A stretch of 64,000 bases of DNA from Desulfobacula toluolica Tol2 (GTDB lineage: Bacteria > Desulfobacterota > Desulfobacteria > Desulfobacterales > Desulfobacteraceae). The translations under genes and the position numbers were made by a program. Shown piece by piece: positions 1 through 64,000 of the stretch (its first letter is position 1; the number at the start of each line of letters is the position of its first letter). The notes below the pieces were generated by a model. The model did no database searches. It was not told the DNA's origin and saw only the letters and a list, made by a program, of their open reading frames with translations. The DNA is taken from the NCBI RefSeq assembly GCF_000307105.1, contig NC_018645.1, positions 1,066,578 to 1,130,577 of the forward strand, read 5' to 3'.

Positions 1-525
1 AATCTCAGTGCTTATTTTTCCCTCCATAGTATTGCCTGGTTGCTTGGTGATAATGTTAACAATTCCTCCAATGGCATTTTTCCCATACAATACGCCCTGG
101 GCGCCTCTCAATACTTCTACTCTTTCCACATTATTCAGATCTATATCCATAAACGGCACTTTATCGTTGGGAACACCATCAATATATATGACCACGGGAT
201 TTTTAAATGTGTATTTGCTGCTGCTTAATCCTCTGAAGCTAACTTCTCTAAACCCGCCATTGTCATTTGCTTTAAAGTTGGGTACTAAATTCATAATGTC
301 GGATAAATTATTAATATTTGCATCTTTGATATCTGTTTGAGTAAAAACACTTACCGCCGCCGGGATTTCCTGGATTTTTTGTTCATGTTTATTTGCTGTA
401 ACCGTTATGTCATCAAAAGCATGTGTTTTGCTTTCATTTGCATTTGCTTTATTGAGAAAGATCAGCAGTACAACACTGAAAAAGAGAACAAAAATTGTAT
501 GGTATTTTTTTGTTTGAATAGTCAC
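1..525 (-). CDS. TonB-dependent outer-membrane receptor, N-terminal part (runs off window)
   Basis: The reverse strand stays open from a GTG at 525 to the window edge (175 codons). The GTG is chosen because AAGGAG lies six bases upstream. The product starts with a hydrophobic signal peptide ending near NKANA. A TonB-box/plug region follows: DDITVTANKHEQ, IPAAVSVFT, a FRGLSS stretch, YIDGVP, and the plug ending RVEVLRGAQGVLYGKNAIGG then VNIITKQP. This is the typical plug of TonB receptors that import siderophores, corrinoids or other chelates; the barrel lies outside the window. It has no close resemblance to the other three receptors here. It reads away from the AraC gene and could be controlled by it, which is inference. 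The ligand is unknown. Confidence 0.9.
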   Translation of the reverse strand, partial: MTIQTKKYHTIFVLFFSVVLLIFLNKANANESKTHAFDDITVTANKHEQKIQEIPAAVSVFTQTDIKDANINNLSDIMNLVPNFKANDNGGFREVSFRGLSSSKYTFKNPVVIYIDGVPNDKVPFMDIDLNNVERVEVLRGAQGVLYGKNAIGGIVNIITKQPGNTMEGKISTEI

Positions 526-718
526 TCCTTGCTCCTTGATATTGTATGATTAGGGTTCAGGTTAAAATTATCAACAGTGTCATGGGCATGCCGTCAATAT
601 GGATCACAATGGAACTTTTGTTCATAAGCCACAGGACCGAACAGGTTCAAAGCAATCTTGCAGATATCTATATGCATAAAAAAAATATTTATGGCTATCA
701 CTTGCGTTCATTTTTTTA

Positions 719-1699
719 TCACCATCGTTCATTTTGACGATATCGGCTGGGGGGTATGCCAAAATAATCCCTGAAGGCCTTTGCAAAATGGCTGGAACTT
801 GAGTAACCAAGGGAATAAGCTATTTGAGTCATACTTAAGCTTTCGTCTTTAACAAGGGTTCTGGCTTTTTCAGCGCGTTTGAAACGAAGGTATTCTATAG
901 GGGAAGTGCCGTAGAATTGATTGAAATCATTATAAAACTTGGTGCGGGAGACACCGACGGTCTTGGCCAGTTCAATTATATTTGGAGGGGTTTGAAGGTT
1001 ATTGGACAATAATTGCCCTGCATAATGTATTTTGTCGATATCATTGGCTTTTAAGCGTGGAGTCGGTTTTTGCTTGTGGGAGGCAGGTTTTATCTGGTTT
1101 AGTTTGCAAGCAATAAGTTCCATTGCTTTGGCTTCGATAAAAAAGCGATGGCTTGCTCCTTCATAAGGGCAGTGGATGATTTGTTGCAGTATCATGTGCA
1201 TGGAAGGGGTGATGATTTCCGTACAATTAAAAGGATCGCCGCTGTTCTTGTTATCTGTTAAAGGGGCTTTAAATTTTATGGGGATGTCGTGCAGTTCATC
1301 TTCCATCAATGTGTCCCAATAAGAGGGAGATATCAATATTACAACCATATATATCGGAGTCCCGGGCATATCTTCATAAAATCCATCCCGGTTCGGGAAA
1401 TAAAAAAATCCGCTTTCTCCATGGGTTATGGTCAGGCTTTGTTTTAAACAATGCAGAGTTAATTTTGTAGTGCCTGAAAGACAAAATCTGAAACCGAATT
1501 TGGGGGTGTCTCCATAGTGTTTGGCTTTGAGTCTGTCGGATTTGTTGTAATTACAGACATATACCTGGATACCACTTTTTAACCTGAACTCTTTTATGGT
1601 TCCTTTGCCTATTTTGTGGGGTAGTTTCCAGCAGGTCTCAAAATTGCCTTTTTCTACCGGAAAAGAATCCAACGTGTGACGTTTTAATTTTTTTTCCAT
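719..1699 (-). CDS. AraC-family transcriptional regulator, riboswitch-controlled
   Basis: A 326-residue protein. The C-terminal ~105 residues form a double helix-turn-helix of the AraC/XylS type (IIELAKTVGVSRTKFYNDF, then MTQIAYSLGYSSSSHFAKAF, ending FRDYFGIPPSRYRQ). The N-terminal ~215 residues would be the sensory/dimerisation part; they contain no motif I recognise. Family knowledge: AraC regulators of this layout (PchR, YbtA) often sense a chelate and activate its receptor and importer. The gene lies divergent to the TonB receptor and importer operon starting at 2320, which is its likely target. Its leader carries a cobalamin riboswitch and a terminator, so the regulator should be made only when cobalamin is scarce. 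The inducer is unknown. Confidence 0.92.
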   Translation of the reverse strand: MEKKLKRHTLDSFPVEKGNFETCWKLPHKIGKGTIKEFRLKSGIQVYVCNYNKSDRLKAKHYGDTPKFGFRFCLSGTTKLTLHCLKQSLTITHGESGFFYFPNRDGFYEDMPGTPIYMVVILISPSYWDTLMEDELHDIPIKFKAPLTDNKNSGDPFNCTEIITPSMHMILQQIIHCPYEGASHRFFIEAKAMELIACKLNQIKPASHKQKPTPRLKANDIDKIHYAGQLLSNNLQTPPNIIELAKTVGVSRTKFYNDFNQFYGTSPIEYLRFKRAEKARTLVKDESLSMTQIAYSLGYSSSSHFAKAFRDYFGIPPSRYRQNERW

Positions 1700-1715
1700 T
1701 TTTTCATTTCTTTGC

Positions 1716-1762
1716 CCAAAATAAAAAATCCCCGAACCGTAAATAGTTTACGATCCGGGGAT
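1716..1762 (-). terminator. Intrinsic terminator of the cobalamin riboswitch
   Basis: On the reverse strand, ATCCCCGGATCGTAAA pairs with TTTACGGTTCGGGGAT around a three-base loop (1728-1762). It is followed by a T-rich run down to 1716. The hairpin lies between the riboswitch and the AraC start codon at 1699, which is the arrangement of a transcription-terminating riboswitch. Confidence 0.9.
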
Positions 1763-1822
1763 ATCCCTTTTTTATCCAATAGATCCAATGGAAACCGGCA
1801 TTGCCGTACACGGTTTTCCTAT

Positions 1823-1985
1823 GTTTTACCAGGCAGGTATTCTGACTTGCGGATCATCCTCATGCCGCGCCTTCCCATTATATCAACAGTGGCATATTGC
1901 AGCATTTGTCACCGATTACAGCGGCGGGCCCGTTTCCGAATTACACGAAATTCCCTATTAAGCCGATGGCACCAGATAAAATTTA
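1823..1985 (-). ncRNA. Cobalamin (B12) riboswitch upstream of the AraC regulator
   Basis: Read on the reverse strand, the conserved pieces appear in order: GGTGCC at 1973-1968; AATAGGGAA; the GGGCCCGCCGCTGTAATCGG block; CCACTG; GGGAAGGCG; and the B12 box GCAAGTCAG...ACCTGCC at about 1850-1830. TTTTA and TAAAA can close P1. The element is followed by a strong terminator and then the AraC gene. Known behaviour of this class is that bound adenosyl- or methylcobalamin shuts expression off. A transcription factor as the controlled gene is less usual than a transporter or synthesis gene. Confidence 0.95.
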
Positions 1986-2139
1986 CTTTGTGCTACAGAA
2001 TAAGCAATGAAAAGTCAAGCATATTTTCAGTGTGGCAACTTGTGTGGTTTTTATGAGTGTTTATATGTTGTTTTTAGTTCTTAATTGCAACCCAATGGTT
2101 ATTTTTTGCTGCAAGATGATGAATAATTACAGTATATCA

Positions 2140-2168
2140 TTGACAAGAGGCTACAATGTAATTATGAA
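2140..2168 (+). promoter_or_regulatory. Candidate sigma-70 promoter of the locus 1 operon
   Basis: TTGACA at 2140-2145, a 17-base spacer, then TATGAA at 2163-2168. It lies about 150 bases before the TonB receptor start, in the gap between the divergent AraC gene and the operon. The remaining upstream gap (1986-2139) is AT-rich and shows nothing else I can name. Confidence 0.5.
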
Positions 2169-2319
2169 GTAACTTGTTTGTTTTAAGGGAAAATAAACCG
2201 TTTAAAAAAACGGATTGATTGCAATATCAGATAGCCTGTTGGGTGCTGGTGCAGTCAAAGAGATGGGATGGATAGAAAATGAATCCATGAGTAAAAAAAA
2301 TCAACCTAAAGGAGAAAAA

Positions 2320-4338
2320 ATGAAAAATTTGAGCAGGCTCGGGGATTTTTATGTTTTGTTAATATTGTTAATATGCTTCAGTCCTTATTGCGCATGGGCA
2401 GAGGATACGGCTGGGGCGGACAAAAATGTTTTTGATCTTGGTGAGGTCGTTGTCAGTGGACAGGCTGAAACCATTACAAGGGTAAGTACAGTGGAAACAG
2501 TTGATTTGGAACAAATTGAACTGACCAATTCACAAAATATATCACAAGCTCTTTCCGGTTTGCCCGGTGTCACCTTGTCCAACGGAGGGAGAAAAGCGGA
2601 AAGCTCTATTAATGTCAGGGGATTTGGTTCTCGGTATGTCCCTATTTTTTATGACGGTATCCCCTTATACATTCCCAATGACGGATATGTGGACGCAGGT
2701 AACCTTACAACGGATAATATTTCAAGGATTGATTTGAGCAAAGGGGTCAGTTCCGTTCTCTACGGGTTTAATACCATGGGCGGGGTCATTAATATTGTGA
2801 GCCAAAAACCGCAGGAAAAATTAGAAGGTTCCTACGGGGTTGAAGTTACTGACAACAGTGATGTAAAAGGAAATTTTAATATTGGATCAAGCCAGGATAA
2901 ATTTTATTTTACCCTGGGAGGAGGGTTCACAAATTCCAATGGATGGGATGTGTCGGATGATTTTGATGCAAACCAGTATGAAGACGGAGACACAAGGGAG
3001 AACTCGGATCTTGATGACTGGAATGTGGCTGCAAAATTAGGGTGGACCCCGGCACAAGGCCATGAATATGCAATTGGATTCAACACCATTGAAAAGGAAA
3101 AAGGGCTTCCTCCCACTGCAGATCCCGATACATCGGCAAGAAGGGTAAAATACTGGCGGTTTACGGACTGGGACAAGGAAACCATTTATTTTATCGGGAA
3201 CACGGAGTTGACGGATCAATTATCCGTTAAAACAAGAGTGTTTTACGACACCTATTATAATGCGCTGGAAGACTATAGCGACAACACCTATTCAAATGCC
3301 CGCTGGCACTCCACCTATGACGACCACAGCTATGGAGGCTCTTTGGTGGCCAGAGTTGACTACATACCTAAAAACACTTTAAGCTGTTCTTTTCATTATA
3401 AAAAAGACGTTCATGAGGAACAAGATGACATAGGCGATCCATGGGAAAACTATGAACAGGAAATGGTTTCCTTTGGTATTGAAGATGATATTAAACTTAC
3501 GGATAATCTTGCCTTTGTTCTGGGAAGCAGTTATGACATCCAGAATCCCCAGAAAGCCAATGACGGTGTGAACAACGGGTTTGTCAGGGAATCCAAATCA
3601 GCCTTCAATCCCCAGGCAGGTGTGTTGCTGACGGTTCTTGAAGATCTTGACATGCATTTTTCCCTGGGGAAAAAATCAAGATGGCCCACCCTCCAGGAAC
3701 TTTATACAGATGGACTGGACAATGACAGAATAGCCAATCCCGACCTGGCAGAGGAAGTGGCAACCAATTATGAACTGGGTTTTGAAAAACCCCTTCCCAA
3801 AAATAATCGTATAGGGCTGACCTTTTTTTATTCCAAAGTTGAAGATTTAATTCAAGACGAGATTGTCGGTACTGATCCTGTTTCCGGGGATGATATCGAG
3901 CAATACCAGAATATTGATGAATCAAGTTTCAAAGGCCTTGAATTCACCTTCACCTCTTATATGATTGCCGATAATGATTTTCAACTGCATTATACATATC
4001 TGGATGCAAAAAATGAGTCTGACGGTGCAGATAACGATCATCTCGAGGGTATATCCGAGCATAAACTTTACCTGAGTGATTTGTACAGATTCAATGATCG
4101 GTTTTCCGTTTTCGGGAGTGCTGAATACAATTCAAAAAGATACGATGAGGATGCTAATTACGATGAGGTTGAACTTGACGGATTCTGGGTTGTAAATTTT
4201 AAAACCATGGTAAGGCTTGATCAATCTTTTGTGTTTGAAATCGGCGTTAAAAATCTTTTTGATGAAAATTATGAGATGGAAGTGGGATACCCCCGCCAGG
4301 GAAGAAGTTTTTTCATTGGATTTAAAGGAGAATTTTAA
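2320..4338 (+). CDS. TonB-dependent outer-membrane receptor (locus 1)
   Basis: A 672-residue receptor. ATG 2320 is chosen because AAAGGAG ends six bases upstream and a good signal peptide follows (ending CAWAED); an in-frame ATG at 2287 has no such site. Next come a TonB-box-like LGEVVVSGQAE, a plug with NVRGFGSRY and DGIPLYIPNDG, then VSSVLYGFNTMGGVINIVSQ, and a barrel ending GRSFFIGFKGEF with a terminal Phe. It is a paralogue of the receptor at 39046-41022 (shared features include YEDG.x.RENSD, a GLPP/GIPP loop and a GYPRxGR C-terminus). It is the first gene of locus 1 and presumably supplies the A and B importers. The ligand is inferred to be a metal chelate, possibly corrinoid-like. Confidence 0.93.
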   Translation: MKNLSRLGDFYVLLILLICFSPYCAWAEDTAGADKNVFDLGEVVVSGQAETITRVSTVETVDLEQIELTNSQNISQALSGLPGVTLSNGGRKAESSINVRGFGSRYVPIFYDGIPLYIPNDGYVDAGNLTTDNISRIDLSKGVSSVLYGFNTMGGVINIVSQKPQEKLEGSYGVEVTDNSDVKGNFNIGSSQDKFYFTLGGGFTNSNGWDVSDDFDANQYEDGDTRENSDLDDWNVAAKLGWTPAQGHEYAIGFNTIEKEKGLPPTADPDTSARRVKYWRFTDWDKETIYFIGNTELTDQLSVKTRVFYDTYYNALEDYSDNTYSNARWHSTYDDHSYGGSLVARVDYIPKNTLSCSFHYKKDVHEEQDDIGDPWENYEQEMVSFGIEDDIKLTDNLAFVLGSSYDIQNPQKANDGVNNGFVRESKSAFNPQAGVLLTVLEDLDMHFSLGKKSRWPTLQELYTDGLDNDRIANPDLAEEVATNYELGFEKPLPKNNRIGLTFFYSKVEDLIQDEIVGTDPVSGDDIEQYQNIDESSFKGLEFTFTSYMIADNDFQLHYTYLDAKNESDGADNDHLEGISEHKLYLSDLYRFNDRFSVFGSAEYNSKRYDEDANYDEVELDGFWVVNFKTMVRLDQSFVFEIGVKNLFDENYEMEVGYPRQGRSFFIGFKGEF

Positions 4339-4360
4339 TTATCCGGCATTAGCCTATACC

Positions 4361-4400
4361 CAGGTTCTCCGGGGCATCCGGGGAACCTGTCGGTTTTTGC
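4361..4400 (+). terminator. Hairpin between the TonB receptor and importer A
   Basis: CAGGTTCTCCGG pairs with CCGGGGAACCTG (one G-U pair) around a five-base loop at 4361-4389, followed by TCGGTTTTTGCG. It would partly terminate transcription and lower expression of the importer genes relative to the receptor. Confidence 0.6.
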
Positions 4401-4416
4401 GTTTTTAAAATATATC

Positions 4417-5532
4417 ATGACAAAAAAAAGAATTTTTCTGCTTCTGTTTTCAGCATGTTTTGTTTTTTTATTTTACAGAATATATTATCATCCTGAAACC
4501 AGAGCCCGCGAAAATCATGATCGCACCCGCATTGTCACCGACATGAAAGGCCGCGCATTTCAAGTTGCAGATCCCATTAGGCGCATTGCACTGCTGGGTG
4601 GTCCCACAGGCCAGGTGGCTTTTATACTGGGGGTACAGGATCATTTGTGCGCCGTGACCAACACCCTTAAAATGTCAAAACTTGTCCAAGAAATGTATCC
4701 GGCCATCAAAGCATTGCCCGGTCCCAGGACCACTTCGGGCAATATCAATATAGAGGAATTGATCAATTCAAACCCGGATATCGCCATTGCAGGAGATATT
4801 GACGGTCAAATCGTGCTTGATAAAACCCGTATACCGGTTGCCTTTCTTGAAGACGGCATGGGCGAGGGCATGGAGGATATTAAAAGGGAAATCCGGTTTT
4901 ACGGAACCATTTTCCAAGCCCCGGACCGGGCTGAAAAATATGTTGCGTTTTTAGAACGGGTCATGCATCTGATAGAACAGAGAACCCGTGATATTCCGGT
5001 CCAAAAGAGGAAAAATGTTTTTCAGGGGTTCAGCCCCAGCCATCTTGTGACCCTGGGCGGAGATACCTTTATGCAGGAACGCATCAAGCTTTCCGGGTGT
5101 GAAAATGCCGCTGAAACCGTCACTACCATCGGCAAAAGAACCGGGCTGCATTCCGGCCTGGCCGAAGTCTCCATGGAACAGGTTCTGGAATGGGACCCGG
5201 ATATTCTGGTGATCAATTACGGAAAACCAGCCGACCTGTACAAAGATCCCCAGTGGAGAAATATCCGGGCGGTTCGAAATAAACAAATTTATTCCCAGCC
5301 GGCAGGTGTTTTTATTTTCAACCGCCCCACGGCGGAATCTGCCGTGATTTTCCCCTTGTGGCTGGCCGCCATTGCTTATCCCGACCTGTTTGAAAATATT
5401 TCCATTAACGGTATTGTCAAAACTTTTTACCGGGAAATTTTTGATTTTGACCTTACAGACCTTCAGGTTCATGATATATTGCTGGGCACTTATGAATTCA
5501 AGATGATGAAAGGAATTAAAAATAGAGGATAA
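4417..5532 (+). CDS. Periplasmic chelate-binding protein of importer A (BtuF/FecB-like)
   Basis: A 371-residue protein with an N-terminal hydrophobic segment (FLLLFSACFVFLFY) that acts as signal or membrane anchor; there is no lipobox Cys. The rest is a two-lobe TroA-type fold: DMKGRAFQVADPIRRIA, then NINIEELINSNPDIAIAG in the N-lobe and VLEWDPDILVINYG in the C-lobe. It belongs to the same subfamily as the protein at 35297-36364 (shared INIEEL/INIEAL and similar C-termini). No strong ribosome-binding site is visible before ATG 4417. The next gene encodes the cognate permease. Confidence 0.88.
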   Translation: MTKKRIFLLLFSACFVFLFYRIYYHPETRARENHDRTRIVTDMKGRAFQVADPIRRIALLGGPTGQVAFILGVQDHLCAVTNTLKMSKLVQEMYPAIKALPGPRTTSGNINIEELINSNPDIAIAGDIDGQIVLDKTRIPVAFLEDGMGEGMEDIKREIRFYGTIFQAPDRAEKYVAFLERVMHLIEQRTRDIPVQKRKNVFQGFSPSHLVTLGGDTFMQERIKLSGCENAAETVTTIGKRTGLHSGLAEVSMEQVLEWDPDILVINYGKPADLYKDPQWRNIRAVRNKQIYSQPAGVFIFNRPTAESAVIFPLWLAAIAYPDLFENISINGIVKTFYREIFDFDLTDLQVHDILLGTYEFKMMKGIKNRG

Positions 5533-5611
5533 CAGACCATATGGCAAGCGGTTTGGCAAATCCCTTGCTCCCGAATCCTGGATACGTTTTTTTTGGGGCC
5601 TTCTTATTCTG

Positions 5612-6565
5612 GTGGTTTTGTTTTCCTTAAGCCTTGGCCGGGTGGATATTTCCTGTATGACAGTGCTGAAAATTTTGTTTTCATCTGTTTTTCCCCTGGA
5701 ACCGGACTGGTCCGTGACAACCTATGCCGTTGTCATTGATGTCAGACTGCCCAGAATCCTGGCAGGCATTCTTGTGGGAGCCGCTTTGTCCATATCCGGT
5801 GCATCCTTTCAAGGGGTGTTCCAGAATCCCCTGGTAAGCCCCCATATCCTGGGGGTGGCGTCCGGTGCAGGGTTTGGCGCAGCTCTGGCCATTCTTTTGT
5901 TTGACAATATATTGATGATTCATCTGGTGTCTTTTTTCTTCGGTCTTTTGTCCGTGGGCATGACCTATTCCCTGTCAAGAGTCTACAAGATTACCCCGAT
6001 CCTTATGCTGGTGCTTTCCGGCATTGTGGTGGGATCTCTTTTTTCCGCATTGACCTCTTTTTTAAAATATATTGCCGATCCCATGAACAAAATGCCTGCC
6101 ATTGTTTTCTGGCTGCTGGGTTCTTTAAATCATGTTTCGTCAAAAGATTTGTTGATTACGGCACCGGTTTTTATTGTCTGTATTTCAGCCCTGCTCATGG
6201 TGCGCTGGAGGATCAATCTTCTGGCCATGGGAGAGGAGGATGCAAAATCCCTGGGCGTCAACACGGAAACCTTAAAAGCCGTCATCATTGTCAGCGCCAC
6301 AATTGCCACGGCATCAGCAGTGTGCATCAGCGGAATCATCGGCTGGATAGGCATCATGATCCCCCATATCGGCCGTTTGATTGTGGGGCCCGACCATAAA
6401 TATCTTTTGCCTGTGTCCATGCTGATCGGTGCCGCTTATCTTGTGGCAGTTGATACCATTGCAAGAACAGCTCTTGTGACGGAAATCCCAATTGGCATTC
6501 TGACGGCTATTTTTGGTGCCCCTGTGTTTGCCTTTTTACTTCGAAAAAGTCAGAAAGCGGATTGA
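5612..6565 (+). CDS. FecCD/BtuC-type permease of importer A
   Basis: An integral membrane permease of the BtuC/FecCD family with hallmark stretches DVRLPRILAGILVGAALSISG, FQNPLVSPHILG, GAGFGAALAI, GIIGWIGIMIPHIGR and EIPIGILTAIFGAPVF; about nine to ten helices. The start is uncertain. GTG 5612 falls inside the expected first helix. The frame is open back to 5510 without ATG, GTG or TTG, and AAAGGA lies seven bases before an ATA at 5522, so an ATA start giving about 30 more residues is possible. It is closest in the window to the permease at 37203-38222. Confidence 0.88.
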   Translation: MVLFSLSLGRVDISCMTVLKILFSSVFPLEPDWSVTTYAVVIDVRLPRILAGILVGAALSISGASFQGVFQNPLVSPHILGVASGAGFGAALAILLFDNILMIHLVSFFFGLLSVGMTYSLSRVYKITPILMLVLSGIVVGSLFSALTSFLKYIADPMNKMPAIVFWLLGSLNHVSSKDLLITAPVFIVCISALLMVRWRINLLAMGEEDAKSLGVNTETLKAVIIVSATIATASAVCISGIIGWIGIMIPHIGRLIVGPDHKYLLPVSMLIGAAYLVAVDTIARTALVTEIPIGILTAIFGAPVFAFLLRKSQKAD

Positions 6566-6568
6566 ATC

Positions 6569-7411
6569 ATGACAGGTCGGGTAAACATCAGCAATCTTTG
6601 TTTCGGGTATACGGGCAGGGAAAAAGACCTGGTATTTTCAAAGATCAGTTTTGATCTGGAACAAGGAGAAGTGTTTTGTCTTCTCGGGCCCAATGGCTCG
6701 GGAAAGTCCACCCTGCTCAAATGCATGGCACGGCTGCTGAACCCACTTGAAGGCAGTGTTTGCCTTGACGGTGAAAACTTGAACACTCTGGGTGCCGGGA
6801 AAATCGCCCGAAAGATCGGGTTTGTCCCCCAGAGTCTTGTTTGTGTTTTTCCGTTCACTGTGGAAGATATAGTGATCATGGGACGGGCATCCAGGATCGG
6901 CATGATCTCTTCTCCTTCCAAAACAGACCGGCGCAAGGCGTTTGAATCAATGGAAAGGATCGGGATTTCCCATCTGGCCAAAAGGCCATGCAACCGGCTG
7001 TCGGGCGGGGAGTGGCAGCTGGTATTGATTGCAAGGGCTCTGACCCAGTCGCCCGGGGTGCTGCTTTTGGATGAACCCACCTCCCACCTGGACCTGGGCA
7101 ACCAGATAAAAATTTTAGAGGTGGTGGACAGTCTTGCAAAAGAGGGCATCACCATTATCATGGCATCCCATTTCCCGGATCATGCCTTTTTGAATGCTGA
7201 TAAGGTTGGAATTCTAAAGGATCGTACCATGATTGCCCTGGGAGATCCAAACAAGGTGTTGTCTGAAGATGTTCTTGAAATAACGTATGGCATCACCATA
7301 AAAATCGTCACAATAGATGAAGGGATTAATCGAAAAATCTGCGTCCCGGTTTTAAATCAGAAGAAAACAAAACAACAGGTGAAAAATGGAAGCATTGACG
7401 GATTGGTATAA
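6569..7411 (+). CDS. ABC transporter ATPase of importer A (BtuD/FecE-like)
   Basis: A 280-residue nucleotide-binding subunit. It has Walker A LLGPNGSGKST near residue 40, Q-loop VPQSL, signature LSGGEWQL, Walker B VLLLDEPTSHLDL and the switch His in ASHFPDHAF. The HFPxHAF switch region is shared with the ATPase at 36361-37179 and differs from the HDPN of the B-type ATPases, so the two types can be told apart. It starts three bases after the permease stop and energises that permease at the inner membrane. Confidence 0.93.
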   Translation: MTGRVNISNLCFGYTGREKDLVFSKISFDLEQGEVFCLLGPNGSGKSTLLKCMARLLNPLEGSVCLDGENLNTLGAGKIARKIGFVPQSLVCVFPFTVEDIVIMGRASRIGMISSPSKTDRRKAFESMERIGISHLAKRPCNRLSGGEWQLVLIARALTQSPGVLLLDEPTSHLDLGNQIKILEVVDSLAKEGITIIMASHFPDHAFLNADKVGILKDRTMIALGDPNKVLSEDVLEITYGITIKIVTIDEGINRKICVPVLNQKKTKQQVKNGSIDGLV

Positions 7412-8219
7412 ATTGTGGAATCAGCTTTGTGAGATTCAGAACAAGGCCTTTGGCAGAAAAAAGGAATACTCGGAGGATGACTTCTGGAAGCACAAGGCAA
7501 GGCATTTTGATAAAATGGTGGATGAAAGATGGGAAAAGCCGGATTCGTCCAGGGATTTTCTGATTCAAAAATTAAAGGACAATCCAGGCGCAACCTTGCT
7601 GGATATCGGTGCAGGCACCGGCAAATGGTCCCTTCTTGTTTCCCCTTATGCGGCAAAAGTCACGGCATTGGACCCTTCGTTGGCCATGCAGGAGATTTTG
7701 AAGGAAAAGATTCAAAAACAGGGGATTAACAATATTGATATTGTCACCGGGACTTGGCCCAGGGATTATGTGGCATCCCATGATTTTGTCCTGGCATCTC
7801 ATTCCATGTATGGTGTGCCTGATTTTAAAGCCTTTGCAGACAAAATGTCGGCCACGGCAACCAAAGCCTGTATTATGCTGCTGCGGGCGCCTTTTGCTGA
7901 TTCCGTAATGGCAATAGCCTCCCGTTATGTTTTGGGGCAGCCGTATGACAGCCCGAACTTTCAGGTTGCCTATAATGCCCTTCTGGGCATGGATATTTAT
8001 CCTGACGTGATCATGGAAGCTGCGGGCACCTGGCCTGCCTGGACACATGATTCTTTTGAAGAGGCCCTGGACGATTTGAAGAATCGTCTGAATATTTGTG
8101 AGACATCACAATATGATGATTTCCTTTCAGATTTGCTGGAAAAACATCTTATTTTGAAAGACTGTAAATTTGTCTGGCCGTCCGGAAACCGCTCAGCCCT
8201 TGTGTACTGGGAGGTGTGA
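7386..8219 (+). CDS. Class I SAM-dependent methyltransferase
   Basis: A 277-residue cytosolic protein. Glycine-rich motif I is LLDIGAGTGKWSLLV near residue 67, with the acidic end of beta-2 in VTALDPSLAM, so the SAM-binding fold is clear. The acceptor substrate is not recognisable. It overlaps the importer A ATPase by 26 bases and the following lipoprotein gene by one base, so it is translationally coupled into the importer operon. That placement suggests methylation of the imported chelate or of an uptake cofactor, which is inference. A second methyltransferase gene lies at 14194. Confidence 0.85.
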   Translation: MEALTDWYKLWNQLCEIQNKAFGRKKEYSEDDFWKHKARHFDKMVDERWEKPDSSRDFLIQKLKDNPGATLLDIGAGTGKWSLLVSPYAAKVTALDPSLAMQEILKEKIQKQGINNIDIVTGTWPRDYVASHDFVLASHSMYGVPDFKAFADKMSATATKACIMLLRAPFADSVMAIASRYVLGQPYDSPNFQVAYNALLGMDIYPDVIMEAAGTWPAWTHDSFEEALDDLKNRLNICETSQYDDFLSDLLEKHLILKDCKFVWPSGNRSALVYWEV

Positions 8220-9250
8220 TGGCTGCCGTTAAATTTTTCAGGAGCCTTATTATCTGTGTGTTTGTGTTCGGTTCTGTTGCAGGGTGTGATTTTTCAGGCA
8301 AAGCCCAAAAGGATTTTATCACCATCACGGATCAAATTGGCCGCAAGGTTAAGATTCCGTCACAGATCAAACGAATGGCCGCCTTTCACCATTTTGGCGG
8401 CAAACTCGTCTATGCCTTGAATCAGCAGCACCTGCTGGTTGAAAAAAGTATCTACGGCAGGGAGGCCCTGGCATTGAACAGGATTGATAAAGCCTTTGCC
8501 GCTCTGCCAAATATGGCACAGGGGCACGGTTATAATATTGAAAGTCTGGTCAGCCTGAATCCCGACGTCGTTTTTTTATATGCATCCAGCGACCAGGGCG
8601 AGATAGAACAGTTTGAAAATGCCGGTATCCCGGTTATCGGCGTAAAAGGTGAGACCTTTGAAGAAAGCTTTGAGGCGATCCGACTGATGGCCGACGTCCT
8701 GAAATGCCGGGATCAGGGGGAAGTTTATATTCAAGAGTGCAATCGTCTTATCGAGCTGGTTCGGGTGAGGCTGGAGCAACATGGGGCACCCCCTTTGAAT
8801 GTCATGTTTTCAGGACCCAAAAGCATTTATTCCGTGGCCACGGGCAATATGCTTCAAAACCGGATTCTGGAACTTTCCGGTGCCAGAAACGTGGCTGCCG
8901 GATTAAAAGGTTTTTGGGCTGATGTGTCACCCGAGCAGATTGCAAAATGGAATCCTGATGTTGTGTTTTTAGGCTCATCCTTTGATGCTTACGGCAAAGA
9001 CAAAATTTTTAAAAATTCTCATTTCCAGACCGTCAAAGCTATTAAAGAGAAAAAAGTCTTTTCATTTCCTTCCGAAATCGGGTGGTGGGATTACCCGGCT
9101 CCCCATTGTGTACTGGGGGTGGTCTGGTCTGCTAAAACTCTTTACCCGGAACTTTTTTCAGATATTGACATGATGATGGTTGCCAACCGGTTTTATAAAA
9201 AATTTATGGGGTATACCTTTGAAGAGCTGGGGGGCAGGCTGGAGCAATGA
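8219..9250 (+). CDS. Chelate-binding lipoprotein of importer B (BtuF-like)
   Basis: A 343-residue binding protein with a lipoprotein signal; the lipobox SVAGC puts the acylated Cys at residue 23. ATG 8219 is preferred over GTG 8216 because GGGAGG lies at better spacing; it overlaps the methyltransferase stop (ATGA-type junction). The two-lobe fold shows NIESLVSLNPDVVFLY, SVATGNMLQNRILELSGARN and SPEQIAKWNPDVVFLG. The TGNMLQN and SPEQxxKWNPD stretches are shared with the protein at 41498-42616, which defines the B type. The following permease gene overlaps its stop. Confidence 0.9.
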   Translation: MAAVKFFRSLIICVFVFGSVAGCDFSGKAQKDFITITDQIGRKVKIPSQIKRMAAFHHFGGKLVYALNQQHLLVEKSIYGREALALNRIDKAFAALPNMAQGHGYNIESLVSLNPDVVFLYASSDQGEIEQFENAGIPVIGVKGETFEESFEAIRLMADVLKCRDQGEVYIQECNRLIELVRVRLEQHGAPPLNVMFSGPKSIYSVATGNMLQNRILELSGARNVAAGLKGFWADVSPEQIAKWNPDVVFLGSSFDAYGKDKIFKNSHFQTVKAIKEKKVFSFPSEIGWWDYPAPHCVLGVVWSAKTLYPELFSDIDMMMVANRFYKKFMGYTFEELGGRLEQ

Positions 9251-10269
9251 AAAAGTTTGGTCTCATGATCCTGGTTTTCCTGGTGACAGTGTTTATCTGT
9301 CTGTGTACCGGACGCTATCCCATAAGTCCCGGGCATGTTGTTGGACTGCTTTTGTCGGGCGCTGGAATTGAAAGCCATGGCTTTGCTGCTCCGCCGGAAA
9401 TGATGATGATTTTCTGGAACATCAGGGTGCCCAGAATCCTTCTCAGCATTATGATCGGTGCCGGGATTTCCATTTCAGGGGCCGTGTTCCAGGCGCTTTT
9501 CAGGAATCCCCTGGCCGCACCGGATATTCTGGGGGTGACGGCTGGCTCCTGTTTTGGTGCGGCCCTGGCCATCATGTTTTTAACTCCTCTTGCCTGGGTC
9601 ATCCAAACCAGTGCCTTTATATTCGGTATTGTAGCGGTGACGCTTGCCTATATCCTGGCGTCCTGGAGCCGGGACAGTTCTCCCTCGGTACTTGTGATTT
9701 CCGGGATTGTCATTTCAGCCGTATTCCAGGCAGGACTTTCCTTTATAATGTACCTTGCCAATCCATATGACCAGATGGCACAGATCGTATTCTGGATCAT
9801 GGGCAGTTTCCATATGGCGTCCTGGACCAAGGTTCAGGTGACCCTTCCGGTTCTGGTTCCAGGTATTTTTTTGATGACGATTTTTTCCTGGCGCCTGAAC
9901 ATCATGACTCAGGGAGAAGAAGATGTATTGTCCATGGGAATCAATATTTTTCGGTGGCGGATTTTTTATGTCCTGGTCAGCACGCTTATGGTGGCCTGTG
10001 CCGTGGCATCCGTGGGAACGGTTGCCTGGATCGGGCTGATTGTACCTCACATTGCAAGATACCTGGCCGGAGCGGAACATAGCAGGCTGATTCCTGTTAC
10101 GGCGGTTTTAGGCGGGGTTTTCCTCATGGTCATGGACAGCGTTGCCAGAAGTGTCATGCTGTCTGAAATTCCTATCAGCATTGTCACATCCATATTTGGC
10201 GCACCCTTTTTAGGTTATCTGGTTATCAGTGCCGGTCAAGCGAGGTTTGGACATGAATCTGGCCGTTGA
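9247..10269 (+). CDS. FecCD/BtuC-type permease of importer B
   Basis: A 340-residue polytopic permease. Family signatures are IRVPRILLSIMIGAGISISG, FRNPLAAPDILGVTAG, VAWIGLIVPHIARYL and EIPISIVTSIFGAPFLGYL, with about ten predicted helices. It starts with an ATGA overlap on the lipoprotein stop. The C-terminal part (AEHSRLIPVTAVLGG, SVARSV) is closest to the permease at 42622-43647, matching the B-type pairing of the binding proteins and ATPases. Confidence 0.92.
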   Translation: MKKFGLMILVFLVTVFICLCTGRYPISPGHVVGLLLSGAGIESHGFAAPPEMMMIFWNIRVPRILLSIMIGAGISISGAVFQALFRNPLAAPDILGVTAGSCFGAALAIMFLTPLAWVIQTSAFIFGIVAVTLAYILASWSRDSSPSVLVISGIVISAVFQAGLSFIMYLANPYDQMAQIVFWIMGSFHMASWTKVQVTLPVLVPGIFLMTIFSWRLNIMTQGEEDVLSMGINIFRWRIFYVLVSTLMVACAVASVGTVAWIGLIVPHIARYLAGAEHSRLIPVTAVLGGVFLMVMDSVARSVMLSEIPISIVTSIFGAPFLGYLVISAGQARFGHESGR

Positions 10270-11065
10270 AAATATCAGCGCAGGATACGGGAAAACCCAG
10301 GTGATTTCTAACATCAACCTGGCTGTCGGGCCGGGCAGGATCTGTGCCCTCATGGGCAGAAACGGATCAGGGAAAACCACATTGTTACGCTGTATTAACG
10401 GAGTTATCTCCCCGTTTGAAGGCAAGGTTTCGATCATGGGCAAGGATATTTGCAGGCTTTCCCGGGACCGGATTGCCGGGATGATCAGCGTGGTTCCCCA
10501 GGTAAGCTTTTCTCCATTTTCCTTTTCCTGCATGGATATGGTGCTTATGGCCGGGGCGTCACGGATCAAGGCATGGTCAGCCCCGTCAAAAAAAGACAGG
10601 GAAAAGGCTTTTTCAGTGATGGCTGAAGCAGGTATCGATCATATGGCCGACAGTGCTTTTAATTCCATATCCGGCGGCGAACGCCAGCTGGTCATGCTGG
10701 CAAGGGGGCTGTTCCAGGACACGCCGGTTATGCTCCTGGACGAACCCAATTCCCACCTTGATTTTACCAACCAGCACAGAATCATGGCTCTGATGCAGAC
10801 GCTTGTGAAAAAAAGGAAGACAACGGTTTTAATCACCCTGCATGATCCCAATCTGGTCTATTATTATTGTGATGAAGTGGTCCTTCTTCACAATGGCGGT
10901 GTGGTGGCTTCAGGAGAAACCCGGACGACCATGACGGATGATGTTCTGTCCAGGGTGCTGGGAGACAATATCCAGTGTGATGTCACCCTGAAAGGTGTTT
11001 TTGTAGTTACCCCGAAACAGATAAATTCCCCAAATAATAACTCCGGTATAAAGGTGAAGATATGA
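10253..11065 (+). CDS. ABC transporter ATPase of importer B
   Basis: A 270-residue ATPase. Walker A is LMGRNGSGKTTLL, the signature ISGGERQLVML, Walker B MLLDEPNSHLDF, and the switch region TLHDPN. ATG 10253 is preferred to an upstream in-frame GTG (10229) because GAGG sits seven bases before it; the gene begins inside the permease gene. The HDPN switch motif is shared with the B-type ATPase at 43638. A C-terminal extension of about 40 residues after the core resembles other FecE/BtuD-like subunits. Confidence 0.92.
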   Translation: MNLAVENISAGYGKTQVISNINLAVGPGRICALMGRNGSGKTTLLRCINGVISPFEGKVSIMGKDICRLSRDRIAGMISVVPQVSFSPFSFSCMDMVLMAGASRIKAWSAPSKKDREKAFSVMAEAGIDHMADSAFNSISGGERQLVMLARGLFQDTPVMLLDEPNSHLDFTNQHRIMALMQTLVKKRKTTVLITLHDPNLVYYYCDEVVLLHNGGVVASGETRTTMTDDVLSRVLGDNIQCDVTLKGVFVVTPKQINSPNNNSGIKVKI

Positions 11066-12108
11066 AATGCAATTTTTGTGAACGCAGATGTGACCTTACG
11101 GCAGGCAAAAGCTTTTGCGGTATGTACAGAGAAGATGGGGGCCGGGTGGTTGAAACCTATCCTGATAAATGGTGTACCTATTTTGTATCCCGGGTTGAAT
11201 CTGTCCCGTTTTACCATGCCTATCCAGGTTCCCGGTCTATGATCATCGGGACGGCCGGCTGCAATTTTCGTTGCAGGTACTGTTCCAACGGATTTATTGC
11301 CTGCCGTAACCCTGCCGATGTCCAGGATGTGATGTATGAATTTTCCCCTGAAAAACTGGTGGCCATGGCTCAAAAGCTTGGATGCCACAATATTGTTTTC
11401 AATGTAAATGAACCGGCTGTGTCTCTGCCAAGTCTTTTGCGGGTAAAAGCGTATGCCAAAAAAGCGGGTATACCCATGGGATGTCTGACCAATGGGTATA
11501 CCACGCAAGAGTCCACCCGGATGATGGCGGATATTTTTTCTTTTGTTCATGTGGGCCTCAAGGGATTTTCCAATGCATTTTATAAAAAATATGTGGGAGT
11601 GGACAGCATTGAGCCTATTCTTCGCAATATAAAATTTTTTGCAGACCATTGCCATTTGGAGATTGCCTCTCCTGTGATCGAAGATGTCAATGATCATGAA
11701 TTATTTGATATTGCAACATTTATTCATGATATTCATCCCCATATCCCCTGGCATGTGTTCAGGCTTTTGCCGGAGCATAATATGAAGGGTTCGGTGTATC
11801 CGAATATCGAACGGATGAACCAGGCCCTTGAATCTTCCAGAAATCTGTTGCCTTATGTCTATTTTCATAATTTTGTGGGGTCTGACTGGGTTAACACTCT
11901 TTGTCCCAATTGCGGTGCAACAGTTATTAAACGGTTCAGTCTGGGATGTTCCGGGGACCAGCTGGATGAATTTTTAGCCCCTGACAACACCTGCATAAAT
12001 TGCTGCACAAAGATTGCCATGCTGGGCACCAAGGTGGCCTGGGATGAAAAAAGCGGTAATATAAAAAGCGGGGATGCAAAAAACCATACGGTAAAGGAGG
12101 TGGGTTAA
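11062..12108 (+). CDS. Radical SAM protein with N-terminal Cys motif
   Basis: A 348-residue cytosolic iron-sulfur enzyme. The radical SAM CxxxCxxC motif is C67, C71, C74 (GCNFRCRYC). Before it is a Cys motif C3, C6, C10, C19, as in proteins related to pyruvate-formate-lyase activase and the AmmeMemoRadiSam group. A second Cys group lies near the C-terminus (LCPNCG and TCINCC), perhaps for another cluster. It overlaps the importer B ATPase by four bases. The reaction cannot be deduced. The position suggests a step acting on what importers A/B bring in. It is a relative of the N-terminal part of the protein at 14853. Confidence 0.88.
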   Translation: MKCNFCERRCDLTAGKSFCGMYREDGGRVVETYPDKWCTYFVSRVESVPFYHAYPGSRSMIIGTAGCNFRCRYCSNGFIACRNPADVQDVMYEFSPEKLVAMAQKLGCHNIVFNVNEPAVSLPSLLRVKAYAKKAGIPMGCLTNGYTTQESTRMMADIFSFVHVGLKGFSNAFYKKYVGVDSIEPILRNIKFFADHCHLEIASPVIEDVNDHELFDIATFIHDIHPHIPWHVFRLLPEHNMKGSVYPNIERMNQALESSRNLLPYVYFHNFVGSDWVNTLCPNCGATVIKRFSLGCSGDQLDEFLAPDNTCINCCTKIAMLGTKVAWDEKSGNIKSGDAKNHTVKEVG

Positions 12109-13272
12109 ATGAGCCTGGCAATGATTGACGCAAGGGAATGGCAGAACCTGTTTGACCTTGAAACCGGTCAAAAAAGGGCGGATGACAGCCCTATTGTTTC
12201 CATGGTCAGCCAGGTGCTGGACAATAATCCTTATCCCGGAGATATTGATGAAAAAGCCAATCAATGGGTCAGCAAAACCGCACTGGACCTGATTGAACGT
12301 TATGACCCCGGCCTGGTATGCTTGAGTTATGTTCAGCAGTTTTTTGCCAACCGGTATTTTGATCATCCGAAACCGGAAAAGCACAGGATGTTTTGTGCTG
12401 CCATGACAGAGGCTTTGCAGTTTATTGAAACATCCGGCTACACTCCTGTTATTGTCGGAACCGGCGGTATGGTTCCTTTGCAAGGGGATATTGATCTGTC
12501 AGGGCTGGACGGCCTTGCCATTTCCTCCAACTGGTCCGCCCGGTACTGCGGAGTGCATTCTCCAAGTTCTGCCGACATGGTGTTTCTCAAGTCCCTTAAA
12601 TCAAAGGGTCTCATTGAGAGGATCATTTCAAAAGAAGAATGGATAAATCTGTTTGCATCGGTTCAGACGGATCTGGACAGGGCTGAGGATGAAGGTCTCA
12701 TGCCGGATTTTCTGGTTGTATCAACCCAGGGGTTTGCCTTTAAAACCATGGGAACCACCTTGCGAAAGCCTGTCAATGTTCCGGAAAACAATTTTAAAAT
12801 TCCCGTTTACACCCCTTTGGGAAGGATTGAAGATTTAAGGCAGATCAAAAGTTTGATCCGGTCAAACCTGGGCCATCATAAAATTGCTTTGATTCTGGTG
12901 GAGGGCGTGGGTCAAGAGTATTTTCCAGGCAACAGCTTTTTATGCGGAAACGGTCCTGGATGGTTCTGCAATGAACCAGGAGACGCATTTTACCTGACTC
13001 TCTCCACAGGCAAATATCAGCCCTTTGCCTATCCTGCCGGATACCGTTATTTTGATCAGGATGTGGAAAACATCCGGTTTCCTTTTTCCGGGTACATGAC
13101 CAACATCCCGGAAAATACCCTGGCCCTGGACCATGCCGGTAAAAGCATTGCCGTGGGCAATCGCAGTATTTTCATGCACATGGTGTTCGGGGTGGATATT
13201 GCTGTTGAGTGTTTTGCCAGAAATTTGTTCAATCAGGGCTGTATGGCTGTTATTCACAATAAGGACAAGTAG
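12109..13272 (+). CDS. Protein of unknown function in locus 1
   Basis: 387 residues, no signal peptide and no clear membrane helix. GGAGG precedes ATG 12109 and it directly follows the radical SAM gene, so expression is coupled. I do not recognise the family. Visible features are ERYDPGLVCLSY, a Gly-rich VIVGTGGMVPLQGDIDL, SNWSARYCGVHSPSSAD, FLVVSTQGFAF and a C-terminal half rich in aromatic residues. The pattern of 'DPGLVCLSYVQQ' followed by 'TPVIVGTGG' is faintly like alkaline-phosphatase-superfamily enzymes, but I see no convincing metal-ligand set and do not claim it. Confidence 0.75.
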   Translation: MSLAMIDAREWQNLFDLETGQKRADDSPIVSMVSQVLDNNPYPGDIDEKANQWVSKTALDLIERYDPGLVCLSYVQQFFANRYFDHPKPEKHRMFCAAMTEALQFIETSGYTPVIVGTGGMVPLQGDIDLSGLDGLAISSNWSARYCGVHSPSSADMVFLKSLKSKGLIERIISKEEWINLFASVQTDLDRAEDEGLMPDFLVVSTQGFAFKTMGTTLRKPVNVPENNFKIPVYTPLGRIEDLRQIKSLIRSNLGHHKIALILVEGVGQEYFPGNSFLCGNGPGWFCNEPGDAFYLTLSTGKYQPFAYPAGYRYFDQDVENIRFPFSGYMTNIPENTLALDHAGKSIAVGNRSIFMHMVFGVDIAVECFARNLFNQGCMAVIHNKDK

Positions 13273-13289
13273 GTTAAAGGAGAGGCAAA

Positions 13290-13937
13290 ATGATAAAAAG
13301 ATTTTATATGTTATTTTTTGTTGTTCTTTTTTTTGCCGGTATCACCTGGGCATTTGACGGAGACAAAGAAAAGCTCATCACACTCGAAAAGAGAATCGCG
13401 TCGTACTCCATAAATAATTCCTTTAAAGACGATTTGTTCGGTCTGGCCGTTGTGAAAAATGCTCTTGTGTCAATTCAAGAAGGCTCCGGCGGCATCGGGG
13501 CCTGTCTTGTGGACAGTTCAACCGGCAAGGTTGTGGAATATGGCCGTAACCGCCAGTATACGACTTATTTTCGCAGTGATCTTCATGCTGAAATGGATCT
13601 TCTTAACAGGTATGAAGACAGGGTGCAAAAAAAACGGACATCAAATAAAGATAACACTCCCAGGGACTGTAAAGATCTTGTTTTGATTACTTCGGTGGAA
13701 CCCTGTCCCATGTGCCTGACACGAATCATCAATTCGGGAATCAAAACAGTTCTTTATGTGGTGGAAGACAAACAGGGGGGGATGGCGACGCGCATTGACA
13801 GCCTGCCGCCGTTCTGGCGCAAGTTTGCTGCTGACCGGGAATTCAGACAAGCAGACTGTTCGCCGGAAATCAGGAAAATCGCCCATGACCTGTTTCATTT
13901 TTCTCATAGAAACTTTGTTGGAAAAAGAGTAAAGTAA
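13290..13937 (+). CDS. Exported zinc-dependent deaminase (CMP/dCMP deaminase fold)
   Basis: 215 residues with a Sec signal peptide (residues 1-21, ending GITWA). The cytidine/deoxycytidylate-deaminase-like active site is intact: HAE at 99-101 (zinc ligand His and catalytic Glu) and PCPMC with C139 and C142. Family members deaminate bases or nucleosides, usually in the cytosol, so a signal peptide is unusual. GGAG lies upstream of ATG 13290. The context is an uptake operon, which raises the possibility that it acts on a nucleotide-like part of a periplasmic ligand (for example a lower-ligand base). That is speculation; the substrate is unknown. Confidence 0.82.
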   Translation: MIKRFYMLFFVVLFFAGITWAFDGDKEKLITLEKRIASYSINNSFKDDLFGLAVVKNALVSIQEGSGGIGACLVDSSTGKVVEYGRNRQYTTYFRSDLHAEMDLLNRYEDRVQKKRTSNKDNTPRDCKDLVLITSVEPCPMCLTRIINSGIKTVLYVVEDKQGGMATRIDSLPPFWRKFAADREFRQADCSPEIRKIAHDLFHFSHRNFVGKRVK

Positions 13938-14022
13938 AATAAGCGCAATGCTTATAGTTCAAACGATTCCCGTCACACGTCCGGGGATCAAATCTAACCA
14001 TAATAATAAAAAGGAGATAACC

Positions 14023-14193
14023 ATGTGTGATTGCAATTGCCAACACCCGGAAAAACTCAAAGACAAACCTGAAAACTGTACGCCCCAACAGGTAGAAGAA
14101 TGCCATGGGAAAACAGGTGACCATCCCTGCACCTGCCATTCCGAATCAGGAAAAAAAATCAGCAGCAAAATGCCGGATAAAAAGGAAGATTAA
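14023..14193 (+). CDS. Small Cys-rich protein
   Basis: 56 residues; ATG 14023 is supported by AAGGAG seven bases upstream. It begins MCDCNCQHPE and contains CTPQQVEECHG followed by GDHPCTCH; seven Cys and three His in all suggest metal binding. Short proteins with an ECHG...HPC pattern are seen in anaerobes, but I know of no assigned function. It ends directly against the next methyltransferase gene and may be an accessory metal-handling or regulatory peptide. Confidence 0.72.
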   Translation: MCDCNCQHPEKLKDKPENCTPQQVEECHGKTGDHPCTCHSESGKKISSKMPDKKED

Positions 14194-14847
14194 ATGACGA
14201 CCGAGAATCCATACAAAGATGATACAGAAGATCGTAAAGCTGCCAGAGCAATGGATGAGATTGTCAAAACCGTGTTTGCACCTATTTATCCGTTGATTGC
14301 CGAACAGATCAAATCCAAACACGGCATTGTCACCGGCAACTGCATTGATCTTGGCAGCGGCCCTGCAGCCCTGTCCATTGCTCTTGCCAGGATTACGGAT
14401 CTGAACCTGTATGCCCTGGATCAGTCAGTACACAGCTATGCCATTGCAACTGCCAATATTGAAGAACAGGGCCTGGCTGAAAGGATTACCCCGGTGAGAG
14501 GAAATGTAGAAGACATGCCTTTTGATGATAATTATGCCGATCTTATTGTTTCCAGGGGTTCTGTTTTTTTCTGGGAAGATCTGAAAGCTGCGTTTAACGA
14601 AATTTACAGGGTACTTAAACCCGGCGGGAAAACTCATATAGGCGGCGGATTTGGCTCTGCTGAACTGAAAAAATCCATTTTCATGGAAATGGCCAAAAAA
14701 GATGGTGAGTTTGCTCAAAAAAGCAAAGGCCGGATGAATCCTGAAAATATGAAAAGGATTAAAACCGCCCTGAACAACTCCCATGCGTCTCAATATGACA
14801 TGACACAGTCGGATGCTGGATTCTGGATTCACATTACAAAGGAGTAA
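14194..14847 (+). CDS. Class I SAM-dependent methyltransferase (UbiE/type 11-like)
   Basis: 217 residues. Motif I is CIDLGSGPAALSIAL near residue 51, motif II LYALDQSV, then NVEDMPFDDNYADLIVS and a post-motif IYRVLKPGGKTHIGG, typical of type 11 methyltransferases. The acceptor is unknown. It starts immediately after the Cys-rich gene stop, with a ribosome site AAGGA in that gene's end, and is followed five bases later by the radical SAM fusion. Its pairing with a radical SAM enzyme suggests modification of a cofactor or chelate. Confidence 0.87.
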   Translation: MTTENPYKDDTEDRKAARAMDEIVKTVFAPIYPLIAEQIKSKHGIVTGNCIDLGSGPAALSIALARITDLNLYALDQSVHSYAIATANIEEQGLAERITPVRGNVEDMPFDDNYADLIVSRGSVFFWEDLKAAFNEIYRVLKPGGKTHIGGGFGSAELKKSIFMEMAKKDGEFAQKSKGRMNPENMKRIKTALNNSHASQYDMTQSDAGFWIHITKE

Positions 14848-14852
14848 AACTC

Positions 14853-16589
14853 ATGAAATGCCCTGTTTGTGAACTGGGGTGTAATATTAAAGAAGGGGAA
14901 TACGGCCGGTGCCGGATGATGACCAACCGGGACGATGCCATTGAAGAACGTTTTGCCGACCGCTATTCCACCTTGTTTCCCATTTCTATTGAGACCATGC
15001 CCACCCTGCATTTCTACCCCAGGCATAAATTTTTGCAGGTGTCTTCCATTGGCTGCAATTTTTCCTGTCCCGGATGTATTTCCGAGGTCCTGACCATGGG
15101 AACGGAAACCATCTGTGCTGCATTGAAACATTTGCCGCCTGAAAAGGTCATTGCAAAGGCCATCAAAGAAAACTGCAAGGGCATTGCCTTTTGCATCAAT
15201 GATCCCACCGTATCTTTTTTCACCTTTCTTAAGCTTGCAAAGGCGGCGAAAAAAAAGGGCCTTCTGGTGGGATTTTCAACCAACGGTTATTTTACCCGAG
15301 ACGCGCTTGAGCAGCTTATTGAGTTTACTGATTTTGTCAATATCGGTTTCAAAGGGTTTTGTGACGACCGGTATAAATCCTGCGGGGTGAGTTCATCCGC
15401 ACCTGTTTTCAGGAATTTAACCCACCTGTTTGAGGCGGGTGTCCATGTGGAAGCTGCAGCCATTCATATGAAGGGATATGAGGACGAAGTCAGGCAGATT
15501 GCACGGTTTGTGGAATCATTGTCAGCAGATATTCCTTTCCAGGTGATGCGTTTTGTGCCCTTTGGAGAGGCGGATATTGAATTTGAACCCACCATCCGGG
15601 AATCCGAGGCTCTGTGCCTGGATCTGAAACAACAATTGAACCATGTATATTTGTTCAATTGTCCTGGTACTGAGCTGCTGAACACATGCTGCCCGGACTG
15701 TGGCACAACTGTGATCACCCGGGAATTTTTCGGCCCAATGGGCTCCAGGATCATTAAAACCCTGCCGGATGCGATCTGCCAATGTGGCCGGCAGCCTGTT
15801 ATCAAAGGAGATATCGCACAACTGCGGTATGATGAACACGGTTTTTTCGGGGGATACCGTACGACCAGGGCATTTGAAATGCTGCATGCCATAATGGTCT
15901 GCATTGGTGCTGATGACCCTGAAAAGGTATCCCGATTATGGTTTGATCTTTTTGAATCAAACTATCTTAAAGAATTTCATGAGACCGTACAGCTGCCGGG
16001 AGAATATGGGAATATTATTGACCGGCTGTCGCAAAAAACCGATTGTGTTGAAACCGGCAACCGGCTCAAACAGACCATCAACACAACCCTGGATTTGATC
16101 TCCTCAAAAACCCGTGATGTTGAACGGCCAACCGTATATTATGCAATGGGATACCCTTTGTTTGCCCTGAATGCGGAACGCTTTGAAACCAACCTTGTGG
16201 AGGCTGCCGGGGGCAACTGCCTGAACAAACGCCTGACCCGGAAAGGCAAACCCGGCGTGACCATCACCCGTGAGGAATTAATGGCATGGAACCCGGATAT
16301 TATTTTTATTTCAGGTTTTTTGTCCTGTCCTGCGTCTGATTTTTATGACTATTGCATCAAGCATGATATTCGGGTAAGCGCAGTTGAAAACAACCGGATA
16401 TATGACCATTTCCCGCTGTGGGATTTTGGCAGCCCTCGGTGGATGCTGGGGTTGATGTACATTGCCAATACGCTTCACCCCCAAATTTTTAATTTTGATA
16501 TGGAAAAAGAAGCCAATCGGTTTTATACTGCATTTTTTAATCGACCCTTTGATGCAAAAAAAGCCAACAGATCTTTTTACAGGGTCTGA
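14853..16589 (+). CDS. Radical SAM enzyme fused to a periplasmic-binding-protein-like lobe
   Basis: 578 residues. The N-terminal half parallels the radical SAM protein at 11062: Cys motif C3, C6, C10, C20, then the cluster motif C68, C72, C75 (GCNFSCPGC), and CCPDCG later. Residues about 425-578 are like the C-lobe of BtuF/TroA binding proteins: RFETNLVEAAGGNCL, ELMAWNPDIIFISG, WDFGSPRWMLGLMYIANTL, HPQIFNFDMEKEANRFY. The last part matches the ends of the B-type binding proteins (WDYPAPHCVLGVVWSAKTL; WDFPSPLSVLASLWIAQKI). There is no signal peptide, so this lobe sits in the cytosol. I infer that it recognises the imported ligand for the radical SAM reaction. The start is fixed by AAGGAG upstream of ATG 14853. 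Confidence 0.85.
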   Translation: MKCPVCELGCNIKEGEYGRCRMMTNRDDAIEERFADRYSTLFPISIETMPTLHFYPRHKFLQVSSIGCNFSCPGCISEVLTMGTETICAALKHLPPEKVIAKAIKENCKGIAFCINDPTVSFFTFLKLAKAAKKKGLLVGFSTNGYFTRDALEQLIEFTDFVNIGFKGFCDDRYKSCGVSSSAPVFRNLTHLFEAGVHVEAAAIHMKGYEDEVRQIARFVESLSADIPFQVMRFVPFGEADIEFEPTIRESEALCLDLKQQLNHVYLFNCPGTELLNTCCPDCGTTVITREFFGPMGSRIIKTLPDAICQCGRQPVIKGDIAQLRYDEHGFFGGYRTTRAFEMLHAIMVCIGADDPEKVSRLWFDLFESNYLKEFHETVQLPGEYGNIIDRLSQKTDCVETGNRLKQTINTTLDLISSKTRDVERPTVYYAMGYPLFALNAERFETNLVEAAGGNCLNKRLTRKGKPGVTITREELMAWNPDIIFISGFLSCPASDFYDYCIKHDIRVSAVENNRIYDHFPLWDFGSPRWMLGLMYIANTLHPQIFNFDMEKEANRFYTAFFNRPFDAKKANRSFYRV

Positions 16590-16645
16590 CTTATATCTGA
16601 AACTTATGTATGATAAAGGGTCTGATAACCATAGAGAGGCATGTT

Positions 16646-17371
16646 ATGACCGATATTTATACCCAGTTGAAAAATCGCGCCCAAACCTTATGGGAACCTG
16701 AAAATCTGCTCAATGAAAAAATCGTGATCACGGCCAGGGCCTTGTCAACCCAGGAAGCCATTGGAAATCCTGAAGATGATGATTACCCCATCCAGAAGGG
16801 AAATGAAAAACTGATGCAGGCTGAATTCAAAGGTTCGTGCGGCCAGGCATTCACAGATCATTTCGGTAATTTTGAAGGCACTTTAAAAGATATCCTTGAT
16901 ATGCCTCTTACCAATAATTTTCAAAAAGCCGTTTTTATATCCGCTTTGAATGCTGTTTTAAGGTTTCAGGGAAAAGCTGATAAAACCATTCATTGCCATG
17001 ATGAGGAACCTGTGGCCTGTGCCGTAAAACTTGTTGCCTATATCCGGGAACACTACGGGGATGTGAAAATAACCCAGATCGGATTTCAACCGAGAATGGC
17101 CCAGCACCTGGTCCCTGTTTTTCCTTTGCGCTTGATTGATCTTGACCCGGAGAATATCGGGCAGAAAAAACAGGGAGTACTGATCGAAGGAGCTGATGCC
17201 ACGGATGACGCCATTGACTGGTGCGATCTTCTCCTGGTCACCGGCACCACGGTTGCCAACGGCTCCATTGAATTGTTTTTAAACCGCAAACCCATTTTGT
17301 TTTACGGCACAACCATTGCCGGGGCTGCCGAACTCATGGGATGGGACAGGTTCTGCCTTAAAGCCACCTGA
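16646..17371 (+). CDS. DUF4213/DUF364-family protein (putative heavy-metal chelation)
   Basis: 241 residues. ATG 16646 is preferred over an upstream in-frame start because GAGAGG lies just before it. N-terminal portion YPIQKGNEKLMQAEFKGSCG resembles the DUF4213 domain; the second half (KITQIGFQPRMAQHLV, DLDPENIG, WCDLLLVTGTTVANGSIE, ILFYGTTIAGAAELMGWDRFC) resembles DUF364, described in domain databases as a putative heavy-metal chelation domain. It is the last gene of the operon and is followed by a terminator. Function is unproven; the position supports metal-ligand handling. Confidence 0.85.
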   Translation: MTDIYTQLKNRAQTLWEPENLLNEKIVITARALSTQEAIGNPEDDDYPIQKGNEKLMQAEFKGSCGQAFTDHFGNFEGTLKDILDMPLTNNFQKAVFISALNAVLRFQGKADKTIHCHDEEPVACAVKLVAYIREHYGDVKITQIGFQPRMAQHLVPVFPLRLIDLDPENIGQKKQGVLIEGADATDDAIDWCDLLLVTGTTVANGSIELFLNRKPILFYGTTIAGAAELMGWDRFCLKAT

Positions 17372-17414
17372 CAAAGAAGAAGCAAATTCTTTGGATATTC
17401 CATAGTTTTTCTGG

Positions 17415-17452
17415 AGGTGGCCAACCTGTTTCTGCCGGCCACCTTTGTTTAT
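17415..17452 (+). terminator. Terminator at the end of locus 1
   Basis: AGGTGGCC pairs with GGCCACCT around a 14-base loop (17415-17444), followed by TTGTTTATTT. It lies 44 bases after the DUF364 stop codon. Confidence 0.8.
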
Positions 17453-17488
17453 TTGACCCGCCTGTTTTAACTCTGCTGATTCCGATAC

Positions 17489-17517
17489 TTGACAAATGCA
17501 AACACTCATACTAATAA
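17489..17517 (+). promoter_or_regulatory. Sigma-70 promoter of the first formate dehydrogenase gene
   Basis: TTGACA at 17489-17494, a 17-base spacer beginning AATG, and TAATAA at 17512-17517. Four bases separate it from the palindrome at 17522. The promoter at 22573-22601 has the same start (TTGACAAATG), spacer length and distance to its own palindrome. Confidence 0.75.
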
Positions 17518-17521
17518 TCAT

Positions 17522-17545
17522 CGCTATGTCAAATTTGACATAACA
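17522..17545. promoter_or_regulatory. Inverted-repeat operator upstream of formate dehydrogenase 1
   Basis: CGCTATGTCA, AATT-containing centre, TGACATAACA; the inner 18 bases (17525-17542) are a perfect palindrome. It lies just after the -10 element and covers the probable transcription start, a repressor position. A matching copy is at 22545-22568. The outer C-G-n-T-A-T / A-T-A-A-C-r pattern recalls ModE-type molybdate/tungstate sites, which would suit a Mo/W enzyme, but the regulator is not identified. Confidence 0.65.
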
Positions 17546-17574
17546 CTAAGCAATGAAATAATATGGAGAAGCTC

Positions 17575-20346
17575 ATGATAAGCGGCGGCATTGTTTTAAA
17601 TGGCAGGGAATACCCATTTAAGAAGGGGCAAACCATTCTGGATGTGGCAAGGCAGAATCGGATTGATATTCCGACCCTTTGTTATTTCAAAGGCGTTGTG
17701 TCCAAAGGTTCTTGCAATATCTGCGTGGTGGAAGTAAAAGGTGTCAAAGATCTTGTGCCGGCTTGCAGCACAGAAATTATGGGCAGGATGGATATTCGGA
17801 CCGAATCTCCCCGTGTGGTGGCTGCCAGGAAAAAAACATTGAAGGCCATTCTTGAGTCCGGTAATCACAATTGCAGTATCGGTGCTTCCCAGGGAGATTC
17901 CTGGACCCGGTTTCAACTGGACGTAATGCAGATGGAAAATCATCATGAGCTTTGTCCCAAATGGGGGGATTGTGAACTCCAGGATCTGGCCTATCGCTAC
18001 CAGGTTCAATGGAATCGCACCTCTCTTTCAGATTGCAGGTTTCCCAGGGAAACGGTTAATCCACTGATCATAAGGGATTTTTCCAGATGTATTTTGTGCG
18101 GCAGGTGTGTGGCAGCGTGCAATGATATCCAGGTCAACCAGGCTATACGAATGCCCAAACAAACGGAAAATCAGCGGATTATTGCCGGTATGGACGATGT
18201 GGCCTTGAAAGATTCGGATTGTGTTTTTTGTGGAGAGTGTGTTCAGGCATGTCCGGTTGGAGCGCTGGTGGAAAAAAAAATCGAGCATCAATGGCGGCCC
18301 TGGGAAATTGAAAAAATCAGGACAACCTGTCCATATTGTGGTGTGGGGTGTCAGCTCTGGCTTCATGTCAAGGAAGATAAAATTCTCAAGGTGACTGGAG
18401 TGGAAGATGCCGCTCCCAATAAGGGAAGGCTGTGTGTAAAGGGGCGGTTTGGATTTGATTTTATTTATTCACAAGAAAGACTGACAACTCCCTTGATCAA
18501 AAAAAATGGCGCATTTCAACAAGCATCCTGGGATGAAGCCCTGGACCTTGTGGCTGAAAAATTCAAGACAATTATCAGAGAAAGCGGGCCCGATGCCCTG
18601 GCAGGCGTTTCCTGCGCCAGGAGCATTAATGAAGATTCCTATCAAATGCAAAAACTGTTTCGGGCCGTGTTCAAGACCAATAATATCGACCATTGCGCCC
18701 GCACCTGACATGCTCCAACGGTTGCCGGGCTGGCAACCACATTTGGTTCAGGCGCAATGACCAACTCGTTTTCAGAATTTGCCAGGGCAAAAATGATCCT
18801 GGTGATAGGGTCCAATATGACACAGGCCCATCCGGTTGCAGCGACTTTTGTGAAAAATGCCGTGCAGAACGGAGCCGGGCTTATTGTGGTGGATCCCAGG
18901 AAACACAGGTTGACGGATTTTGCCGATATTCACCTCCAGTTGAAGGTGGGAAGTGACATTGCCCTGCTGAACGGGATTATGCATGTATTGATCAAAGAAG
19001 AGCTTTACGACAAAGAGTTCTCTTTGAACAAGTGTACGGGATTTGAAGACCTTGAAAAGACTGTGGCCCAATATTCTCCTGATAAAGCGGCCCGGATCAG
19101 CGGAGTGGATGAAGACACAATTATTCAAACCGCGCGGCTTCTGGCATCTGTCAAACCGGCCATGGTCTGCTACACACTTGGCATCACAGAGCATACCTGC
19201 GGGAAAAACAATGTCATGACCGTTGCCAACCTGCAGATGCTTCTGGGAAACATGGGTATGGAACTTGGCGGGGTAAATCCTTTAAGGGGGCAGAACAATG
19301 TCCAGGGTGCCTGTGATATGGGGGCTTTGCCCAATGTTTTTCACGGGTATCAGAATGTGGCTGATCCCAATGCACGCCAAAAATTTGAAACTGCATGGCA
19401 GGTTACAAATCTGCCTGAAAAGCCGGGGCTTATGATTCCCCAGATGATGCATGGCCTGACAAATGGATCAGTTAGGGCATTTTATATATTCGGAGAAAAT
19501 CTTGCCAATACGGAACCGGATATGAACAAGGTGGCAAAAGAGCTGGAAGCCGCAGAATTTACAGTATGCCAGGATTTGTTCCTGACGGAAACCACGCGGT
19601 TTGCCGATGTGGTTTTACCGGCAGCTGCCTGGAGCGAGAACAACGGAACATTTACTAACAGTGAGCGCCGGGTGAGCCGGGTTCGAACCGCCGGCCGGCC
19701 GCCAGGACTTGCCAGACCCAACTGGTGGATTTTTAAACAGATTGCCAAAAGGTTCGGCCATGACTGGTCTGCATCAAGCGCCAGGGAAATATGGGACAAA
19801 GAAATCAGTCCTCTTGCCCCGGCTCTGGAGGGTATCAAATACCACAGGATCGGCCGGGACGGTCTTCAATGGCCTTGTCCCACACTTGACCATCCGGGTA
19901 CGCCATACCTTCATCAGGACGGTAATTTTACCCATGGCAAAGGTGTTTTTATGCCGACGCAATGGACCCCGCCGGCCGAAGTCCCGGATGAGGAATATCC
20001 CTTTGTTCTGAGTACGGGCAGACGGCTTTATCATTACCACACAAGGACCCAGACCGGCAGGTGTGAAGGATTAAACGACCTTCTGGGTGAAGAAACAGCC
20101 GATATTTCACAGGCAGATGCCGATAGAATGGGAATTGCCCCGGGTGAACGGATAAGGGTCCGATCCAGGCGGGGCGAGGTGTGTGTATCTGCCAATGTTA
20201 CCCATGAAGTCCCCCTGGGAATGGTCTGGATGGCTTTTCATTTTACCGAAGGCAATGCCAACTGGTTAACCAACTCTGCCCTGGACCCGTCTACCTTGAC
20301 GGCGGAATACAAGGCCTGTGCAGTTCAGTTAGAGAAGATATTGTAA
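17575..20346 (+). CDS. fdhA: Selenocysteine formate dehydrogenase, ferredoxin-domain type
   Basis: The gene reads through TGA at 18706-18708 as selenocysteine (residue 378 of 923); the flanks CART-Sec-HAPTVAGLA are the formate dehydrogenase active site. Domain order: [2Fe-2S] domain (CYFKGVVSKGSCNICVVE, about 30-75); a His/Cys [4Fe-4S] segment like NuoG; two ferredoxin motifs CILCGRCVAAC and CVFCGECVQACPVG; then TCPYCGVGCQ for the catalytic-subunit cluster; then the bis-MGD domains. It oxidises formate or reduces CO2 in the cytosol. The N-terminal clusters resemble NAD(H)-linked or bifurcating enzymes, but no partner subunit is adjacent. ATG 17575 is preferred to 17563 because GGAG lies six bases upstream. 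Confidence 0.93.
18706..18738 (+). promoter_or_regulatory. Bacterial SECIS element of formate dehydrogenase 1
   Basis: Following the UGA, GGTTGCC (18720-18726) pairs with GGCAACC (18732-18738) around the loop GGGCT. The loop starts 18 bases after the UGA, within the known bacterial SECIS range, and carries G at its start as required for SelB binding. Confidence 0.88.
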
Positions 20347-20377
20347 TCAAGCTTATGTTGTAATGGTGGCAACAAAA

Positions 20378-20420
20378 CCAGCCACCCGGAAATTTATTAA
20401 TTGTATTTCCGGGTGGCTGG
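20378..20420. terminator. Bidirectional terminator between the two formate dehydrogenase genes
   Basis: CCAGCCACCCGGAAAT (20378-20393) pairs perfectly with ATTTCCGGGTGGCTGG (20405-20420). The 16-bp stem sits between two convergent genes and could serve both, although neither side has a long T-run. Confidence 0.75.
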
Positions 20421-20487
20421 ATCATTTATTGTCTGATGTATTTAAACTTTGGAGCCTTGCATTGATGCTTATATTTTTTTTAAAGTT

Positions 20488-22527
20488 TTAAGGGGTGTGT
20501 TTTTCAAACTGAACCGCGCATACTTTATAATCGGGGGTTTTGGACACAGGATCCAGGAAAGTACCCAGCAGTTTGTTTGAATTTGCATTTTTAAAATGGA
20601 AATCCATGAATATGGCCCCTTTGGGAACAACATCTCCAATGGATATGGGTGTGACAACTTCCCCACGCCGTGAAGAGACTTTGATTTGATCTCCGTTATT
20701 GAGTCCCATCTGTTTTGCATCTTCAATATTTATCTGTGCAACCGGTGCTGGAAATTCGTTGATTAATGTTTTACATCTGCCGGTCATTGAACTTGTGTTA
20801 TAGTGCGCATATCGCCTTCCTGTTGTCAGGGTGAACGGGTATTGGCTGTCCGGCTCTTCTTTTGATTTTTGATGTTCAATGGCATGGAATTTGCCTTTGC
20901 CACGGGTGAATTTTCCCTGGTGTAAAAATGTAGTGCCCGGATGCTCAGAAGACGGACACGGCCATTGGATACCTTGAGTATCAATGCGATCGTATGATAT
21001 CCCGGCAAAACTAGGGGTCAGCTTTGTCATTTCCTGAAATATTTCTTCGGCAGAGTCATATTTCATTTCAACACCTAATCGTGTTCCTAATTCTGAAAAA
21101 ATTTTCCAGTTCGGCAGGGCTTCTCCCGGCGGTTCAACTGCTTTGCGAATCCGCTGTACTCTGCGTTCACTATTTGTGAAAGTTCCGTCCACTTCTGCCC
21201 AGCAGCCTCCGGGCAAGACAACGTCTGCCATTTGGGCCGTGGATGTGAGAAAAATATCGTGAACAACCAGAAATTCTGCGGATTCAAGTGCCCGGCGAAC
21301 ATGATCCGTATTGGGATCACCCTCAACCGAATTTTCACCAAATATATATAATCCCTTGACAGAACCGTCAATTAGTCCGTCCATGATGTCCGGGATTGTT
21401 TTGCCCACTTCCTTTGAAAGCTCAGTTCCCCATGCTTCCTGGAATTTATCACAAACACTTTGATCGGTTACGGCCTGATAACCGGGATAAACATTGGGTA
21501 ATGCCCCCATATCGCAGGCACCCTGGACATTGTTCTGCCCTCTTAAAGGGTTGACTCCGCTTGATTTTTTACCGATTTGACCGGTAAGCATTGTAAGGTT
21601 GGCAAGGGTTTTTACATTATCTACACCGTGTGAATGTTCTGTGATGCCAAGGGTGTACAGTATACTGGAATTTTTTGATGTTGCATATATTTTTGCCACT
21701 TGTTTGATGTCTTCAACACTTACCCCGGTTATTTTAGATACATGTTCAGGGGTGTATTTTTTAACGGTTTCTTTTAAAGCTTCAAAATCTTCGGTACGAT
21801 TTGCTATGAATTTTTCATCATGCAGGTTGTTTTTAATGATTTCATGCATTACCCCGTTTATAAAAGCGATATCTGTTCCAAATTTTAACCGGATATGGAT
21901 GTCGCAAATATTTGTTAATTGTATTTTTCTTGGGTCAACAACAATGAGTTTTGCATTTTTTGCCTTTGCCTTGAATATTCGGTATGCAATCAATGGATGC
22001 GCTTCCGTGGTATTTGATCCGACCACAAGCAGACAATCTGCATCTTCAATTTCAGCAATAGAATTGGTCATTGCCCCACTTCCAAACGCTGCGGCAAGAC
22101 CTGCCACAGTCGGAGCGTGTCACAGCCGGGCGCAGTGATCAACGTTATTTGTCTTAAAGGCGGCCCTGCAAAGTTTCTGACAAAGATAATTTTCTTCATT
22201 GGTGCTGCGAGCTGAACTGAAAAAACCAATACTGTCTCCGCCATATTGATTTTTGATCTGGGAAAATTTTGATGATATTACGTTAAAAGCATCTTCCCAG
22301 GTCGTTTTTTCAAGTTTGCCGTTTTTTCGGATCAGGGGATGGGTGAGTCGATCCTTGCTGTGGACAAATTCATGTGCTGTGTGTCCTTTGATACATAATT
22401 TGCCCTGGTTCATATGGGGTTCTTTTGAGGGCAGGGTGTTCACCACTTGTCCGTCAAGAACTTCAAGCAGCATCTGACACCCGCAACCACAATAAGGGCA
22501 GGTGGTTTTCACACATTTGTAATCCAT
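20488..22527 (-). CDS. Selenocysteine formate dehydrogenase, FdhF-like catalytic subunit
   Basis: A 679-residue molybdo/tungstoenzyme that reads through TGA at 22122-22120 (residue 136; context CARL-Sec-HAPTVAGLA). The N-terminal cluster motif is CPYCGCGCQMLLEV, followed by LCIKGHTAHEFVH and the bis-MGD domains. Size and Sec position resemble E. coli FdhF (Sec140). It lacks the ferredoxin extension of its neighbour, and over the shared part the two are clearly paralogous. No signal peptide, so cytosolic. It could work with the convergent enzyme's partners or as part of a hydrogen-linked complex encoded elsewhere. AAGGAGAG lies upstream of ATG 22527. The control region matches that of the neighbour. 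Confidence 0.93.
22089..22122 (-). promoter_or_regulatory. Bacterial SECIS element of formate dehydrogenase 2
   Basis: On the reverse strand CTGTGGCA (22109-22102) pairs with TGCCGCAG (22096-22089) with one G-U pair around the loop GGTCT. The loop begins 18 bases after the UGA and contains the GGUCU seen in the E. coli fdhF element. Confidence 0.9.
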
Positions 22528-22544
22528 ATAATACTCTCCTTTAT

Positions 22545-22568
22545 CGTTATGTCATGATTGATATAACG
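22545..22568. promoter_or_regulatory. Inverted-repeat operator upstream of formate dehydrogenase 2
   Basis: CGTTATGTCA and TGATATAACG half-sites with a four-base centre, matching the element at 17522-17545 at most positions. It lies directly downstream of the -10 element of the reverse-strand promoter and 18 bases before the start codon. Confidence 0.65.
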
Positions 22569-22572
22569 AAAT

Positions 22573-22601
22573 TGTTTAATATGCCCTGTTCCATTTGTCA
22601 A
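22573..22601 (-). promoter_or_regulatory. Promoter of formate dehydrogenase 2
   Basis: Reverse strand: TTGACA (22601-22596), 17-base spacer, TAAACA (22578-22573), then four bases to the operator. The same geometry and the same TTGACAAATG start are found at 17489. Confidence 0.6.
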
Positions 22602-22680
22602 GTGGCCCAATTGCTTATATGCTAATGTAAGCAAGCCTGTTGAAGTTGTGTTGTCGTGGGAATTTAACGGAAAATCATTG

Positions 22681-22712
22681 CCGGTTCCGCCAAGCTTTTA
22701 AGGCGGAGCCGG
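22681..22712. terminator. GC-rich hairpin downstream of the metallophosphoesterase gene
   Basis: CCGGTTCCGCC pairs with GGCGGAGCCGG (one mismatch) around a ten-base loop. It lies about 100 bases beyond the metallophosphoesterase stop (22814) on the reverse strand. It may end that transcript; no long T-run follows. Confidence 0.45.
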
Positions 22713-22813
22713 ATTTGATTTAAAATAATTTTACAATCAAGATGATGATGGTGTTGCCGATAGCCGTGTCTGGTATGGGCCTCTTTTGATATGGAACACC
22801 ATGAAAGGTAAGT

Positions 22814-24052
22814 CTATTTGTGTATTTCAAAGGTGTCGTACACCTTGTTTGTGACGGTACGTGCAGTGTAGTGCAATGTGTTTTTGTCCACCCGGACGGA
22901 TTGAAACAGCATTTCCCGGCTGCTGGTTTTCGCCATAAGATGATCATACCTTGAACTGGGCGGATAAAATTTGGGACCGGCATTGGATATGACATAGACG
23001 GTTCCTTTTTCCCCGTCCGGCACCTGCAGGTGGTTTTTCAATGGAAAGGTTCGGCAGTAGCCGTGATCATGCCCCTGCAGAACCAGATCCACTGAATACC
23101 GGTCAAATATCGGCACCAGTATTTCCTGGAATTGTGTTCTGTTTCTTCGTTTGGAAATGGAATATACTGGCTGATGAATGGCCACAATGATCCAGGGCTG
23201 TTTGTTGTGTGATAATATTTTTTCCAGCCACCCGGCCTGTGTTTCAATCTGTTCATTTCCATTGAGCATGATAAAGCAAACTCCCTGGTAATCAAAACTG
23301 AATACGGTTTCTTCCAGTCCTTTGGGGCCGTTTTCAGGCAGGGTGAAATGGGGTCTCCACAGGTTTGTGATGTGATAGTCTTTTGGAAGAATAAACCGCC
23401 TGTCCGGGTACTCGTGGTTTCCCGGCAGCAGGACCAATGGAACGGTCCTGGGAATCCAGCCCAGGGCATTGAAAAATTTTTCCCATTCCATGTCATCCGG
23501 GCCGTTGTTTACCATATCTCCTGCAAACAGCCAGAATTTTGATTCAGGGTTTGTCTGGAGGGCGGTTCGAAAAATCCTGGAACACATTGAGTGGATTTGC
23601 TCTTGTATATCTCCAAAATAAAGAAAGGTGAACGGCTCTGAAGTCATTGAAGCTGTTCTGAAATGGTTCCATTCACTCCAGCAAGAATCGTCTCCCACAC
23701 GATATGCATACAAGGTACTGGGTTCCAATGAATCTAATACCACTGAATGGTGATACGCAGTGGTTTTTTTGTCAAGATCAACTGCAGTTGTCCGGGCTGA
23801 AAATATTTTCGATGTGCTTTCCGGATTCAACAGTTCAGCCGCCCGGATAACCTGGACTCTGGGATAGGTTGATGTTTCTCTGGTTTTCCAGGTAATTGCC
23901 TGGCTGTTGTGTGGGGTCTGAGTGATGTTCAGCACAATTCGTTCAGGAAAGGAGTTTAATGCGTTTTCAGCGGCCAGCAGGCTATGGTTGAACATAAAAA
24001 ACAGGCAAACCCCGGTAAACAGCAAATATCGACTTATTCTGAGAACTTTCAT
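22814..24052 (-). CDS. Exported metallophosphoesterase (purple acid phosphatase-like)
   Basis: 412 residues with a signal peptide (LLFTGVCLFFMFNHSLLAAE). A beta-sandwich N-terminal region like that of purple acid phosphatases (about 30-130) is followed by the calcineurin-type core: YFGDIQ, FAGDMVNNGPDD, LPGNHEYP, AIHQPVY and GHDHGYCR. These are all the dinuclear-metal ligand motifs of the family. It would hydrolyse phosphate mono- or diesters in the periplasm. It is transcribed alone, with a 230-base gap to the kinase gene upstream; a perfect palindrome in that gap (24200-24214) may be its operator. Confidence 0.9.
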   Translation of the reverse strand: MKVLRISRYLLFTGVCLFFMFNHSLLAAENALNSFPERIVLNITQTPHNSQAITWKTRETSTYPRVQVIRAAELLNPESTSKIFSARTTAVDLDKKTTAYHHSVVLDSLEPSTLYAYRVGDDSCWSEWNHFRTASMTSEPFTFLYFGDIQEQIHSMCSRIFRTALQTNPESKFWLFAGDMVNNGPDDMEWEKFFNALGWIPRTVPLVLLPGNHEYPDRRFILPKDYHITNLWRPHFTLPENGPKGLEETVFSFDYQGVCFIMLNGNEQIETQAGWLEKILSHNKQPWIIVAIHQPVYSISKRRNRTQFQEILVPIFDRYSVDLVLQGHDHGYCRTFPLKNHLQVPDGEKGTVYVISNAGPKFYPPSSRYDHLMAKTSSREMLFQSVRVDKNTLHYTARTVTNKVYDTFEIHK

Positions 24053-24199
24053 TACTCCATTATCCTCCTATGCATTAATTGATTGTTAAAGTACTATATT
24101 AATGAACTGACATTTTATTTTATAAAAGTAATCGGTTAATGAACAAAACCTTATTTTAATAATAGTAGTATCAAACTTTTGTGGCCATACCACACTATG

Positions 24200-24214
24200 T
24201 TGATACTGTATCAA
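24200..24214. promoter_or_regulatory. 15-base palindrome upstream of the metallophosphoesterase gene
   Basis: TTGATACTGTATCAA reads the same on both strands apart from the central base. It lies about 150 bases before the metallophosphoesterase start, in the otherwise AT-rich gap 24053-24284. A transcription-factor site is plausible; no regulator can be named. Confidence 0.35.
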
Positions 24215-24284
24215 ATCATATTTTGAATTGTAAGCAATTAATACATCAAGACAATATGACGATATTTTTTAAGACTAAACATTG

Positions 24285-26234
24285 TTATAAGGGTGTTTCA
24301 GTTTCTCCTGCTGTCAACCGCTTTAATTCTTTTTCATTGGAATAGGGAAAAAGGATTTCAATCCGGGTGCCTTTGTCGCAGATAAATTGGATGCTGCCTT
24401 CCAGTTGGTGGGTCACAATATTGTTCACAAGCTTAAGGCCCAGGCTTTGGTTTGCATCAATATCAAAGTCCTTGGGGATTCCGGGTCCGGTATCCGCAAT
24501 TATCATCTGGGCGGTTTGTTTGTCATGCAATTGAAATAACATTGAAATTTCACCTTTTTCTCCGGGCTTAACGGAATATTTAAAGGCATTGGAAATCAGT
24601 TCATTGACGATGAGGCCGCAGGGAACAGCCGTGTCCACCCCCATGGATTTGTGCCGGATATCCATTGTTAAGTGAATCAGGTTGCTATCCGTGCCAAAAG
24701 AGTATTGAAGGCTGTGGACAAGGTCAACGATATAGGTGCTGAAATCAATGACAGCCAGGTTGTCGGATTTGTAGAGCTGTTCATGGACAAGGGCCATGGC
24801 GGCAATTCTGTTCTGGCTTTCTTGAAATATCCGTATAATATGTTCATCTGTTATGAGGCTGGACTGCATTTTCAGGAGACTTGATACCACCTGTAAATTG
24901 TTTTTCACCCGGTGGTGAATCTCTTTGAGCAGGATATTCTTTTCCGTCAGGGATGCTTTGATCTGCCGTTCCATCTGTTTGCGCATATATATATTATCAA
25001 AAATTATTAATAGATGGGGTTGTCCTTCCATAGTAAATCGTGAAAACCGGCATTCTATCCAGAAATCCTTGCCAAAGGTGCTGATTGTTCTGGCTTCCAT
25101 TGATCTTTGCCGGCCGTCTGTGAGTACCTTGTCCGCCATGTGGGCAAGACCGGATGTTTTCCAGGACTTGAGTTTATAAAAATTCTGGCTCAATAACTGC
25201 TCCTGGGTTCCGGAAATAATTTTGCAGGCAGCATCATTGGCAAGGACACACTTTCCTTTTCCATCGTAGACCGTGATGCCGAGACTTGAGGCGGAAATAA
25301 TTTCCCGGTTGAAATTCAGTGCTTCGGAAATTCGTTTTTCACTTTGCCGTAAATCGGCCTCGGAAATTTTTTTTATTTTGATTTCTTTTTCAAGTGAGGC
25401 ATTGAGCCTGTGCAAGTTTTTTGTGTTTCGCTGAATTTCGGATTCAAGATAAAAATGCCAGTTGTGCTGTTTTTTGCGGTACTCCTTGATGGCAGCGGCC
25501 ATACGTTCCATGCTGCGTGCAAGATTTCCGAGTTCATCTGCTGAATGGATATCAATTTTTCCGACATCCTTTAAATCGGCAATGTCTTCAGCTGCCTGTT
25601 TCAGTTTGTCCATCGGCCTGCCAAAAAAAATCCTGAAACATAAAATTATAAAAAATGATCCTGTGGCAATACAGGCAATCGAGATTAAAATAGCGGTATT
25701 TCGAACTTTTTGCCGGGGTATCAGGATCAATTCCCGGGACACGGAATAAACCAGGTGCCAGTTCCAGGGCGCAAAGGTTTGGGTTGCAAAAATTCTTTCT
25801 CCTGTTTCTGGCTCCATGATGGTTGTTTTGTCGGTTGCTGCTGATTTTATCATGGATGGCATAATTTTTGATGTTGATAGATATGCGTTTGGAAGTGTTT
25901 TATCATCGACAGTACCTGCCAGAACTTTTCCTTTGGTATCCAGGATGATCAGGCTTCCGGTTTTAATCAGATGAAAGTCATCAAGAGAATTAAATATTTT
26001 CTGCTGATAGTTAGTGACAAAGGAGCCCACATTTTCCAGCCTGTTTTTTTGCAGCACTTCATAATGGGTCTGGATGTTGAATTTCACAAAATGTTCCAGT
26101 TCCTGGATCATTAACTGGTGAATAGCGCCTTCAATAGGCTGCTGAGCAGTTCTTAAAGACCAGAATCCCATAAAAAAAATAGAGAATGCCATCAGGGGCA
26201 AGATGATCAGGCAGATTTTGGTTTGAAAATGCAT
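24285..26234 (-). CDS. Membrane sensor histidine kinase (Cache-like sensor, HAMP, PAS, HisKA_2)
   Basis: 649 residues. A first membrane helix (about 7-27) and a second (about 182-203) flank a ~155-residue extracytoplasmic sensor with a Cache-like look (SLIILDTKGKVLAGT, TGERIFATQTF). Next come HAMP (IDIHSADELGNLARSMERMA), a PAS domain (about 305-415), and the phosphoacceptor region LLKEIHHRVKNNLQVVSSLL, which is the HisKA_2 / HWE-related type. The ATPase domain has NELISNAFKY and IIADTGPGIP. It is the last gene of a three-gene operon whose first gene is its probable partner response regulator. No ribosome site of note precedes the ATG. Confidence 0.9.
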   Translation of the reverse strand: MHFQTKICLIILPLMAFSIFFMGFWSLRTAQQPIEGAIHQLMIQELEHFVKFNIQTHYEVLQKNRLENVGSFVTNYQQKIFNSLDDFHLIKTGSLIILDTKGKVLAGTVDDKTLPNAYLSTSKIMPSMIKSAATDKTTIMEPETGERIFATQTFAPWNWHLVYSVSRELILIPRQKVRNTAILISIACIATGSFFIILCFRIFFGRPMDKLKQAAEDIADLKDVGKIDIHSADELGNLARSMERMAAAIKEYRKKQHNWHFYLESEIQRNTKNLHRLNASLEKEIKIKKISEADLRQSEKRISEALNFNREIISASSLGITVYDGKGKCVLANDAACKIISGTQEQLLSQNFYKLKSWKTSGLAHMADKVLTDGRQRSMEARTISTFGKDFWIECRFSRFTMEGQPHLLIIFDNIYMRKQMERQIKASLTEKNILLKEIHHRVKNNLQVVSSLLKMQSSLITDEHIIRIFQESQNRIAAMALVHEQLYKSDNLAVIDFSTYIVDLVHSLQYSFGTDSNLIHLTMDIRHKSMGVDTAVPCGLIVNELISNAFKYSVKPGEKGEISMLFQLHDKQTAQMIIADTGPGIPKDFDIDANQSLGLKLVNNIVTHQLEGSIQFICDKGTRIEILFPYSNEKELKRLTAGETETPL

Positions 26235-26242
26235 GATAGATG

Positions 26243-27295
26243 CTAACGATAGACCTGATCACCGGCCAGGCTCAAAATATCCGGAGGGATGACAATCCCT
26301 TGTGCCAATGCCGTGGTGATATTTATACCAAGAGATATGCTTTGAGGCGGTTTTACCGAAATGTTACCTGGGTGCAGGCCCTTTAAAACAGCGTCAGCCA
26401 TCAAAGCCGCCTCCCGTCCGGAACTTTCCGGGTCAGGAGTCAAGTGAAACAATGCCCCCAGACGGACACTTTCAAGTTTGGTTCCCATGATCACGGGTAT
26501 GTTGCTTTTTTCCAGCAGCAGTCTGGTATATGCCAATAGCTCCCCTAAAGGGCCTGAGGGTTCCCACCAGAAGTCCACCCGCCCCTGAAGGGACTGGATT
26601 CCTTTTTTTACATCCGCCAGCATAGGGTCAAGTCCTTTGGGCATTTCCCGGTAATCAAGGCCATAGGGTACAAATTCAATATCCTTTCTGCTGGCTGTTG
26701 CCAGTTGAAGCTGTTTTAAATCCCCCACAGAGGACGGGTATGTGCTGTGGATAAATCCGATTTTAACCCGGCCTTGTTTTTTTCTGTTCTCCAGAAGGCG
26801 CATGGCCATATTAATCCTGGTTTTTCGTTCAATCATATGCACCACCCCGGTGATATGGTTGTGGGTGGGCTTCCCGATCTCCTTGATCAGCCCGGCACCC
26901 ACTGGGTCGGAAACCGTAAAAAAAATTTGGGGAATATCTTTTTCATGTAGCAGGTCATGGGCGATCTGAGAGGCAAGGGTGGCGCAGGTGGCCACAAGAT
27001 CAGGCCGTGCCTGTTTTAATTCCTGTTTTAAGAGGTGTTCCCCCCGTTTTTTATCTCCGTTGACCTTTAGGATGATCAGATCCATATTTTTTTTATCTTC
27101 ATACCCCAATTCTGCCAGTTGCCGAACAAACCATTGACTGTGAGCTGTCACAACCGGTACTGGCATGGTTTCCACAAGAAGAATGCGAAATTTTTTTTCG
27201 CCGGCTGCCAGGGTTTCTGTGCCACTGAAGGCACAGACTGCGGATATTGCCAAAGCCACAGGCATGAGGCACCCAAACCTGTGAAATATTTTCAT
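26243..27295 (-). CDS. ABC-type substrate-binding protein (PF04392-like), in a two-component operon
   Basis: 350 residues from ATG 27295, which overlaps the response-regulator stop (ATGA); an upstream in-frame start is less likely. The signal peptide ends near ETLAAG. The body matches the 'ABC_sub_bind' type: FRILLVETMPVPVVTAHSQ, LVATCATLASQIAHDLL, IPQIFFTVSDPVGAGLI, VVHMIERKTR, SIQSLQGR-like region and LGINITTALAQGI. No permease or ATPase is nearby. Lying between a response regulator and a histidine kinase, it probably presents a periplasmic ligand to the kinase sensor domain (inference). Confidence 0.87.
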   Translation of the reverse strand: MKIFHRFGCLMPVALAISAVCAFSGTETLAAGEKKFRILLVETMPVPVVTAHSQWFVRQLAELGYEDKKNMDLIILKVNGDKKRGEHLLKQELKQARPDLVATCATLASQIAHDLLHEKDIPQIFFTVSDPVGAGLIKEIGKPTHNHITGVVHMIERKTRINMAMRLLENRKKQGRVKIGFIHSTYPSSVGDLKQLQLATASRKDIEFVPYGLDYREMPKGLDPMLADVKKGIQSLQGRVDFWWEPSGPLGELLAYTRLLLEKSNIPVIMGTKLESVRLGALFHLTPDPESSGREAALMADAVLKGLHPGNISVKPPQSISLGINITTALAQGIVIPPDILSLAGDQVYR

Positions 27296-27924
27296 GACAG
27301 GATGTCCTTGTCTTTCATTTCCCTGTACCAGTTCTCGTCGCCATACTGTTTGTCCATGCAATCAGGGCAGATCCCGTGGGAAAAAGTGGCCTCGGAATGT
27401 TTATGGATAAAGCTTTCCACCTTTTCCCAATACCCTTTATCATTCCTTATCTTTTTGCAAAAGGAACATATGGGCAAAAGGCCGCTTAAAAGCTTGACCT
27501 TTTCAAGGGCCTGTTTCAATTCCCTGATCAGCTGTTCTCTTTCTTTTTCCATTTTCTGTTTATATATTGCCATTTCAATGGCAGCCTTCAGCTCCCTGTC
27601 CCTGAAAGGCTTGATAAGGTATCCAAAAGGCAGGGTCTCCTTTGCCCGTTTCAGTATCCCGTCATCTGAATAGGCAGACAGGAAAATAACGGAGATATTG
27701 AATTTTTTTTGGATTTTTGCAGCGGTTTCAATACCGTCCATATTTCCTTTGAGCATAATATCCATCAAGATGAGATCCGGGGAAAGATCTTTTGCAAGAG
27801 CCAGGGCTTTTTTGCCCGAGGCGGCCATTCCGCAGACCTCGTATCCCATGCTTTCCAGGCTGGTCTGTATGTCGTTGGCAATAATATATTCGTCTTCCAC
27901 AATCAATATGTTGATTTTTTCCAT
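27292..27924 (-). CDS. Response regulator with C-terminal Cys/His module
   Basis: 210 residues. The receiver domain has the acidic pair (VEDE), the phospho-acceptor D55 in DLILMDIML and the Lys in GYLIKPF. After a short coiled coil (EREQLIRELKQALEKVK) comes a module LLPICSFCKKIRNDKGYW...HSEATFSHGICPDC, with CxxC and CxxC and conserved His. There is no DNA-binding domain, so the output is unclear. A near-identical module ends the protein at 63178-64000. It starts the operon with the binding protein and kinase. Confidence 0.9.
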   Translation of the reverse strand: MEKINILIVEDEYIIANDIQTSLESMGYEVCGMAASGKKALALAKDLSPDLILMDIMLKGNMDGIETAAKIQKKFNISVIFLSAYSDDGILKRAKETLPFGYLIKPFRDRELKAAIEMAIYKQKMEKEREQLIRELKQALEKVKLLSGLLPICSFCKKIRNDKGYWEKVESFIHKHSEATFSHGICPDCMDKQYGDENWYREMKDKDILS

Positions 27925-27970
27925 AATCTCAGTCCTTCTTTCAGAGGATACCGGTCTTCAGGCTGATCAA

Positions 27971-28000
27971 CCGGGCTTGTAAAATTGATTACAAGCCCGG
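27971..28000. terminator. Hairpin after the flotillin gene
   Basis: CCGGGCTTGTAA pairs perfectly with TTACAAGCCCGG around six bases. It lies six bases after the flotillin stop on the reverse strand and before the response-regulator gene, so it likely separates the two operons. Confidence 0.65.
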
Positions 28001-28006
28001 AAATCT

Positions 28007-29749
28007 TCAGTTCGGGGGATCTTGATCTTTTAATCCGGCTGTGAAGCCGTTAATATCCCCGGCTTTTATTCCAATTTCTTCCATCAAAGAATCAATCAGA
28101 GGCGCTTGTCCCCTGTATCGGAGCGCACTGTTGACAAGCTGGTCTGAAAGACACTGGCCGCCGCCTTGCACAGTTGATTCTTCGTTTGAAGTGCCATTGT
28201 TGCCGGCTGCCAGACCATCCACATGAATAATTTTTATGCCGTCGATATTTTCCATTGGCTTGACACTTTCTTTGATAATATCCGGCAGGTTTTTGATTAA
28301 GCCCATGCGAACCTGCATGGCGATCTGCTGATCGGAAAGAATATTATGGGCTTCATTTATTGCTCTTCGCCCTTCAGCATCAACTGCATACCTCTTTGCC
28401 GCAGCATCAGCCTTTAATTTTTCAGCGTCTGCTTCGCCCTGGGCTTTAATTCTTTGTTCATCAGCTTTTGCATTGGCTGTTGTTCTGACTGCTTCAGCAT
28501 GATCCATGGCGGAAATTTTTTCAGTTTCAGCGGCAATTTTAATTTTTATGGCCTCTCTTTCCGCATTCTCACGTGCTTTGACCAGTTCAACGGATTTTGC
28601 CCGTTCTGCAATTTCAGTTTCTCTCACTGTTGTAACGGCCTCTTCTTCTTTAACTGCAACTGCTCTTGCCCGGTCTGCATCAGCCTGGGCTTCCGACTGC
28701 TCTTTTGATTTCTGGGCAATGGCAATGGCACGATCCTGTTCCGCAAGTTCCAGGGTCTTCTTTTTTTCAATTTCAGAACTCTCAATGGCCCGTTCTTTTA
28801 AAATTTCTTTTTCTTTTAATAATTTGTCTTTATCAATTCGTTCTTCTTCAACAGACCTTTCCGCAAGGATACTTGACATGTCAACATTCTTTTTAGCTTC
28901 AATCTGTGACTGTTCGGCTTCCCGCTTTTTTTCAGCTTGCTCCATTGCAATTTCAGACATTTGAGCGGCCCGCCGGATTTCAATTTCTCTTTCCTGTTTT
29001 AATTTTGCGTACTCTTCTTCCTTGATGATTTCAAGTTTTTGGCGCTCGGCTTCAAGATTTTTATTGGCAATGGCAACTTCTGTATCCTGCTCAATATCAT
29101 TTCTTTTTTTTCGTCTTTCTTCAATTTTTTCCGTCAGTTTGGTCAATCCTTCAGCATCAAATGCATTGTCAGGATTAAAATGTTTTTTACTGGTCTGGTC
29201 CAGACCTGTTAATGAAACCGTTTCAAGTTCCAGACCGTTTTTCAATAAATCTTCGGTGACAACCTGCTGCACCTTTTGAACAAAATCAACCCGCTGTTCA
29301 TGAAGTTCTTCCATGGCCATTTCCGCTGCAACAGCACGCAGGGCATCTACAAATTTGCCCTCCACCAGCTCTTTTAATTGTTCGGGATTCATGGTTTTCA
29401 ACCCCAGGGTTTGAGCCGCGCTTGCAATGGCTTCTTCCGTTGGTTTGGCCCGGACATAAAATTCGGCAGCCACATCAACTCTCATACGGTCCCTGGTGAT
29501 CAATGCCTGTTCATTGTTGCGCTGAACTTCAAGCCTGAGCGTATTCATGTTGACCGGGATTAATTCATGGAATACCGGCAAAACCAGTGCGCCTCCATTC
29601 ATGACCACTTTTTGCCCGCCCAGACCTGTCCTGACAAATGAAATTTCTTTGGTGGCACGTTTGTATAATTTGGCAAAAATCAATGCCATTGCGATTAAGG
29701 CGATTAAAATAACACCTGCAATTATAAGGATACTCATCATGTTCGGCAT
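28007..29749 (-). CDS. Flotillin-like SPFH/YqiK-family membrane protein
   Basis: 580 residues. One N-terminal membrane helix (SILIIAGVILIALIAMALIF) is followed by the SPFH domain (FVRTGLGGQKVVMNGGALVLP, DVAAEFYVRAKPTEE) and a long, highly charged coiled coil (about 210-480) with many Glu-Ala/Glu-Lys repeats, ending in a short C-terminal region. This is the flotillin/YqiK layout: oligomeric membrane-microdomain scaffolds. It lies downstream of a YqiJ-like and a PspA-like gene, a known combination connected with membrane-stress responses. Confidence 0.93.
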   Translation of the reverse strand: MPNMMSILIIAGVILIALIAMALIFAKLYKRATKEISFVRTGLGGQKVVMNGGALVLPVFHELIPVNMNTLRLEVQRNNEQALITRDRMRVDVAAEFYVRAKPTEEAIASAAQTLGLKTMNPEQLKELVEGKFVDALRAVAAEMAMEELHEQRVDFVQKVQQVVTEDLLKNGLELETVSLTGLDQTSKKHFNPDNAFDAEGLTKLTEKIEERRKKRNDIEQDTEVAIANKNLEAERQKLEIIKEEEYAKLKQEREIEIRRAAQMSEIAMEQAEKKREAEQSQIEAKKNVDMSSILAERSVEEERIDKDKLLKEKEILKERAIESSEIEKKKTLELAEQDRAIAIAQKSKEQSEAQADADRARAVAVKEEEAVTTVRETEIAERAKSVELVKARENAEREAIKIKIAAETEKISAMDHAEAVRTTANAKADEQRIKAQGEADAEKLKADAAAKRYAVDAEGRRAINEAHNILSDQQIAMQVRMGLIKNLPDIIKESVKPMENIDGIKIIHVDGLAAGNNGTSNEESTVQGGGQCLSDQLVNSALRYRGQAPLIDSLMEEIGIKAGDINGFTAGLKDQDPPN

Positions 29750-29790
29750 TTTATGTTATTCCTTTTCAACTATTGATTATGAGGTTTTAT

Positions 29791-30513
29791 TTATTCATCC
29801 ATTTCCTGCAATGCTGCCGTTGCATTATGGATTGCTTTGTACCCGAAACCTGTCTGTTTTACGATCAAAACCTGATCTCCTTGTGCAAAATTTTCATCAT
29901 CAATGTCCGGTTCAACCATTACATAGTGGGCCGTTCCGAATTTATCTCTTACTTTGGCCTGGGCAGGGTTGTTTTTGGATGCTTTGCCCAAAGTAATGAC
30001 GGCAATACGTCCGATAAAACTTTTTTCAGCAACCGCCTGGGTTTCATCTTTTGGCATTATCTTTACGATTATGCCGGTCGCTGCCCGTACAAGGGGCAAT
30101 GTCAATAAAAATGAGATTGCTGAGGCAATGATGCCGGGTAACAGATGACCGGTTATTTTAACGACAGCTGATTGGATAAAAAGACCGACCAGGCCAAAGA
30201 TGGTCAGAAAAGCAATCAGTATGATTAAAACAGGTATTTGACCTATTCGTAACCAGCCAAAGGTTTTGGTTAATATACCTGTTGTTGAGATGTTGGGATG
30301 GTCCGGACCAATACCAGAATTGGCACCAGCATTGGCATCAACATCCATATCTGCATCAACATCCATATTAAAATCAGGTATAAGAGATTCTATCATACTT
30401 GAAAATCCCATGCCGATCAGGGTTGAAACACCTTCCAAACAGGCAATCATGACCATAATGGTCAAGGAGACCATAAAGGGCCAATTCTGGCTTTGCAGCA
30501 TAAACCCAATCAT
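29791..30513 (-). CDS. YqiJ-like inner-membrane protein with OB-fold domain
   Basis: 240 residues. The N-terminus has a membrane segment, a loop rich in Asp/Ala repeats (DMDVDADMDVDANAGAN), and two to three further helices (IPVLIILIAFLTIFGLVGLF, LPGIIASAISFLL). The C-terminal ~80 residues (SFIGRIAVITLGKASKNNPAQ, GTAHYVMVEP, VLIVKQTGFGYKAI) are a soluble OB-like domain of the NfeD/YqiJ type. Family members partner with flotillins. It lies between the pspA-like and flotillin genes, two bases from the former. Confidence 0.85.
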   Translation of the reverse strand: MIGFMLQSQNWPFMVSLTIMVMIACLEGVSTLIGMGFSSMIESLIPDFNMDVDADMDVDANAGANSGIGPDHPNISTTGILTKTFGWLRIGQIPVLIILIAFLTIFGLVGLFIQSAVVKITGHLLPGIIASAISFLLTLPLVRAATGIIVKIMPKDETQAVAEKSFIGRIAVITLGKASKNNPAQAKVRDKFGTAHYVMVEPDIDDENFAQGDQVLIVKQTGFGYKAIHNATAALQEMDE

Positions 30514-30515
30514 TC

Positions 30516-31196
30516 TTATTGATGATCTCCCTTGATTTTAGACAATCTTTCCCGGATCTTATTTTTCCTGGCAATTTCTTCCAATTCAGCCAGTTGGGCA
30601 GCTGATTTTCTTTCAGATATTCCATTTGATCCTGGAATACCGGTTGCTTTTTCAATTACTCGTTCAAAAGCTGATTCAGCTTTTGCGATTTTACTTTCCA
30701 CTCTTTCCGGGGTTTCAGATGATCCGCCGGACCCGGATGTCTTGGCAGCTTCCTTGATTGTTTTTCGAAACTGGATCAGCTCTTCTTTCATTTCCCGTTT
30801 TTTCGCCTGCAACGCATGGATATAGTTTTCAAGCTCTTTTTCCTGGGTTTTACAATCATCAACAGTGGTCTCAAGTATGGGGATCTGAGCCTCAATATCC
30901 AATTGTCTTGCTATGGCGGCTTCTGCTAAATCATCCCGGTTTTCCTTGATGGCTATTTTGGTTTTTTCACTCAAATCCTCATGTTTTTTATTCTCTTCCA
31001 TGAGCTTTGAGGTGGCAAGATGTTTTTTTGCAACAATCAGTCCCAACTCGTTTTGGACGTCATCAATTGCAGATTCAATTTCCCGGATGGATTCTGACAA
31101 AACCGTTTCCGGTGCTGAATTTTCCAATGAATCAATGAGGGAATGAACGCTGCCGCTGATAATCCGGCCAACACGGCTGATTAATTTCTCTTTCAT
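30516..31196 (-). CDS. PspA/IM30-family membrane-stress protein
   Basis: 226 residues, almost entirely helical coiled coil: the N-terminus KLISRVGRIISGSVHSLIDSLE resembles the membrane-binding helix of PspA/IM30, followed by ESIREIESAIDDVQNELGLI and charged heptads. PspA proteins bind stressed inner membranes. AAAAGGGAGA lies before ATG 31196. It is the first gene of the pspA-yqiJ-flotillin operon. A perfect 15-base palindrome (31239-31253) lies 43 bases upstream. Confidence 0.88.
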   Translation of the reverse strand: MKEKLISRVGRIISGSVHSLIDSLENSAPETVLSESIREIESAIDDVQNELGLIVAKKHLATSKLMEENKKHEDLSEKTKIAIKENRDDLAEAAIARQLDIEAQIPILETTVDDCKTQEKELENYIHALQAKKREMKEELIQFRKTIKEAAKTSGSGGSSETPERVESKIAKAESAFERVIEKATGIPGSNGISERKSAAQLAELEEIARKNKIRERLSKIKGDHQ

Positions 31197-31238
31197 GCTT
31201 GTCTCCCTTTTTTAGAAGTAAAATTGTATTGATACCAT

Positions 31239-31253
31239 GGTAGCATTGCTACC
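31239..31253. promoter_or_regulatory. 15-base palindrome upstream of the PspA-like gene
   Basis: GGTAGCATTGCTACC is a perfect inverted repeat around a single base, positioned where an operator for the stress operon could be. I see no sigma-54 -24/-12 pair next to it. The rest of the gap 31254-31457 holds nothing I recognise. Confidence 0.35.
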
Positions 31254-31457
31254 CCTTTTATTAATAATCTCAATGAGTTTACTACACTTTCGGTGTAACT
31301 TGGATAGCCTGTACATGAATCTTATTAATGCATATAGCATTAGCAGAAATATTAGCTGAAAACAAGTGGGGAGCCGTGAGATATTAGGCAAACAAATTTG
31401 TGTATGCCTAACGTGTTGCTTGATGGGAAAAAGACGTAATCTGCCGGAGGATTCCTA

Positions 31458-31919
31458 TCAGTTTCTTTTACCTTTACACAAAGAAACGACACCAAAAGTT
31501 CCAAAAATAAATGCAAGCCCCATAATAATTTTTTGAAATCCGGAAAAGGATCGTGAATTCTCGACTGACTTGGCTTGGCTGCCTTGCTCAATTAAAACCA
31601 GGTTCTCATCAACATTTGTTTTTAATGTAAGTTGATGCCCCATTCCATCATTAACAATGACTTTCCAGTCACCCTTTTTATCAGGGAAGAACACGAATCT
31701 GCCGTTCCGGTCAGTTCGTCCGGATTGAAAGCAAATTGTTTCCATGGGGCTGTAAACTTCAACATCTGCATATCCCATAGCTTCGCCATCGTCATATTCA
31801 GATTCCACCATTAGGGCTTTTTGTGAGGATATCCTTCCCCTTACACCATGGGCTAAAGTATGATCTGATATTAAAAGGGTGCAGGCCATACACCACAAGC
31901 AAATATATATAATTTTCAT
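31458..31919 (-). CDS. NikL/CbiL-like periplasmic protein (nickel/cobalt transport accessory)
   Basis: 153 residues. A signal peptide ends at HTLA, leaving a mature N-terminus HGVRGRISS; a His at the very start of the mature protein is the feature of NikL-type accessory proteins of Ni/Co importers. The middle is a carboxypeptidase-regulatory-like beta domain (YADVEVYSPMETICFQSGRT then DRNGRFVFFPDK), and a C-terminal helix (IIMGLAFIFGTFGVVSLC) anchors it. AAGGAGC lies before ATG 31919. It follows the DUF4198 and TonB receptor genes. The assignment rests on architecture and is moderate. Confidence 0.65.
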   Translation of the reverse strand: MKIIYICLWCMACTLLISDHTLAHGVRGRISSQKALMVESEYDDGEAMGYADVEVYSPMETICFQSGRTDRNGRFVFFPDKKGDWKVIVNDGMGHQLTLKTNVDENLVLIEQGSQAKSVENSRSFSGFQKIIMGLAFIFGTFGVVSLCKGKRN

Positions 31920-31967
31920 GAGCAGCTCCTTTTTTCGGATATTAAAATTTTAGGTTTGATTTTCAGG

Positions 31968-32029
31968 AAAAGCATTGCAAGTGTTAAATAAAATCGGATT
32001 CAAAAGGAACACTTGCAATGCTTTTTTTT
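31968..32029. terminator. Long perfect hairpin between the DUF4198 and NikL-like genes
   Basis: AAAAGCATTGCAAGTGTT (31968-31985) pairs base for base with AACACTTGCAATGCTTTT (32008-32025), followed on the plus strand by more T. On the reverse strand it lies directly after the DUF4198 stop and could act as a partial terminator for that transcript. Confidence 0.65.
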
Positions 32030-32031
32030 AT

Positions 32032-32808
32032 TTAATTTACTTCAAATGTCAAGGTTGCAATAAAAGACTCAATATCACATACTTTTTCATCAGGATAATG
32101 TTGTTCTTGGCTTGCTTTAATCATCCAAACTCCCGGTTTTAGAATTCTGATTTTTCCGTTGCCTTTTTTATCTGTTTTAGCGGCATAGGCAAAGGTTTCC
32201 TTTTCTGTGGAAAATCCTGCATATGTTGCAAAAACATACCCATTAAATGGTTTACCATTGCATAGAACCCGAATCGGCATATAATCTCCTGTATTTAAAT
32301 CAACCGGGTTTTTCAAAGGGAGTATCTCCATTGGATGTCCAATTACATTATCAACCTTACCCTTTCCGTCTCCTGCATTGACAATCGCCTTCATACACAT
32401 GTGGGAAAAGGAGCATGCGATAACATTTTTTAAATTTTCTTTTGATGCTTGTTTGCCGCCTTGTGCCGTTTTTGTGTAAAAGCCGGCTTTTCTTGTGGCT
32501 GCCACAACATATGCGCCTGGCGTGCTGATACTCTCTTGTGACTTGATTTCCATGTCAGAGATAAATTTTAAATTTGACTTTTCAGGCCCTGTGATTTCCA
32601 AAGTTTCCACGGCGCTTTTTTTAAGAAAACCTGCCAAAGGATACTTGTGTCCCCATCCTATGGTCATTTCAAGAGCTGACCCTGTTTCGGGTGTATAGTC
32701 AGATAGATTTATCCAGGGATAATGCGCATAAACAGGCGCGGAAAAGAAAATCATACAAATAATTGAAATGCCGAACAAACAGGTTTTTTTAGTAATATTT
32801 TTTTCCAT
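32032..32808 (-). CDS. DUF4198-family periplasmic protein (NikK-like)
   Basis: 258 residues from ATG 32808, chosen because AAGGAAAT is at proper distance and a clean signal peptide follows (FGISIICMIFFSAPVYA). The mature protein starts HYPWINLSDYTPETG, again an N-terminal His. DUF4198/NikK proteins are periplasmic partners of nickel/cobalt uptake systems. The C-terminal part has GYVFATYAGFSTEKETFAYA and GNGKIRILKPGVWMIKA. It is 22 bases downstream of the TonB receptor gene, so receptor, NikK-like and NikL-like form one unit. Metal specificity is inferred. Confidence 0.8.
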   Translation of the reverse strand: MEKNITKKTCLFGISIICMIFFSAPVYAHYPWINLSDYTPETGSALEMTIGWGHKYPLAGFLKKSAVETLEITGPEKSNLKFISDMEIKSQESISTPGAYVVAATRKAGFYTKTAQGGKQASKENLKNVIACSFSHMCMKAIVNAGDGKGKVDNVIGHPMEILPLKNPVDLNTGDYMPIRVLCNGKPFNGYVFATYAGFSTEKETFAYAAKTDKKGNGKIRILKPGVWMIKASQEQHYPDEKVCDIESFIATLTFEVN

Positions 32809-32830
32809 TTTTATTTCCTTAAATTTAAGA

Positions 32831-34780
32831 TTAAAATTCAATATCCAGTTTTGCGGTAAAGGTTCTGCCGGCGTGGAAGCTTCCATCCCTTGCCGGGACA
32901 GAATCAAAAATGTCGTCAGCTTCAAAAGAGAGCTTTGCTGTTTTTGAAAGCTGTTTATAAATTTTTGCATCAAAAACCGCACCCGCATCTATCTGCTGGG
33001 TGTTGTCTGTATTGGTATATTGTTTTGAGTTGTATGCGATGCTGGCACTTACGCCAATACCATATTTATCCCAGTCGTATGCCGGGCTGAACGAGGCGCT
33101 GTGCCGTGAAACATATGTCAGCTCTTTGCCTGATTCTTCATTTTCCGTATCCGTATAAGTATATGAAAATGAGGCTGTTAATTCATCGGTCAAATATGCC
33201 CTGCACATGAACTCTATTCCCTGGGTCCAGGCTTTTTCAACATTTTTATACCTCATCAGGGTAAGGCCGTTGTACAAAGTACCGGTATCTTCACTGATGA
33301 CCATGTCTTCTATCTCATTTCTGAAATAACCAAGATCAACCATCATTTTCTGGCTCATGAACCATTGTTCAATACTTACACCGTATCCAACAGCAGTTTC
33401 CGGTTTTAACTCCGGATTGGACTGGGCATAAAAACTCCCATGCCTGTAAGGCGTATTATAATAGAGCTGACGAATTGTGGGAGATTTAAAAGAGGTGCCA
33501 AAGCAAGCCCTTATTGTAGTGGTCTCCTGTGGTTGATACATCAGGCTGAATTTGGGATTTACTTCTTTTCCAAATGTTGAATGGTGATCATACCTCGCAC
33601 TTCCAACCAGTGTGAGCTTGTCAAGCAAAACTGCCTCATCCTGGATATAGAGGCTTGATGTTTTAACATCTTCATTGACACTCACAACACTTCCGTCATC
33701 ATTTTCAATGGTATAATCAATTCCCTGCAGCTGTGTTTCGCCTCCAAGTACAAGGGTATTCCAGTTGTTGATATCCCAGGTGTATTGCAGTTCAGCCTGG
33801 TGATATCCCACATCACCATATTTATATCCATAAGAGTAACCAGGATATCCATGGGTGAAATCCCAGTTGTATGTATATCCTTTTAAAGAAAGAGAATGAT
33901 TTTGGCTAAGGTGCCAGTCGATTATGCCTGAAAGCCGATAGCTGTCTTCCTCGCGGTTGTCCTCTTTTTCATAATCACTGAATTCCGTTTTCAAGAAAAT
34001 ATCGGTTTTTTCGTTTATTTTGGCATCCAGTTTGCCAAGAAATGAGTGTTTCCAGGATTTAACCGGGTCTTCAGCAATATCATCAGCACTTTCATAGTTG
34101 TAATGAATAAAATAACCGACATTATCGGTGATTCTGTCGCCATAAGATACATAAGTTTTGGACATCTTTCTGGAGCCATTGGCATCTTCCTCAGAGCCAT
34201 CACTGTTTTCTCTTTTTACATCATACTGCCCATAAGCTACGCCTGCGCTTCCAGTTGCCTTTTGGGGTGCTCTTTTCGTAATGATGTTGACAACTCCTGC
34301 CATTGCATCACTGCCGTACAATGCAGATCCCGGCCCTTTAACTATTTCTATGCGTTCAATCATTTCCACCGGGATCTGGTTGATTCCAACGCCATATTCC
34401 CCCATACCACCGCTCTGGCCGCAACCCATGGCTCTTTGGCCGTCAATAAGTATAAGGGCGTATCCACTGTTAAAGTCTAACCCCCTCATCTTTGCAAGCC
34501 ATGTATATGTTCCAAATACATCGTTATGATATGATGTCTGTATCCCTGGAACATCCTTTAAAAGATCCATAATATTTTGTGAGTTCTTTTTTTGAATGTC
34601 TTCTCTGGTGATGACAATTGTTTCAACAGGAACATCCTGCAAGGTATGCTGAGTTTTTGTTCCTGTGATGACAATATCATCCAATCTGTTTATCTTATTA
34701 TCAGCAAGCGCAATGGAAGCTGAAAATGTAAAGATAAAAGACAGGATAATTAAAACAATCTTTTTTTGTTTCCCTTTCAT
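32831..34780 (-). CDS. TonB-dependent receptor linked to NikK/NikL-like proteins
   Basis: 649 residues. Signal peptide (IVLIILSFIFTFSASIALA), TonB-box region LDDIVITGTKTQHTL, plug with EDIQKKNSQNIMDLLKD, YALILIDGQRAMG and IEIVKGPGSALYGSDAMAGV, then a barrel ending TFTAKLDIEF with terminal Phe. It is more like vitamin B12/colicin receptors (BtuB-type plug VNIITKRAPQ) than the other receptors here. With the DUF4198 gene immediately downstream, a nickel- or cobalt-chelate ligand is likely. A ~345-base leader with several hairpins precedes it. Confidence 0.93.
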   Translation of the reverse strand: MKGKQKKIVLIILSFIFTFSASIALADNKINRLDDIVITGTKTQHTLQDVPVETIVITREDIQKKNSQNIMDLLKDVPGIQTSYHNDVFGTYTWLAKMRGLDFNSGYALILIDGQRAMGCGQSGGMGEYGVGINQIPVEMIERIEIVKGPGSALYGSDAMAGVVNIITKRAPQKATGSAGVAYGQYDVKRENSDGSEEDANGSRKMSKTYVSYGDRITDNVGYFIHYNYESADDIAEDPVKSWKHSFLGKLDAKINEKTDIFLKTEFSDYEKEDNREEDSYRLSGIIDWHLSQNHSLSLKGYTYNWDFTHGYPGYSYGYKYGDVGYHQAELQYTWDINNWNTLVLGGETQLQGIDYTIENDDGSVVSVNEDVKTSSLYIQDEAVLLDKLTLVGSARYDHHSTFGKEVNPKFSLMYQPQETTTIRACFGTSFKSPTIRQLYYNTPYRHGSFYAQSNPELKPETAVGYGVSIEQWFMSQKMMVDLGYFRNEIEDMVISEDTGTLYNGLTLMRYKNVEKAWTQGIEFMCRAYLTDELTASFSYTYTDTENEESGKELTYVSRHSASFSPAYDWDKYGIGVSASIAYNSKQYTNTDNTQQIDAGAVFDAKIYKQLSKTAKLSFEADDIFDSVPARDGSFHAGRTFTAKLDIEF

Positions 34781-35131
34781 TTAAATCAATTCTCCACAGT
34801 AATTGTTTGTGATTAATCCACAAAAATTACCTTGGATTGACGAAGGGATGCTTCAATGGTATAGAAAAAAAGAAGCATCCTGCAATCCAAGGAATGTTTC
34901 GTTTCAGAAGGCAGCCTGCTAAAACCCTGGTCGGTTCAGGCTGCCTTCTTTTGCTTGTTTATAGTAGTTTTTTTAACCTCCTTTTATTCACTTTTCTACT
35001 TCCAAAGGTAAAAATAAAAAAAAGCCACAAAGAAATTTTTTCTGTTCTCAGAAAAATGCCTTCATGGCTTTTAAACACAAATATAACTAAATTATCTTTT
35101 ATTCTCACCTTCTGGTGATTTGTTGTTGCCT
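34781..35131 (-). promoter_or_regulatory. Hairpin-rich leader of the TonB receptor gene
   Basis: Between the promoter at 35132-35160 and the receptor start, three strong stems are visible: 35020-35072 (AAAAGCCA/TGGCTTTT with an inner TTTTCTG/CAGAAAA stem, then a U-rich run on the reverse strand, so terminator-like); 34906-34949 (13-bp AGAAGGCAGCCTG stem); and 34830-34892 (nested CCTTGGATTG and GGATGCTTC stems). None matches a riboswitch class I can recall. The remaining gap 35161-35296 shows no gene. Confidence 0.5.
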
Positions 35132-35160
35132 TTCATATTCAATTCACCAGGCGATGTCAA
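35132..35160 (-). promoter_or_regulatory. Candidate promoter of the TonB receptor gene
   Basis: Reverse strand: TTGACA (35160-35155), 17-base spacer, TATGAA (35137-35132). It uses the same hexamers and spacing as the locus 1 promoter at 2140-2168. Confidence 0.5.
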
Positions 35161-35296
35161 TAATTTTCTTTTTCATTCAGATCCTTTATGATCAAGCAGA
35201 TTAAAATTCCTTTCTTTTTGCTTTATCTTGAAGACTTTGGGGGTTCAAGGCTTTGTGAACAACGAAATAAAGCAGATTGTTGAAACTTAATATTTG

Positions 35297-36364
35297 CTAA
35301 GATGTGGGATGCCGCATGCCTTTGTTGCCCAGGATTTTATTGACCATGGTTTTGTCCAGGTCAAGATTGAAAAAAGTTTTATAAAATAAAGTAATTTCTT
35401 TTTTCAGGTCAATATCCTGGAACAGATCAGGATAGACTTTTTTGGCAGTCCATAAAATTGCCAGGGGAGTCTCAAGTCCCCCAGGATGTCCCCACCTGGA
35501 GATACCCACGGGGATGGCAAATACTTTTTTGTCTTGAACCGCTTGAATGGGAGACCATTTTTTGTCGTTCATTATCAATTGATCCACTCCTTCTTCATTG
35601 ACAATTATCACTTCTGGATTCCACATCAGAATCTGTTCAATGTCTGCAAATTTTTTATTGTTTTTTCCATTCAAGGATGCTCCGACAGAAACATTGTTGA
35701 CGCCGCAGGCACGGGTCCAGTCAGCCTCAATAGTGCCCGGAGCATCGGTTCTGCGGGCTTCGTTTACCGAGTGGTACAGACGTGTTTTGTTGTTTGCCAA
35801 AAGATGGGATGTTCTTGCGCTGACCATGGCAATGATTTTTTTATAATGCCGGGTGTATTCAAGGGCTTTTTCGTGGCAGCCAATGGCCTTGCCCATCATT
35901 TCAATAATGGTCATCTGTTCTGCCATGCTGTGGTAGCCTGCCACAAAATAAGGAATATTGAACCGTTCCAGTTTCTTTATTTCCGCTGTGCTGGCAGCGG
36001 TTTCAGGTTTGAGAAATACAAAGTCAGCTTTTGTGTTCAAAAGGGCTTCAATGTTGATGATTCCCCCGTTTGCCGGAACCGCCATCTGCTTGATGCCTGG
36101 AACGATTTTTTGCAGAAGCAAGTCTTTTTTTAATCCGTTGACAATGGCCACCATATCGTTACCTCTGCCCAGCATTGTGACCACATGTCCGCAAAATGCA
36201 TACAGGCAGGCAATTTTTTGGGGTGGCCGAGTGATGGTTACGGTGTTGCCGGTGGAGTCAATGGTTGTAATTGTATTAAAACTCATGGTTGTACCCGGAA
36301 GAGCAAGGCAGATCATGAGGCATAAAAAAAACAGGGGTTTGACTTGCAGATGGATTTTTTTCAT
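35297..36364 (-). CDS. Periplasmic chelate-binding protein of importer A, second copy
   Basis: 355 residues with a cleavable signal peptide (LFFLCLMICLALPGTTMS). The TroA-type fold shows DSTGNTVTITRPPQKIACLYA, INIEALLNTKADFVFL and QILMWNPEVIIVNEEG, ending VNKILGNKGMRHPTS. It resembles the protein at 4417 in the GHVVTMLG/GQVAFILG start, the INIEAL segment and the C-terminus. ATG 36364 overlaps the ATPase stop. It is the last gene of the reverse-strand operon beginning at 41022. Confidence 0.9.
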   Translation of the reverse strand: MKKIHLQVKPLFFLCLMICLALPGTTMSFNTITTIDSTGNTVTITRPPQKIACLYAFCGHVVTMLGRGNDMVAIVNGLKKDLLLQKIVPGIKQMAVPANGGIINIEALLNTKADFVFLKPETAASTAEIKKLERFNIPYFVAGYHSMAEQMTIIEMMGKAIGCHEKALEYTRHYKKIIAMVSARTSHLLANNKTRLYHSVNEARRTDAPGTIEADWTRACGVNNVSVGASLNGKNNKKFADIEQILMWNPEVIIVNEEGVDQLIMNDKKWSPIQAVQDKKVFAIPVGISRWGHPGGLETPLAILWTAKKVYPDLFQDIDLKKEITLFYKTFFNLDLDKTMVNKILGNKGMRHPTS

Positions 36365-37179
36365 TTGTCCGTGTCCATGGTTTGAATGGGAATAATTTGT
36401 TTGACAAGGCCTTTGCCTGGAATTGTATGGGTCATTATCGATGTTTTTACTTTGTAAAAAGATTCAAGATTGTCTTCAGTCAATGCTGCAGAGGGGGAAC
36501 CTGCCAGGTGAACCTTTTGCCTGTCCATGAATGCCACTTGAACCGGGATGCCTTCATTTTCAAGATAAAAAGCATGGTTGGGAAAATGGGTGGCCATGAC
36601 AAGAGTCAGGCCTCGTTCTTTAACCAGCCTGACAATGGTTTCCAGCACGATGAGTTCATGTTTGAAATCAAGATGGGCTGTGGGTTCATCCATGACAATC
36701 ACGGGAGTATCCTGGATCAAGGCCCGCATGATCATTACAAGCTGGGTTTCTCCACCGCTCAGGCGGGTGTAGTCACGGTTTTTCAGGTGATAAAGACCCA
36801 ATGAGTCAAGGGTATCTTCTGCTATTTCAATATCTGCAGCATCCGGTGCTGAATAAAAAGAGGTATAGGGTGCCCGGCCCATGAGAAGGATATCCATAAC
36901 GGAAAAGGAAAAGTGTCTGACATGTTTTTGAGGTACATAGGCGATCATTTGTGCGATCTGTCTGGGGGAAAGCCCTGTGATAAGATTGTCGCCAAGCCTT
37001 ATCTCTCCTTTGTGCAGCGTGTTGATGCCGAGAATGCAGTCGATGAGAGTGGTTTTTCCACATCCGTTGGGGCCAAGTATGCAAAGGGTTTCTCCCTTTG
37101 ATACGCTGAAATTAACCTCTGTAAAGATTTGGGTTTTTCCAAAGGAAAATTTGCCGTTTTTCAAGGCTAAAATGGTCAT
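36361..37179 (-). CDS. ABC transporter ATPase of importer A, second copy
   Basis: 272 residues from ATG 37179; AAGGAG lies five bases upstream, whereas a GTG two codons earlier overlaps that site. It has Walker A ILGPNGCGKTTLI, Q-loop VPQKH, signature LSGGETQLVMI, Walker B VIVMDEPTAHLDF and switch ATHFPNHAF, the HFPxHAF form shared with the ATPase at 6569. It couples to the permease encoded just upstream. Confidence 0.93.
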   Translation of the reverse strand: MTILALKNGKFSFGKTQIFTEVNFSVSKGETLCILGPNGCGKTTLIDCILGINTLHKGEIRLGDNLITGLSPRQIAQMIAYVPQKHVRHFSFSVMDILLMGRAPYTSFYSAPDAADIEIAEDTLDSLGLYHLKNRDYTRLSGGETQLVMIMRALIQDTPVIVMDEPTAHLDFKHELIVLETIVRLVKERGLTLVMATHFPNHAFYLENEGIPVQVAFMDRQKVHLAGSPSAALTEDNLESFYKVKTSIMTHTIPGKGLVKQIIPIQTMDTDK

Positions 37180-37202
37180 ATGCACTCCTTAGTTTTTTAC
37201 CA

Positions 37203-38222
37203 TCACCATTCCCGGCCCTTGGTCTGTTTTAACAGATAAATAAAAAACGGGCCGCCGATCAAAGCGGTTAAAATTCCCAGGGGCATTTCACTGGTGCTGA
37301 TCAACCGGCTGATGTCATCAACAATAACCAGGAAAGTGGCACCAATGGAAAAGGTGACCGGTATGAGATCCCGGTTGTTGTTTCCAATCATCATCCTGCC
37401 CATGTGAGGCACCACAAGACCTACCCAGCCGATAACTCCGCTGACGCAAACCGCTCCTGCAGTGGCCAGGGTGGCGCAGATAATAATGAATACCCGGTTG
37501 AGATTGACCTTTACCCCAAGAGATTGTGCCTCTTTGTCTCCCATGGCAAGAACATTCAGACGCCACCTGATTATCATCAGCCCGGCAGATCCCATAAACA
37601 TTGGTATTCCCGCCGTAAGGATCTGGCTGTATTCCGCACGGGAAAGGCTTCCCATGAGCCAGAACACAATGGCCGGCAGTTCATCGTAAGGGTCTGCAAC
37701 ATATTTTAAAAATGAAATCAGGGCTGAAAATATGGAACCAACGATAACTCCGCCCAGCACCAGGGTAATGGCCTGGGTGGAAGATGTGATACGGCCGATA
37801 AAAAAGCACAGAAATACGGCAACAAGGCCGAATCCGAAAGAAAACGGATATACATAAAAAAAATTTTTAAACAAAATAATGGCCAGGGCCGCACCAAACC
37901 CTGCACCAGAACTGACTCCAAGCATACCGGAACTGACCAGGGGATTTCTGAAAAGCCCCTGGAAAGCCGCTCCGCTGACTGCAAGACAACCGCCCACCAT
38001 GGCTCCGAGCAGAACCCTGGGCAGCCGGACATGCAAGATGATGCTAAAATGGGTGGCATTGATATCCTGGCCGGTGAAGGGCGAGGCCAGGATGGTTAAA
38101 ATGTCTGAAATGGATATTGGATAACGGCCCAGAAAAACGGAAATGAAAATCAGAACAAGAGGTGACCCAAAAAGGAGGATATAGAAGCGTATCCGGCTCA
38201 AGCGGTTGGATTGTTTCATCAT
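37203..38222 (-). CDS. FecCD/BtuC-type permease of importer A, second copy
   Basis: 339 residues from ATG 38222; a longer reading to 38297 would run into the TiaS-like gene and adds only a charged, non-helical stretch. Signatures are VRLPRVLLGAMVGGCLAVSG, FRNPLVSSGMLGVSSGAG, GVIGWVGLVVPHMGRMM and EMPLGILTALIGGPFF, with about ten helices. It is closest in the window to the permease at 5612. No strong ribosome site is visible, so translation may be coupled to the TiaS-like gene eight bases upstream. Confidence 0.9.
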   Translation of the reverse strand: MMKQSNRLSRIRFYILLFGSPLVLIFISVFLGRYPISISDILTILASPFTGQDINATHFSIILHVRLPRVLLGAMVGGCLAVSGAAFQGLFRNPLVSSGMLGVSSGAGFGAALAIILFKNFFYVYPFSFGFGLVAVFLCFFIGRITSSTQAITLVLGGVIVGSIFSALISFLKYVADPYDELPAIVFWLMGSLSRAEYSQILTAGIPMFMGSAGLMIIRWRLNVLAMGDKEAQSLGVKVNLNRVFIIICATLATAGAVCVSGVIGWVGLVVPHMGRMMIGNNNRDLIPVTFSIGATFLVIVDDISRLISTSEMPLGILTALIGGPFFIYLLKQTKGREW

Positions 38223-38229
38223 GATTTGC

Positions 38230-38979
38230 TTAATACAGTTTTGCTTCCTGCTTTGTAATGGTACGGTAGAAAATGCCCGTCTGATCTGAGTTTTCATTTG
38301 CCACTGCTATCAACACCTGGCGGCTGCCCATGCGGACGGTTTTTGTTTTTTCCGATCCAATATGAACCTGGGAATCAAGCGGCAACACGATTCCGGACCG
38401 GGTTACCAATTGGTCGATAAACGGATGCTTGCACAACTCGTCAACGCCGACAATATCTCCCGGTCGGCCCAGGTGATACCATCCCCTGTACCTGCCGTCA
38501 TCCCCGGAAATTCTCAGGCCGATACCGGCAACAGCCCCGACAACACCGTCGCCTGTGCCGCCGTGTTCTGACAGGTGAATTCCGACTTTTTCGGCAAGGG
38601 CATAGGCTGCAGCTTTGGACGATACATTTTGTTTGGCGTTTTTACCAAATTCAATGAGGCTGTTTTGATCAAGATCTTCAGTCAGGCCTGCCACGCAAAG
38701 CCCTGGATCCGAGCCTTTTTCAGCGCGGGTTTTCAGAAAATTTGCCATAAGCTCTATGACAGGGTCAATGGTCCCGTTTTTAAGGGTTAATTCAAAACAC
38801 ATGGAAGAGTTGTGGGATGTGTAGGGAATGTCTTCGTGGACAAAGAGCTGGTGGCGGCTGATGGCTGAACAGTCTGCCAACCCTTTTGTTGAAATTATAT
38901 TGCATAATTCCTCAACCAGCCATCCGGTTCCCTTGGTTCCGGGCATGTCCGTGTCATCAATACAGACCAGGTAATTCAT
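38230..38979 (-). CDS. TiaS-like protein (DDTD-motif domain) in an uptake operon
   Basis: 249 residues, cytosolic. The N-terminus CIDDTDMPGTKGTG matches the IDDTDSxxG.CT-type motif that starts archaeal TiaS, the ATP-dependent enzyme that attaches agmatine to tRNA-Ile cytidine; GLCVAGL and the C-terminal GSRQVLIAV region also fit that fold. It is much shorter than TiaS (about 420 residues) and lacks the OB-fold and zinc-ribbon ends. Sitting between a TonB receptor and its permease, it is unlikely to modify tRNA and may use the same chemistry on an imported compound (inference). AAAGAACA precedes the ATG, a weak site. Confidence 0.7.
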   Translation of the reverse strand: MNYLVCIDDTDMPGTKGTGWLVEELCNIISTKGLADCSAISRHQLFVHEDIPYTSHNSSMCFELTLKNGTIDPVIELMANFLKTRAEKGSDPGLCVAGLTEDLDQNSLIEFGKNAKQNVSSKAAAYALAEKVGIHLSEHGGTGDGVVGAVAGIGLRISGDDGRYRGWYHLGRPGDIVGVDELCKHPFIDQLVTRSGIVLPLDSQVHIGSEKTKTVRMGSRQVLIAVANENSDQTGIFYRTITKQEAKLY

Positions 38980-39010
38980 TGTTCTTTCCTTTGCTTGCGA
39001 TAAAAAAAAT

Positions 39011-39038
39011 AACAGCCCTTTTTTGCAAAAGGGCTGTT
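39011..39038 (-). terminator. Hairpin after the TonB receptor gene of locus 2
   Basis: AACAGCCCTTTT pairs with AAAAGGGCTGTT around four bases; on the reverse strand it is followed by ATTTTTTTTA. It lies eight bases after the receptor stop and before the importer genes, the same arrangement as in locus 1 at 4361. Confidence 0.8.
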
Positions 39039-39045
39039 TTGCATC

Positions 39046-41022
39046 TTAAAATTTAACCCGGACTCCTGCATAGGCGGTGCGTCCTTCACGGGGATATCCT
39101 ATGGTTTCTTCATAATCGTCATCAAAGAGGTTGTCCACCCCGACATAGACGAAATAATTTTCTTTGAACAGTTTTTGTTCCAGCTTCAGGTTGACAACTG
39201 TGTAGTCATCCAGTTCACTTTGTACAGTCTCGTCGTTGTTGTAATAATATTGATTGGCAATGTGAATGAAATCGGCATGGGCGCTCAAGCCAAAATCCCA
39301 TGTGTAGTTCAGTTCAATGGTGAACTTGTGTTCCGGCCGGTTCTGGAGTTCATCTCTCAATGAATCCTTTGATTGATCCTCGCTGTCCAGCAATGAATAG
39401 CCAAGAGCCATGGAGCCGGTTTCCAGGAAATGCTTGGACAGGCGGAAATCCATCCCCCTGAATTGATATTCATCGTAGTTTGAAGTGTTTCCACTGCTGT
39501 CTTCTTCAATAAAATCTTCCACATTATTCTGATAAACCGCCAGATCCAGTTGCATCTCCCAGGGCAGTTGCTGGGTGATACCCACCTCATAGTTGTCTGA
39601 CTGTTCCGTTGTCAGGTCTTCATTTCCATCACTGCCATAAAGCTGTTTGATGGAGGGAAACCTTATTTTTCGTGCATAAGAGGCCCGCAGGATGGTCTCA
39701 TCGGTCAGATTATAGGCAGTGGCGATCATATAACTGCCCTTATCGTCATCATTTCCGCTTTCTTTGGACAGCCAGTGATGACTGTATCCCAATACAAAGT
39801 CCAGGCTGGAAAAAAGTTGTCTTTTATATTCAAATGCTGCCGAGTAGATATCAAGATCATGGTTTTCATGTGAGGAAACAATATTCAGCTTTTTATCAAT
39901 CTCATCCAGATCAGATGTGTATTCATCTTTTTCGCCTGAAAAAGAGAACACTGCCTCACCTGATGCTTCAAAATCAAAGCTTGTCTGAAGAGTGACTCCC
40001 TGAATTGATGTTTTGCTGTTCTGTGTATAAGAGCCGCTCTTGGTGATGGCGCTGTAGGTGTCGTCATCATATCTGGCCGTATCTTCCTCGTATTCATTGG
40101 CAAAGGCCCAGGCCCTGAACCCCATGATGCCGTCTGGGTCGTAGCTCATGGATATCTGGCCTGACAGGGTGTCGAAATCTTCTGTTCTGTCGTATTTTAT
40201 TTTTTTATAATAAGAGTCGTCATTGTTGTTGATATACTGAGTAACTGGAGGTATTCCGAATTCTCCGGAAGATTTTTCAAGGGTTAGGCCCAGTTCGAAT
40301 TTTTCATTAACCTCAAAACCGATATTGCCGAAAAAGGAAAGCCTTTCATCATCGCTGTTTTCCCGGAGGCCACCGTCTTCATATTCGGCGTCCGTGAAAC
40401 TGTCCGACAGGGAAAATCCGTCTGAATCCGTATTGTTGACGCTTAAAAAGAAATTGACCTTTTCTTTGCCCCCGGAAATATTGGCCTGGGTGTAGTGGTT
40501 GCCCCGCTCATTTATCTGGGCGGAGGCATCCGTATGAAGCCCTTGGGTGCCCTGTTTGGTGATGATGTTTATGGCACCTGCCAAGCCGCCCTGTCCATAA
40601 AGCACGGAATTGTTACCATAGGAAACTTTTATTTTTGAAATATTTTCTGTGGAAATGAGGTGAGGGTCAAATTGTCCGTCATAGGTTGAATTGATGGGAA
40701 TGCCGTTTAAAAGCAGGATGACGTGCCGACTTCTGAACCCCCGCATGTCGATCCTGGGGGTGCCTTTGGCGCGAACACTCACATTCAGGCCGGGCACAAG
40801 TTCCAATGCCTTGTCAAGGGTTTTGGCATTCCGGTTTTTGATTTCCACATCAGTAACTTCTATGGTGGGAATGGTCTCTTTGCCCGGCATCTCAGCTGAT
40901 ACGACCACCTCACCCAGAGAATAGGGTTTTGTATCTGCAGGGGTTTGGCTTGCCTGGGCAGATGAAAGGTTCATCCCTATCCAGATGATAAATAAAAATT
41001 GATAAAATTTTGACCCTGTCAT
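39046..41022 (-). CDS. TonB-dependent receptor of locus 2
   Basis: 658 residues. Signal peptide ending SSAQAS, TonB-box region LGEVVVSAEMPGKE, plug with PRIDMRGFRSRHVIL, NGIPINSTYDG and NSVLYGQGGLAGAINIITKQ, and a barrel ending YPREGRTAYAGVRVKF. It is a paralogue of the locus 1 receptor (2320-4338), sharing the plug layout, an EYEDGGLRENSD-type loop and the C-terminus. AAAAGGAGA lies before ATG 41022. It heads the reverse-strand operon TiaS-like, permease, ATPase, binding protein. Confidence 0.93.
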   Translation of the reverse strand: MTGSKFYQFLFIIWIGMNLSSAQASQTPADTKPYSLGEVVVSAEMPGKETIPTIEVTDVEIKNRNAKTLDKALELVPGLNVSVRAKGTPRIDMRGFRSRHVILLLNGIPINSTYDGQFDPHLISTENISKIKVSYGNNSVLYGQGGLAGAINIITKQGTQGLHTDASAQINERGNHYTQANISGGKEKVNFFLSVNNTDSDGFSLSDSFTDAEYEDGGLRENSDDERLSFFGNIGFEVNEKFELGLTLEKSSGEFGIPPVTQYINNNDDSYYKKIKYDRTEDFDTLSGQISMSYDPDGIMGFRAWAFANEYEEDTARYDDDTYSAITKSGSYTQNSKTSIQGVTLQTSFDFEASGEAVFSFSGEKDEYTSDLDEIDKKLNIVSSHENHDLDIYSAAFEYKRQLFSSLDFVLGYSHHWLSKESGNDDDKGSYMIATAYNLTDETILRASYARKIRFPSIKQLYGSDGNEDLTTEQSDNYEVGITQQLPWEMQLDLAVYQNNVEDFIEEDSSGNTSNYDEYQFRGMDFRLSKHFLETGSMALGYSLLDSEDQSKDSLRDELQNRPEHKFTIELNYTWDFGLSAHADFIHIANQYYYNNDETVQSELDDYTVVNLKLEQKLFKENYFVYVGVDNLFDDDYEETIGYPREGRTAYAGVRVKF

Positions 41023-41069
41023 TATTTTTTAGTCTCCTTTTTGATGTTAATATTTTTATTAAGCCACAG

Positions 41070-41098
41070 TATCAAACATATCTGTTTGTATTTGTCAA
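41070..41098 (-). promoter_or_regulatory. Candidate promoter of the locus 2 operon
   Basis: Reverse strand: TTGACA (41098-41093), 17 bases, TTGATA (41075-41070). CAAACA and TGTTTG half-sites (41073-41088) form an imperfect palindrome over the spacer and might be a regulator site. Confidence 0.45.
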
Positions 41099-41443
41099 TT
41101 AAATCATGATTATACGATTGTTATTTGCATTTTGCTAATATATTACCAAAAAAAACGATAGTTCACCGCTATCTGTATTGATTTGATTTTTTTAATATTT
41201 TTTGCACATCAAAGTTGCAGGCCCACTAATTTTCTCGTGCTTAAAATATTATGATACCAAGGAGATTTTTGCTGCCAGGCTGGGTTTTGGATGAAATAGA
41301 AGATGCTTTGGATGCAAAAACAACATTTGATTGAATTTTCTCTGATATCAATACCTTTGTAAGCAAATATTGATAAATATATTCTAAGCTGGTGGTTATA
41401 AGTTGCCATTGGCAGTTATTGCTGGAAGTTTTTTGTTCAATCC
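41099..41443. other. Divergent intergenic region between loci 2 and 3
   Basis: About 345 bases of AT-rich DNA between the two divergent promoters, with no convincing gene on either strand. No cobalamin riboswitch signature (GGTGCC or the B12 box) is present, unlike the locus 1 regulator leader. Short open frames here lack ribosome sites and family features. Confidence 0.5.
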
Positions 41444-41472
41444 TTGACAAGACAAACCAGAAAGCATATTTG
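41444..41472 (+). promoter_or_regulatory. Candidate promoter of the locus 3 operon
   Basis: TTGACA (41444-41449), 17 bases, TATTTG (41467-41472), ending 26 bases before the binding-protein start codon. Confidence 0.45.
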
Positions 41473-41497
41473 AATTTAGCTATAAGTGAGGATAAAT

Positions 41498-42616
41498 ATG
41501 AGACATAAAAAAACAATAGATCAAAGAGGGTTTGTATCCTGTATTACTTTATCGGGTATTATTTTATCGGGGGTTGTACTGCTGCTTATCCCGGGCATTT
41601 TGGGGGCTACACAAATAAAGTCCCGCATCATAACAGATATGGCAGGACGAACAGTTTTGATTAAAGATCCGGTTGAGAAAATCGTCACCACGTTCAAGCC
41701 AGCAAGCCTTTGTATGCTTTCCCTGGGGCTTGCGCACAAGCTGGTCGGCATTGACACTCATTCCAAACAGGACCGCCTGCAACTATCTGTGTTTCCGGAT
41801 GTGGCAATGCTTACCGGGGTGGGATCAAAAACCATGGGCATTAATTTTGAAACCCTGGTCTCTTTGAAACCCGACCTTGTGATTCTCTATTCGCAAAAAG
41901 ACGGTCTTGCACTTGCCGACCGTTTGATTGCTTTGGGTATTTCTTCCATTGTGATCATGCCGGAAACATTTGACAGTATAAAGAAATCCCTGCGAGTAAT
42001 TGCGCTGGCAGCAGGAGAGTTGAAAAAAAGCCGGATTATAGAAAGACAGATGGATAAAACTTTAGATTTGTTGTCACAGCGGCTGGCAGGAGTGCCACAA
42101 AATCTGAAAAAGACAGGATATTTTGCCTCATCCAAGGGAATTTTCAGTACGACCACCGGTAATATGCTTCAGAATGAAATTTTTAACGCAGCCGGTGTTG
42201 AAAATGTTTCCAGCCACTTAACCGGATATTTCCAGAATATTTCTCCGGAGCAACTGGTGAAATGGAACCCGGATATCATAGTTTTGTCCCAGCACATGAA
42301 AAAGAGCGAGAATCAACGAATTTTTGATAAAGCCCTGCAGAAAGTAACAGCCATATCTCAAAAAAATGTTTACAGGTGCCCGTCAAGTATTGCCCCGTGG
42401 GATTTTCCTTCTCCATTGTCGGTGCTGGCAAGCCTCTGGATTGCTCAAAAAATTTATCCTGAAAGGTTTTCAGACCTTGAGATTGAAAAAAAAGCAGATG
42501 AATTTCACCAGGCTGTTTTTGGAAAAACATTAACACAAATGGGCGGCACCCTCAGTGATACTGTTAATAATGAAACAGATTATCACGTCACAGATCATAA
42601 CGACACAGACAATTAA
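41498..42616 (+). CDS. Chelate-binding protein of importer B, second copy
   Basis: 372 residues; ATG 41498 is preferred because GTGAGGA lies upstream. The N-terminal hydrophobic stretch (ITLSGIILSGVVLLLIPGIL) is a signal peptide or anchor without a lipobox. The fold shows DMAGRTVLIKDPVEKIVTT, NFETLVSLKPDLVILY, TTGNMLQNEIFNAAG and SPEQLVKWNPDIIVL, matching the B-type lipoprotein at 8219. The C-terminal ~25 residues are low-complexity (rich in Asp, Asn, Thr). It heads the forward operon. Confidence 0.9.
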   Translation: MRHKKTIDQRGFVSCITLSGIILSGVVLLLIPGILGATQIKSRIITDMAGRTVLIKDPVEKIVTTFKPASLCMLSLGLAHKLVGIDTHSKQDRLQLSVFPDVAMLTGVGSKTMGINFETLVSLKPDLVILYSQKDGLALADRLIALGISSIVIMPETFDSIKKSLRVIALAAGELKKSRIIERQMDKTLDLLSQRLAGVPQNLKKTGYFASSKGIFSTTTGNMLQNEIFNAAGVENVSSHLTGYFQNISPEQLVKWNPDIIVLSQHMKKSENQRIFDKALQKVTAISQKNVYRCPSSIAPWDFPSPLSVLASLWIAQKIYPERFSDLEIEKKADEFHQAVFGKTLTQMGGTLSDTVNNETDYHVTDHNDTDN

Positions 42617-42621
42617 AAAAA

Positions 42622-43647
42622 ATGAAAACTTTTTCTTCATCCAGGCAAGTGATTTATCTGCTGATTTTTGTTTTAACGGCTGCATTTGCCGTATCCGCTA
42701 TATCGGGCAGGGTGACAATCAAAATTTGCGATCTGACGGCTATTTTTTCAAACCTGTATAATGGCAGGGATTCGGTGGGAGATCTGATTCCAAAGGAACT
42801 TGTTTTTTTATGGATACGCTTGCCCAGATGCATTATGGCTGTTCTGGTGGGTTCAAGTCTTGCCGTATCGGGAGCTGTTTACCAGGCGTTGTTCAGAAAT
42901 CCGCTGGTGTCACCGGATATTCTGGGGGTGTCGGCAGGATGCACCTTTGGTGCGGCCCTGGGGCTTATTCTTCCTTTTGACTCTTTTTCTCTTGTCCATA
43001 TTCTGTCTTTTGGATTCGGGATTCTTGCGGTTTCCATGAGTGTGGGACTTGCAAAGGTGATTTCCATTAAACCAATGATTGTCCTGGTGCTGGCAGGTAT
43101 GGTTGTGCTGTCTTTTTTTAATGCCCTGCTCATGGCGATCAAATATTTTTCAGATCCCTATGACGAGCTTCCCAGCATTGTTTTCTGGGTCATGGGCAGT
43201 TTAAGCCGGGTGACCTGGGATACTATTCTGGTGATGGCACCTTTTACCCTGGCAGGATTGATCTTGTTCATTGTGCTGAGTTTCAGGCTTAATATTCTTT
43301 CCCTGGGGGATGTTCAGGCAAAATCCCTGGGTATGAACCCGTCTTTTTTCAGGATTATCCTGATTACGGCAAGTTCATTCATGGTGGCTGTTTCCGTTGC
43401 AACCTGCGGGCAGATATCATGGATAGGGCTTGTGATCCCCCATATGGCAAGATCTTTTGTGGGGCCGGAGCATGAAAAGATGATTCCAGTGACAGCGCTT
43501 ATGGGAGGTTTGTTTCTTTTGATTGCGGATTCTGCCGCAAGAAGTGTCTCTTCTGCTGAAATTCCAGTGGGGATTCTTACCGCCCTGACAGGAGCCCCGA
43601 TTTTCGGTTATTTTATGTTTAAGAACCGGAGTACCGGATGGCTGTAA
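42622..43647 (+). CDS. FecCD/BtuC-type permease of importer B, second copy
   Basis: 341 residues, about ten helices: WIRLPRCIMAVLVGSSLAVSG, FRNPLVSPDILGVSAG, ISWIGLVIPHMARSF and EIPVGILTALTGAPIFGYF. Closest in the window to the permease at 9247 (shared GPEH/GAEH..IPVTAL..GG and ARSV..EIP). It starts five bases after the binding-protein stop, with no clear ribosome site, and overlaps the ATPase gene. Confidence 0.92.
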   Translation: MKTFSSSRQVIYLLIFVLTAAFAVSAISGRVTIKICDLTAIFSNLYNGRDSVGDLIPKELVFLWIRLPRCIMAVLVGSSLAVSGAVYQALFRNPLVSPDILGVSAGCTFGAALGLILPFDSFSLVHILSFGFGILAVSMSVGLAKVISIKPMIVLVLAGMVVLSFFNALLMAIKYFSDPYDELPSIVFWVMGSLSRVTWDTILVMAPFTLAGLILFIVLSFRLNILSLGDVQAKSLGMNPSFFRIILITASSFMVAVSVATCGQISWIGLVIPHMARSFVGPEHEKMIPVTALMGGLFLLIADSAARSVSSAEIPVGILTALTGAPIFGYFMFKNRSTGWL

Positions 43648-44438
43648 CATTAGAATGCTGCAGCCTCGGTTTTGATTACGGGGATAAAAAGATTTTGAAA
43701 GACATTTGCTTTCAGGTGCAATCGGGCACTTTCTGTGCCGTTCTGGGCAGAAACGGTTCCGGCAAAACCACTTTGATTCATTGCCTGAACAGGATACTGA
43801 CAAAAATTTCAGGCCGGATACTGGTTCATGGAAGACCGTTGATGTCCCTTGCCCAGAACGAGATCGCACAATTGATCAGTCTGGTGCCCCAGGAGCATAT
43901 TGATGTTTTTCCCTATAAGGTGATTGATGTGGTGGTAATGGGAAGGGCACCTTTTTTAAAGATTGCGGCCAAGCCGGATGAGACAGATTATCAGATTGCC
44001 GCAAATGCCCTGAGGGAATTAAACGCCCAGGGGCTGGCCCATAAAAATTTCAACCGGATATCCGGCGGGGAACGTCAGATTACCCTGCTTGCCCGTGCCC
44101 TTGCCCAGACAACAAAGATCATGCTGTTAGATGAGCCAACAAATCACCTTGATTTTAATAACCAGTATCATCTGCTGTCATCCATCAAACAGCTTTGCCG
44201 TTCAAAAGGTATCAGTATTGTGGCTTCCATGCATGATCCCAATATGGCAACTTTGTTTGCCGATGATGTGATCATGTTGAAAAACGGTGAAATCATGGTC
44301 CAGGGAGATAAAAATTTGGTGATGACAACAAAAAATATTTCAGAACTTTATGGCACAAATACATCTGAGATCCGGCTGAATGCTCAACAAAAAATATTTC
44401 TTCCAAGCCATATATTAGAGGATCAGGAAAATGGTTAA
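43638..44438 (+). CDS. ABC transporter ATPase of importer B, second copy
   Basis: 266 residues: Walker A VLGRNGSGKTTLI, Q-loop VPQEH, signature ISGGERQITLL, Walker B IMLLDEPTNHLDF and switch SMHDPN as in the B-type ATPase at 10253. It begins ten bases before the permease stop and ends overlapping the CcsA-like gene by eight bases, so the next two membrane proteins are coupled to the importer. Confidence 0.93.
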   Translation: MAVTLECCSLGFDYGDKKILKDICFQVQSGTFCAVLGRNGSGKTTLIHCLNRILTKISGRILVHGRPLMSLAQNEIAQLISLVPQEHIDVFPYKVIDVVVMGRAPFLKIAAKPDETDYQIAANALRELNAQGLAHKNFNRISGGERQITLLARALAQTTKIMLLDEPTNHLDFNNQYHLLSSIKQLCRSKGISIVASMHDPNMATLFADDVIMLKNGEIMVQGDKNLVMTTKNISELYGTNTSEIRLNAQQKIFLPSHILEDQENG

Positions 44439-45156
44439 AATGATACAGATATTTCCAACCCTTGTCTATTGGATCATGTTCCTGCTGTTTGCAGGAGAAC
44501 TTGTACTCCTTTTGCTGAAAAAAGATACGATCGCAAAGTGGTTCAGGCACTTGGAGATCTTGACTTGCCTGGCAGGCGTGCTGTTCATTGTATTTGTCAC
44601 TGGACGGCCTCCGCTTTTCGGACCTTTTGAGGCTTGTGTTTACATCATATTTGTCGTGGTACTGCTGGCAAGAGGGTGCACAGGAAATGTTTTTTTAGTA
44701 AATTCAATTGTTGTTTTGCTGATATTGGCACTTGTGCTGGGAAAGCCCATGGCTGTAAATGATGACTATTATATGTATGACAATATATGGGTGATGCTGT
44801 TTTTTGATTTAAGACTTGTGGCAGCCGCCTTTTTTGTTCATGTCATGGTATTGCATCTGACTTGCTTTTTTGAAGGATTCAGGGAAAAGGCGGTCTTGTT
44901 AAAACAGGCACGGCATAAAATCCTTGTGGGCGCGCTTATTTATCTTTGCGGCGAGTGGTCAGGATCAGTCTGGTGCCTGAACTGGTTCGGGGATTCCTGG
45001 CAATGGAGCAATGGATTTTTTAAAGCCTCTTTGTTGTTTGTGCTGGTTATGATTGTCTGTCATATGCCTCCGGCTTTTGGAAATAACCGGTTGATACGAA
45101 CGTTATCTGGGTCGCTTCCCGGGATTTTTGCCCTGTGGATGATATTTTATCATTAG
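44431..45156 (+). CDS. CcsA/CcmC-like polytopic membrane protein
   Basis: 241 residues with about seven membrane helices. GEWSGSVWCLNWFGDSWQW followed by a helix containing MIVCHMPP resembles the Trp-rich (WWD-type) heme-handling segment of CcsA/CcmC cytochrome c maturation proteins, with candidate axial His residues in FFVHVMVLHLTCFF and CHMPP. It is smaller than full CcsA. Together with the ResB-like gene downstream it looks like a system II cytochrome c maturation pair, but no cytochrome gene is near. In a chelate-uptake operon it might handle heme or another tetrapyrrole (inference). Confidence 0.75.
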   Translation: MVKMIQIFPTLVYWIMFLLFAGELVLLLLKKDTIAKWFRHLEILTCLAGVLFIVFVTGRPPLFGPFEACVYIIFVVVLLARGCTGNVFLVNSIVVLLILALVLGKPMAVNDDYYMYDNIWVMLFFDLRLVAAAFFVHVMVLHLTCFFEGFREKAVLLKQARHKILVGALIYLCGEWSGSVWCLNWFGDSWQWSNGFFKASLLFVLVMIVCHMPPAFGNNRLIRTLSGSLPGIFALWMIFYH

Positions 45157-45168
45157 AGGAAAACCATT

Positions 45169-45960
45169 ATGATTCAAAAACTAAGCTCCATAAAATTTGC
45201 TTTTTATAATCTTGTTTGCCTGGTTTGCTTTATGGGGGCAGGAGTTTATTTGAGCCGCTGGTATAAAAACGATTTCAAGGTAATGAATGAGACCCTTATT
45301 TTTGAATGGCTTAAATCAGCCTGGTCACAAACCCCGGTTCTGGTGGTATGGTTTGCACTGCTGTGTCTGAGTGCTGGTTTGCTTTTTGTGAATACACTTT
45401 GCTGCAGTTTTACAAAACAGATCCAGGTGGCCAGAAAATCAGGCAAATTTGAAAAGTGGCTGTTTTTTGTGCTTCACTGCCTGTTTATTGTGGTACTGGC
45501 CTGTCATGGGCTCATCCTTGTGGTTGGTCACAAGCAGGGTAATATAACACTTTTTTCCAATTCAAAAATGCTGTTTCAAAACCAATATCTCATTGAAGTT
45601 TCTGATATCGTGTTCAAGGATGATATTAATATTTTAAAAGCCGGTAAACAAGAGCAGCGAATAATGATGACACGGGACAATATTCATCGCAAACAAAATT
45701 TTGCCATAGTATCGCTTTATCAGGCCTCAACCCTTATGGAAACAAAAAAAGTGATGATGCTGTCGCCGCTTCGGCATGGATCCATCCAGGTTGCCTTGAC
45801 GGACTTTATTGTTAAAAAAGCCGACAACCAGGAGCGCGTCGGGGTGAAGCTGACAATAACGGATAACCCTTTGAATATATTCTTTTTTACGATTTACGCC
45901 TTGATGATTTTAAGCCTTGGGGGGTATATTATAACAATATCCTGGGGTGGCCGGGACTGA
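45169..45960 (+). CDS. ResB/Ccs1-like membrane protein
   Basis: 263 residues. Helices near residues 10-28, 50-70 and 95-118 and a last helix near the C-terminus (IFFFTIYALMILSLGGYII) flank a ~110-residue periplasmic domain; the order and the VGHKQGNITLFSNSKM region resemble ResB/Ccs1, partner of CcsA in heme delivery to apocytochromes. Shorter than typical ResB (over 350). AGAGGAAA lies before ATG 45169. It ends the forward operon; no terminator is visible in the AT-rich gap that follows (45961-46134). Confidence 0.72.
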   Translation: MIQKLSSIKFAFYNLVCLVCFMGAGVYLSRWYKNDFKVMNETLIFEWLKSAWSQTPVLVVWFALLCLSAGLLFVNTLCCSFTKQIQVARKSGKFEKWLFFVLHCLFIVVLACHGLILVVGHKQGNITLFSNSKMLFQNQYLIEVSDIVFKDDINILKAGKQEQRIMMTRDNIHRKQNFAIVSLYQASTLMETKKVMMLSPLRHGSIQVALTDFIVKKADNQERVGVKLTITDNPLNIFFFTIYALMILSLGGYIITISWGGRD

Positions 45961-46134
45961 TAAATAAATACCTGACGCACCTATATGCATTGGTTTTAAA
46001 ATCTGATTTTACCTTACAGGCAGCTTTTACTCTAAAATAAATTAATCTCTTGAAGTAATGGATGAAAAGAATATATAAGCTATATATTTCGCATATTGCG
46101 AAAAAATCAGTGCAAATAGTAAGACAAAATACAG

Positions 46135-46205
46135 GAATCGGCTATTATATGCACAAATGAATCGGCTATATGCAAAGGTATCGTAATATGCAAAAGTTAT
46201 CGTAA
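46135..46205. repeat. Tandem short repeats upstream of the cas operon
   Basis: Two imperfect direct-repeat pairs: GAATCGGCTATTATATGCA (46135-46153) with GAATCGGCTATATGCA (46159-46174), and TATGCAAAGGTATCGTAA (46169-46186) with TATGCAAAAGTTATCGTAA (46187-46205). They end 29 bases before the first cas gene, so they may be regulator sites or part of the promoter. Confidence 0.5.
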
Positions 46206-46233
46206 ATGAAAAATAAAAGGATCTTATGCCATT

Positions 46234-46812
46234 ATGTATTTTGTTAATTATACCGGCCCCTTTGGATTCATCAAACCCTGGACAGCAGTCAGGGACAGCG
46301 AAACTTTCAGTCAACAGTTCCTGACTCCTTCAATCGTGGCGGGTATGGAAAGGAAGCTGTTTCCCGATCTTTTATCCGAGACTTATGGTCTGTATAAAAT
46401 TAAACGACACAGATTATCGTATAAACAGATCTCTCATCAGCAGGAACAGATTCAGCCCAGGGGATGGAATAAAAAAAACAACAATTTTTTCAGGAAATAC
46501 TCGATAATCGTTCGGGGCGTTCTTATCGAACCTGTTTTATATCTTGGGTTTGACAATGAACAAGATGCTGTTCATGCGGCAAAACAGCACATCTGTCTTT
46601 GCAGGAATGAAGATATATTATTTCCAGGCAGAAAAATTCTTGAAGTGCCTGAAAAAGAATTTGATACCCAAGAGGATTTTTTCAACGGGTTTGAGTTGGT
46701 GTTTGAACAAACAGATCAATCTTTTTTGGTCGGATATAACCGTTTTGATAATAATGCGCCCATGTACGGCTGGCTGAAGGTCGTTGGTAATCCTGTAAAA
46801 CATATCTGTTGA
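46234..46812 (+). CDS. cas5: Cas5-like subunit of a type I CRISPR system
   Basis: 192 residues. The N-terminus YTGPFGFIKPWTAVRDSETF then LTPSIVAGMERKLFP fits the Cas5 pattern (beta strand, GPFGxF, conserved SxTxxGM-like helix), with a Gly-rich end GYNRFDNNAPMYGWLKVVG. Cas5 caps the 5' handle of crRNA in Cascade. Its place as the first gene, ahead of cas3, is unusual. The assignment rests on these motifs and on the otherwise complete operon. It abuts cas3 (stop at 46812, start at 46815). Confidence 0.75.
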   Translation: MYFVNYTGPFGFIKPWTAVRDSETFSQQFLTPSIVAGMERKLFPDLLSETYGLYKIKRHRLSYKQISHQQEQIQPRGWNKKNNNFFRKYSIIVRGVLIEPVLYLGFDNEQDAVHAAKQHICLCRNEDILFPGRKILEVPEKEFDTQEDFFNGFELVFEQTDQSFLVGYNRFDNNAPMYGWLKVVGNPVKHIC

Positions 46813-46814
46813 TC

Positions 46815-48974
46815 ATGGATGTCTGTGATCACATAAAAGCCAAGGGCGCTCCTGAGTTCACGACTTTATATGCTCATCTTTGTCAGGTTAAATCCGCCAT
46901 TAAAGTGTTTGCCGGTTATTTGAATTTTGACGTTGAAACTGCAAAACTGGGGGCGGTTTTTCATGATATCGGAAAAGCAAGTCCGATTTTTCAAGAACGG
47001 CTTGTATCTAAATATAAAACCGGGCAATCAACATTCCGTCATGAAATTGCGTCCTGTTTTTTTCTCTCGCTGGTTGAAAAAACATATCATCCCCAACTCA
47101 TTGAAATGATCATCGCCCATCATAAGTCTATTGAAAATGACAAAGGGTTAAAAGGCATTCTTGATCTTGAAGAAAATGAAGATGATATTTTTGAGTTTCA
47201 TATTGAACACTGGGATGTTTGGAAGCTTGATGCCTTAAAGATTCTCGCAGGTTTTGGAATTAATTCCAGGGACATTGGCTATGACGAAGCAAAGGAAAAT
47301 TATTTCAAGGTTCTGGAATATTGTGAAAATACAATTATGAATAACGGCTATTCAGAATGGCGCGGTCTTCTGATGTCGGCTGATCATTTTGCATCGGCTT
47401 TATCTTCTGCCGCACCCGATTATCTGCCTCATACATTTAAAAAACCCATACTGGAATTTTACAACAGAACGTCCCAACTTTATCCCTTATCCTTAAAAAA
47501 AGCCTCATCCAATCGACCCCATACCATGGTGGTGGCGTGTACTGGTGCGGGGAAAACCGATTATCTTTTTCGCCGTTGCAGGGGCAGGGTTTTTTATACA
47601 TTGCCGTTTCAAGCCTCCATCAACGCCATGTTCAAAAGGGTGAAAACAGATTTGATTAAATTGAATCCCAATCTGGATATCCGGGTTCTTCATTCATCTT
47701 CCAAAATTTCATCAGGTGCTGAATCCCATGAAGATATGCTTCTTCAAAGGCTTGTGGGGTCGAGCGTAAAGGTGCTTACCCCTTATCAACTGGCGTCAAT
47801 TATTTTTGCCACCAGGGGATTTGAGTCCATGATTGAAGATTTAAAAGGATGTGATGTTATTCTGGATGAAATTCATACCTATGACAATGTTTCAAAATCA
47901 ATCGTATTAAAAATAGTTGAGGTGTTGAACCATATTGGCTGCCGGATTCATATCGGCACCGCCACAATGTCCTCTTCCCTGTATAATGAAATTATTGATT
48001 TGCTGGGCAGGGATTTTGTGTCTGAAATTTCGCTGGATTCCATTGAACTTGAAAAATTCGACCGCCATATCCTGCATAAGATCGGCTCTTGGGATGATGC
48101 CCATGCCGTTATCAAGGAGGCCATCAAGAAAAATAATAAAATTTTGCTTGTTTGTAACCGTGTGGATTCAGCCCAGGAGATGTTTGAAATTGTAAAAGAG
48201 GCATTCTCTGACATTCCTTTGCTTCTTATTCACAGCCGGTTTAAACGGGGAGACCGGCGGGATAAGGAAGCCAGTCTATTGGGATTGGACAGCCAGGGAA
48301 ATACTACCTTTGAATTCAATACCTCTTCAAACGCCTGCATTGTTGTTTCCACCCAGGTGGTTGAGGTCAGTCTGGATATCAGTTTTGATCTGATGATAAC
48401 CGAAACAGCCCCCATTGATTCCTTGATCCAAAGATTTGGCAGGATTAATAGAAAACGGACACCCGCCACCATCGGCACATATAAACCTGTTTATGTCATA
48501 GCTCCGCCAGAGGATGAAAAAGCAGCCCGGCCATATGAGCTTGAAATTTTAAGGAAAAGTTATGCTGTACTGGATCATGATCAAGTTCTACATGAATCGG
48601 ATTATCAGGAAAAAATCAATTGTGTTTATCCTGATTTGTCTTATACCAGCATTGAAAATCACACTGCCTATAAAGGAAACGGCAGATGGAATGTACCAAT
48701 GCTCACCCACCGGGATCGGTCCATACTACTTGAACTTCTTGAGGTGGACAGCGTGAACTGTATTGTTGATTCGGATTGCCAAGCCTATGAACAAGCAGGT
48801 TTTGAAGACCAGATGATGCTGGAAATTCCAGTGCGATATTATGCAGTAAAAAATTATTTTCAACTCAATTTCGGCAGCAATCCTTTTGTTATCCCGGACT
48901 CGGGATACAGCCGGGAAACTGGGTTGGATCTGGCTAAAGCAAACGATAGAAAAGCGGACTTAAATTTTTTATAG
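46815..48974 (+). CDS. cas3: Cas3: HD nuclease and helicase
   Basis: 719 residues. HD nuclease domain (about 1-220): LYAHLCQV, VFHDIGKASPIFQ, FRHEIAS and the IIAHHKSI pair. Helicase: Walker A ACTGAGKTDYLF near 238, DEIH box VILDEIHTYDN, motif III GTATMSSS, and RecA2 motifs SLDISFDLMITE and IDSLIQRFGRINR. It degrades DNA after Cascade recognition. ATG 46815 is preferred over a TTG two codons upstream. The C-terminal ~130 residues look like the usual Cas3 CTD. Confidence 0.95.
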   Translation: MDVCDHIKAKGAPEFTTLYAHLCQVKSAIKVFAGYLNFDVETAKLGAVFHDIGKASPIFQERLVSKYKTGQSTFRHEIASCFFLSLVEKTYHPQLIEMIIAHHKSIENDKGLKGILDLEENEDDIFEFHIEHWDVWKLDALKILAGFGINSRDIGYDEAKENYFKVLEYCENTIMNNGYSEWRGLLMSADHFASALSSAAPDYLPHTFKKPILEFYNRTSQLYPLSLKKASSNRPHTMVVACTGAGKTDYLFRRCRGRVFYTLPFQASINAMFKRVKTDLIKLNPNLDIRVLHSSSKISSGAESHEDMLLQRLVGSSVKVLTPYQLASIIFATRGFESMIEDLKGCDVILDEIHTYDNVSKSIVLKIVEVLNHIGCRIHIGTATMSSSLYNEIIDLLGRDFVSEISLDSIELEKFDRHILHKIGSWDDAHAVIKEAIKKNNKILLVCNRVDSAQEMFEIVKEAFSDIPLLLIHSRFKRGDRRDKEASLLGLDSQGNTTFEFNTSSNACIVVSTQVVEVSLDISFDLMITETAPIDSLIQRFGRINRKRTPATIGTYKPVYVIAPPEDEKAARPYELEILRKSYAVLDHDQVLHESDYQEKINCVYPDLSYTSIENHTAYKGNGRWNVPMLTHRDRSILLELLEVDSVNCIVDSDCQAYEQAGFEDQMMLEIPVRYYAVKNYFQLNFGSNPFVIPDSGYSRETGLDLAKANDRKADLNFL

Positions 48975-48987
48975 AAAAGATTTTATT

Positions 48988-50388
48988 ATGATTTCCATGA
49001 CTATTGGCCGGACATTTTTGACGGCATTTAACAAAAAGTACAACAAGTCCTATACGTCAAAGCAATTTTTTGAAACAGTATTTTTTGAGCTGTTTTTCAA
49101 TCATCCAAAATACATGCTTTGGCAAACCAATTCACCTTTTGTGCAGATGAAAAAGGGTCAAAAACCGCATCTTCTGAGAGAAGAAGATAGAATTGAAAAA
49201 TTAAATAATCTGGCGGAAAAGATAACAACCGGAGACAGGGATGCCAGTATTGCCATTGGTTTTCCTGCATCGGAAGCCAATGAATTTGCCACTACCTCGG
49301 GGCTTGTAAGTGATATTGATATTCCTGCAGATGAATTCGGGATTTACGATTCCTGGATCGGTGCTGGTCTGGGTATTGGTGTTTCAGGGGGGTATTGCAT
49401 TTTTTTTAATGATCCTGAAATCCTTTTAACCCTCTATGACGGCTGGCAGGTGTATCGTGGTTTTCTCAATGAGAATAGCATTGACAAATTGGCTCCCAAT
49501 AAAATTAACACCTGGAATGGTCAATGGCTTAATTATTATCATGGAAAAAAATTTAGAAAAGGTTTTGATTTTGGGGTTTTGGATAATATGAAAATGTTCA
49601 GCCATGATAAACAAGGAAACATTCTCATAAATACTGTTAAATGGAGTCAACTTTTTTTTAATCTTTCAAGCAAATTTCCAGACCAGACCTTGATGGGCTA
49701 TCTGTACAGTCTTGGACAAACCAACAAAACCATTGGATTTATCCCTTTTCATTTTCAACAGGCCAGAAGAATCAAGGATTTTTACAAAATTTTATTTGGA
49801 AAAAACAACGCGATCAAAGACAGCCGGGCCTATGAAGAGATGTTTGGCATCCATATCAAAAGGGCCTGTGAATTGGGGGCAATCGGGCTCCATGCCTTGC
49901 AGCCCAAAGATCTTAAAAAGTATTTCAAACAGGGCAAAACCCCGAATTTCAAGAAGACGGCGATTCCCGTTTTAAAAAAAGGAGAGTCTGCAGAGGATTT
50001 TCAAACAAGGAAACAAAAGGCGTCAAATAAAGAGTATGAAAAAGTAATATTGTTCAGAACCTATAAAACATGGTTGGTTGCTATGCTTACAAAAAACAAG
50101 GAAGACATGCTGGATTACACAGAGAAAATTGCCAGGGCACTCCATGAGTATCGTGAAGACGGCCGCAAAACAGATCGAAAAAACCTCATTGAAAAAGAAC
50201 TGCTCATTGCCGCATCCAGGAAAAAGTTCATAGATGCCCTGGCAGTGGTTATCAAAGATGTTCAGAGCGAATATCTGGAAATTATCAGGGAGTTGAAAAA
50301 AAGGGTGCATTTGATGACTTCCGAGGATTTTGCTTATTTTGTTGTTCTGCTGCGGTTTGATTATGCTTATGAGGAAAGAAATATTTAA
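48988..50388 (+). CDS. cas8: Cas8-like large subunit of Cascade
   Basis: 466 residues, no family motif visible by eye. It is assigned as Cas8 because of its position between cas3 and cas7, its size and its composition (mixed, with a helical Lys/Glu-rich C-terminal third from about 330). Cas8 recognises the PAM. Features include FETVFFELFFNHPKYMLW, a Gly-rich GAGLGIGVSGGYCIFFND and a segment RTYKTWLVAMLTKNKE. The exact Cas8 subtype (8b or another I-B variant) I cannot fix. Confidence 0.7.
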   Translation: MISMTIGRTFLTAFNKKYNKSYTSKQFFETVFFELFFNHPKYMLWQTNSPFVQMKKGQKPHLLREEDRIEKLNNLAEKITTGDRDASIAIGFPASEANEFATTSGLVSDIDIPADEFGIYDSWIGAGLGIGVSGGYCIFFNDPEILLTLYDGWQVYRGFLNENSIDKLAPNKINTWNGQWLNYYHGKKFRKGFDFGVLDNMKMFSHDKQGNILINTVKWSQLFFNLSSKFPDQTLMGYLYSLGQTNKTIGFIPFHFQQARRIKDFYKILFGKNNAIKDSRAYEEMFGIHIKRACELGAIGLHALQPKDLKKYFKQGKTPNFKKTAIPVLKKGESAEDFQTRKQKASNKEYEKVILFRTYKTWLVAMLTKNKEDMLDYTEKIARALHEYREDGRKTDRKNLIEKELLIAASRKKFIDALAVVIKDVQSEYLEIIRELKKRVHLMTSEDFAYFVVLLRFDYAYEERNI

Positions 50389-50426
50389 CCACTTTATAAT
50401 CAATAGTTAATTTCAGGGAGAAATTT

Positions 50427-51494
50427 ATGAACACCATATATATAAGAACTTTAAAACGGGCGGAACATACTGTGTTCTGTGTGGCTGATGGTCAGAAAAC
50501 CTACTATGACCCTCAATTTAACCGGTATATCCCATATTCAAGCGGACAGCAGATAAAGCGGTCTTTAATAGATACATTGGCTCGCCAGTTAAACCAATTG
50601 CCTGCACCCACAACCTTTATATTTGATGTTACAAAGAAAAAAGAGATCACGGAAGGAGAGGTTTTCGGCACATGTGATCCTTCTCATTTTGATCAATTAT
50701 TGGGCGGGTGGATGAAAGCTTCCAAGGGGGGGAAGGAAAAAACCATAAAACGAAGAAGCCCGCTTTCCATATCAGCCATGCGGGCTTTGCACCCTTTGCT
50801 TGCCGGTATAGACAGGGAAAACATAACCTTTGACCGCAGTGACCGGCCCAATAACACGGTCATTGTCAGGGACCCAAATGGGAAAGAGCTTTGTGAAGAT
50901 GATATCATAACATTGCTTCAGGATAAGGACAGGAGTTTGATACGAAAATGGATACCGGATAATAAAAGGGCAACCGGATTATTTGTGCAGGATATTGCCA
51001 TTGATTTAAGGCGGCTTTTTTGTGTTACTCAAAGTGTTTTTGAGCCGGAAATCACAAAGGAAACCGAAGACAGATTAAAAGAATCCGGTTGGCTTGAATC
51101 CAACAATATTTTTGGAAACTGCCTTGTTGCACCGCCTGAAACAAGGAACAAACTTATACCTGCCATTGCAAAGGCCATCATCAACTGGCGTATCACCTCA
51201 AACCAGTCAAGAACCTTCAGTCTCATGGAGACCCTGGCCGTTTCCATCAGCACCAATGCCAATAAAATCGCCGGCAGTATCAGGGCAAAATTAAGTGAAG
51301 AAGATGAAAAAAAAGCAATTCCTGTCATTGAAGAGGATCTGGAAGGTGTTGAAACTTTTGTGACCCTTTCTGCAGGGGGGTATTTTCTGACAAAGTCTGA
51401 AACTGCGGAAGCCCTGGAAGAGGCAGAAAAAAACTTAATAGACAGAATGATGGCCTTTGACTATGAAGACCAGATTATTAAAATAAATGATTAA
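50427..51494 (+). CDS. cas7: Cas7 backbone subunit (DevR/Cst2-like)
   Basis: 355 residues. The N-terminus MNTIYIRTLKRAEHTVFC and PYSSGQQIKRSLIDTL, then a variable middle rich in charged residues, and a C-terminal VSISTNANKIAGSIR match the RRM-like Cas7/DevR proteins that form the crRNA-coating filament. GGGAG lies before ATG 50427. It is placed between cas8 and cas6. Confidence 0.85.
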   Translation: MNTIYIRTLKRAEHTVFCVADGQKTYYDPQFNRYIPYSSGQQIKRSLIDTLARQLNQLPAPTTFIFDVTKKKEITEGEVFGTCDPSHFDQLLGGWMKASKGGKEKTIKRRSPLSISAMRALHPLLAGIDRENITFDRSDRPNNTVIVRDPNGKELCEDDIITLLQDKDRSLIRKWIPDNKRATGLFVQDIAIDLRRLFCVTQSVFEPEITKETEDRLKESGWLESNNIFGNCLVAPPETRNKLIPAIAKAIINWRITSNQSRTFSLMETLAVSISTNANKIAGSIRAKLSEEDEKKAIPVIEEDLEGVETFVTLSAGGYFLTKSETAEALEEAEKNLIDRMMAFDYEDQIIKIND

Positions 51495-51542
51495 CTTTAA
51501 ATGATTGCAGGCTTCACTAACCCTGAAGCCTTCCGGAAAGGT

Positions 51543-52352
51543 ATGATTTTGCGTATAAAAATAACAGCAATAACGAATCAACCGGCCTTTTTTCCCTATA
51601 ATTATCAATATGCAGTTCATTCAGCTTTGTACTCTTTAATTCAAGAATCATCAGCAAACTATTCAAGTTTTTTACATGATAAAGGGTATGTAAAAGATGG
51701 CATCAATAAGCTTTTTAAACTATTTACCTTTTCAAAGCTCAACTTTAGTCCTAAAAATAATGGGAATGGCGGTTTTTATAAGGTTTCAAAAATACAATTT
51801 GTGTTTTCCACCATCATGGAAAAAAGCATGAGACATTTAATCCTCGGCATATTTTCAAATCAGAAAATGATGTTAAACTTGAGCGGGCAAAGACATTTTT
51901 TTGATATTGTAAATGTTGATATTCAGGAAGATTGTCAGTTTACCAATACTGAAAAATTTATTTGTTTGTCGCCCATAACCGTTTCAAGCATAATGATCAA
52001 AGAAAAAGGTAAAAGGGTGCAACATTTTTTAAACTATATGGTGCCCGCGGAAAGAGATCATTTTGTTGAAAATTTAAAGAAAAATCTTATTAACAAATAT
52101 GAAACCATCAATAATATCCCATATGAAAATATGAAATTTCCTTTTCAGTTTCATTTTGAAAACAACTATATCGTAAAAAGAAATGGCAGAATATCAAAAT
52201 TGATTGAATTTAAAAATAATATTAAAGTCAAAGCCATGGAAGCCCCTTTTTATATAGAGGCAGATCCTGAGTTAATTAAAATCGGGTATGATTGCGGATG
52301 GGGTGAAAAAAACAGCGCCGGTTTTGGTTGTGTTGAAAAAGCAGCAAAATAA
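51543..52352 (+). CDS. cas6: Cas6 pre-crRNA endonuclease
   Basis: 269 residues from ATG 51543, which gives the natural first beta strand MILRIKITAITNQPAFFPYN (a longer reading to 51501 adds an unlikely segment). Ferredoxin-like fold with the family's C-terminal Gly-rich loop ...GWGEKNSAGFGCVEK. Cas6 cuts within each repeat and should leave the 8-base handle AUUGAAAC found at the repeat end. Confidence 0.9.
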   Translation: MILRIKITAITNQPAFFPYNYQYAVHSALYSLIQESSANYSSFLHDKGYVKDGINKLFKLFTFSKLNFSPKNNGNGGFYKVSKIQFVFSTIMEKSMRHLILGIFSNQKMMLNLSGQRHFFDIVNVDIQEDCQFTNTEKFICLSPITVSSIMIKEKGKRVQHFLNYMVPAERDHFVENLKKNLINKYETINNIPYENMKFPFQFHFENNYIVKRNGRISKLIEFKNNIKVKAMEAPFYIEADPELIKIGYDCGWGEKNSAGFGCVEKAAK

Positions 52353-52387
52353 AATTCATTTTGAACCGGTTTTTAATGGGAGAAAAT

Positions 52388-52882
52388 ATGGATAATATTA
52401 ATTTTACCGGCACACAGATTAATTATTATTTTGTCTGTAAGCGAAAACTCTGGTTGTTTACAAGAGCTATTCGGTTTGAAGATGAAAATGAATATGTGCA
52501 GTTGGGAAAACTCATTGATGAAAGCACTTATAAACGCAATAAAAAGCAGATTGAAATCGGCAATATCAAAATTGATTTCATTGATAATACGGGGGTTATT
52601 CATGAAATCAAGAAATCAAACAAGATTGAAAAAGCCCATATTTATCAGCTGAAGTACTATATATATTTTTTAAATAAAATGGGGGTTAAAAACATAATCG
52701 GTGAAATAGATTATCCAAAACTGAAGCAAAGACAAAAAGTGATATTGGATGCTGAAGATGAAATGGAATTTAAGACTATTTTTTCTGATATCCATGAAAT
52801 CCTTGACAGGAAAAAACCTCCGGCAATAATAAACAAACCGTATTGTAAAAAATGCGCTTATTATGAATTTTGTTTTGTCTAA
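52388..52882 (+). CDS. cas4: Cas4 exonuclease for spacer acquisition
   Basis: 164 residues. ATG 52388 is preceded by GGGAGA. The four [4Fe-4S] Cys fit: one in YYFVCKRKLWLF near the N-terminus and three in PYCKKCAYYEFCFV at the C-terminus; RecB-like nuclease core IDFIDNTGVIHEIKKSN and a QLKYYIYFL motif. Works with Cas1-Cas2 in PAM-dependent trimming. Confidence 0.93.
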   Translation: MDNINFTGTQINYYFVCKRKLWLFTRAIRFEDENEYVQLGKLIDESTYKRNKKQIEIGNIKIDFIDNTGVIHEIKKSNKIEKAHIYQLKYYIYFLNKMGVKNIIGEIDYPKLKQRQKVILDAEDEMEFKTIFSDIHEILDRKKPPAIINKPYCKKCAYYEFCFV

Positions 52883-52979
52883 CTGCCATGGGAATACCTG
52901 ATATTTCATCCGGGGTTGCCAATAATAAAACATTAAAGTCGCTGTTTTGATTTTGAATATTTTTATATAAAGGTGTCAT

Positions 52980-53969
52980 ATGAAACAATCCTTATATCTT
53001 TTTTCAAATAGTACCATCAAAAGAAAAGACAATTCTTTGATGTTTGAAATTGACGGAGAAAAGAAATACCGTCCTGTTGAATCAATTTGTGACCTTTTTC
53101 TTTTCAATGAACATACTCTGAATACAAAATTGCTGAATTTTCTGGGGCAACAAAAAATTCCCGTTCATATTTTTAATTATTACGGATTTTATTCCGGTTC
53201 ATTTGTCCCAAGAGAGCAATATCTTTCAGGGCATGTCACCATCAGTCAGGCAAAGCATTATCTTGACGATAAAAAAAGAATGGTTTTGGCCTATGAATTA
53301 TTGAATGCCGCAGCTTCAAATATTATCACCAATTTAACCTATTATAAAAACAGGGAAAGAGATATCGGTGAAAAAATTTTAAAGATAAAAGAGTTAAAAA
53401 AATCATTAAAAAATGCGGATTCAATTTCATATTTAATGGGCATAGAAGGAAATATCAGGGATTTGTATTATTCTGCTTTTAATGAAATTGTTCAAAATAA
53501 GGTTGAATTTAAAAAACGTATTAAAAGACCGCCGGATAATTTTATAAATTCCCTGATTTCATTTGGTAATTCCCTTGTTTATACAACGGTTCTGTCTGAA
53601 ATTTATAGAACCCAGCTTGATCCTACCGTGAGTTTTCTTCATGAGCCGGGTTACAGGCGGTACTCCCTTGCCCTTGATATATCGGAAATTTTTAAGCCCA
53701 TCCTCCTTGATAGAATGATCTTTACCATGATCAACAAAAAAGAATTAACGGAAAAAGATACGGATAAAGACCTTAACTATTGTTATCTGAAAGATCAGGG
53801 CCGGATGAAATTTTTAAGAAAATATGATGAAAGGCTGAAAAAGACTATTAAACATAAGAAACTCAATCGCAATGTTTCTTACAAACGGCTTATACGGCTG
53901 GAGTGTTATAAAATTGTTAAACATATTCTGGGTGAAGAAAAATATACCGGGTTCAAGATGTGGTGGTAA
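52980..53969 (+). CDS. cas1: Cas1 integrase
   Basis: 329 residues. N-terminal beta domain (SLYLFSNSTIKRKDNSLMFE) and helical catalytic domain with MGIEGNIRDLYYSAF (metal-binding Glu), SFLHEPGYRRYSLALDISE (His/Asp) typical of Cas1. AAAGGTG precedes ATG 52980; cas2 starts three bases after its stop. Confidence 0.96.
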   Translation: MKQSLYLFSNSTIKRKDNSLMFEIDGEKKYRPVESICDLFLFNEHTLNTKLLNFLGQQKIPVHIFNYYGFYSGSFVPREQYLSGHVTISQAKHYLDDKKRMVLAYELLNAAASNIITNLTYYKNRERDIGEKILKIKELKKSLKNADSISYLMGIEGNIRDLYYSAFNEIVQNKVEFKKRIKRPPDNFINSLISFGNSLVYTTVLSEIYRTQLDPTVSFLHEPGYRRYSLALDISEIFKPILLDRMIFTMINKKELTEKDTDKDLNYCYLKDQGRMKFLRKYDERLKKTIKHKKLNRNVSYKRLIRLECYKIVKHILGEEKYTGFKMWW

Positions 53970-53971
53970 TT

Positions 53972-54253
53972 ATGTATATTATTGCAATGTATGATATAAA
54001 TACTGAAACAAAGGCGGGTCGGAAAAGATTAAGACATATGTTTAAATTATTGAAAAAATACCTTATCCGTATTCAGAATTCTGTCTTTGAGGGGGAGCTT
54101 ACCAAAGCTAAATTTGAGAAAATGAAGTATGAAGTCAACGATATTATTGATAGCTCAAAAGATTCGGTTATTTTTTTCAAAAGCCGTGATATCAAATGGA
54201 TGGACAAAGATATCTGCGGGTTTGAAAAAGATGATACGGATAATTTTTTATGA
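53972..54253 (+). CDS. cas2: Cas2
   Basis: 93 residues: MYIIAMYDINTETKAGRKRL first strand with the conserved Asp, then IQNSVFEGELT and SVIFFKSRDI. ATG 53972 gives the standard Cas2 start; a reading from 53960 would overlap cas1. Forms the Cas1-Cas2 complex. Followed directly by the CRISPR leader. Confidence 0.95.
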   Translation: MYIIAMYDINTETKAGRKRLRHMFKLLKKYLIRIQNSVFEGELTKAKFEKMKYEVNDIIDSSKDSVIFFKSRDIKWMDKDICGFEKDDTDNFL

Positions 54254-54381
54254 GTGCTTGTTCTTTGACAATTTATAAAAATCCGTCGATCTTCCTATGA
54301 TTTTACGCTATTGGGGGTTGACGGAAAAAACAGTTTGATTTATTAATACAACCTGTTAATTTTATATTGTTTTTTTGATGG
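54254..54381 (+). promoter_or_regulatory. CRISPR leader with candidate pre-crRNA promoter
   Basis: 128 AT-rich bases between cas2 and the first repeat. TTGACG (54318-54323), 17 bases, TATTAA (54341-54346) would start transcription about 30 bases before the first repeat. The repeats end in ATTGAAAC, the type I 5'-handle sequence, so transcription is rightward and this is the leader end. Confidence 0.7.
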
Positions 54382-57300
54382 CTTTTAATCAGACCAGTGT
54401 GGAATTGAAACCTGGTTATCAGAAGTGTTATGGACGGGGGGACCGTCTTTTAATCAGACCAGTGTGGAATTGAAACTAGTGTATGACGAGTACTTATATG
54501 CTATTGTACCGCTTTTAATCAGACCAGTGTGGAATTGAAACTTTTTCAATAACTCCTTAATTTTACGTTCATTATTTCTTTTAATCAGACCAGTGTGGAA
54601 TTGAAACATGTGTCAGCTGACACAGAACGAGAAGGATGGACAGACTTTTAATCAGACCAGTGTGGAATTGAAACGATTGAATCTAATAAACTGGCCTTAG
54701 ATATTGTAAGCCTTTTAATCAGACCAGTGTGGAATTGAAACAACTGCCACGCCTCATTATCAAACTCATACTCTGATCTTTTAATCAGACCAGTGTGGAA
54801 TTGAAACTTCTGTGCTGTTGATTGGTGTGTTTATGATATCCATTCTTTTAATCAGACCAGTGTGGAATTGAAACAACTCCTGCTTAAGCGCCTTTGACTT
54901 TGCAAATTCTCTTTTAATCAGACCAGTGTGGAATTGAAACTAAGCACATTCACCCCAAACAACATCACCAGTTGTCCTTTTAATCAGACCAGTGTGGAAT
55001 TGAAACGTGGAAAACCCAGGCGGCGACCGGATACAAATAACTCTTTTAATCAGACCAGTGTGGAATTGAAACATAACTCATTGAGTTTATTCCTGAAGCA
55101 GCCACGGCTTTTAATCAGACCAGTGTGGAATTGAAACCCCCTTGTAAAGGATGGACAGAAACTCGAAGCAAAAGCTTTTAATCAGACCAGTGTGGAATTG
55201 AAACCTGTAACCTGACTCATATCAATTGCCGTCTGGGGCGCTTTTAATCAGACCAGTGTGGAATTGAAACAGATTCTCAGAGATGGTACGCTTGTCAATC
55301 TTGGTTCTTTTAATCAGACCAGTGTGGAATTGAAACAGCGTTGGGAGGATGAGGCCGCGCTCGTTATTCAGGGCTTTTAATCAGACCAGTGTGGAATTGA
55401 AACAATAGTTCTGGGTATTTTTCCCGCGTCCGGCGTAGCTTTTAATCAGACCAGTGTGGAATTGAAACTTCCGACATGGCGGTATCAGCTAACCTGCAAC
55501 CATCTTTTAATCAGACCAGTGTGGAATTGAAACAGTGTTTGTTCTTCGTCACCTCCAGAATCTTGAGACCTTTTAATCAGACCAGTGTGGAATTGAAACA
55601 TCAAAAAACCACTGGTCACTTTATAATCTCTCGGACTTTTAATCAGACCAGTGTGGAATTGAAACTGATATGCAAAATAATCAAGTACTTCTTTAGATCC
55701 CTCTTTTAATCAGACCAGTGTGGAATTGAAACTTATGATTTCAAAATCCTTGTAATTGCTCGAAATAACTTTTAATCAGACCAGTGTGGAATTGAAACTT
55801 TTGCATCTCTTTTTCTTGCTCATGACTTTTTATCTCCTTTTAATCAGACCAGTGTGGAATTGAAACGCATTTCTCTGTTGAAAACTAAAAACTTTCCTTC
55901 ATCTTTTAATCAGACCAGTGTGGAATTGAAACAATTTTATCGCCATAGTGACGATGGGTATCAAAATACTTTTAATCAGACCAGTGTGGAATTGAAACCA
56001 TAATTATTCCTTTGGTACAAGCATTGTCATATCACTTTTAATCAGACCAGTGTGGAATTGAAACTTTTATGTGAAAATTACTTTTAACGGAAAAGAGCCT
56101 ACTTTTAATCAGACCAGTGTGGAATTGAAACATCCATAGTGGAGAAACGCATCATAGGGCAACTATACTTTTAATCAGACCAGTGTGGAATTGAAACCTT
56201 GAAGGGCAAGCCAATCCAGCAATTGACATGCCCTTTTAATCAGACCAGTGTGGAATTGAAACTTAAAAGGGCCAGTAGCAAAATCAGGAACGGGCACTTT
56301 TAATCAGACCAGTGTGGAATTGAAACTGCTGATACCCACCCTGCTGGTTCTGCTGGCCCTGCTTTTAATCAGACCAGTGTGGAATTGAAACTAATTAACT
56401 TTTGAATTGGAAAAAAAATATGACATCTTTTAATCAGACCAGTGTGGAATTGAAACCAATAACCCATTTTCTTAGTGACCCACCAAGAAGCTTTTAATCA
56501 GACCAGTGTGGAATTGAAACATACTCTGCGCTTTGACATTTATCTTCGCTAAATTCTTTTAATCAGACCAGTGTGGAATTGAAACTAAAATCAGTATAAT
56601 CAGTAATGGCAGGTTCGATAACTTTTAATCAGACCAGTGTGGAATTGAAACCGAAGAAACTCAAACCATATTGAATTTGTCAACAAACTTTTAATCAGAC
56701 CAGTGTGGAATTGAAACACGGTTGATAGATTCCCTGTTCCTGGCTTTGCTACTCTTTTAATCAGACCAGTGTGGAATTGAAACTTGGTACATTAAGATAT
56801 TTAATCATTTCTACCTCTCTTCTTTTAATCAGACCAGTGTGGAATTGAAACAGGCTTGTATTGACTGTATCAATTGCAAGAGATCCTTCTTTTAATCAGA
56901 CCAGTGTGGAATTGAAACTCCATTATATTCAATTCAGCAGCGGTTGCCGTAACCTCTTTTAATCAGACCAGTGTGGAATTGAAACTGACGTAGTGACTAA
57001 TTTCCCGACCTTGTTGACTTCTTTTAATCAGACCAGTGTGGAATTGAAACTGTTATAGTATTACAACATGGGTTTATTATTTTATTACTTTTAATCAGAC
57101 CAGTGTGGAATTGAAACTGAGACAATGAAACTTTAATGTCTTGGATCTGCATACTTTTAATCAGACCAGTGTGGAATTGAAACTTATTAATCTTTAGTTT
57201 TTGAATGGCTCCGAGAAAACTTTTAATCAGACCAGTGTGGAATTGAAACTTCGGGAAAAAGAAATTCATGGCAGGTGGCGAAGTCTTTTAATCAGACCAG

Positions 57301-58886
57301 TGTGGAATTGAAACACATCGCAAAGCGGCCTTACTTCAGCCATATCAAACTTTTAATCAGACCAGTGTGGAATTGAAACAAGGGAACATTGCTTTTTTAC
57401 CACCAACAATAAAATACTTTTAATCAGACCAGTGTGGAATTGAAACATGTCCTGTAAGCCAGTCCCGATATTTTGAACATTCTTTTAATCAGACCAGTGT
57501 GGAATTGAAACAACGGTGAAGTGGTAGAAAAAAAGATAAAAAAGCACCTTTTAATCAGACCAGTGTGGAATTGAAACACTTGTACCAATATTTTTCGTGT
57601 CAATCAGCTCGTCTTTTAATCAGACCAGTGTGGAATTGAAACTGTGGTGAGATGCTCTTGTTTACAAGATATTGATGCTTTTAATCAGACCAGTGTGGAA
57701 TTGAAACCCAATACCCCGGTTGATCGCATCGAGATAATCACCAACTTTTAATCAGACCAGTGTGGAATTGAAACTTCGCTGTTTTCAGTCCACCACTGTT
57801 GGAATAACACGTCTTTTAATCAGACCAGTGTGGAATTGAAACAGGTTTGCGCGACGTGGAAAATTTACCGTGACATATCTTTTAATCAGACCAGTGTGGA
57901 ATTGAAACTTTGGAGGGCAAACAGGAGACTCAAGGAAAAGCTGTTCTTTTAATCAGACCAGTGTGGAATTGAAACCGAAACAGACGTGTGGGCGCTAATC
58001 GAAAAAATCAACTTTTAATCAGACCAGTGTGGAATTGAAACTTGTAAGATTGAAAAACCTGTTTCAGAGTTTTACAACTTTTAATCAGACCAGTGTGGAA
58101 TTGAAACTAATATCCTATTTTTTTGGTGATCCACCAAGAAGTTCTTTTAATCAGACCAGTGTGGAATTGAAACATACTAAAATACAAACGAATAAATATC
58201 CACATTGCCATCTTTTAATCAGACCAGTGTGGAATTGAAACTAATATCCTATTTTTTTGGTGATCCACCAAGAAGTTCTTTTAATCAGACCAGTGTGGAA
58301 TTGAAACATACTAAAATACAAATGCTTTTCTGCTTTTAATCAGACCAGTGTGGAATTGAAACACGGAATAACCAGAGATATTTCTCAAAACGCAATACTT
58401 TTAATCAGACCAGTGTGGAATTGAAACAGGATAAGCGGATTGCATTCAAGCAGTATGGACCAAACTTTTAATCAGACCAGTGTGGAATTGAAACGTATCC
58501 ACGGCGTATGGGTCAGATAATGCTTTTCTGCTTTTAATCAGACCAGTGTGGAATTGAAACACGGAATAACCAGAGATATTTCTCAAAACGCAATACTTTT
58601 AATCAGACCAGTGTGGAATTGAAACATGGTTCCAATAAGCTTTAGAACGGCCTCTTTCAACTTTTAATCAGACCAGTGTGGAATTGAAACTAGGGATGTT
58701 CCGACCATTGAACAATTAGAATGGCTTTTAATCAGACCAGTGTGGAATTGAAACGCAGAAACCAAATAGCCGATGAATCAGACACGTTTGCTTTTAATCA
58801 GACCAGTGTGGAATTGAAACGGTTATAGAGTATATGATCCATGTTTTTTATACCAGCTTTTAATCAGACCAGTGTGGAATTGAAAC
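54382..58886 (+). CRISPR. CRISPR array, main part: 69 repeats, 68 spacers
   Basis: A 30-base repeat beginning CTTTTAATCAGACC and ending GTGGAATTGAAAC, identical in all copies I compared, occurs 69 times from 54382 to 58857. Spacers are mostly 34-38 bases (mean about 36). The repeat type, with cas5, cas3, cas8, cas7, cas6, cas4, cas1 and cas2, fits subtype I-B or a close variant. Near the distal end there are duplicated spacers and one 25-base chimeric spacer (see separate entry). Short reading frames across repeats are artefacts. Confidence 0.98.
58108..58595 (+). repeat. Duplicated and chimeric spacers in the array
   Basis: The 36-base spacer at 58108-58143 recurs exactly at 58242-58277. 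The 35-base spacer at 58363-58397 recurs exactly at 58561-58595. Spacer 58308-58332 is only 25 bases: its first 15 match the start of spacer 58174-58211 (ATACTAAAATACAAA) and its last 10 match the end of spacer 58495-58530 (TGCTTTTCTG). Duplication plus deletion by recombination inside the array explains this. Confidence 0.9.
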
Positions 58887-58923
58887 GTAAGCGATGTTTT
58901 AACCCCACTCAGGGGGCGGAAGG

Positions 58924-60456
58924 TCAAGCCAACTGTTTTTTATCGACATTGTATGGAAGCAACGCCTTAAAATCATCTTCCGTCATAGCCTCAGGCAAGT
59001 GTTCAAACAGATATTTGAGATACCAATATGGCTCCAGCCCATTTGATTTGGCTGTTTCAATCAAGCTGTAAATCAGTGCACTGGCCCGGGCACCCTTAAC
59101 GGTGTCCGAGAAAAGCCAATTCTTTCGTCCGACCACAAAAGGTCGGATGGCATTTTCAACCAGATTGTTATCAGGCCTGATGATTCCGTCGGTCGTGTAT
59201 TGGATGAGCCTGTGCCATTGGTTGAGAGTATAATGGATCGCCTTGCCAAGCAGACTTTTGGGAGGAACTTTTTCCACTCTTGCATCAAGCCATTTCTTGA
59301 ACTCTTCTAAAATTGGAACCGCTTCTTTTTGCCTCCGAGCATATAATTGGTCAGGCGTTAATTCCTGCACCCGGGCTTCTTTTTCAATTTTATAAAGCAG
59401 ACTGATATACTTTAAAGCGGTGCCGGCATTGCCCGACGAACTCTTTTTATTCCCTGCAGCTTTTGTTACATTTTTAAATCCCCTGCGGGCGTGAGTCCAG
59501 CATGCCACATGAATGATATCTGTTATTTTGTCCAGAAAATCATATCCTTTATAGCCATCCGTCTGAACAATGCCTTTGTATCCATTCAAAAATGATGCGG
59601 CAACATCTCCGGATCGTGTCGGATGATATTGGAATTGAATAATTGGCATATCAGGCGGACCACCTCTAAAAATCCACATATATGATTTTGATTTCCGGGG
59701 GCCCTTTAAGACCAGAAGAGGTGTTTCATCAGCACCAATCATCGGGCTTGCCAGTATGTCCTTTTGCATCATGTCGATTAGAATATCACAGGCGTCAGCG
59801 ACTTTCATGGCCCATGTACACATGGTCGACCGGCCAAGTTCAATACCGATCCTGGTAAATTGCTTTTCCTGACGGTAAAACGGCAGGGCATCTGCAAATT
59901 TTGCGGTCAGAATATGTGCCAGAAGGCCTGGGGTAGCAATGCTTTTGGGGATAATCTGTTCAGGCATCCTGGCAATTGACACGGTGGGGCCGTCGTCTTC
60001 CACACCTTCACAATTTTTGCAGGCGTATTTATACCGGATGTTTCGAAGTACCCTTACTTTGGCAGGGATATAGTCCAGTTGTTCTGACTCTTCCTGGCCG
60101 ATGCGTTCCTTAAGGCAACCGCAGTTGCACTGTCTTTCATCCTCGCTGAGTTCATGTATAACATCTATACGGGGAAGATCGGCGGGTAAAGGCTTGCGGC
60201 CACGTTTTTTACGGGTATGTTCACCAATCGTTACGTCTTCCTCCTCTTTTTCCAGGATAGGAAGTTCGGGTTCAGGCATATCGAACAGAGACATTTGCCC
60301 GTCATCTTTAGGCGTTTTCTCTGATTTGCGACCAAAGATCATATTCTGAAGTGATTTAACCTGCTCTTTAAGGATTTGATTCTCATCAATCAAATCACAA
60401 GCAATTTTCTTCACTTCATCCAGATTCCGATTACCTTTTACCTTGCCTTTAGTCAT
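58924..60456 (-). CDS. tnpC: IS66 transposase (TnpC)
   Basis: 510 residues. N-terminal coiled coil (LIDENQILKEQVKSLQNMIFGRKSE), a Cys zinc-binding segment (CNCGCLKERI, then YACKNCEG), and the DDE catalytic core: SPMIGADETPLLVL, FLNGYKGIVQTDGYKGYDF, and DNNLVENAIRPFVVGRKNWLF with the catalytic Glu. Length and motifs match complete IS66 transposases. Confidence 0.96.
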   Translation of the reverse strand: MTKGKVKGNRNLDEVKKIACDLIDENQILKEQVKSLQNMIFGRKSEKTPKDDGQMSLFDMPEPELPILEKEEEDVTIGEHTRKKRGRKPLPADLPRIDVIHELSEDERQCNCGCLKERIGQEESEQLDYIPAKVRVLRNIRYKYACKNCEGVEDDGPTVSIARMPEQIIPKSIATPGLLAHILTAKFADALPFYRQEKQFTRIGIELGRSTMCTWAMKVADACDILIDMMQKDILASPMIGADETPLLVLKGPRKSKSYMWIFRGGPPDMPIIQFQYHPTRSGDVAASFLNGYKGIVQTDGYKGYDFLDKITDIIHVACWTHARRGFKNVTKAAGNKKSSSGNAGTALKYISLLYKIEKEARVQELTPDQLYARRQKEAVPILEEFKKWLDARVEKVPPKSLLGKAIHYTLNQWHRLIQYTTDGIIRPDNNLVENAIRPFVVGRKNWLFSDTVKGARASALIYSLIETAKSNGLEPYWYLKYLFEHLPEAMTEDDFKALLPYNVDKKQLA

Positions 60457-60500
60457 GGACTGTATATACCATAACCACGGGCTTTTTCATAGTTTTAACA

Positions 60501-60848
60501 TCAATAAATCATGGAATATTTCAAGGGTTTATGTGCCTGATTTATATTCAGGCCGTCAACTAACCAGGACAACTCTCGACTGGTAATATTCATGACATCG
60601 TCAGATGTTTTCGGCCACTTGAAACGGTCTTTTTCAAGACGTTTCTGCCACATACAGAAGCCATTTTTATCCCAGTATAAAATTTTTAAAATGGTCTGCG
60701 TCCGGTTGCAGAATACAAACAAGTTGGAGGAAAATATGTCAAGTTGCATCTGTTCACTGACAATGACGGACAATCCGTTAATAGCTTTGCGCATATCCGT
60801 TGCGCCTAAGAATAGATAGACCTTGGTGTCTGACGGAAAATTCATCAT
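60501..60848 (-). CDS. tnpB: IS66 accessory protein TnpB (Orf2)
   Basis: 115 residues with the family start KVYLFLGATDMRKAINGLS and the typical VFCNRTQTILKILYWDKNGFCMWQKRLE. Required with TnpA for IS66 transposition; role otherwise unclear. ATG 60848 overlaps the tnpA stop. Confidence 0.95.
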   Translation of the reverse strand: MMNFPSDTKVYLFLGATDMRKAINGLSVIVSEQMQLDIFSSNLFVFCNRTQTILKILYWDKNGFCMWQKRLEKDRFKWPKTSDDVMNITSRELSWLVDGLNINQAHKPLKYSMIY

Positions 60849-61165
60849 TGGACAGCCTTCAATACAGAAAGCACCTGCTCAAGGGTTTCTTTCTTAAAAC
60901 CGTCAGGGATTTCCACTTGCAGTTCCCGGCCTATATTCAGTTTTAGCCCTGCTTGACAAAAGTGAGTCGGCACAGGAACCTGAACCAGTCCTGTGGGCTG
61001 ATTTGGTTTACCGAATTTAATCTTCCAATAGGTGAACCTGTTCGGCCTCAGGCCATTCTGGCGGCAGTACTCTATTTGGGACAGGCGGGATTCAGTCCAT
61101 TGATCGATATGTGTTTTCCAGAATATTGCCTTTTCTTCGTTTATTTTCTTCCACGATTTGCTCAA
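60845..61165 (-). CDS. tnpA: IS66 accessory protein TnpA (Orf1)
   Basis: 106 residues. A helix-turn-helix-like start (EKAIFWKTHIDQWTESRLSQIEYCRQNGLRPNRF cut here to its sense: segment about residues 9-42) followed by FTYWKIKFGK, as in IS66 Orf1 proteins. First of the three IS genes; AAAAAGGAGG lies before its start. Confidence 0.9.
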   Translation of the reverse strand: MSKSWKKINEEKAIFWKTHIDQWTESRLSQIEYCRQNGLRPNRFTYWKIKFGKPNQPTGLVQVPVPTHFCQAGLKLNIGRELQVEIPDGFKKETLEQVLSVLKAVQ

Positions 61166-61241
61166 TACACACCTCCTTTTTGAGAAGAGATATTAAGCGA
61201 AATCTGGAGGCCTTAGTAGATGGGGTTTAATTACCGCTTAC

Positions 61242-61587
61242 AGTGTGGAATTGAAACATTTTTTCACTACGTTGGTATGTGTTTGGCTCTAAGGCTTTTA
61301 ATCAGACCAGTGTGGAATTGAAACATTTTCTGGGGGCACAACGGTAGAAATGGGAAAAGCTTTTAATCAGACCAGTGTGGAATTGAAACTACATTAATAG
61401 TTCTGAATTGCAGCAAAAATTTGAACTTTTAATCAGACCAGTGTGGAATTGAAACTGACCACGGATTATGGATCATCATAAATGCATTTTCCTTTTAATC
61501 AGACCAGTGTGGAATTGAAACATGTAAAAGCAAAATTAAACGAACGAGGTAAAGCCTCTTTTAATCAGACCAGTGTGGAATTGAAAC
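61242..61587 (+). CRISPR. CRISPR array, distal part beyond IS66: five repeats plus one truncated
   Basis: The last 16 bases of a repeat directly abut the IS (61242-61257). Full repeats follow at 61295, 61360, 61426, 61492 and 61558, with 35-37-base spacers. No repeat follows 61587. Being beyond a 2.4 kb element whose genes read the other way, these old spacers may not be transcribed from the leader. Confidence 0.95.
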
Positions 61588-61763
61588 ACAAGCTGCTTAT
61601 CAAGCTGGAATCCCTCAATATGATTTTGAGGCAAAAAGGCAGATGGCCTCGAAGCCACATCTGAAAAGTCAATACTGGGTTACATAATCAATCAGTACCC
61701 ATGCATCCGTCCCTGTGATCATTGCTACCGGAGGTGCTGCCTTTACCATGACTGTACATCATT

Positions 61764-61800
61764 CAAACCGTAACCGGTGGTGTACAATGATTACGGTTTG
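61764..61800 (-). terminator. Hairpin downstream of the MmgE/PrpD gene
   Basis: CAAACCGTAA (61764-61773) pairs with TTACGGTTTG (61791-61800) around a 17-base loop, 13 bases after the MmgE/PrpD stop on the reverse strand. The stretch 61588-61763 shows nothing else I can name. Confidence 0.55.
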
Positions 61801-61813
61801 AGCAGTTCAACGG

Positions 61814-63154
61814 TCAGGCATTGGGGTGAATCGTCAATGCCACGATTTCATTCATATTATTGATCTGTTCCAGGGATTTGATTTTTTTGATCAGGTTTTC
61901 TGTTTTTTCTTTGGAAATGGCCATAATGGCTGCATTACGGTATTTTTCAGCCAGTTGCTCAAAGGTCAGGGGATTGTCCGGATCTCCCTTGGGTTTGGCC
62001 AGAAACCGGGCGTATTTGGTGCCGTCTTTCATCAAAATTTTCACTCTGGCACCAAAACCGATTCGCGGGTCAAGTGAGGTGTGGATCTTTTTGCACAGGG
62101 TTACAAGTCGCGGGGAGTTGACTTTTTCATCGGTAAATTTAGCCAGAGTGACATTGCCTTCGGCCAAGGCCAGGGCAGCCAGAAACCATACGCTGAATTT
62201 GCCTTCAACACCTATTTTGGGGGCTTTTATGGTTGCGGCTGTTGAGGCCACAGGGCCGATTTCAAGATCAATGCGGTCCACATTTTCAATATCAATATTT
62301 TCTTGAGTCCTGATCTCCTCCAGGAGATTCATCGTCGAATGCGTTCAGGCTCATGTGGGGTAAGGTTTTATACTCAACCGGTTAATATGAAATTTTTGCC
62401 CCAGCTGATCAAGCATGATTGCTTGGTCAGGTGTCTCGGTCAGCACATCAAGCAGTCCCAGTTCCCCTTCAAGCATATTCTGGGAAGCGGTAAATCCCAT
62501 GGAAGCCAGTGATGCAGACATTATGCCTTCCATGGAGACTTTGCCGGCATGAAAAGGTTTGCACATGGTTCCAAAGACTTGCCGCAGTCCGCTGGCCTGG
62601 GTGCCGCAGATGCCAAAGGCGGTAACCAGTTGATCGGCATTGAGTCCCATGAGTTTTGCCGCGCCGGCAGTGGCTCCGAAAGTGCCGGCTGTGGCTGTAG
62701 TGTGCCAGCCTCGCTGGTAATGATAGTCTCCCAGGGCTAATCCTATGCGGATGCACACATCAACTCCCAGAACCATGGCGGTGATAAACTCCCTGCCGCT
62801 GGTGTTGAATTTTTCCGCCAGTGCCAGGATCGCCGGTACGCAGGCGGCAGAGGCATGGATGACGGTTTCATCATGATAGTCGTCAAAATCAAGAGCGTGG
62901 CCGATCATACCGTTGGCCAGGGCGGCGTTGGCTATATCTGTTTTAAGTGATGAACCAATGACGCTTGCTTCCGGTTTTCCTCCAACGGCCATAACATAAT
63001 GCATCATGACTTTGGAGCCAGGGTCAGTGGTGCCGGCTAATGCCACTCCCTGCCAGTCAAGAAAACACTCCTTGGCTTTGTTAACTACAGGTTCAGGAAG
63101 GTCTTCAAACCGTGTGGCACATACAAATTGAGCTAATCTTCGGGTAAGTTCCAT
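61814..63154 (-). CDS. MmgE/PrpD-family protein with two in-frame TGA codons
   Basis: One reading frame of 447 codons gives a full-length MmgE/PrpD protein (2-methylcitrate dehydratase / cis-aconitate decarboxylase-like superfamily; family length about 450) if TGA at 62353-62351 (codon 268) and 62347-62345 (codon 270) are read as amino acids. Before them are VNKAKECFLDWQGVALAG, GHALDFDDYHDETVIHASA and GLRQVFGTMCKPFHAGK; the junction reads SIKPYPT-x-A-x-THST and then IEIGPVAST-like second-domain sequence. In relatives the segment is KPYPxCxxTH, so codon 268 falls where Cys is common. A SECIS-like hairpin follows. Either a selenoprotein or a decayed gene. GAAAGGAA lies before ATG 63154. Confidence 0.75.
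62313..62328 (-). promoter_or_regulatory. SECIS-like hairpin after the in-frame TGA codons
   Basis: On the reverse strand ATCTCC pairs with GGAGAT around the loop TGGA. The loop begins 28 bases after the first TGA and 22 after the second, inside the range for bacterial SECIS elements, and has G in its second position. The stem is only six base pairs, weaker than the two formate dehydrogenase elements. Confidence 0.35.
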
Positions 63155-63177
63155 CGCTATTGTTTCCTTTCATTTTC

Positions 63178-64000
63178 CTATGGAGTTTGATGTGGCGGAT
63201 TTTGGTTTCTCAATTTTTTGTTCTTACTTTTAATATACCAGGCATTATGGCCGTAAAGTTTATCAGCACACGTTTGACACAGGCCATGGGTGAACAATAC
63301 ATCGGAATGACTTTCAATATAGTCTTCCAATTCATTCCAATCCCCTTTATCATTGCGGATTTTGTTACAGTTAGAACAAATCGGGAGTAAACCGCTTAAC
63401 ATTTTAACGTTATCAAGAGCTTTTTGGAGTTCTTTGATCAATTTATTGTGTTTTTCCTCTAACCGTTTTCGTTCCTGAATTTCTTTTGTAAGGTCTTTAT
63501 TGGTATCTGACAGTGCTTTGGTTCTTATTTCGATCAGATGTTCTAAATTCTGCTGATAATTTTTTAAATCAAGCAGGTTTTTTTTAAGTTCGAATTCCAT
63601 GAATGCAAATGCATCAGCAAGTTGCTTTATCTCATCATTCCTATCATTTGCTCTGATAGATTTCAGCAATGGATCGTCGTGTAATTTAAAATTACTGTTT
63701 GCCAGATTTTTTGCATATTGCGTCAGATCTGCAAGCGGAGACGCTATTTTTTTGCTGATAAAAACAGCAAAAGCAATTCCAATCATAGAAAACATCAAAA
63801 TGATGGCAGAGTGTCTGGCAGCAATTGCAGAACCTGGTTTTTTTAATGTTTGGTTATCAACAAAAGCTGCAACATACCAGTCCATGGATTTAAAATAATC
63901 TACAAAAGCGCTCTGGGTCATTTGCTTTTGGTTCTTATTGGGATATGGATATTCAACAGGCTGGCTAAAATTACCGGTTGATTTTTTTAAATAATTTTGA
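63178..64000 (-). CDS. Membrane signalling protein with HAMP and Cys/His module (N-terminus off window)
   Basis: The reverse-strand frame stays open from the right edge to its stop at 63178, so the N-terminus lies outside the window. Visible: the end of an extracytoplasmic sensor region (MDWYVAAFVDNQTL), one helix (AIILMFSMIGIAFAVFI), HAMP (KIASPLADLTQYAKNL), a coiled coil (about 100 residues), and a C-terminal module LLPICSNCNKIRNDKGDW...HSDVLFTHGLCQTC. The same module ends the response regulator at 27292. No kinase or cyclase domain follows, so its output is unknown. Confidence 0.85.
   Translation of the reverse strand, partial: QNYLKKSTGNFSQPVEYPYPNKNQKQMTQSAFVDYFKSMDWYVAAFVDNQTLKKPGSAIAARHSAIILMFSMIGIAFAVFISKKIASPLADLTQYAKNLANSNFKLHDDPLLKSIRANDRNDEIKQLADAFAFMEFELKKNLLDLKNYQQNLEHLIEIRTKALSDTNKDLTKEIQERKRLEEKHNKLIKELQKALDNVKMLSGLLPICSNCNKIRNDKGDWNELEDYIESHSDVLFTHGLCQTCADKLYGHNAWYIKSKNKKLRNQNPPHQTP

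Follow-up and report, generated by a model that had tools for sequence, protein, structure and literature searches.

What would a radical SAM enzyme do with half of a transporter binding protein? The question is raised by a gene fusion in Desulfobacula toluolica Tol2, encoded among importer genes in a stretch of 64,000 nucleotides that is referred to here as the window (Table 1).

Results

Architecture of the fusion protein

An earlier note on this DNA had read the gene as a radical SAM enzyme with the C-lobe of a binding protein, and profile comparison of the two halves confirms that reading. The N-terminal half belongs to the Radical_SAM family (PF04055, residues 66-220, 49.9 bits against a cut-off of 29.5, with the CX3CX2C motif), and of the 36 members of the family 34-35 keep the cluster cysteines C68, C72 and C75, two being broken at the N-terminus. 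The top curated radical SAM model is TIGR04337, which scores 122.4 bits over residues 1-294, under its cut-off of 220, and structure comparison of the predicted model shows this half to be pyruvate formate-lyase (PFL)-activase-like by fold.

The second half is matched by Peripla_BP_2 (PF01497) at residues 383-518 with 20.4 bits, under the cut-off of 27.5, and aligns to neighbouring binding proteins with an hhalign E-value of 4e-26. The TroA-type lobe expected in the C-terminal part was found both in the structure model and by profile comparison, which gave no BtuF match before residue 379-380. The predicted model contains no strand of 3 or more between residues 303 and 427; the helices at 335-378 are without a strand and the N-lobe sheet is therefore absent. 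Thus, of the features that define class III binding proteins, the fusion possesses the backbone helix and the C-lobe fold and lacks the two alpha/beta lobes with an export signal. The protein starts with MKCPVCELGC and by eye has no signal-like start, as the note had stated. Among solved relatives of the C-terminal part alone, 4hn9 is best (6.4e-10) and MolA, 3psa, reaches 1.1e-4; with a family profile of the same part these improve to 2.4e-16 and 9e-8, and MolA is also among the nearest folds when the model is compared with known structures. An assembly or frameshift artefact as the source of the fusion is ruled out by full-length orthologs in other genomes. Selenocysteine was considered and rejected, the TGA in one relative (L113) having the appearance of frame loss.

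Positions conserved in at least 95% of 31 fusions were set against 28 binding proteins. G453, P481, A510 and P543 are common to 31/31 fusions and 28/28 binding proteins and represent the scaffold. Meanwhile, E445, N458, P467, G468 and W530 are present in 31/31 fusions and C501 in 30/31; one binding protein shares G468 and none has any of the other five. The fusion-specific residues mean either that the ligand surface has been rebuilt or that the lobe docks onto the radical SAM barrel and, since they differ from those of the importer's own binding proteins, the lobe need not bind the same ligand. Its conservation pattern shows a lobe in use, with part of the surface rewritten. The note had called it a cytosolic copy of a transporter lobe: a class III lobe without an export signal it is, but with six residues replaced it is no simple copy.

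Distribution and phylogeny

Genome contigs were searched with five close relatives, and 79 loci were drawn from the best 80 of 89 confirmed matches. In 18 of these loci (L021-L038) the match extends to residue 549 or beyond, identifying a fusion; in the other 61 it stops by residue 342. The 18 fusion loci come from Desulfobacula, other Desulfobacteraceae, Desulfospira, Methanohalophilus, Methanoculleus and other Methanomicrobiales, plus MAGs of Methanosarcinaceae, Deferribacteraceae and Spirochaetes. A scan of the order (389 genomes, 1e-60) gave 26 genomes with a match, 22 of which reach the lobe (own genome included) and 4 of which are N-terminal only. The equivalent scan of the phylum (395 genomes) gave 11, with 3 N-terminal only and 8 full length, the latter including the own genome, one genome already counted and one match with an internal TAG. 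The search for radical SAM proteins with the same C-terminal domain, which the note had suggested, therefore yielded many, in bacteria and archaea alike.

In a tree of the lobe, 31 fusions lie on one side of a branch and 36 binding proteins on the other, with branch support of 100/100 and in all 200 bootstraps; the tree omits L151, L157 and L159 (wrong frame or strand) and three near-duplicate fusions, has long own-genome branches, and is unsure as to which binding-protein group is nearest to the fusions, the cluster's own binding protein being one candidate for the direct ancestor of the lobe. In a tree of the radical SAM half, which took in 30 of the 61 N-terminal-only loci and one own-genome protein and left out 7 of 36 fusions (two broken, five near-duplicates), 29 fusions form a clade with an SH-aLRT of 99 by a quick method. 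The stand-alone radical SAM protein encoded at 11062 and its four orthologs are placed next to the fusions, whereas 31 AmmeMemoRadiSam-like proteins stand apart. Because the fusions group together in both trees, the simplest reading is that a single fusion event gave rise to this old, conserved family of anaerobic bacteria and archaea.

Some genomes contain two different fusion genes: in L132 they lie at 4510 and 15361 of one cluster, and further pairs are found in G274, G323 and G369. A second, broken copy with several stops (G012:C248) is located on a separate contig from the other copy in its genome.

Gene neighbourhood

The fusion gene clusters with BtuF, FecCD, ATPase and TonB-receptor genes (Table 1), and it is therefore likely to be tied to an imported ligand, which partly supports the note's idea that the lobe may hold that ligand for a radical SAM reaction. 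Each of the two formate dehydrogenase genes (by eye) that follow has its in-frame TGA where the catalytic Cys/Sec would be encoded (DHCART-TGA-H and DHCARL-TGA-H), so the enzymes are probably selenoproteins.

Table 1. Features of the fusion gene and its surroundings, in window coordinates
Feature	Position	Strand	Evidence or remark
TonB-dependent receptor, heads cluster	2215..4338	+	hemin 178, siderophore 155, B12 144 bits, all below cut-off
BtuF-like binding protein, first transporter set	4417..5532	+	profile match
FecCD permease, first transporter set	5612..6565	+	profile match
ABC ATPase, first transporter set	6569..7411	+	clustering and eye
Second methyltransferase family	7386..8219	+	profile match
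BtuF-like binding protein	8216..9250	+	MolA (3psa, 3.2e-32) is second-best solved relative
FecCD-type permease	9247..10269	+	clustering and eye
ABC ATPase	10229..11065	+	clustering and eye
Stand-alone radical SAM protein	11062..12108	+	with four orthologs, group nearest the radical SAM half of the fusion
387-aa protein	12109-13272	+	no Pfam/NCBIfam match up to E 0.1; cluster members in 7 sources
Deaminase-fold protein (PF00383), signal-like start by eye	13290-13937	+	profile match
Small Cys/His-rich ORF, 56 aa, MCDCNCQHPEK...	14023-14193	+	between deaminase and methyltransferase
Class I methyltransferase, conserved partner	14194..14847	+	profile match
Fusion gene: radical SAM domain, helices, class III binding-protein backbone helix and C-lobe	14853..16589	+	578 aa
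CX3CX2C radical SAM cluster motif (C68, C72, C75)	15054..15077	+	read from sequence
Second Cys set (C280, C283, C309, C311), zinc-ribbon-like by eye	15690..15785	+	conserved in 35-36/36
Helices 335-378, after conserved GGY (333-335)	15855..15986	+	inside the range structurally aligned to binding proteins
Backbone helix and C-lobe, BtuF/MolA-type, residues 379-575	15987..16577	+	profile and structure comparison
DUF364 protein ('putative heavy-metal chelation')	16610..17371	+	28.6 bits, cut-off 23; sole match in genome
ModE-like palindrome	17522..17545	+	ends 17 bases before the formate dehydrogenase (by eye) after DUF364
Formate dehydrogenase (by eye)	17563-20346	+	one in-frame TGA
Formate dehydrogenase (by eye)	20488-22527	-	one in-frame TGA
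ModE-like palindrome	22545..22568	+	17 bases before the second, minus-strand formate dehydrogenase (by eye)

The ORFs of 39 sources were clustered and the neighbourhoods of the fusion's relatives compared, as the note had also proposed: importer genes recur, and a methyltransferase adjoins most fusions. BtuF-like, FecCD and ATPase genes are all recurrent, as are three clusters of TonB receptors, and a TonB/ExbB/ExbD set is present in L133-L136. For 30 of 37 fusion genes a class I methyltransferase gene is found on the same strand at a distance of at most 300 bases, sometimes before and sometimes after the fusion, a count that includes near-identical loci and excludes L038 and L145 (not single frames) and the duplicate L126; the seven without this partner are in L024, L031, L033, L132 (first copy), L137, L139 and L140. 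The minimal operon, in the Methanohalophilus locus L025, consists of BtuF, methyltransferase, fusion, FecCD and ATPase, and several methanogen loci have no recurrent genes beyond the methyltransferase and the fusion. The small Cys-rich ORF was rejected as a general partner or precursor peptide, being found among the scanned loci only in the window, L022 and L023.

Elsewhere in the window, another FecCD/BtuF/TonB-receptor set contains a gene (38230-38979, minus strand) whose product weakly resembles TiaS/methanogenesis marker 11 (36.9 bits, cut-off 255.8), and CRISPR-cas genes, cas3-like to cas1 by eye, occupy 46809-53969 on the plus strand.

Molybdenum and tungsten context

When regulator consensus strings were run on 34 operon heads, ModE was singled out with 4/34 regions, and the Zur and NikR strings gave no match on the same 34 heads. 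The ModE-like palindrome was refined to CGNTATRT-N8-AYATANCG, with 14 fixed positions, and used only at a threshold of at least 13; at 12/14 the result is unconvincing (13 sites, against 6-13 in simple shuffles and a Markov mean of 3.25, largest 7). At 13/14 or better there are 9 sites in 35 loci (724,767 bases) and 0 in 20 Markov simulations. Seven of the nine head a fusion operon (L025, L026, L036, L032, L144 and, with two boxes, L143) and the remaining two precede the formate dehydrogenases in the window. A box thus lies ahead of the fusion operon in 6/35 loci, and since three of the six, from Methanohalophilus, are close kin, these amount to about four independent cases. The window's own fusion operon has no box at this threshold and is one of 29/35 loci without, in a few of which the available DNA begins inside the operon. 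The box covers the opening codons of the longest frame in L025, L026, L036 and L032, where translation therefore probably begins further downstream.

Outside the fusion loci, the own genome also has a box next to two genes resembling ModE by eye (L173) and two further sites, and in G406, one of the genomes with a boxed locus, a one-mismatch box (1421636-1421659) is located upstream of a modA match (1420737-1421396, minus strand). One-mismatch sites in four whole genomes, against those of the reversed pattern, number 5 vs 3, 1 vs 2, 9 vs 3 and 2 vs 1; the counts are barely above the reversed pattern except in G558, so single one-mismatch matches mean little. In G558, one-mismatch boxes precede two TonB-dependent receptor genes (by eye; L170, L174) elsewhere in the genome than the fusion, a hint of a broader Mo/W regulon with a TonB link.

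Gene content gives a further line of evidence. Beside the fusion, ModA and ModC are over cut-off in L142, ModC in L140, and ModB in L031 together with a WtpC-like ATPase (428 bits, cut-off 440). HTH-PBP_like proteins occur near the fusion in L132, L140 and L142 (one identified by a scan and the others from clustering), and the last two of these loci also have CobW-like GTPases. Of 26 genomes, 10 have DUF364 no more than 25 kb from a fusion (expected 0.44), only 3 have modA within 10 kb (expected 0.22) and 3 have HTH-PBP_like regulators within 10 kb (expected 0.11). These counts come from hand-picked rows (40 of 41 DUF364, one under cut-off being dropped; 46 modA over cut-off; 22 PBP_like of the HTH-bearing size class), and related genomes and contig ends make the resulting probabilities too sharp. 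Furthermore, for three binding proteins of fusion loci MolA ranks within the top three solved relatives; MolA is described as the molybdate/tungstate binder of a Type II importer (PMC4031551), and the DUF364 structure paper reports iron, tungstate, vanadium and molybdate transport in the genome context of its protein (PMC2954201). A link between the fusion and molybdenum or tungsten is considered probable. The note took BtuF as the pattern for the lobe, but the comparative context points to these metals and a B12-type ligand is not favoured.

Discussion

A model for the fusion enzyme

The reading preferred here, tentatively and with slightly less than even confidence, is that the fusion is a cytosolic radical SAM enzyme in a Mo/W acquisition system of anaerobes, where it would process an imported Mo/W complex. 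The genes of the cluster suggest a route. An organic Mo/W complex would enter through the TonB-dependent receptor, where an outer membrane exists, and would then be carried by the BtuF/MolA-like binding protein and the FecCD-type ABC importer. In the cytosol the fused C-lobe, having lost the sheet of its partner lobe, would present the complex to the radical SAM barrel, which would stand where the missing lobe had been. A radical reaction, with the neighbouring methyltransferase taking part, may then cut or alter the chelator and free the metal, which could pass to the pterin cofactor of enzymes like the formate dehydrogenases of the adjacent genes. Chelate-opening chemistry by the fusion is possible, if still somewhat doubtful. 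The fullest form of the proposal, that bacterial and archaeal anaerobes share a dedicated uptake of organic Mo/W complexes in which one protein both grips a metallophore and opens it by radical chemistry, the barrel standing in for the lost lobe, is on balance unlikely.

Alternative explanations

The radical SAM enzyme and methyltransferase might instead be makers, building a metal-binding cofactor or metallophore whose product or intermediate is held by the lobe and which the importer returns once loaded. Together with DUF364, which has been proposed to act on pterin-, flavin- or siderophore-like compounds (PMC2954201), they do resemble a small biosynthetic set. However, neither an exporter nor an enzyme for making building blocks was recognised among those recurring clusters of the 39 sources that were inspected, and several methanogen loci have just the methyltransferase and the fusion as recurrent genes; a biosynthetic role is judged unlikely.

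A second alternative is an iron system, with a siderophore or heme as ligand and anaerobic release of iron by the enzyme in the manner of HutW/HmuW for heme. Radical SAM metal release is known for heme (PMC10404700, PMC10035031), and several TonB receptors match hemin and siderophore models best. The receptors scanned reached no curated subtype, though: some match hemin, siderophore and B12 models alike, some siderophore or B12 alone, and two match nothing at 1e-15. A Fur-box scan with a crude consensus rose above shuffles at only one of 34 operon heads (L127, 13/19, shuffles at most 12). Iron would not account for the mod genes, the ModE-like boxes or the PBP_like regulators, and the radical SAM half is PFL-activase-like by fold. 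An iron system is accordingly improbable.

The lobe could also be a regulatory or docking piece that senses a metal or complex, dimerises the enzyme or binds the methyltransferase, and presents no substrate. Its fusion-specific invariant residues stand where the binding proteins' own would be, and cytosolic sensor domains resembling binding proteins (PF12727 with HTH) are encoded nearby, but the high conservation of whole loop regions and the coupling to importer genes in many loci make this decidedly improbable.

At the edge of the fusion cluster lies a cobalamin riboswitch (116 bits, window 1815-1991, minus strand). It faces an AraC-type regulator (719-1699, minus strand), beyond which is a TonB receptor by eye (1-525, minus strand), and the TonB receptor that heads the fusion cluster lies back to back with this unit. 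A corrinoid system, in which the enzyme would remodel or de-ligate an imported cobamide, has this riboswitch and the BtuF fold of the C-lobe in its favour, but it is the least probable alternative, as the riboswitch points away from the cluster and, among the matches listed, none is closer than 30 kb to a fusion in the 24 further genomes searched and none occurs in the seven fusion loci scanned, leaving it unsupported as a trait of the family.

Significance and comparison with known systems

Titles and abstract starts in the open-licence literature gave no description of a radical SAM enzyme joined to a binding-protein lobe. To our knowledge, how sulfate reducers and methanogens gather molybdenum and tungsten from sulfidic waters is poorly understood, and no TonB-linked Mo/W system with a defined cytosolic step is known to us from anaerobes. 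The fusion offers a single, widely conserved gene through which Mo/W acquisition by anaerobes can be addressed, and is an example of how an enzyme can take in a transport lobe. Presentation of a chelate to the radical centre by the lobe, if it occurs, would be a new way of releasing metal.

Several known systems come close to the fusion. The AmmeMemoRadiSam radical SAM proteins (TIGR04337) share the CX3CX2C motif and, by eye, the N-terminal and second Cys sets, but they form a separate clade and have no binding-protein lobe, and the fusion scores under their cut-off. Pyruvate formate-lyase activating enzyme (3c8f) is like the radical SAM half in fold; it is not known to have a C-terminal lobe or a transport operon. 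On the transport side, the BtuF/IsdE/CeuE class III proteins (PF01497) share the backbone helix and C-lobe, whereas the fusion lacks their N-lobe sheet and export signal and has other invariant residues, and MolA of Haemophilus influenzae MolBC-A (3psa) differs in being two-lobed, periplasmic and not an enzyme. The heme degraders ChuW/HutW/HmuW resemble the proposal in idea, being anaerobic radical SAM enzymes of uptake operons that free a metal, and no half binding protein is known to us in any of them. Finally, a neighbour of one fusion matches NCBIfam PRK14498, a family linked to MoeA. MoeA-type proteins with a PBP_like domain (PF12727) differ from the fusion in both the type of binding-protein fold and the enzyme, but they too join a cytosolic binding-protein-like domain to an enzyme of molybdenum metabolism.
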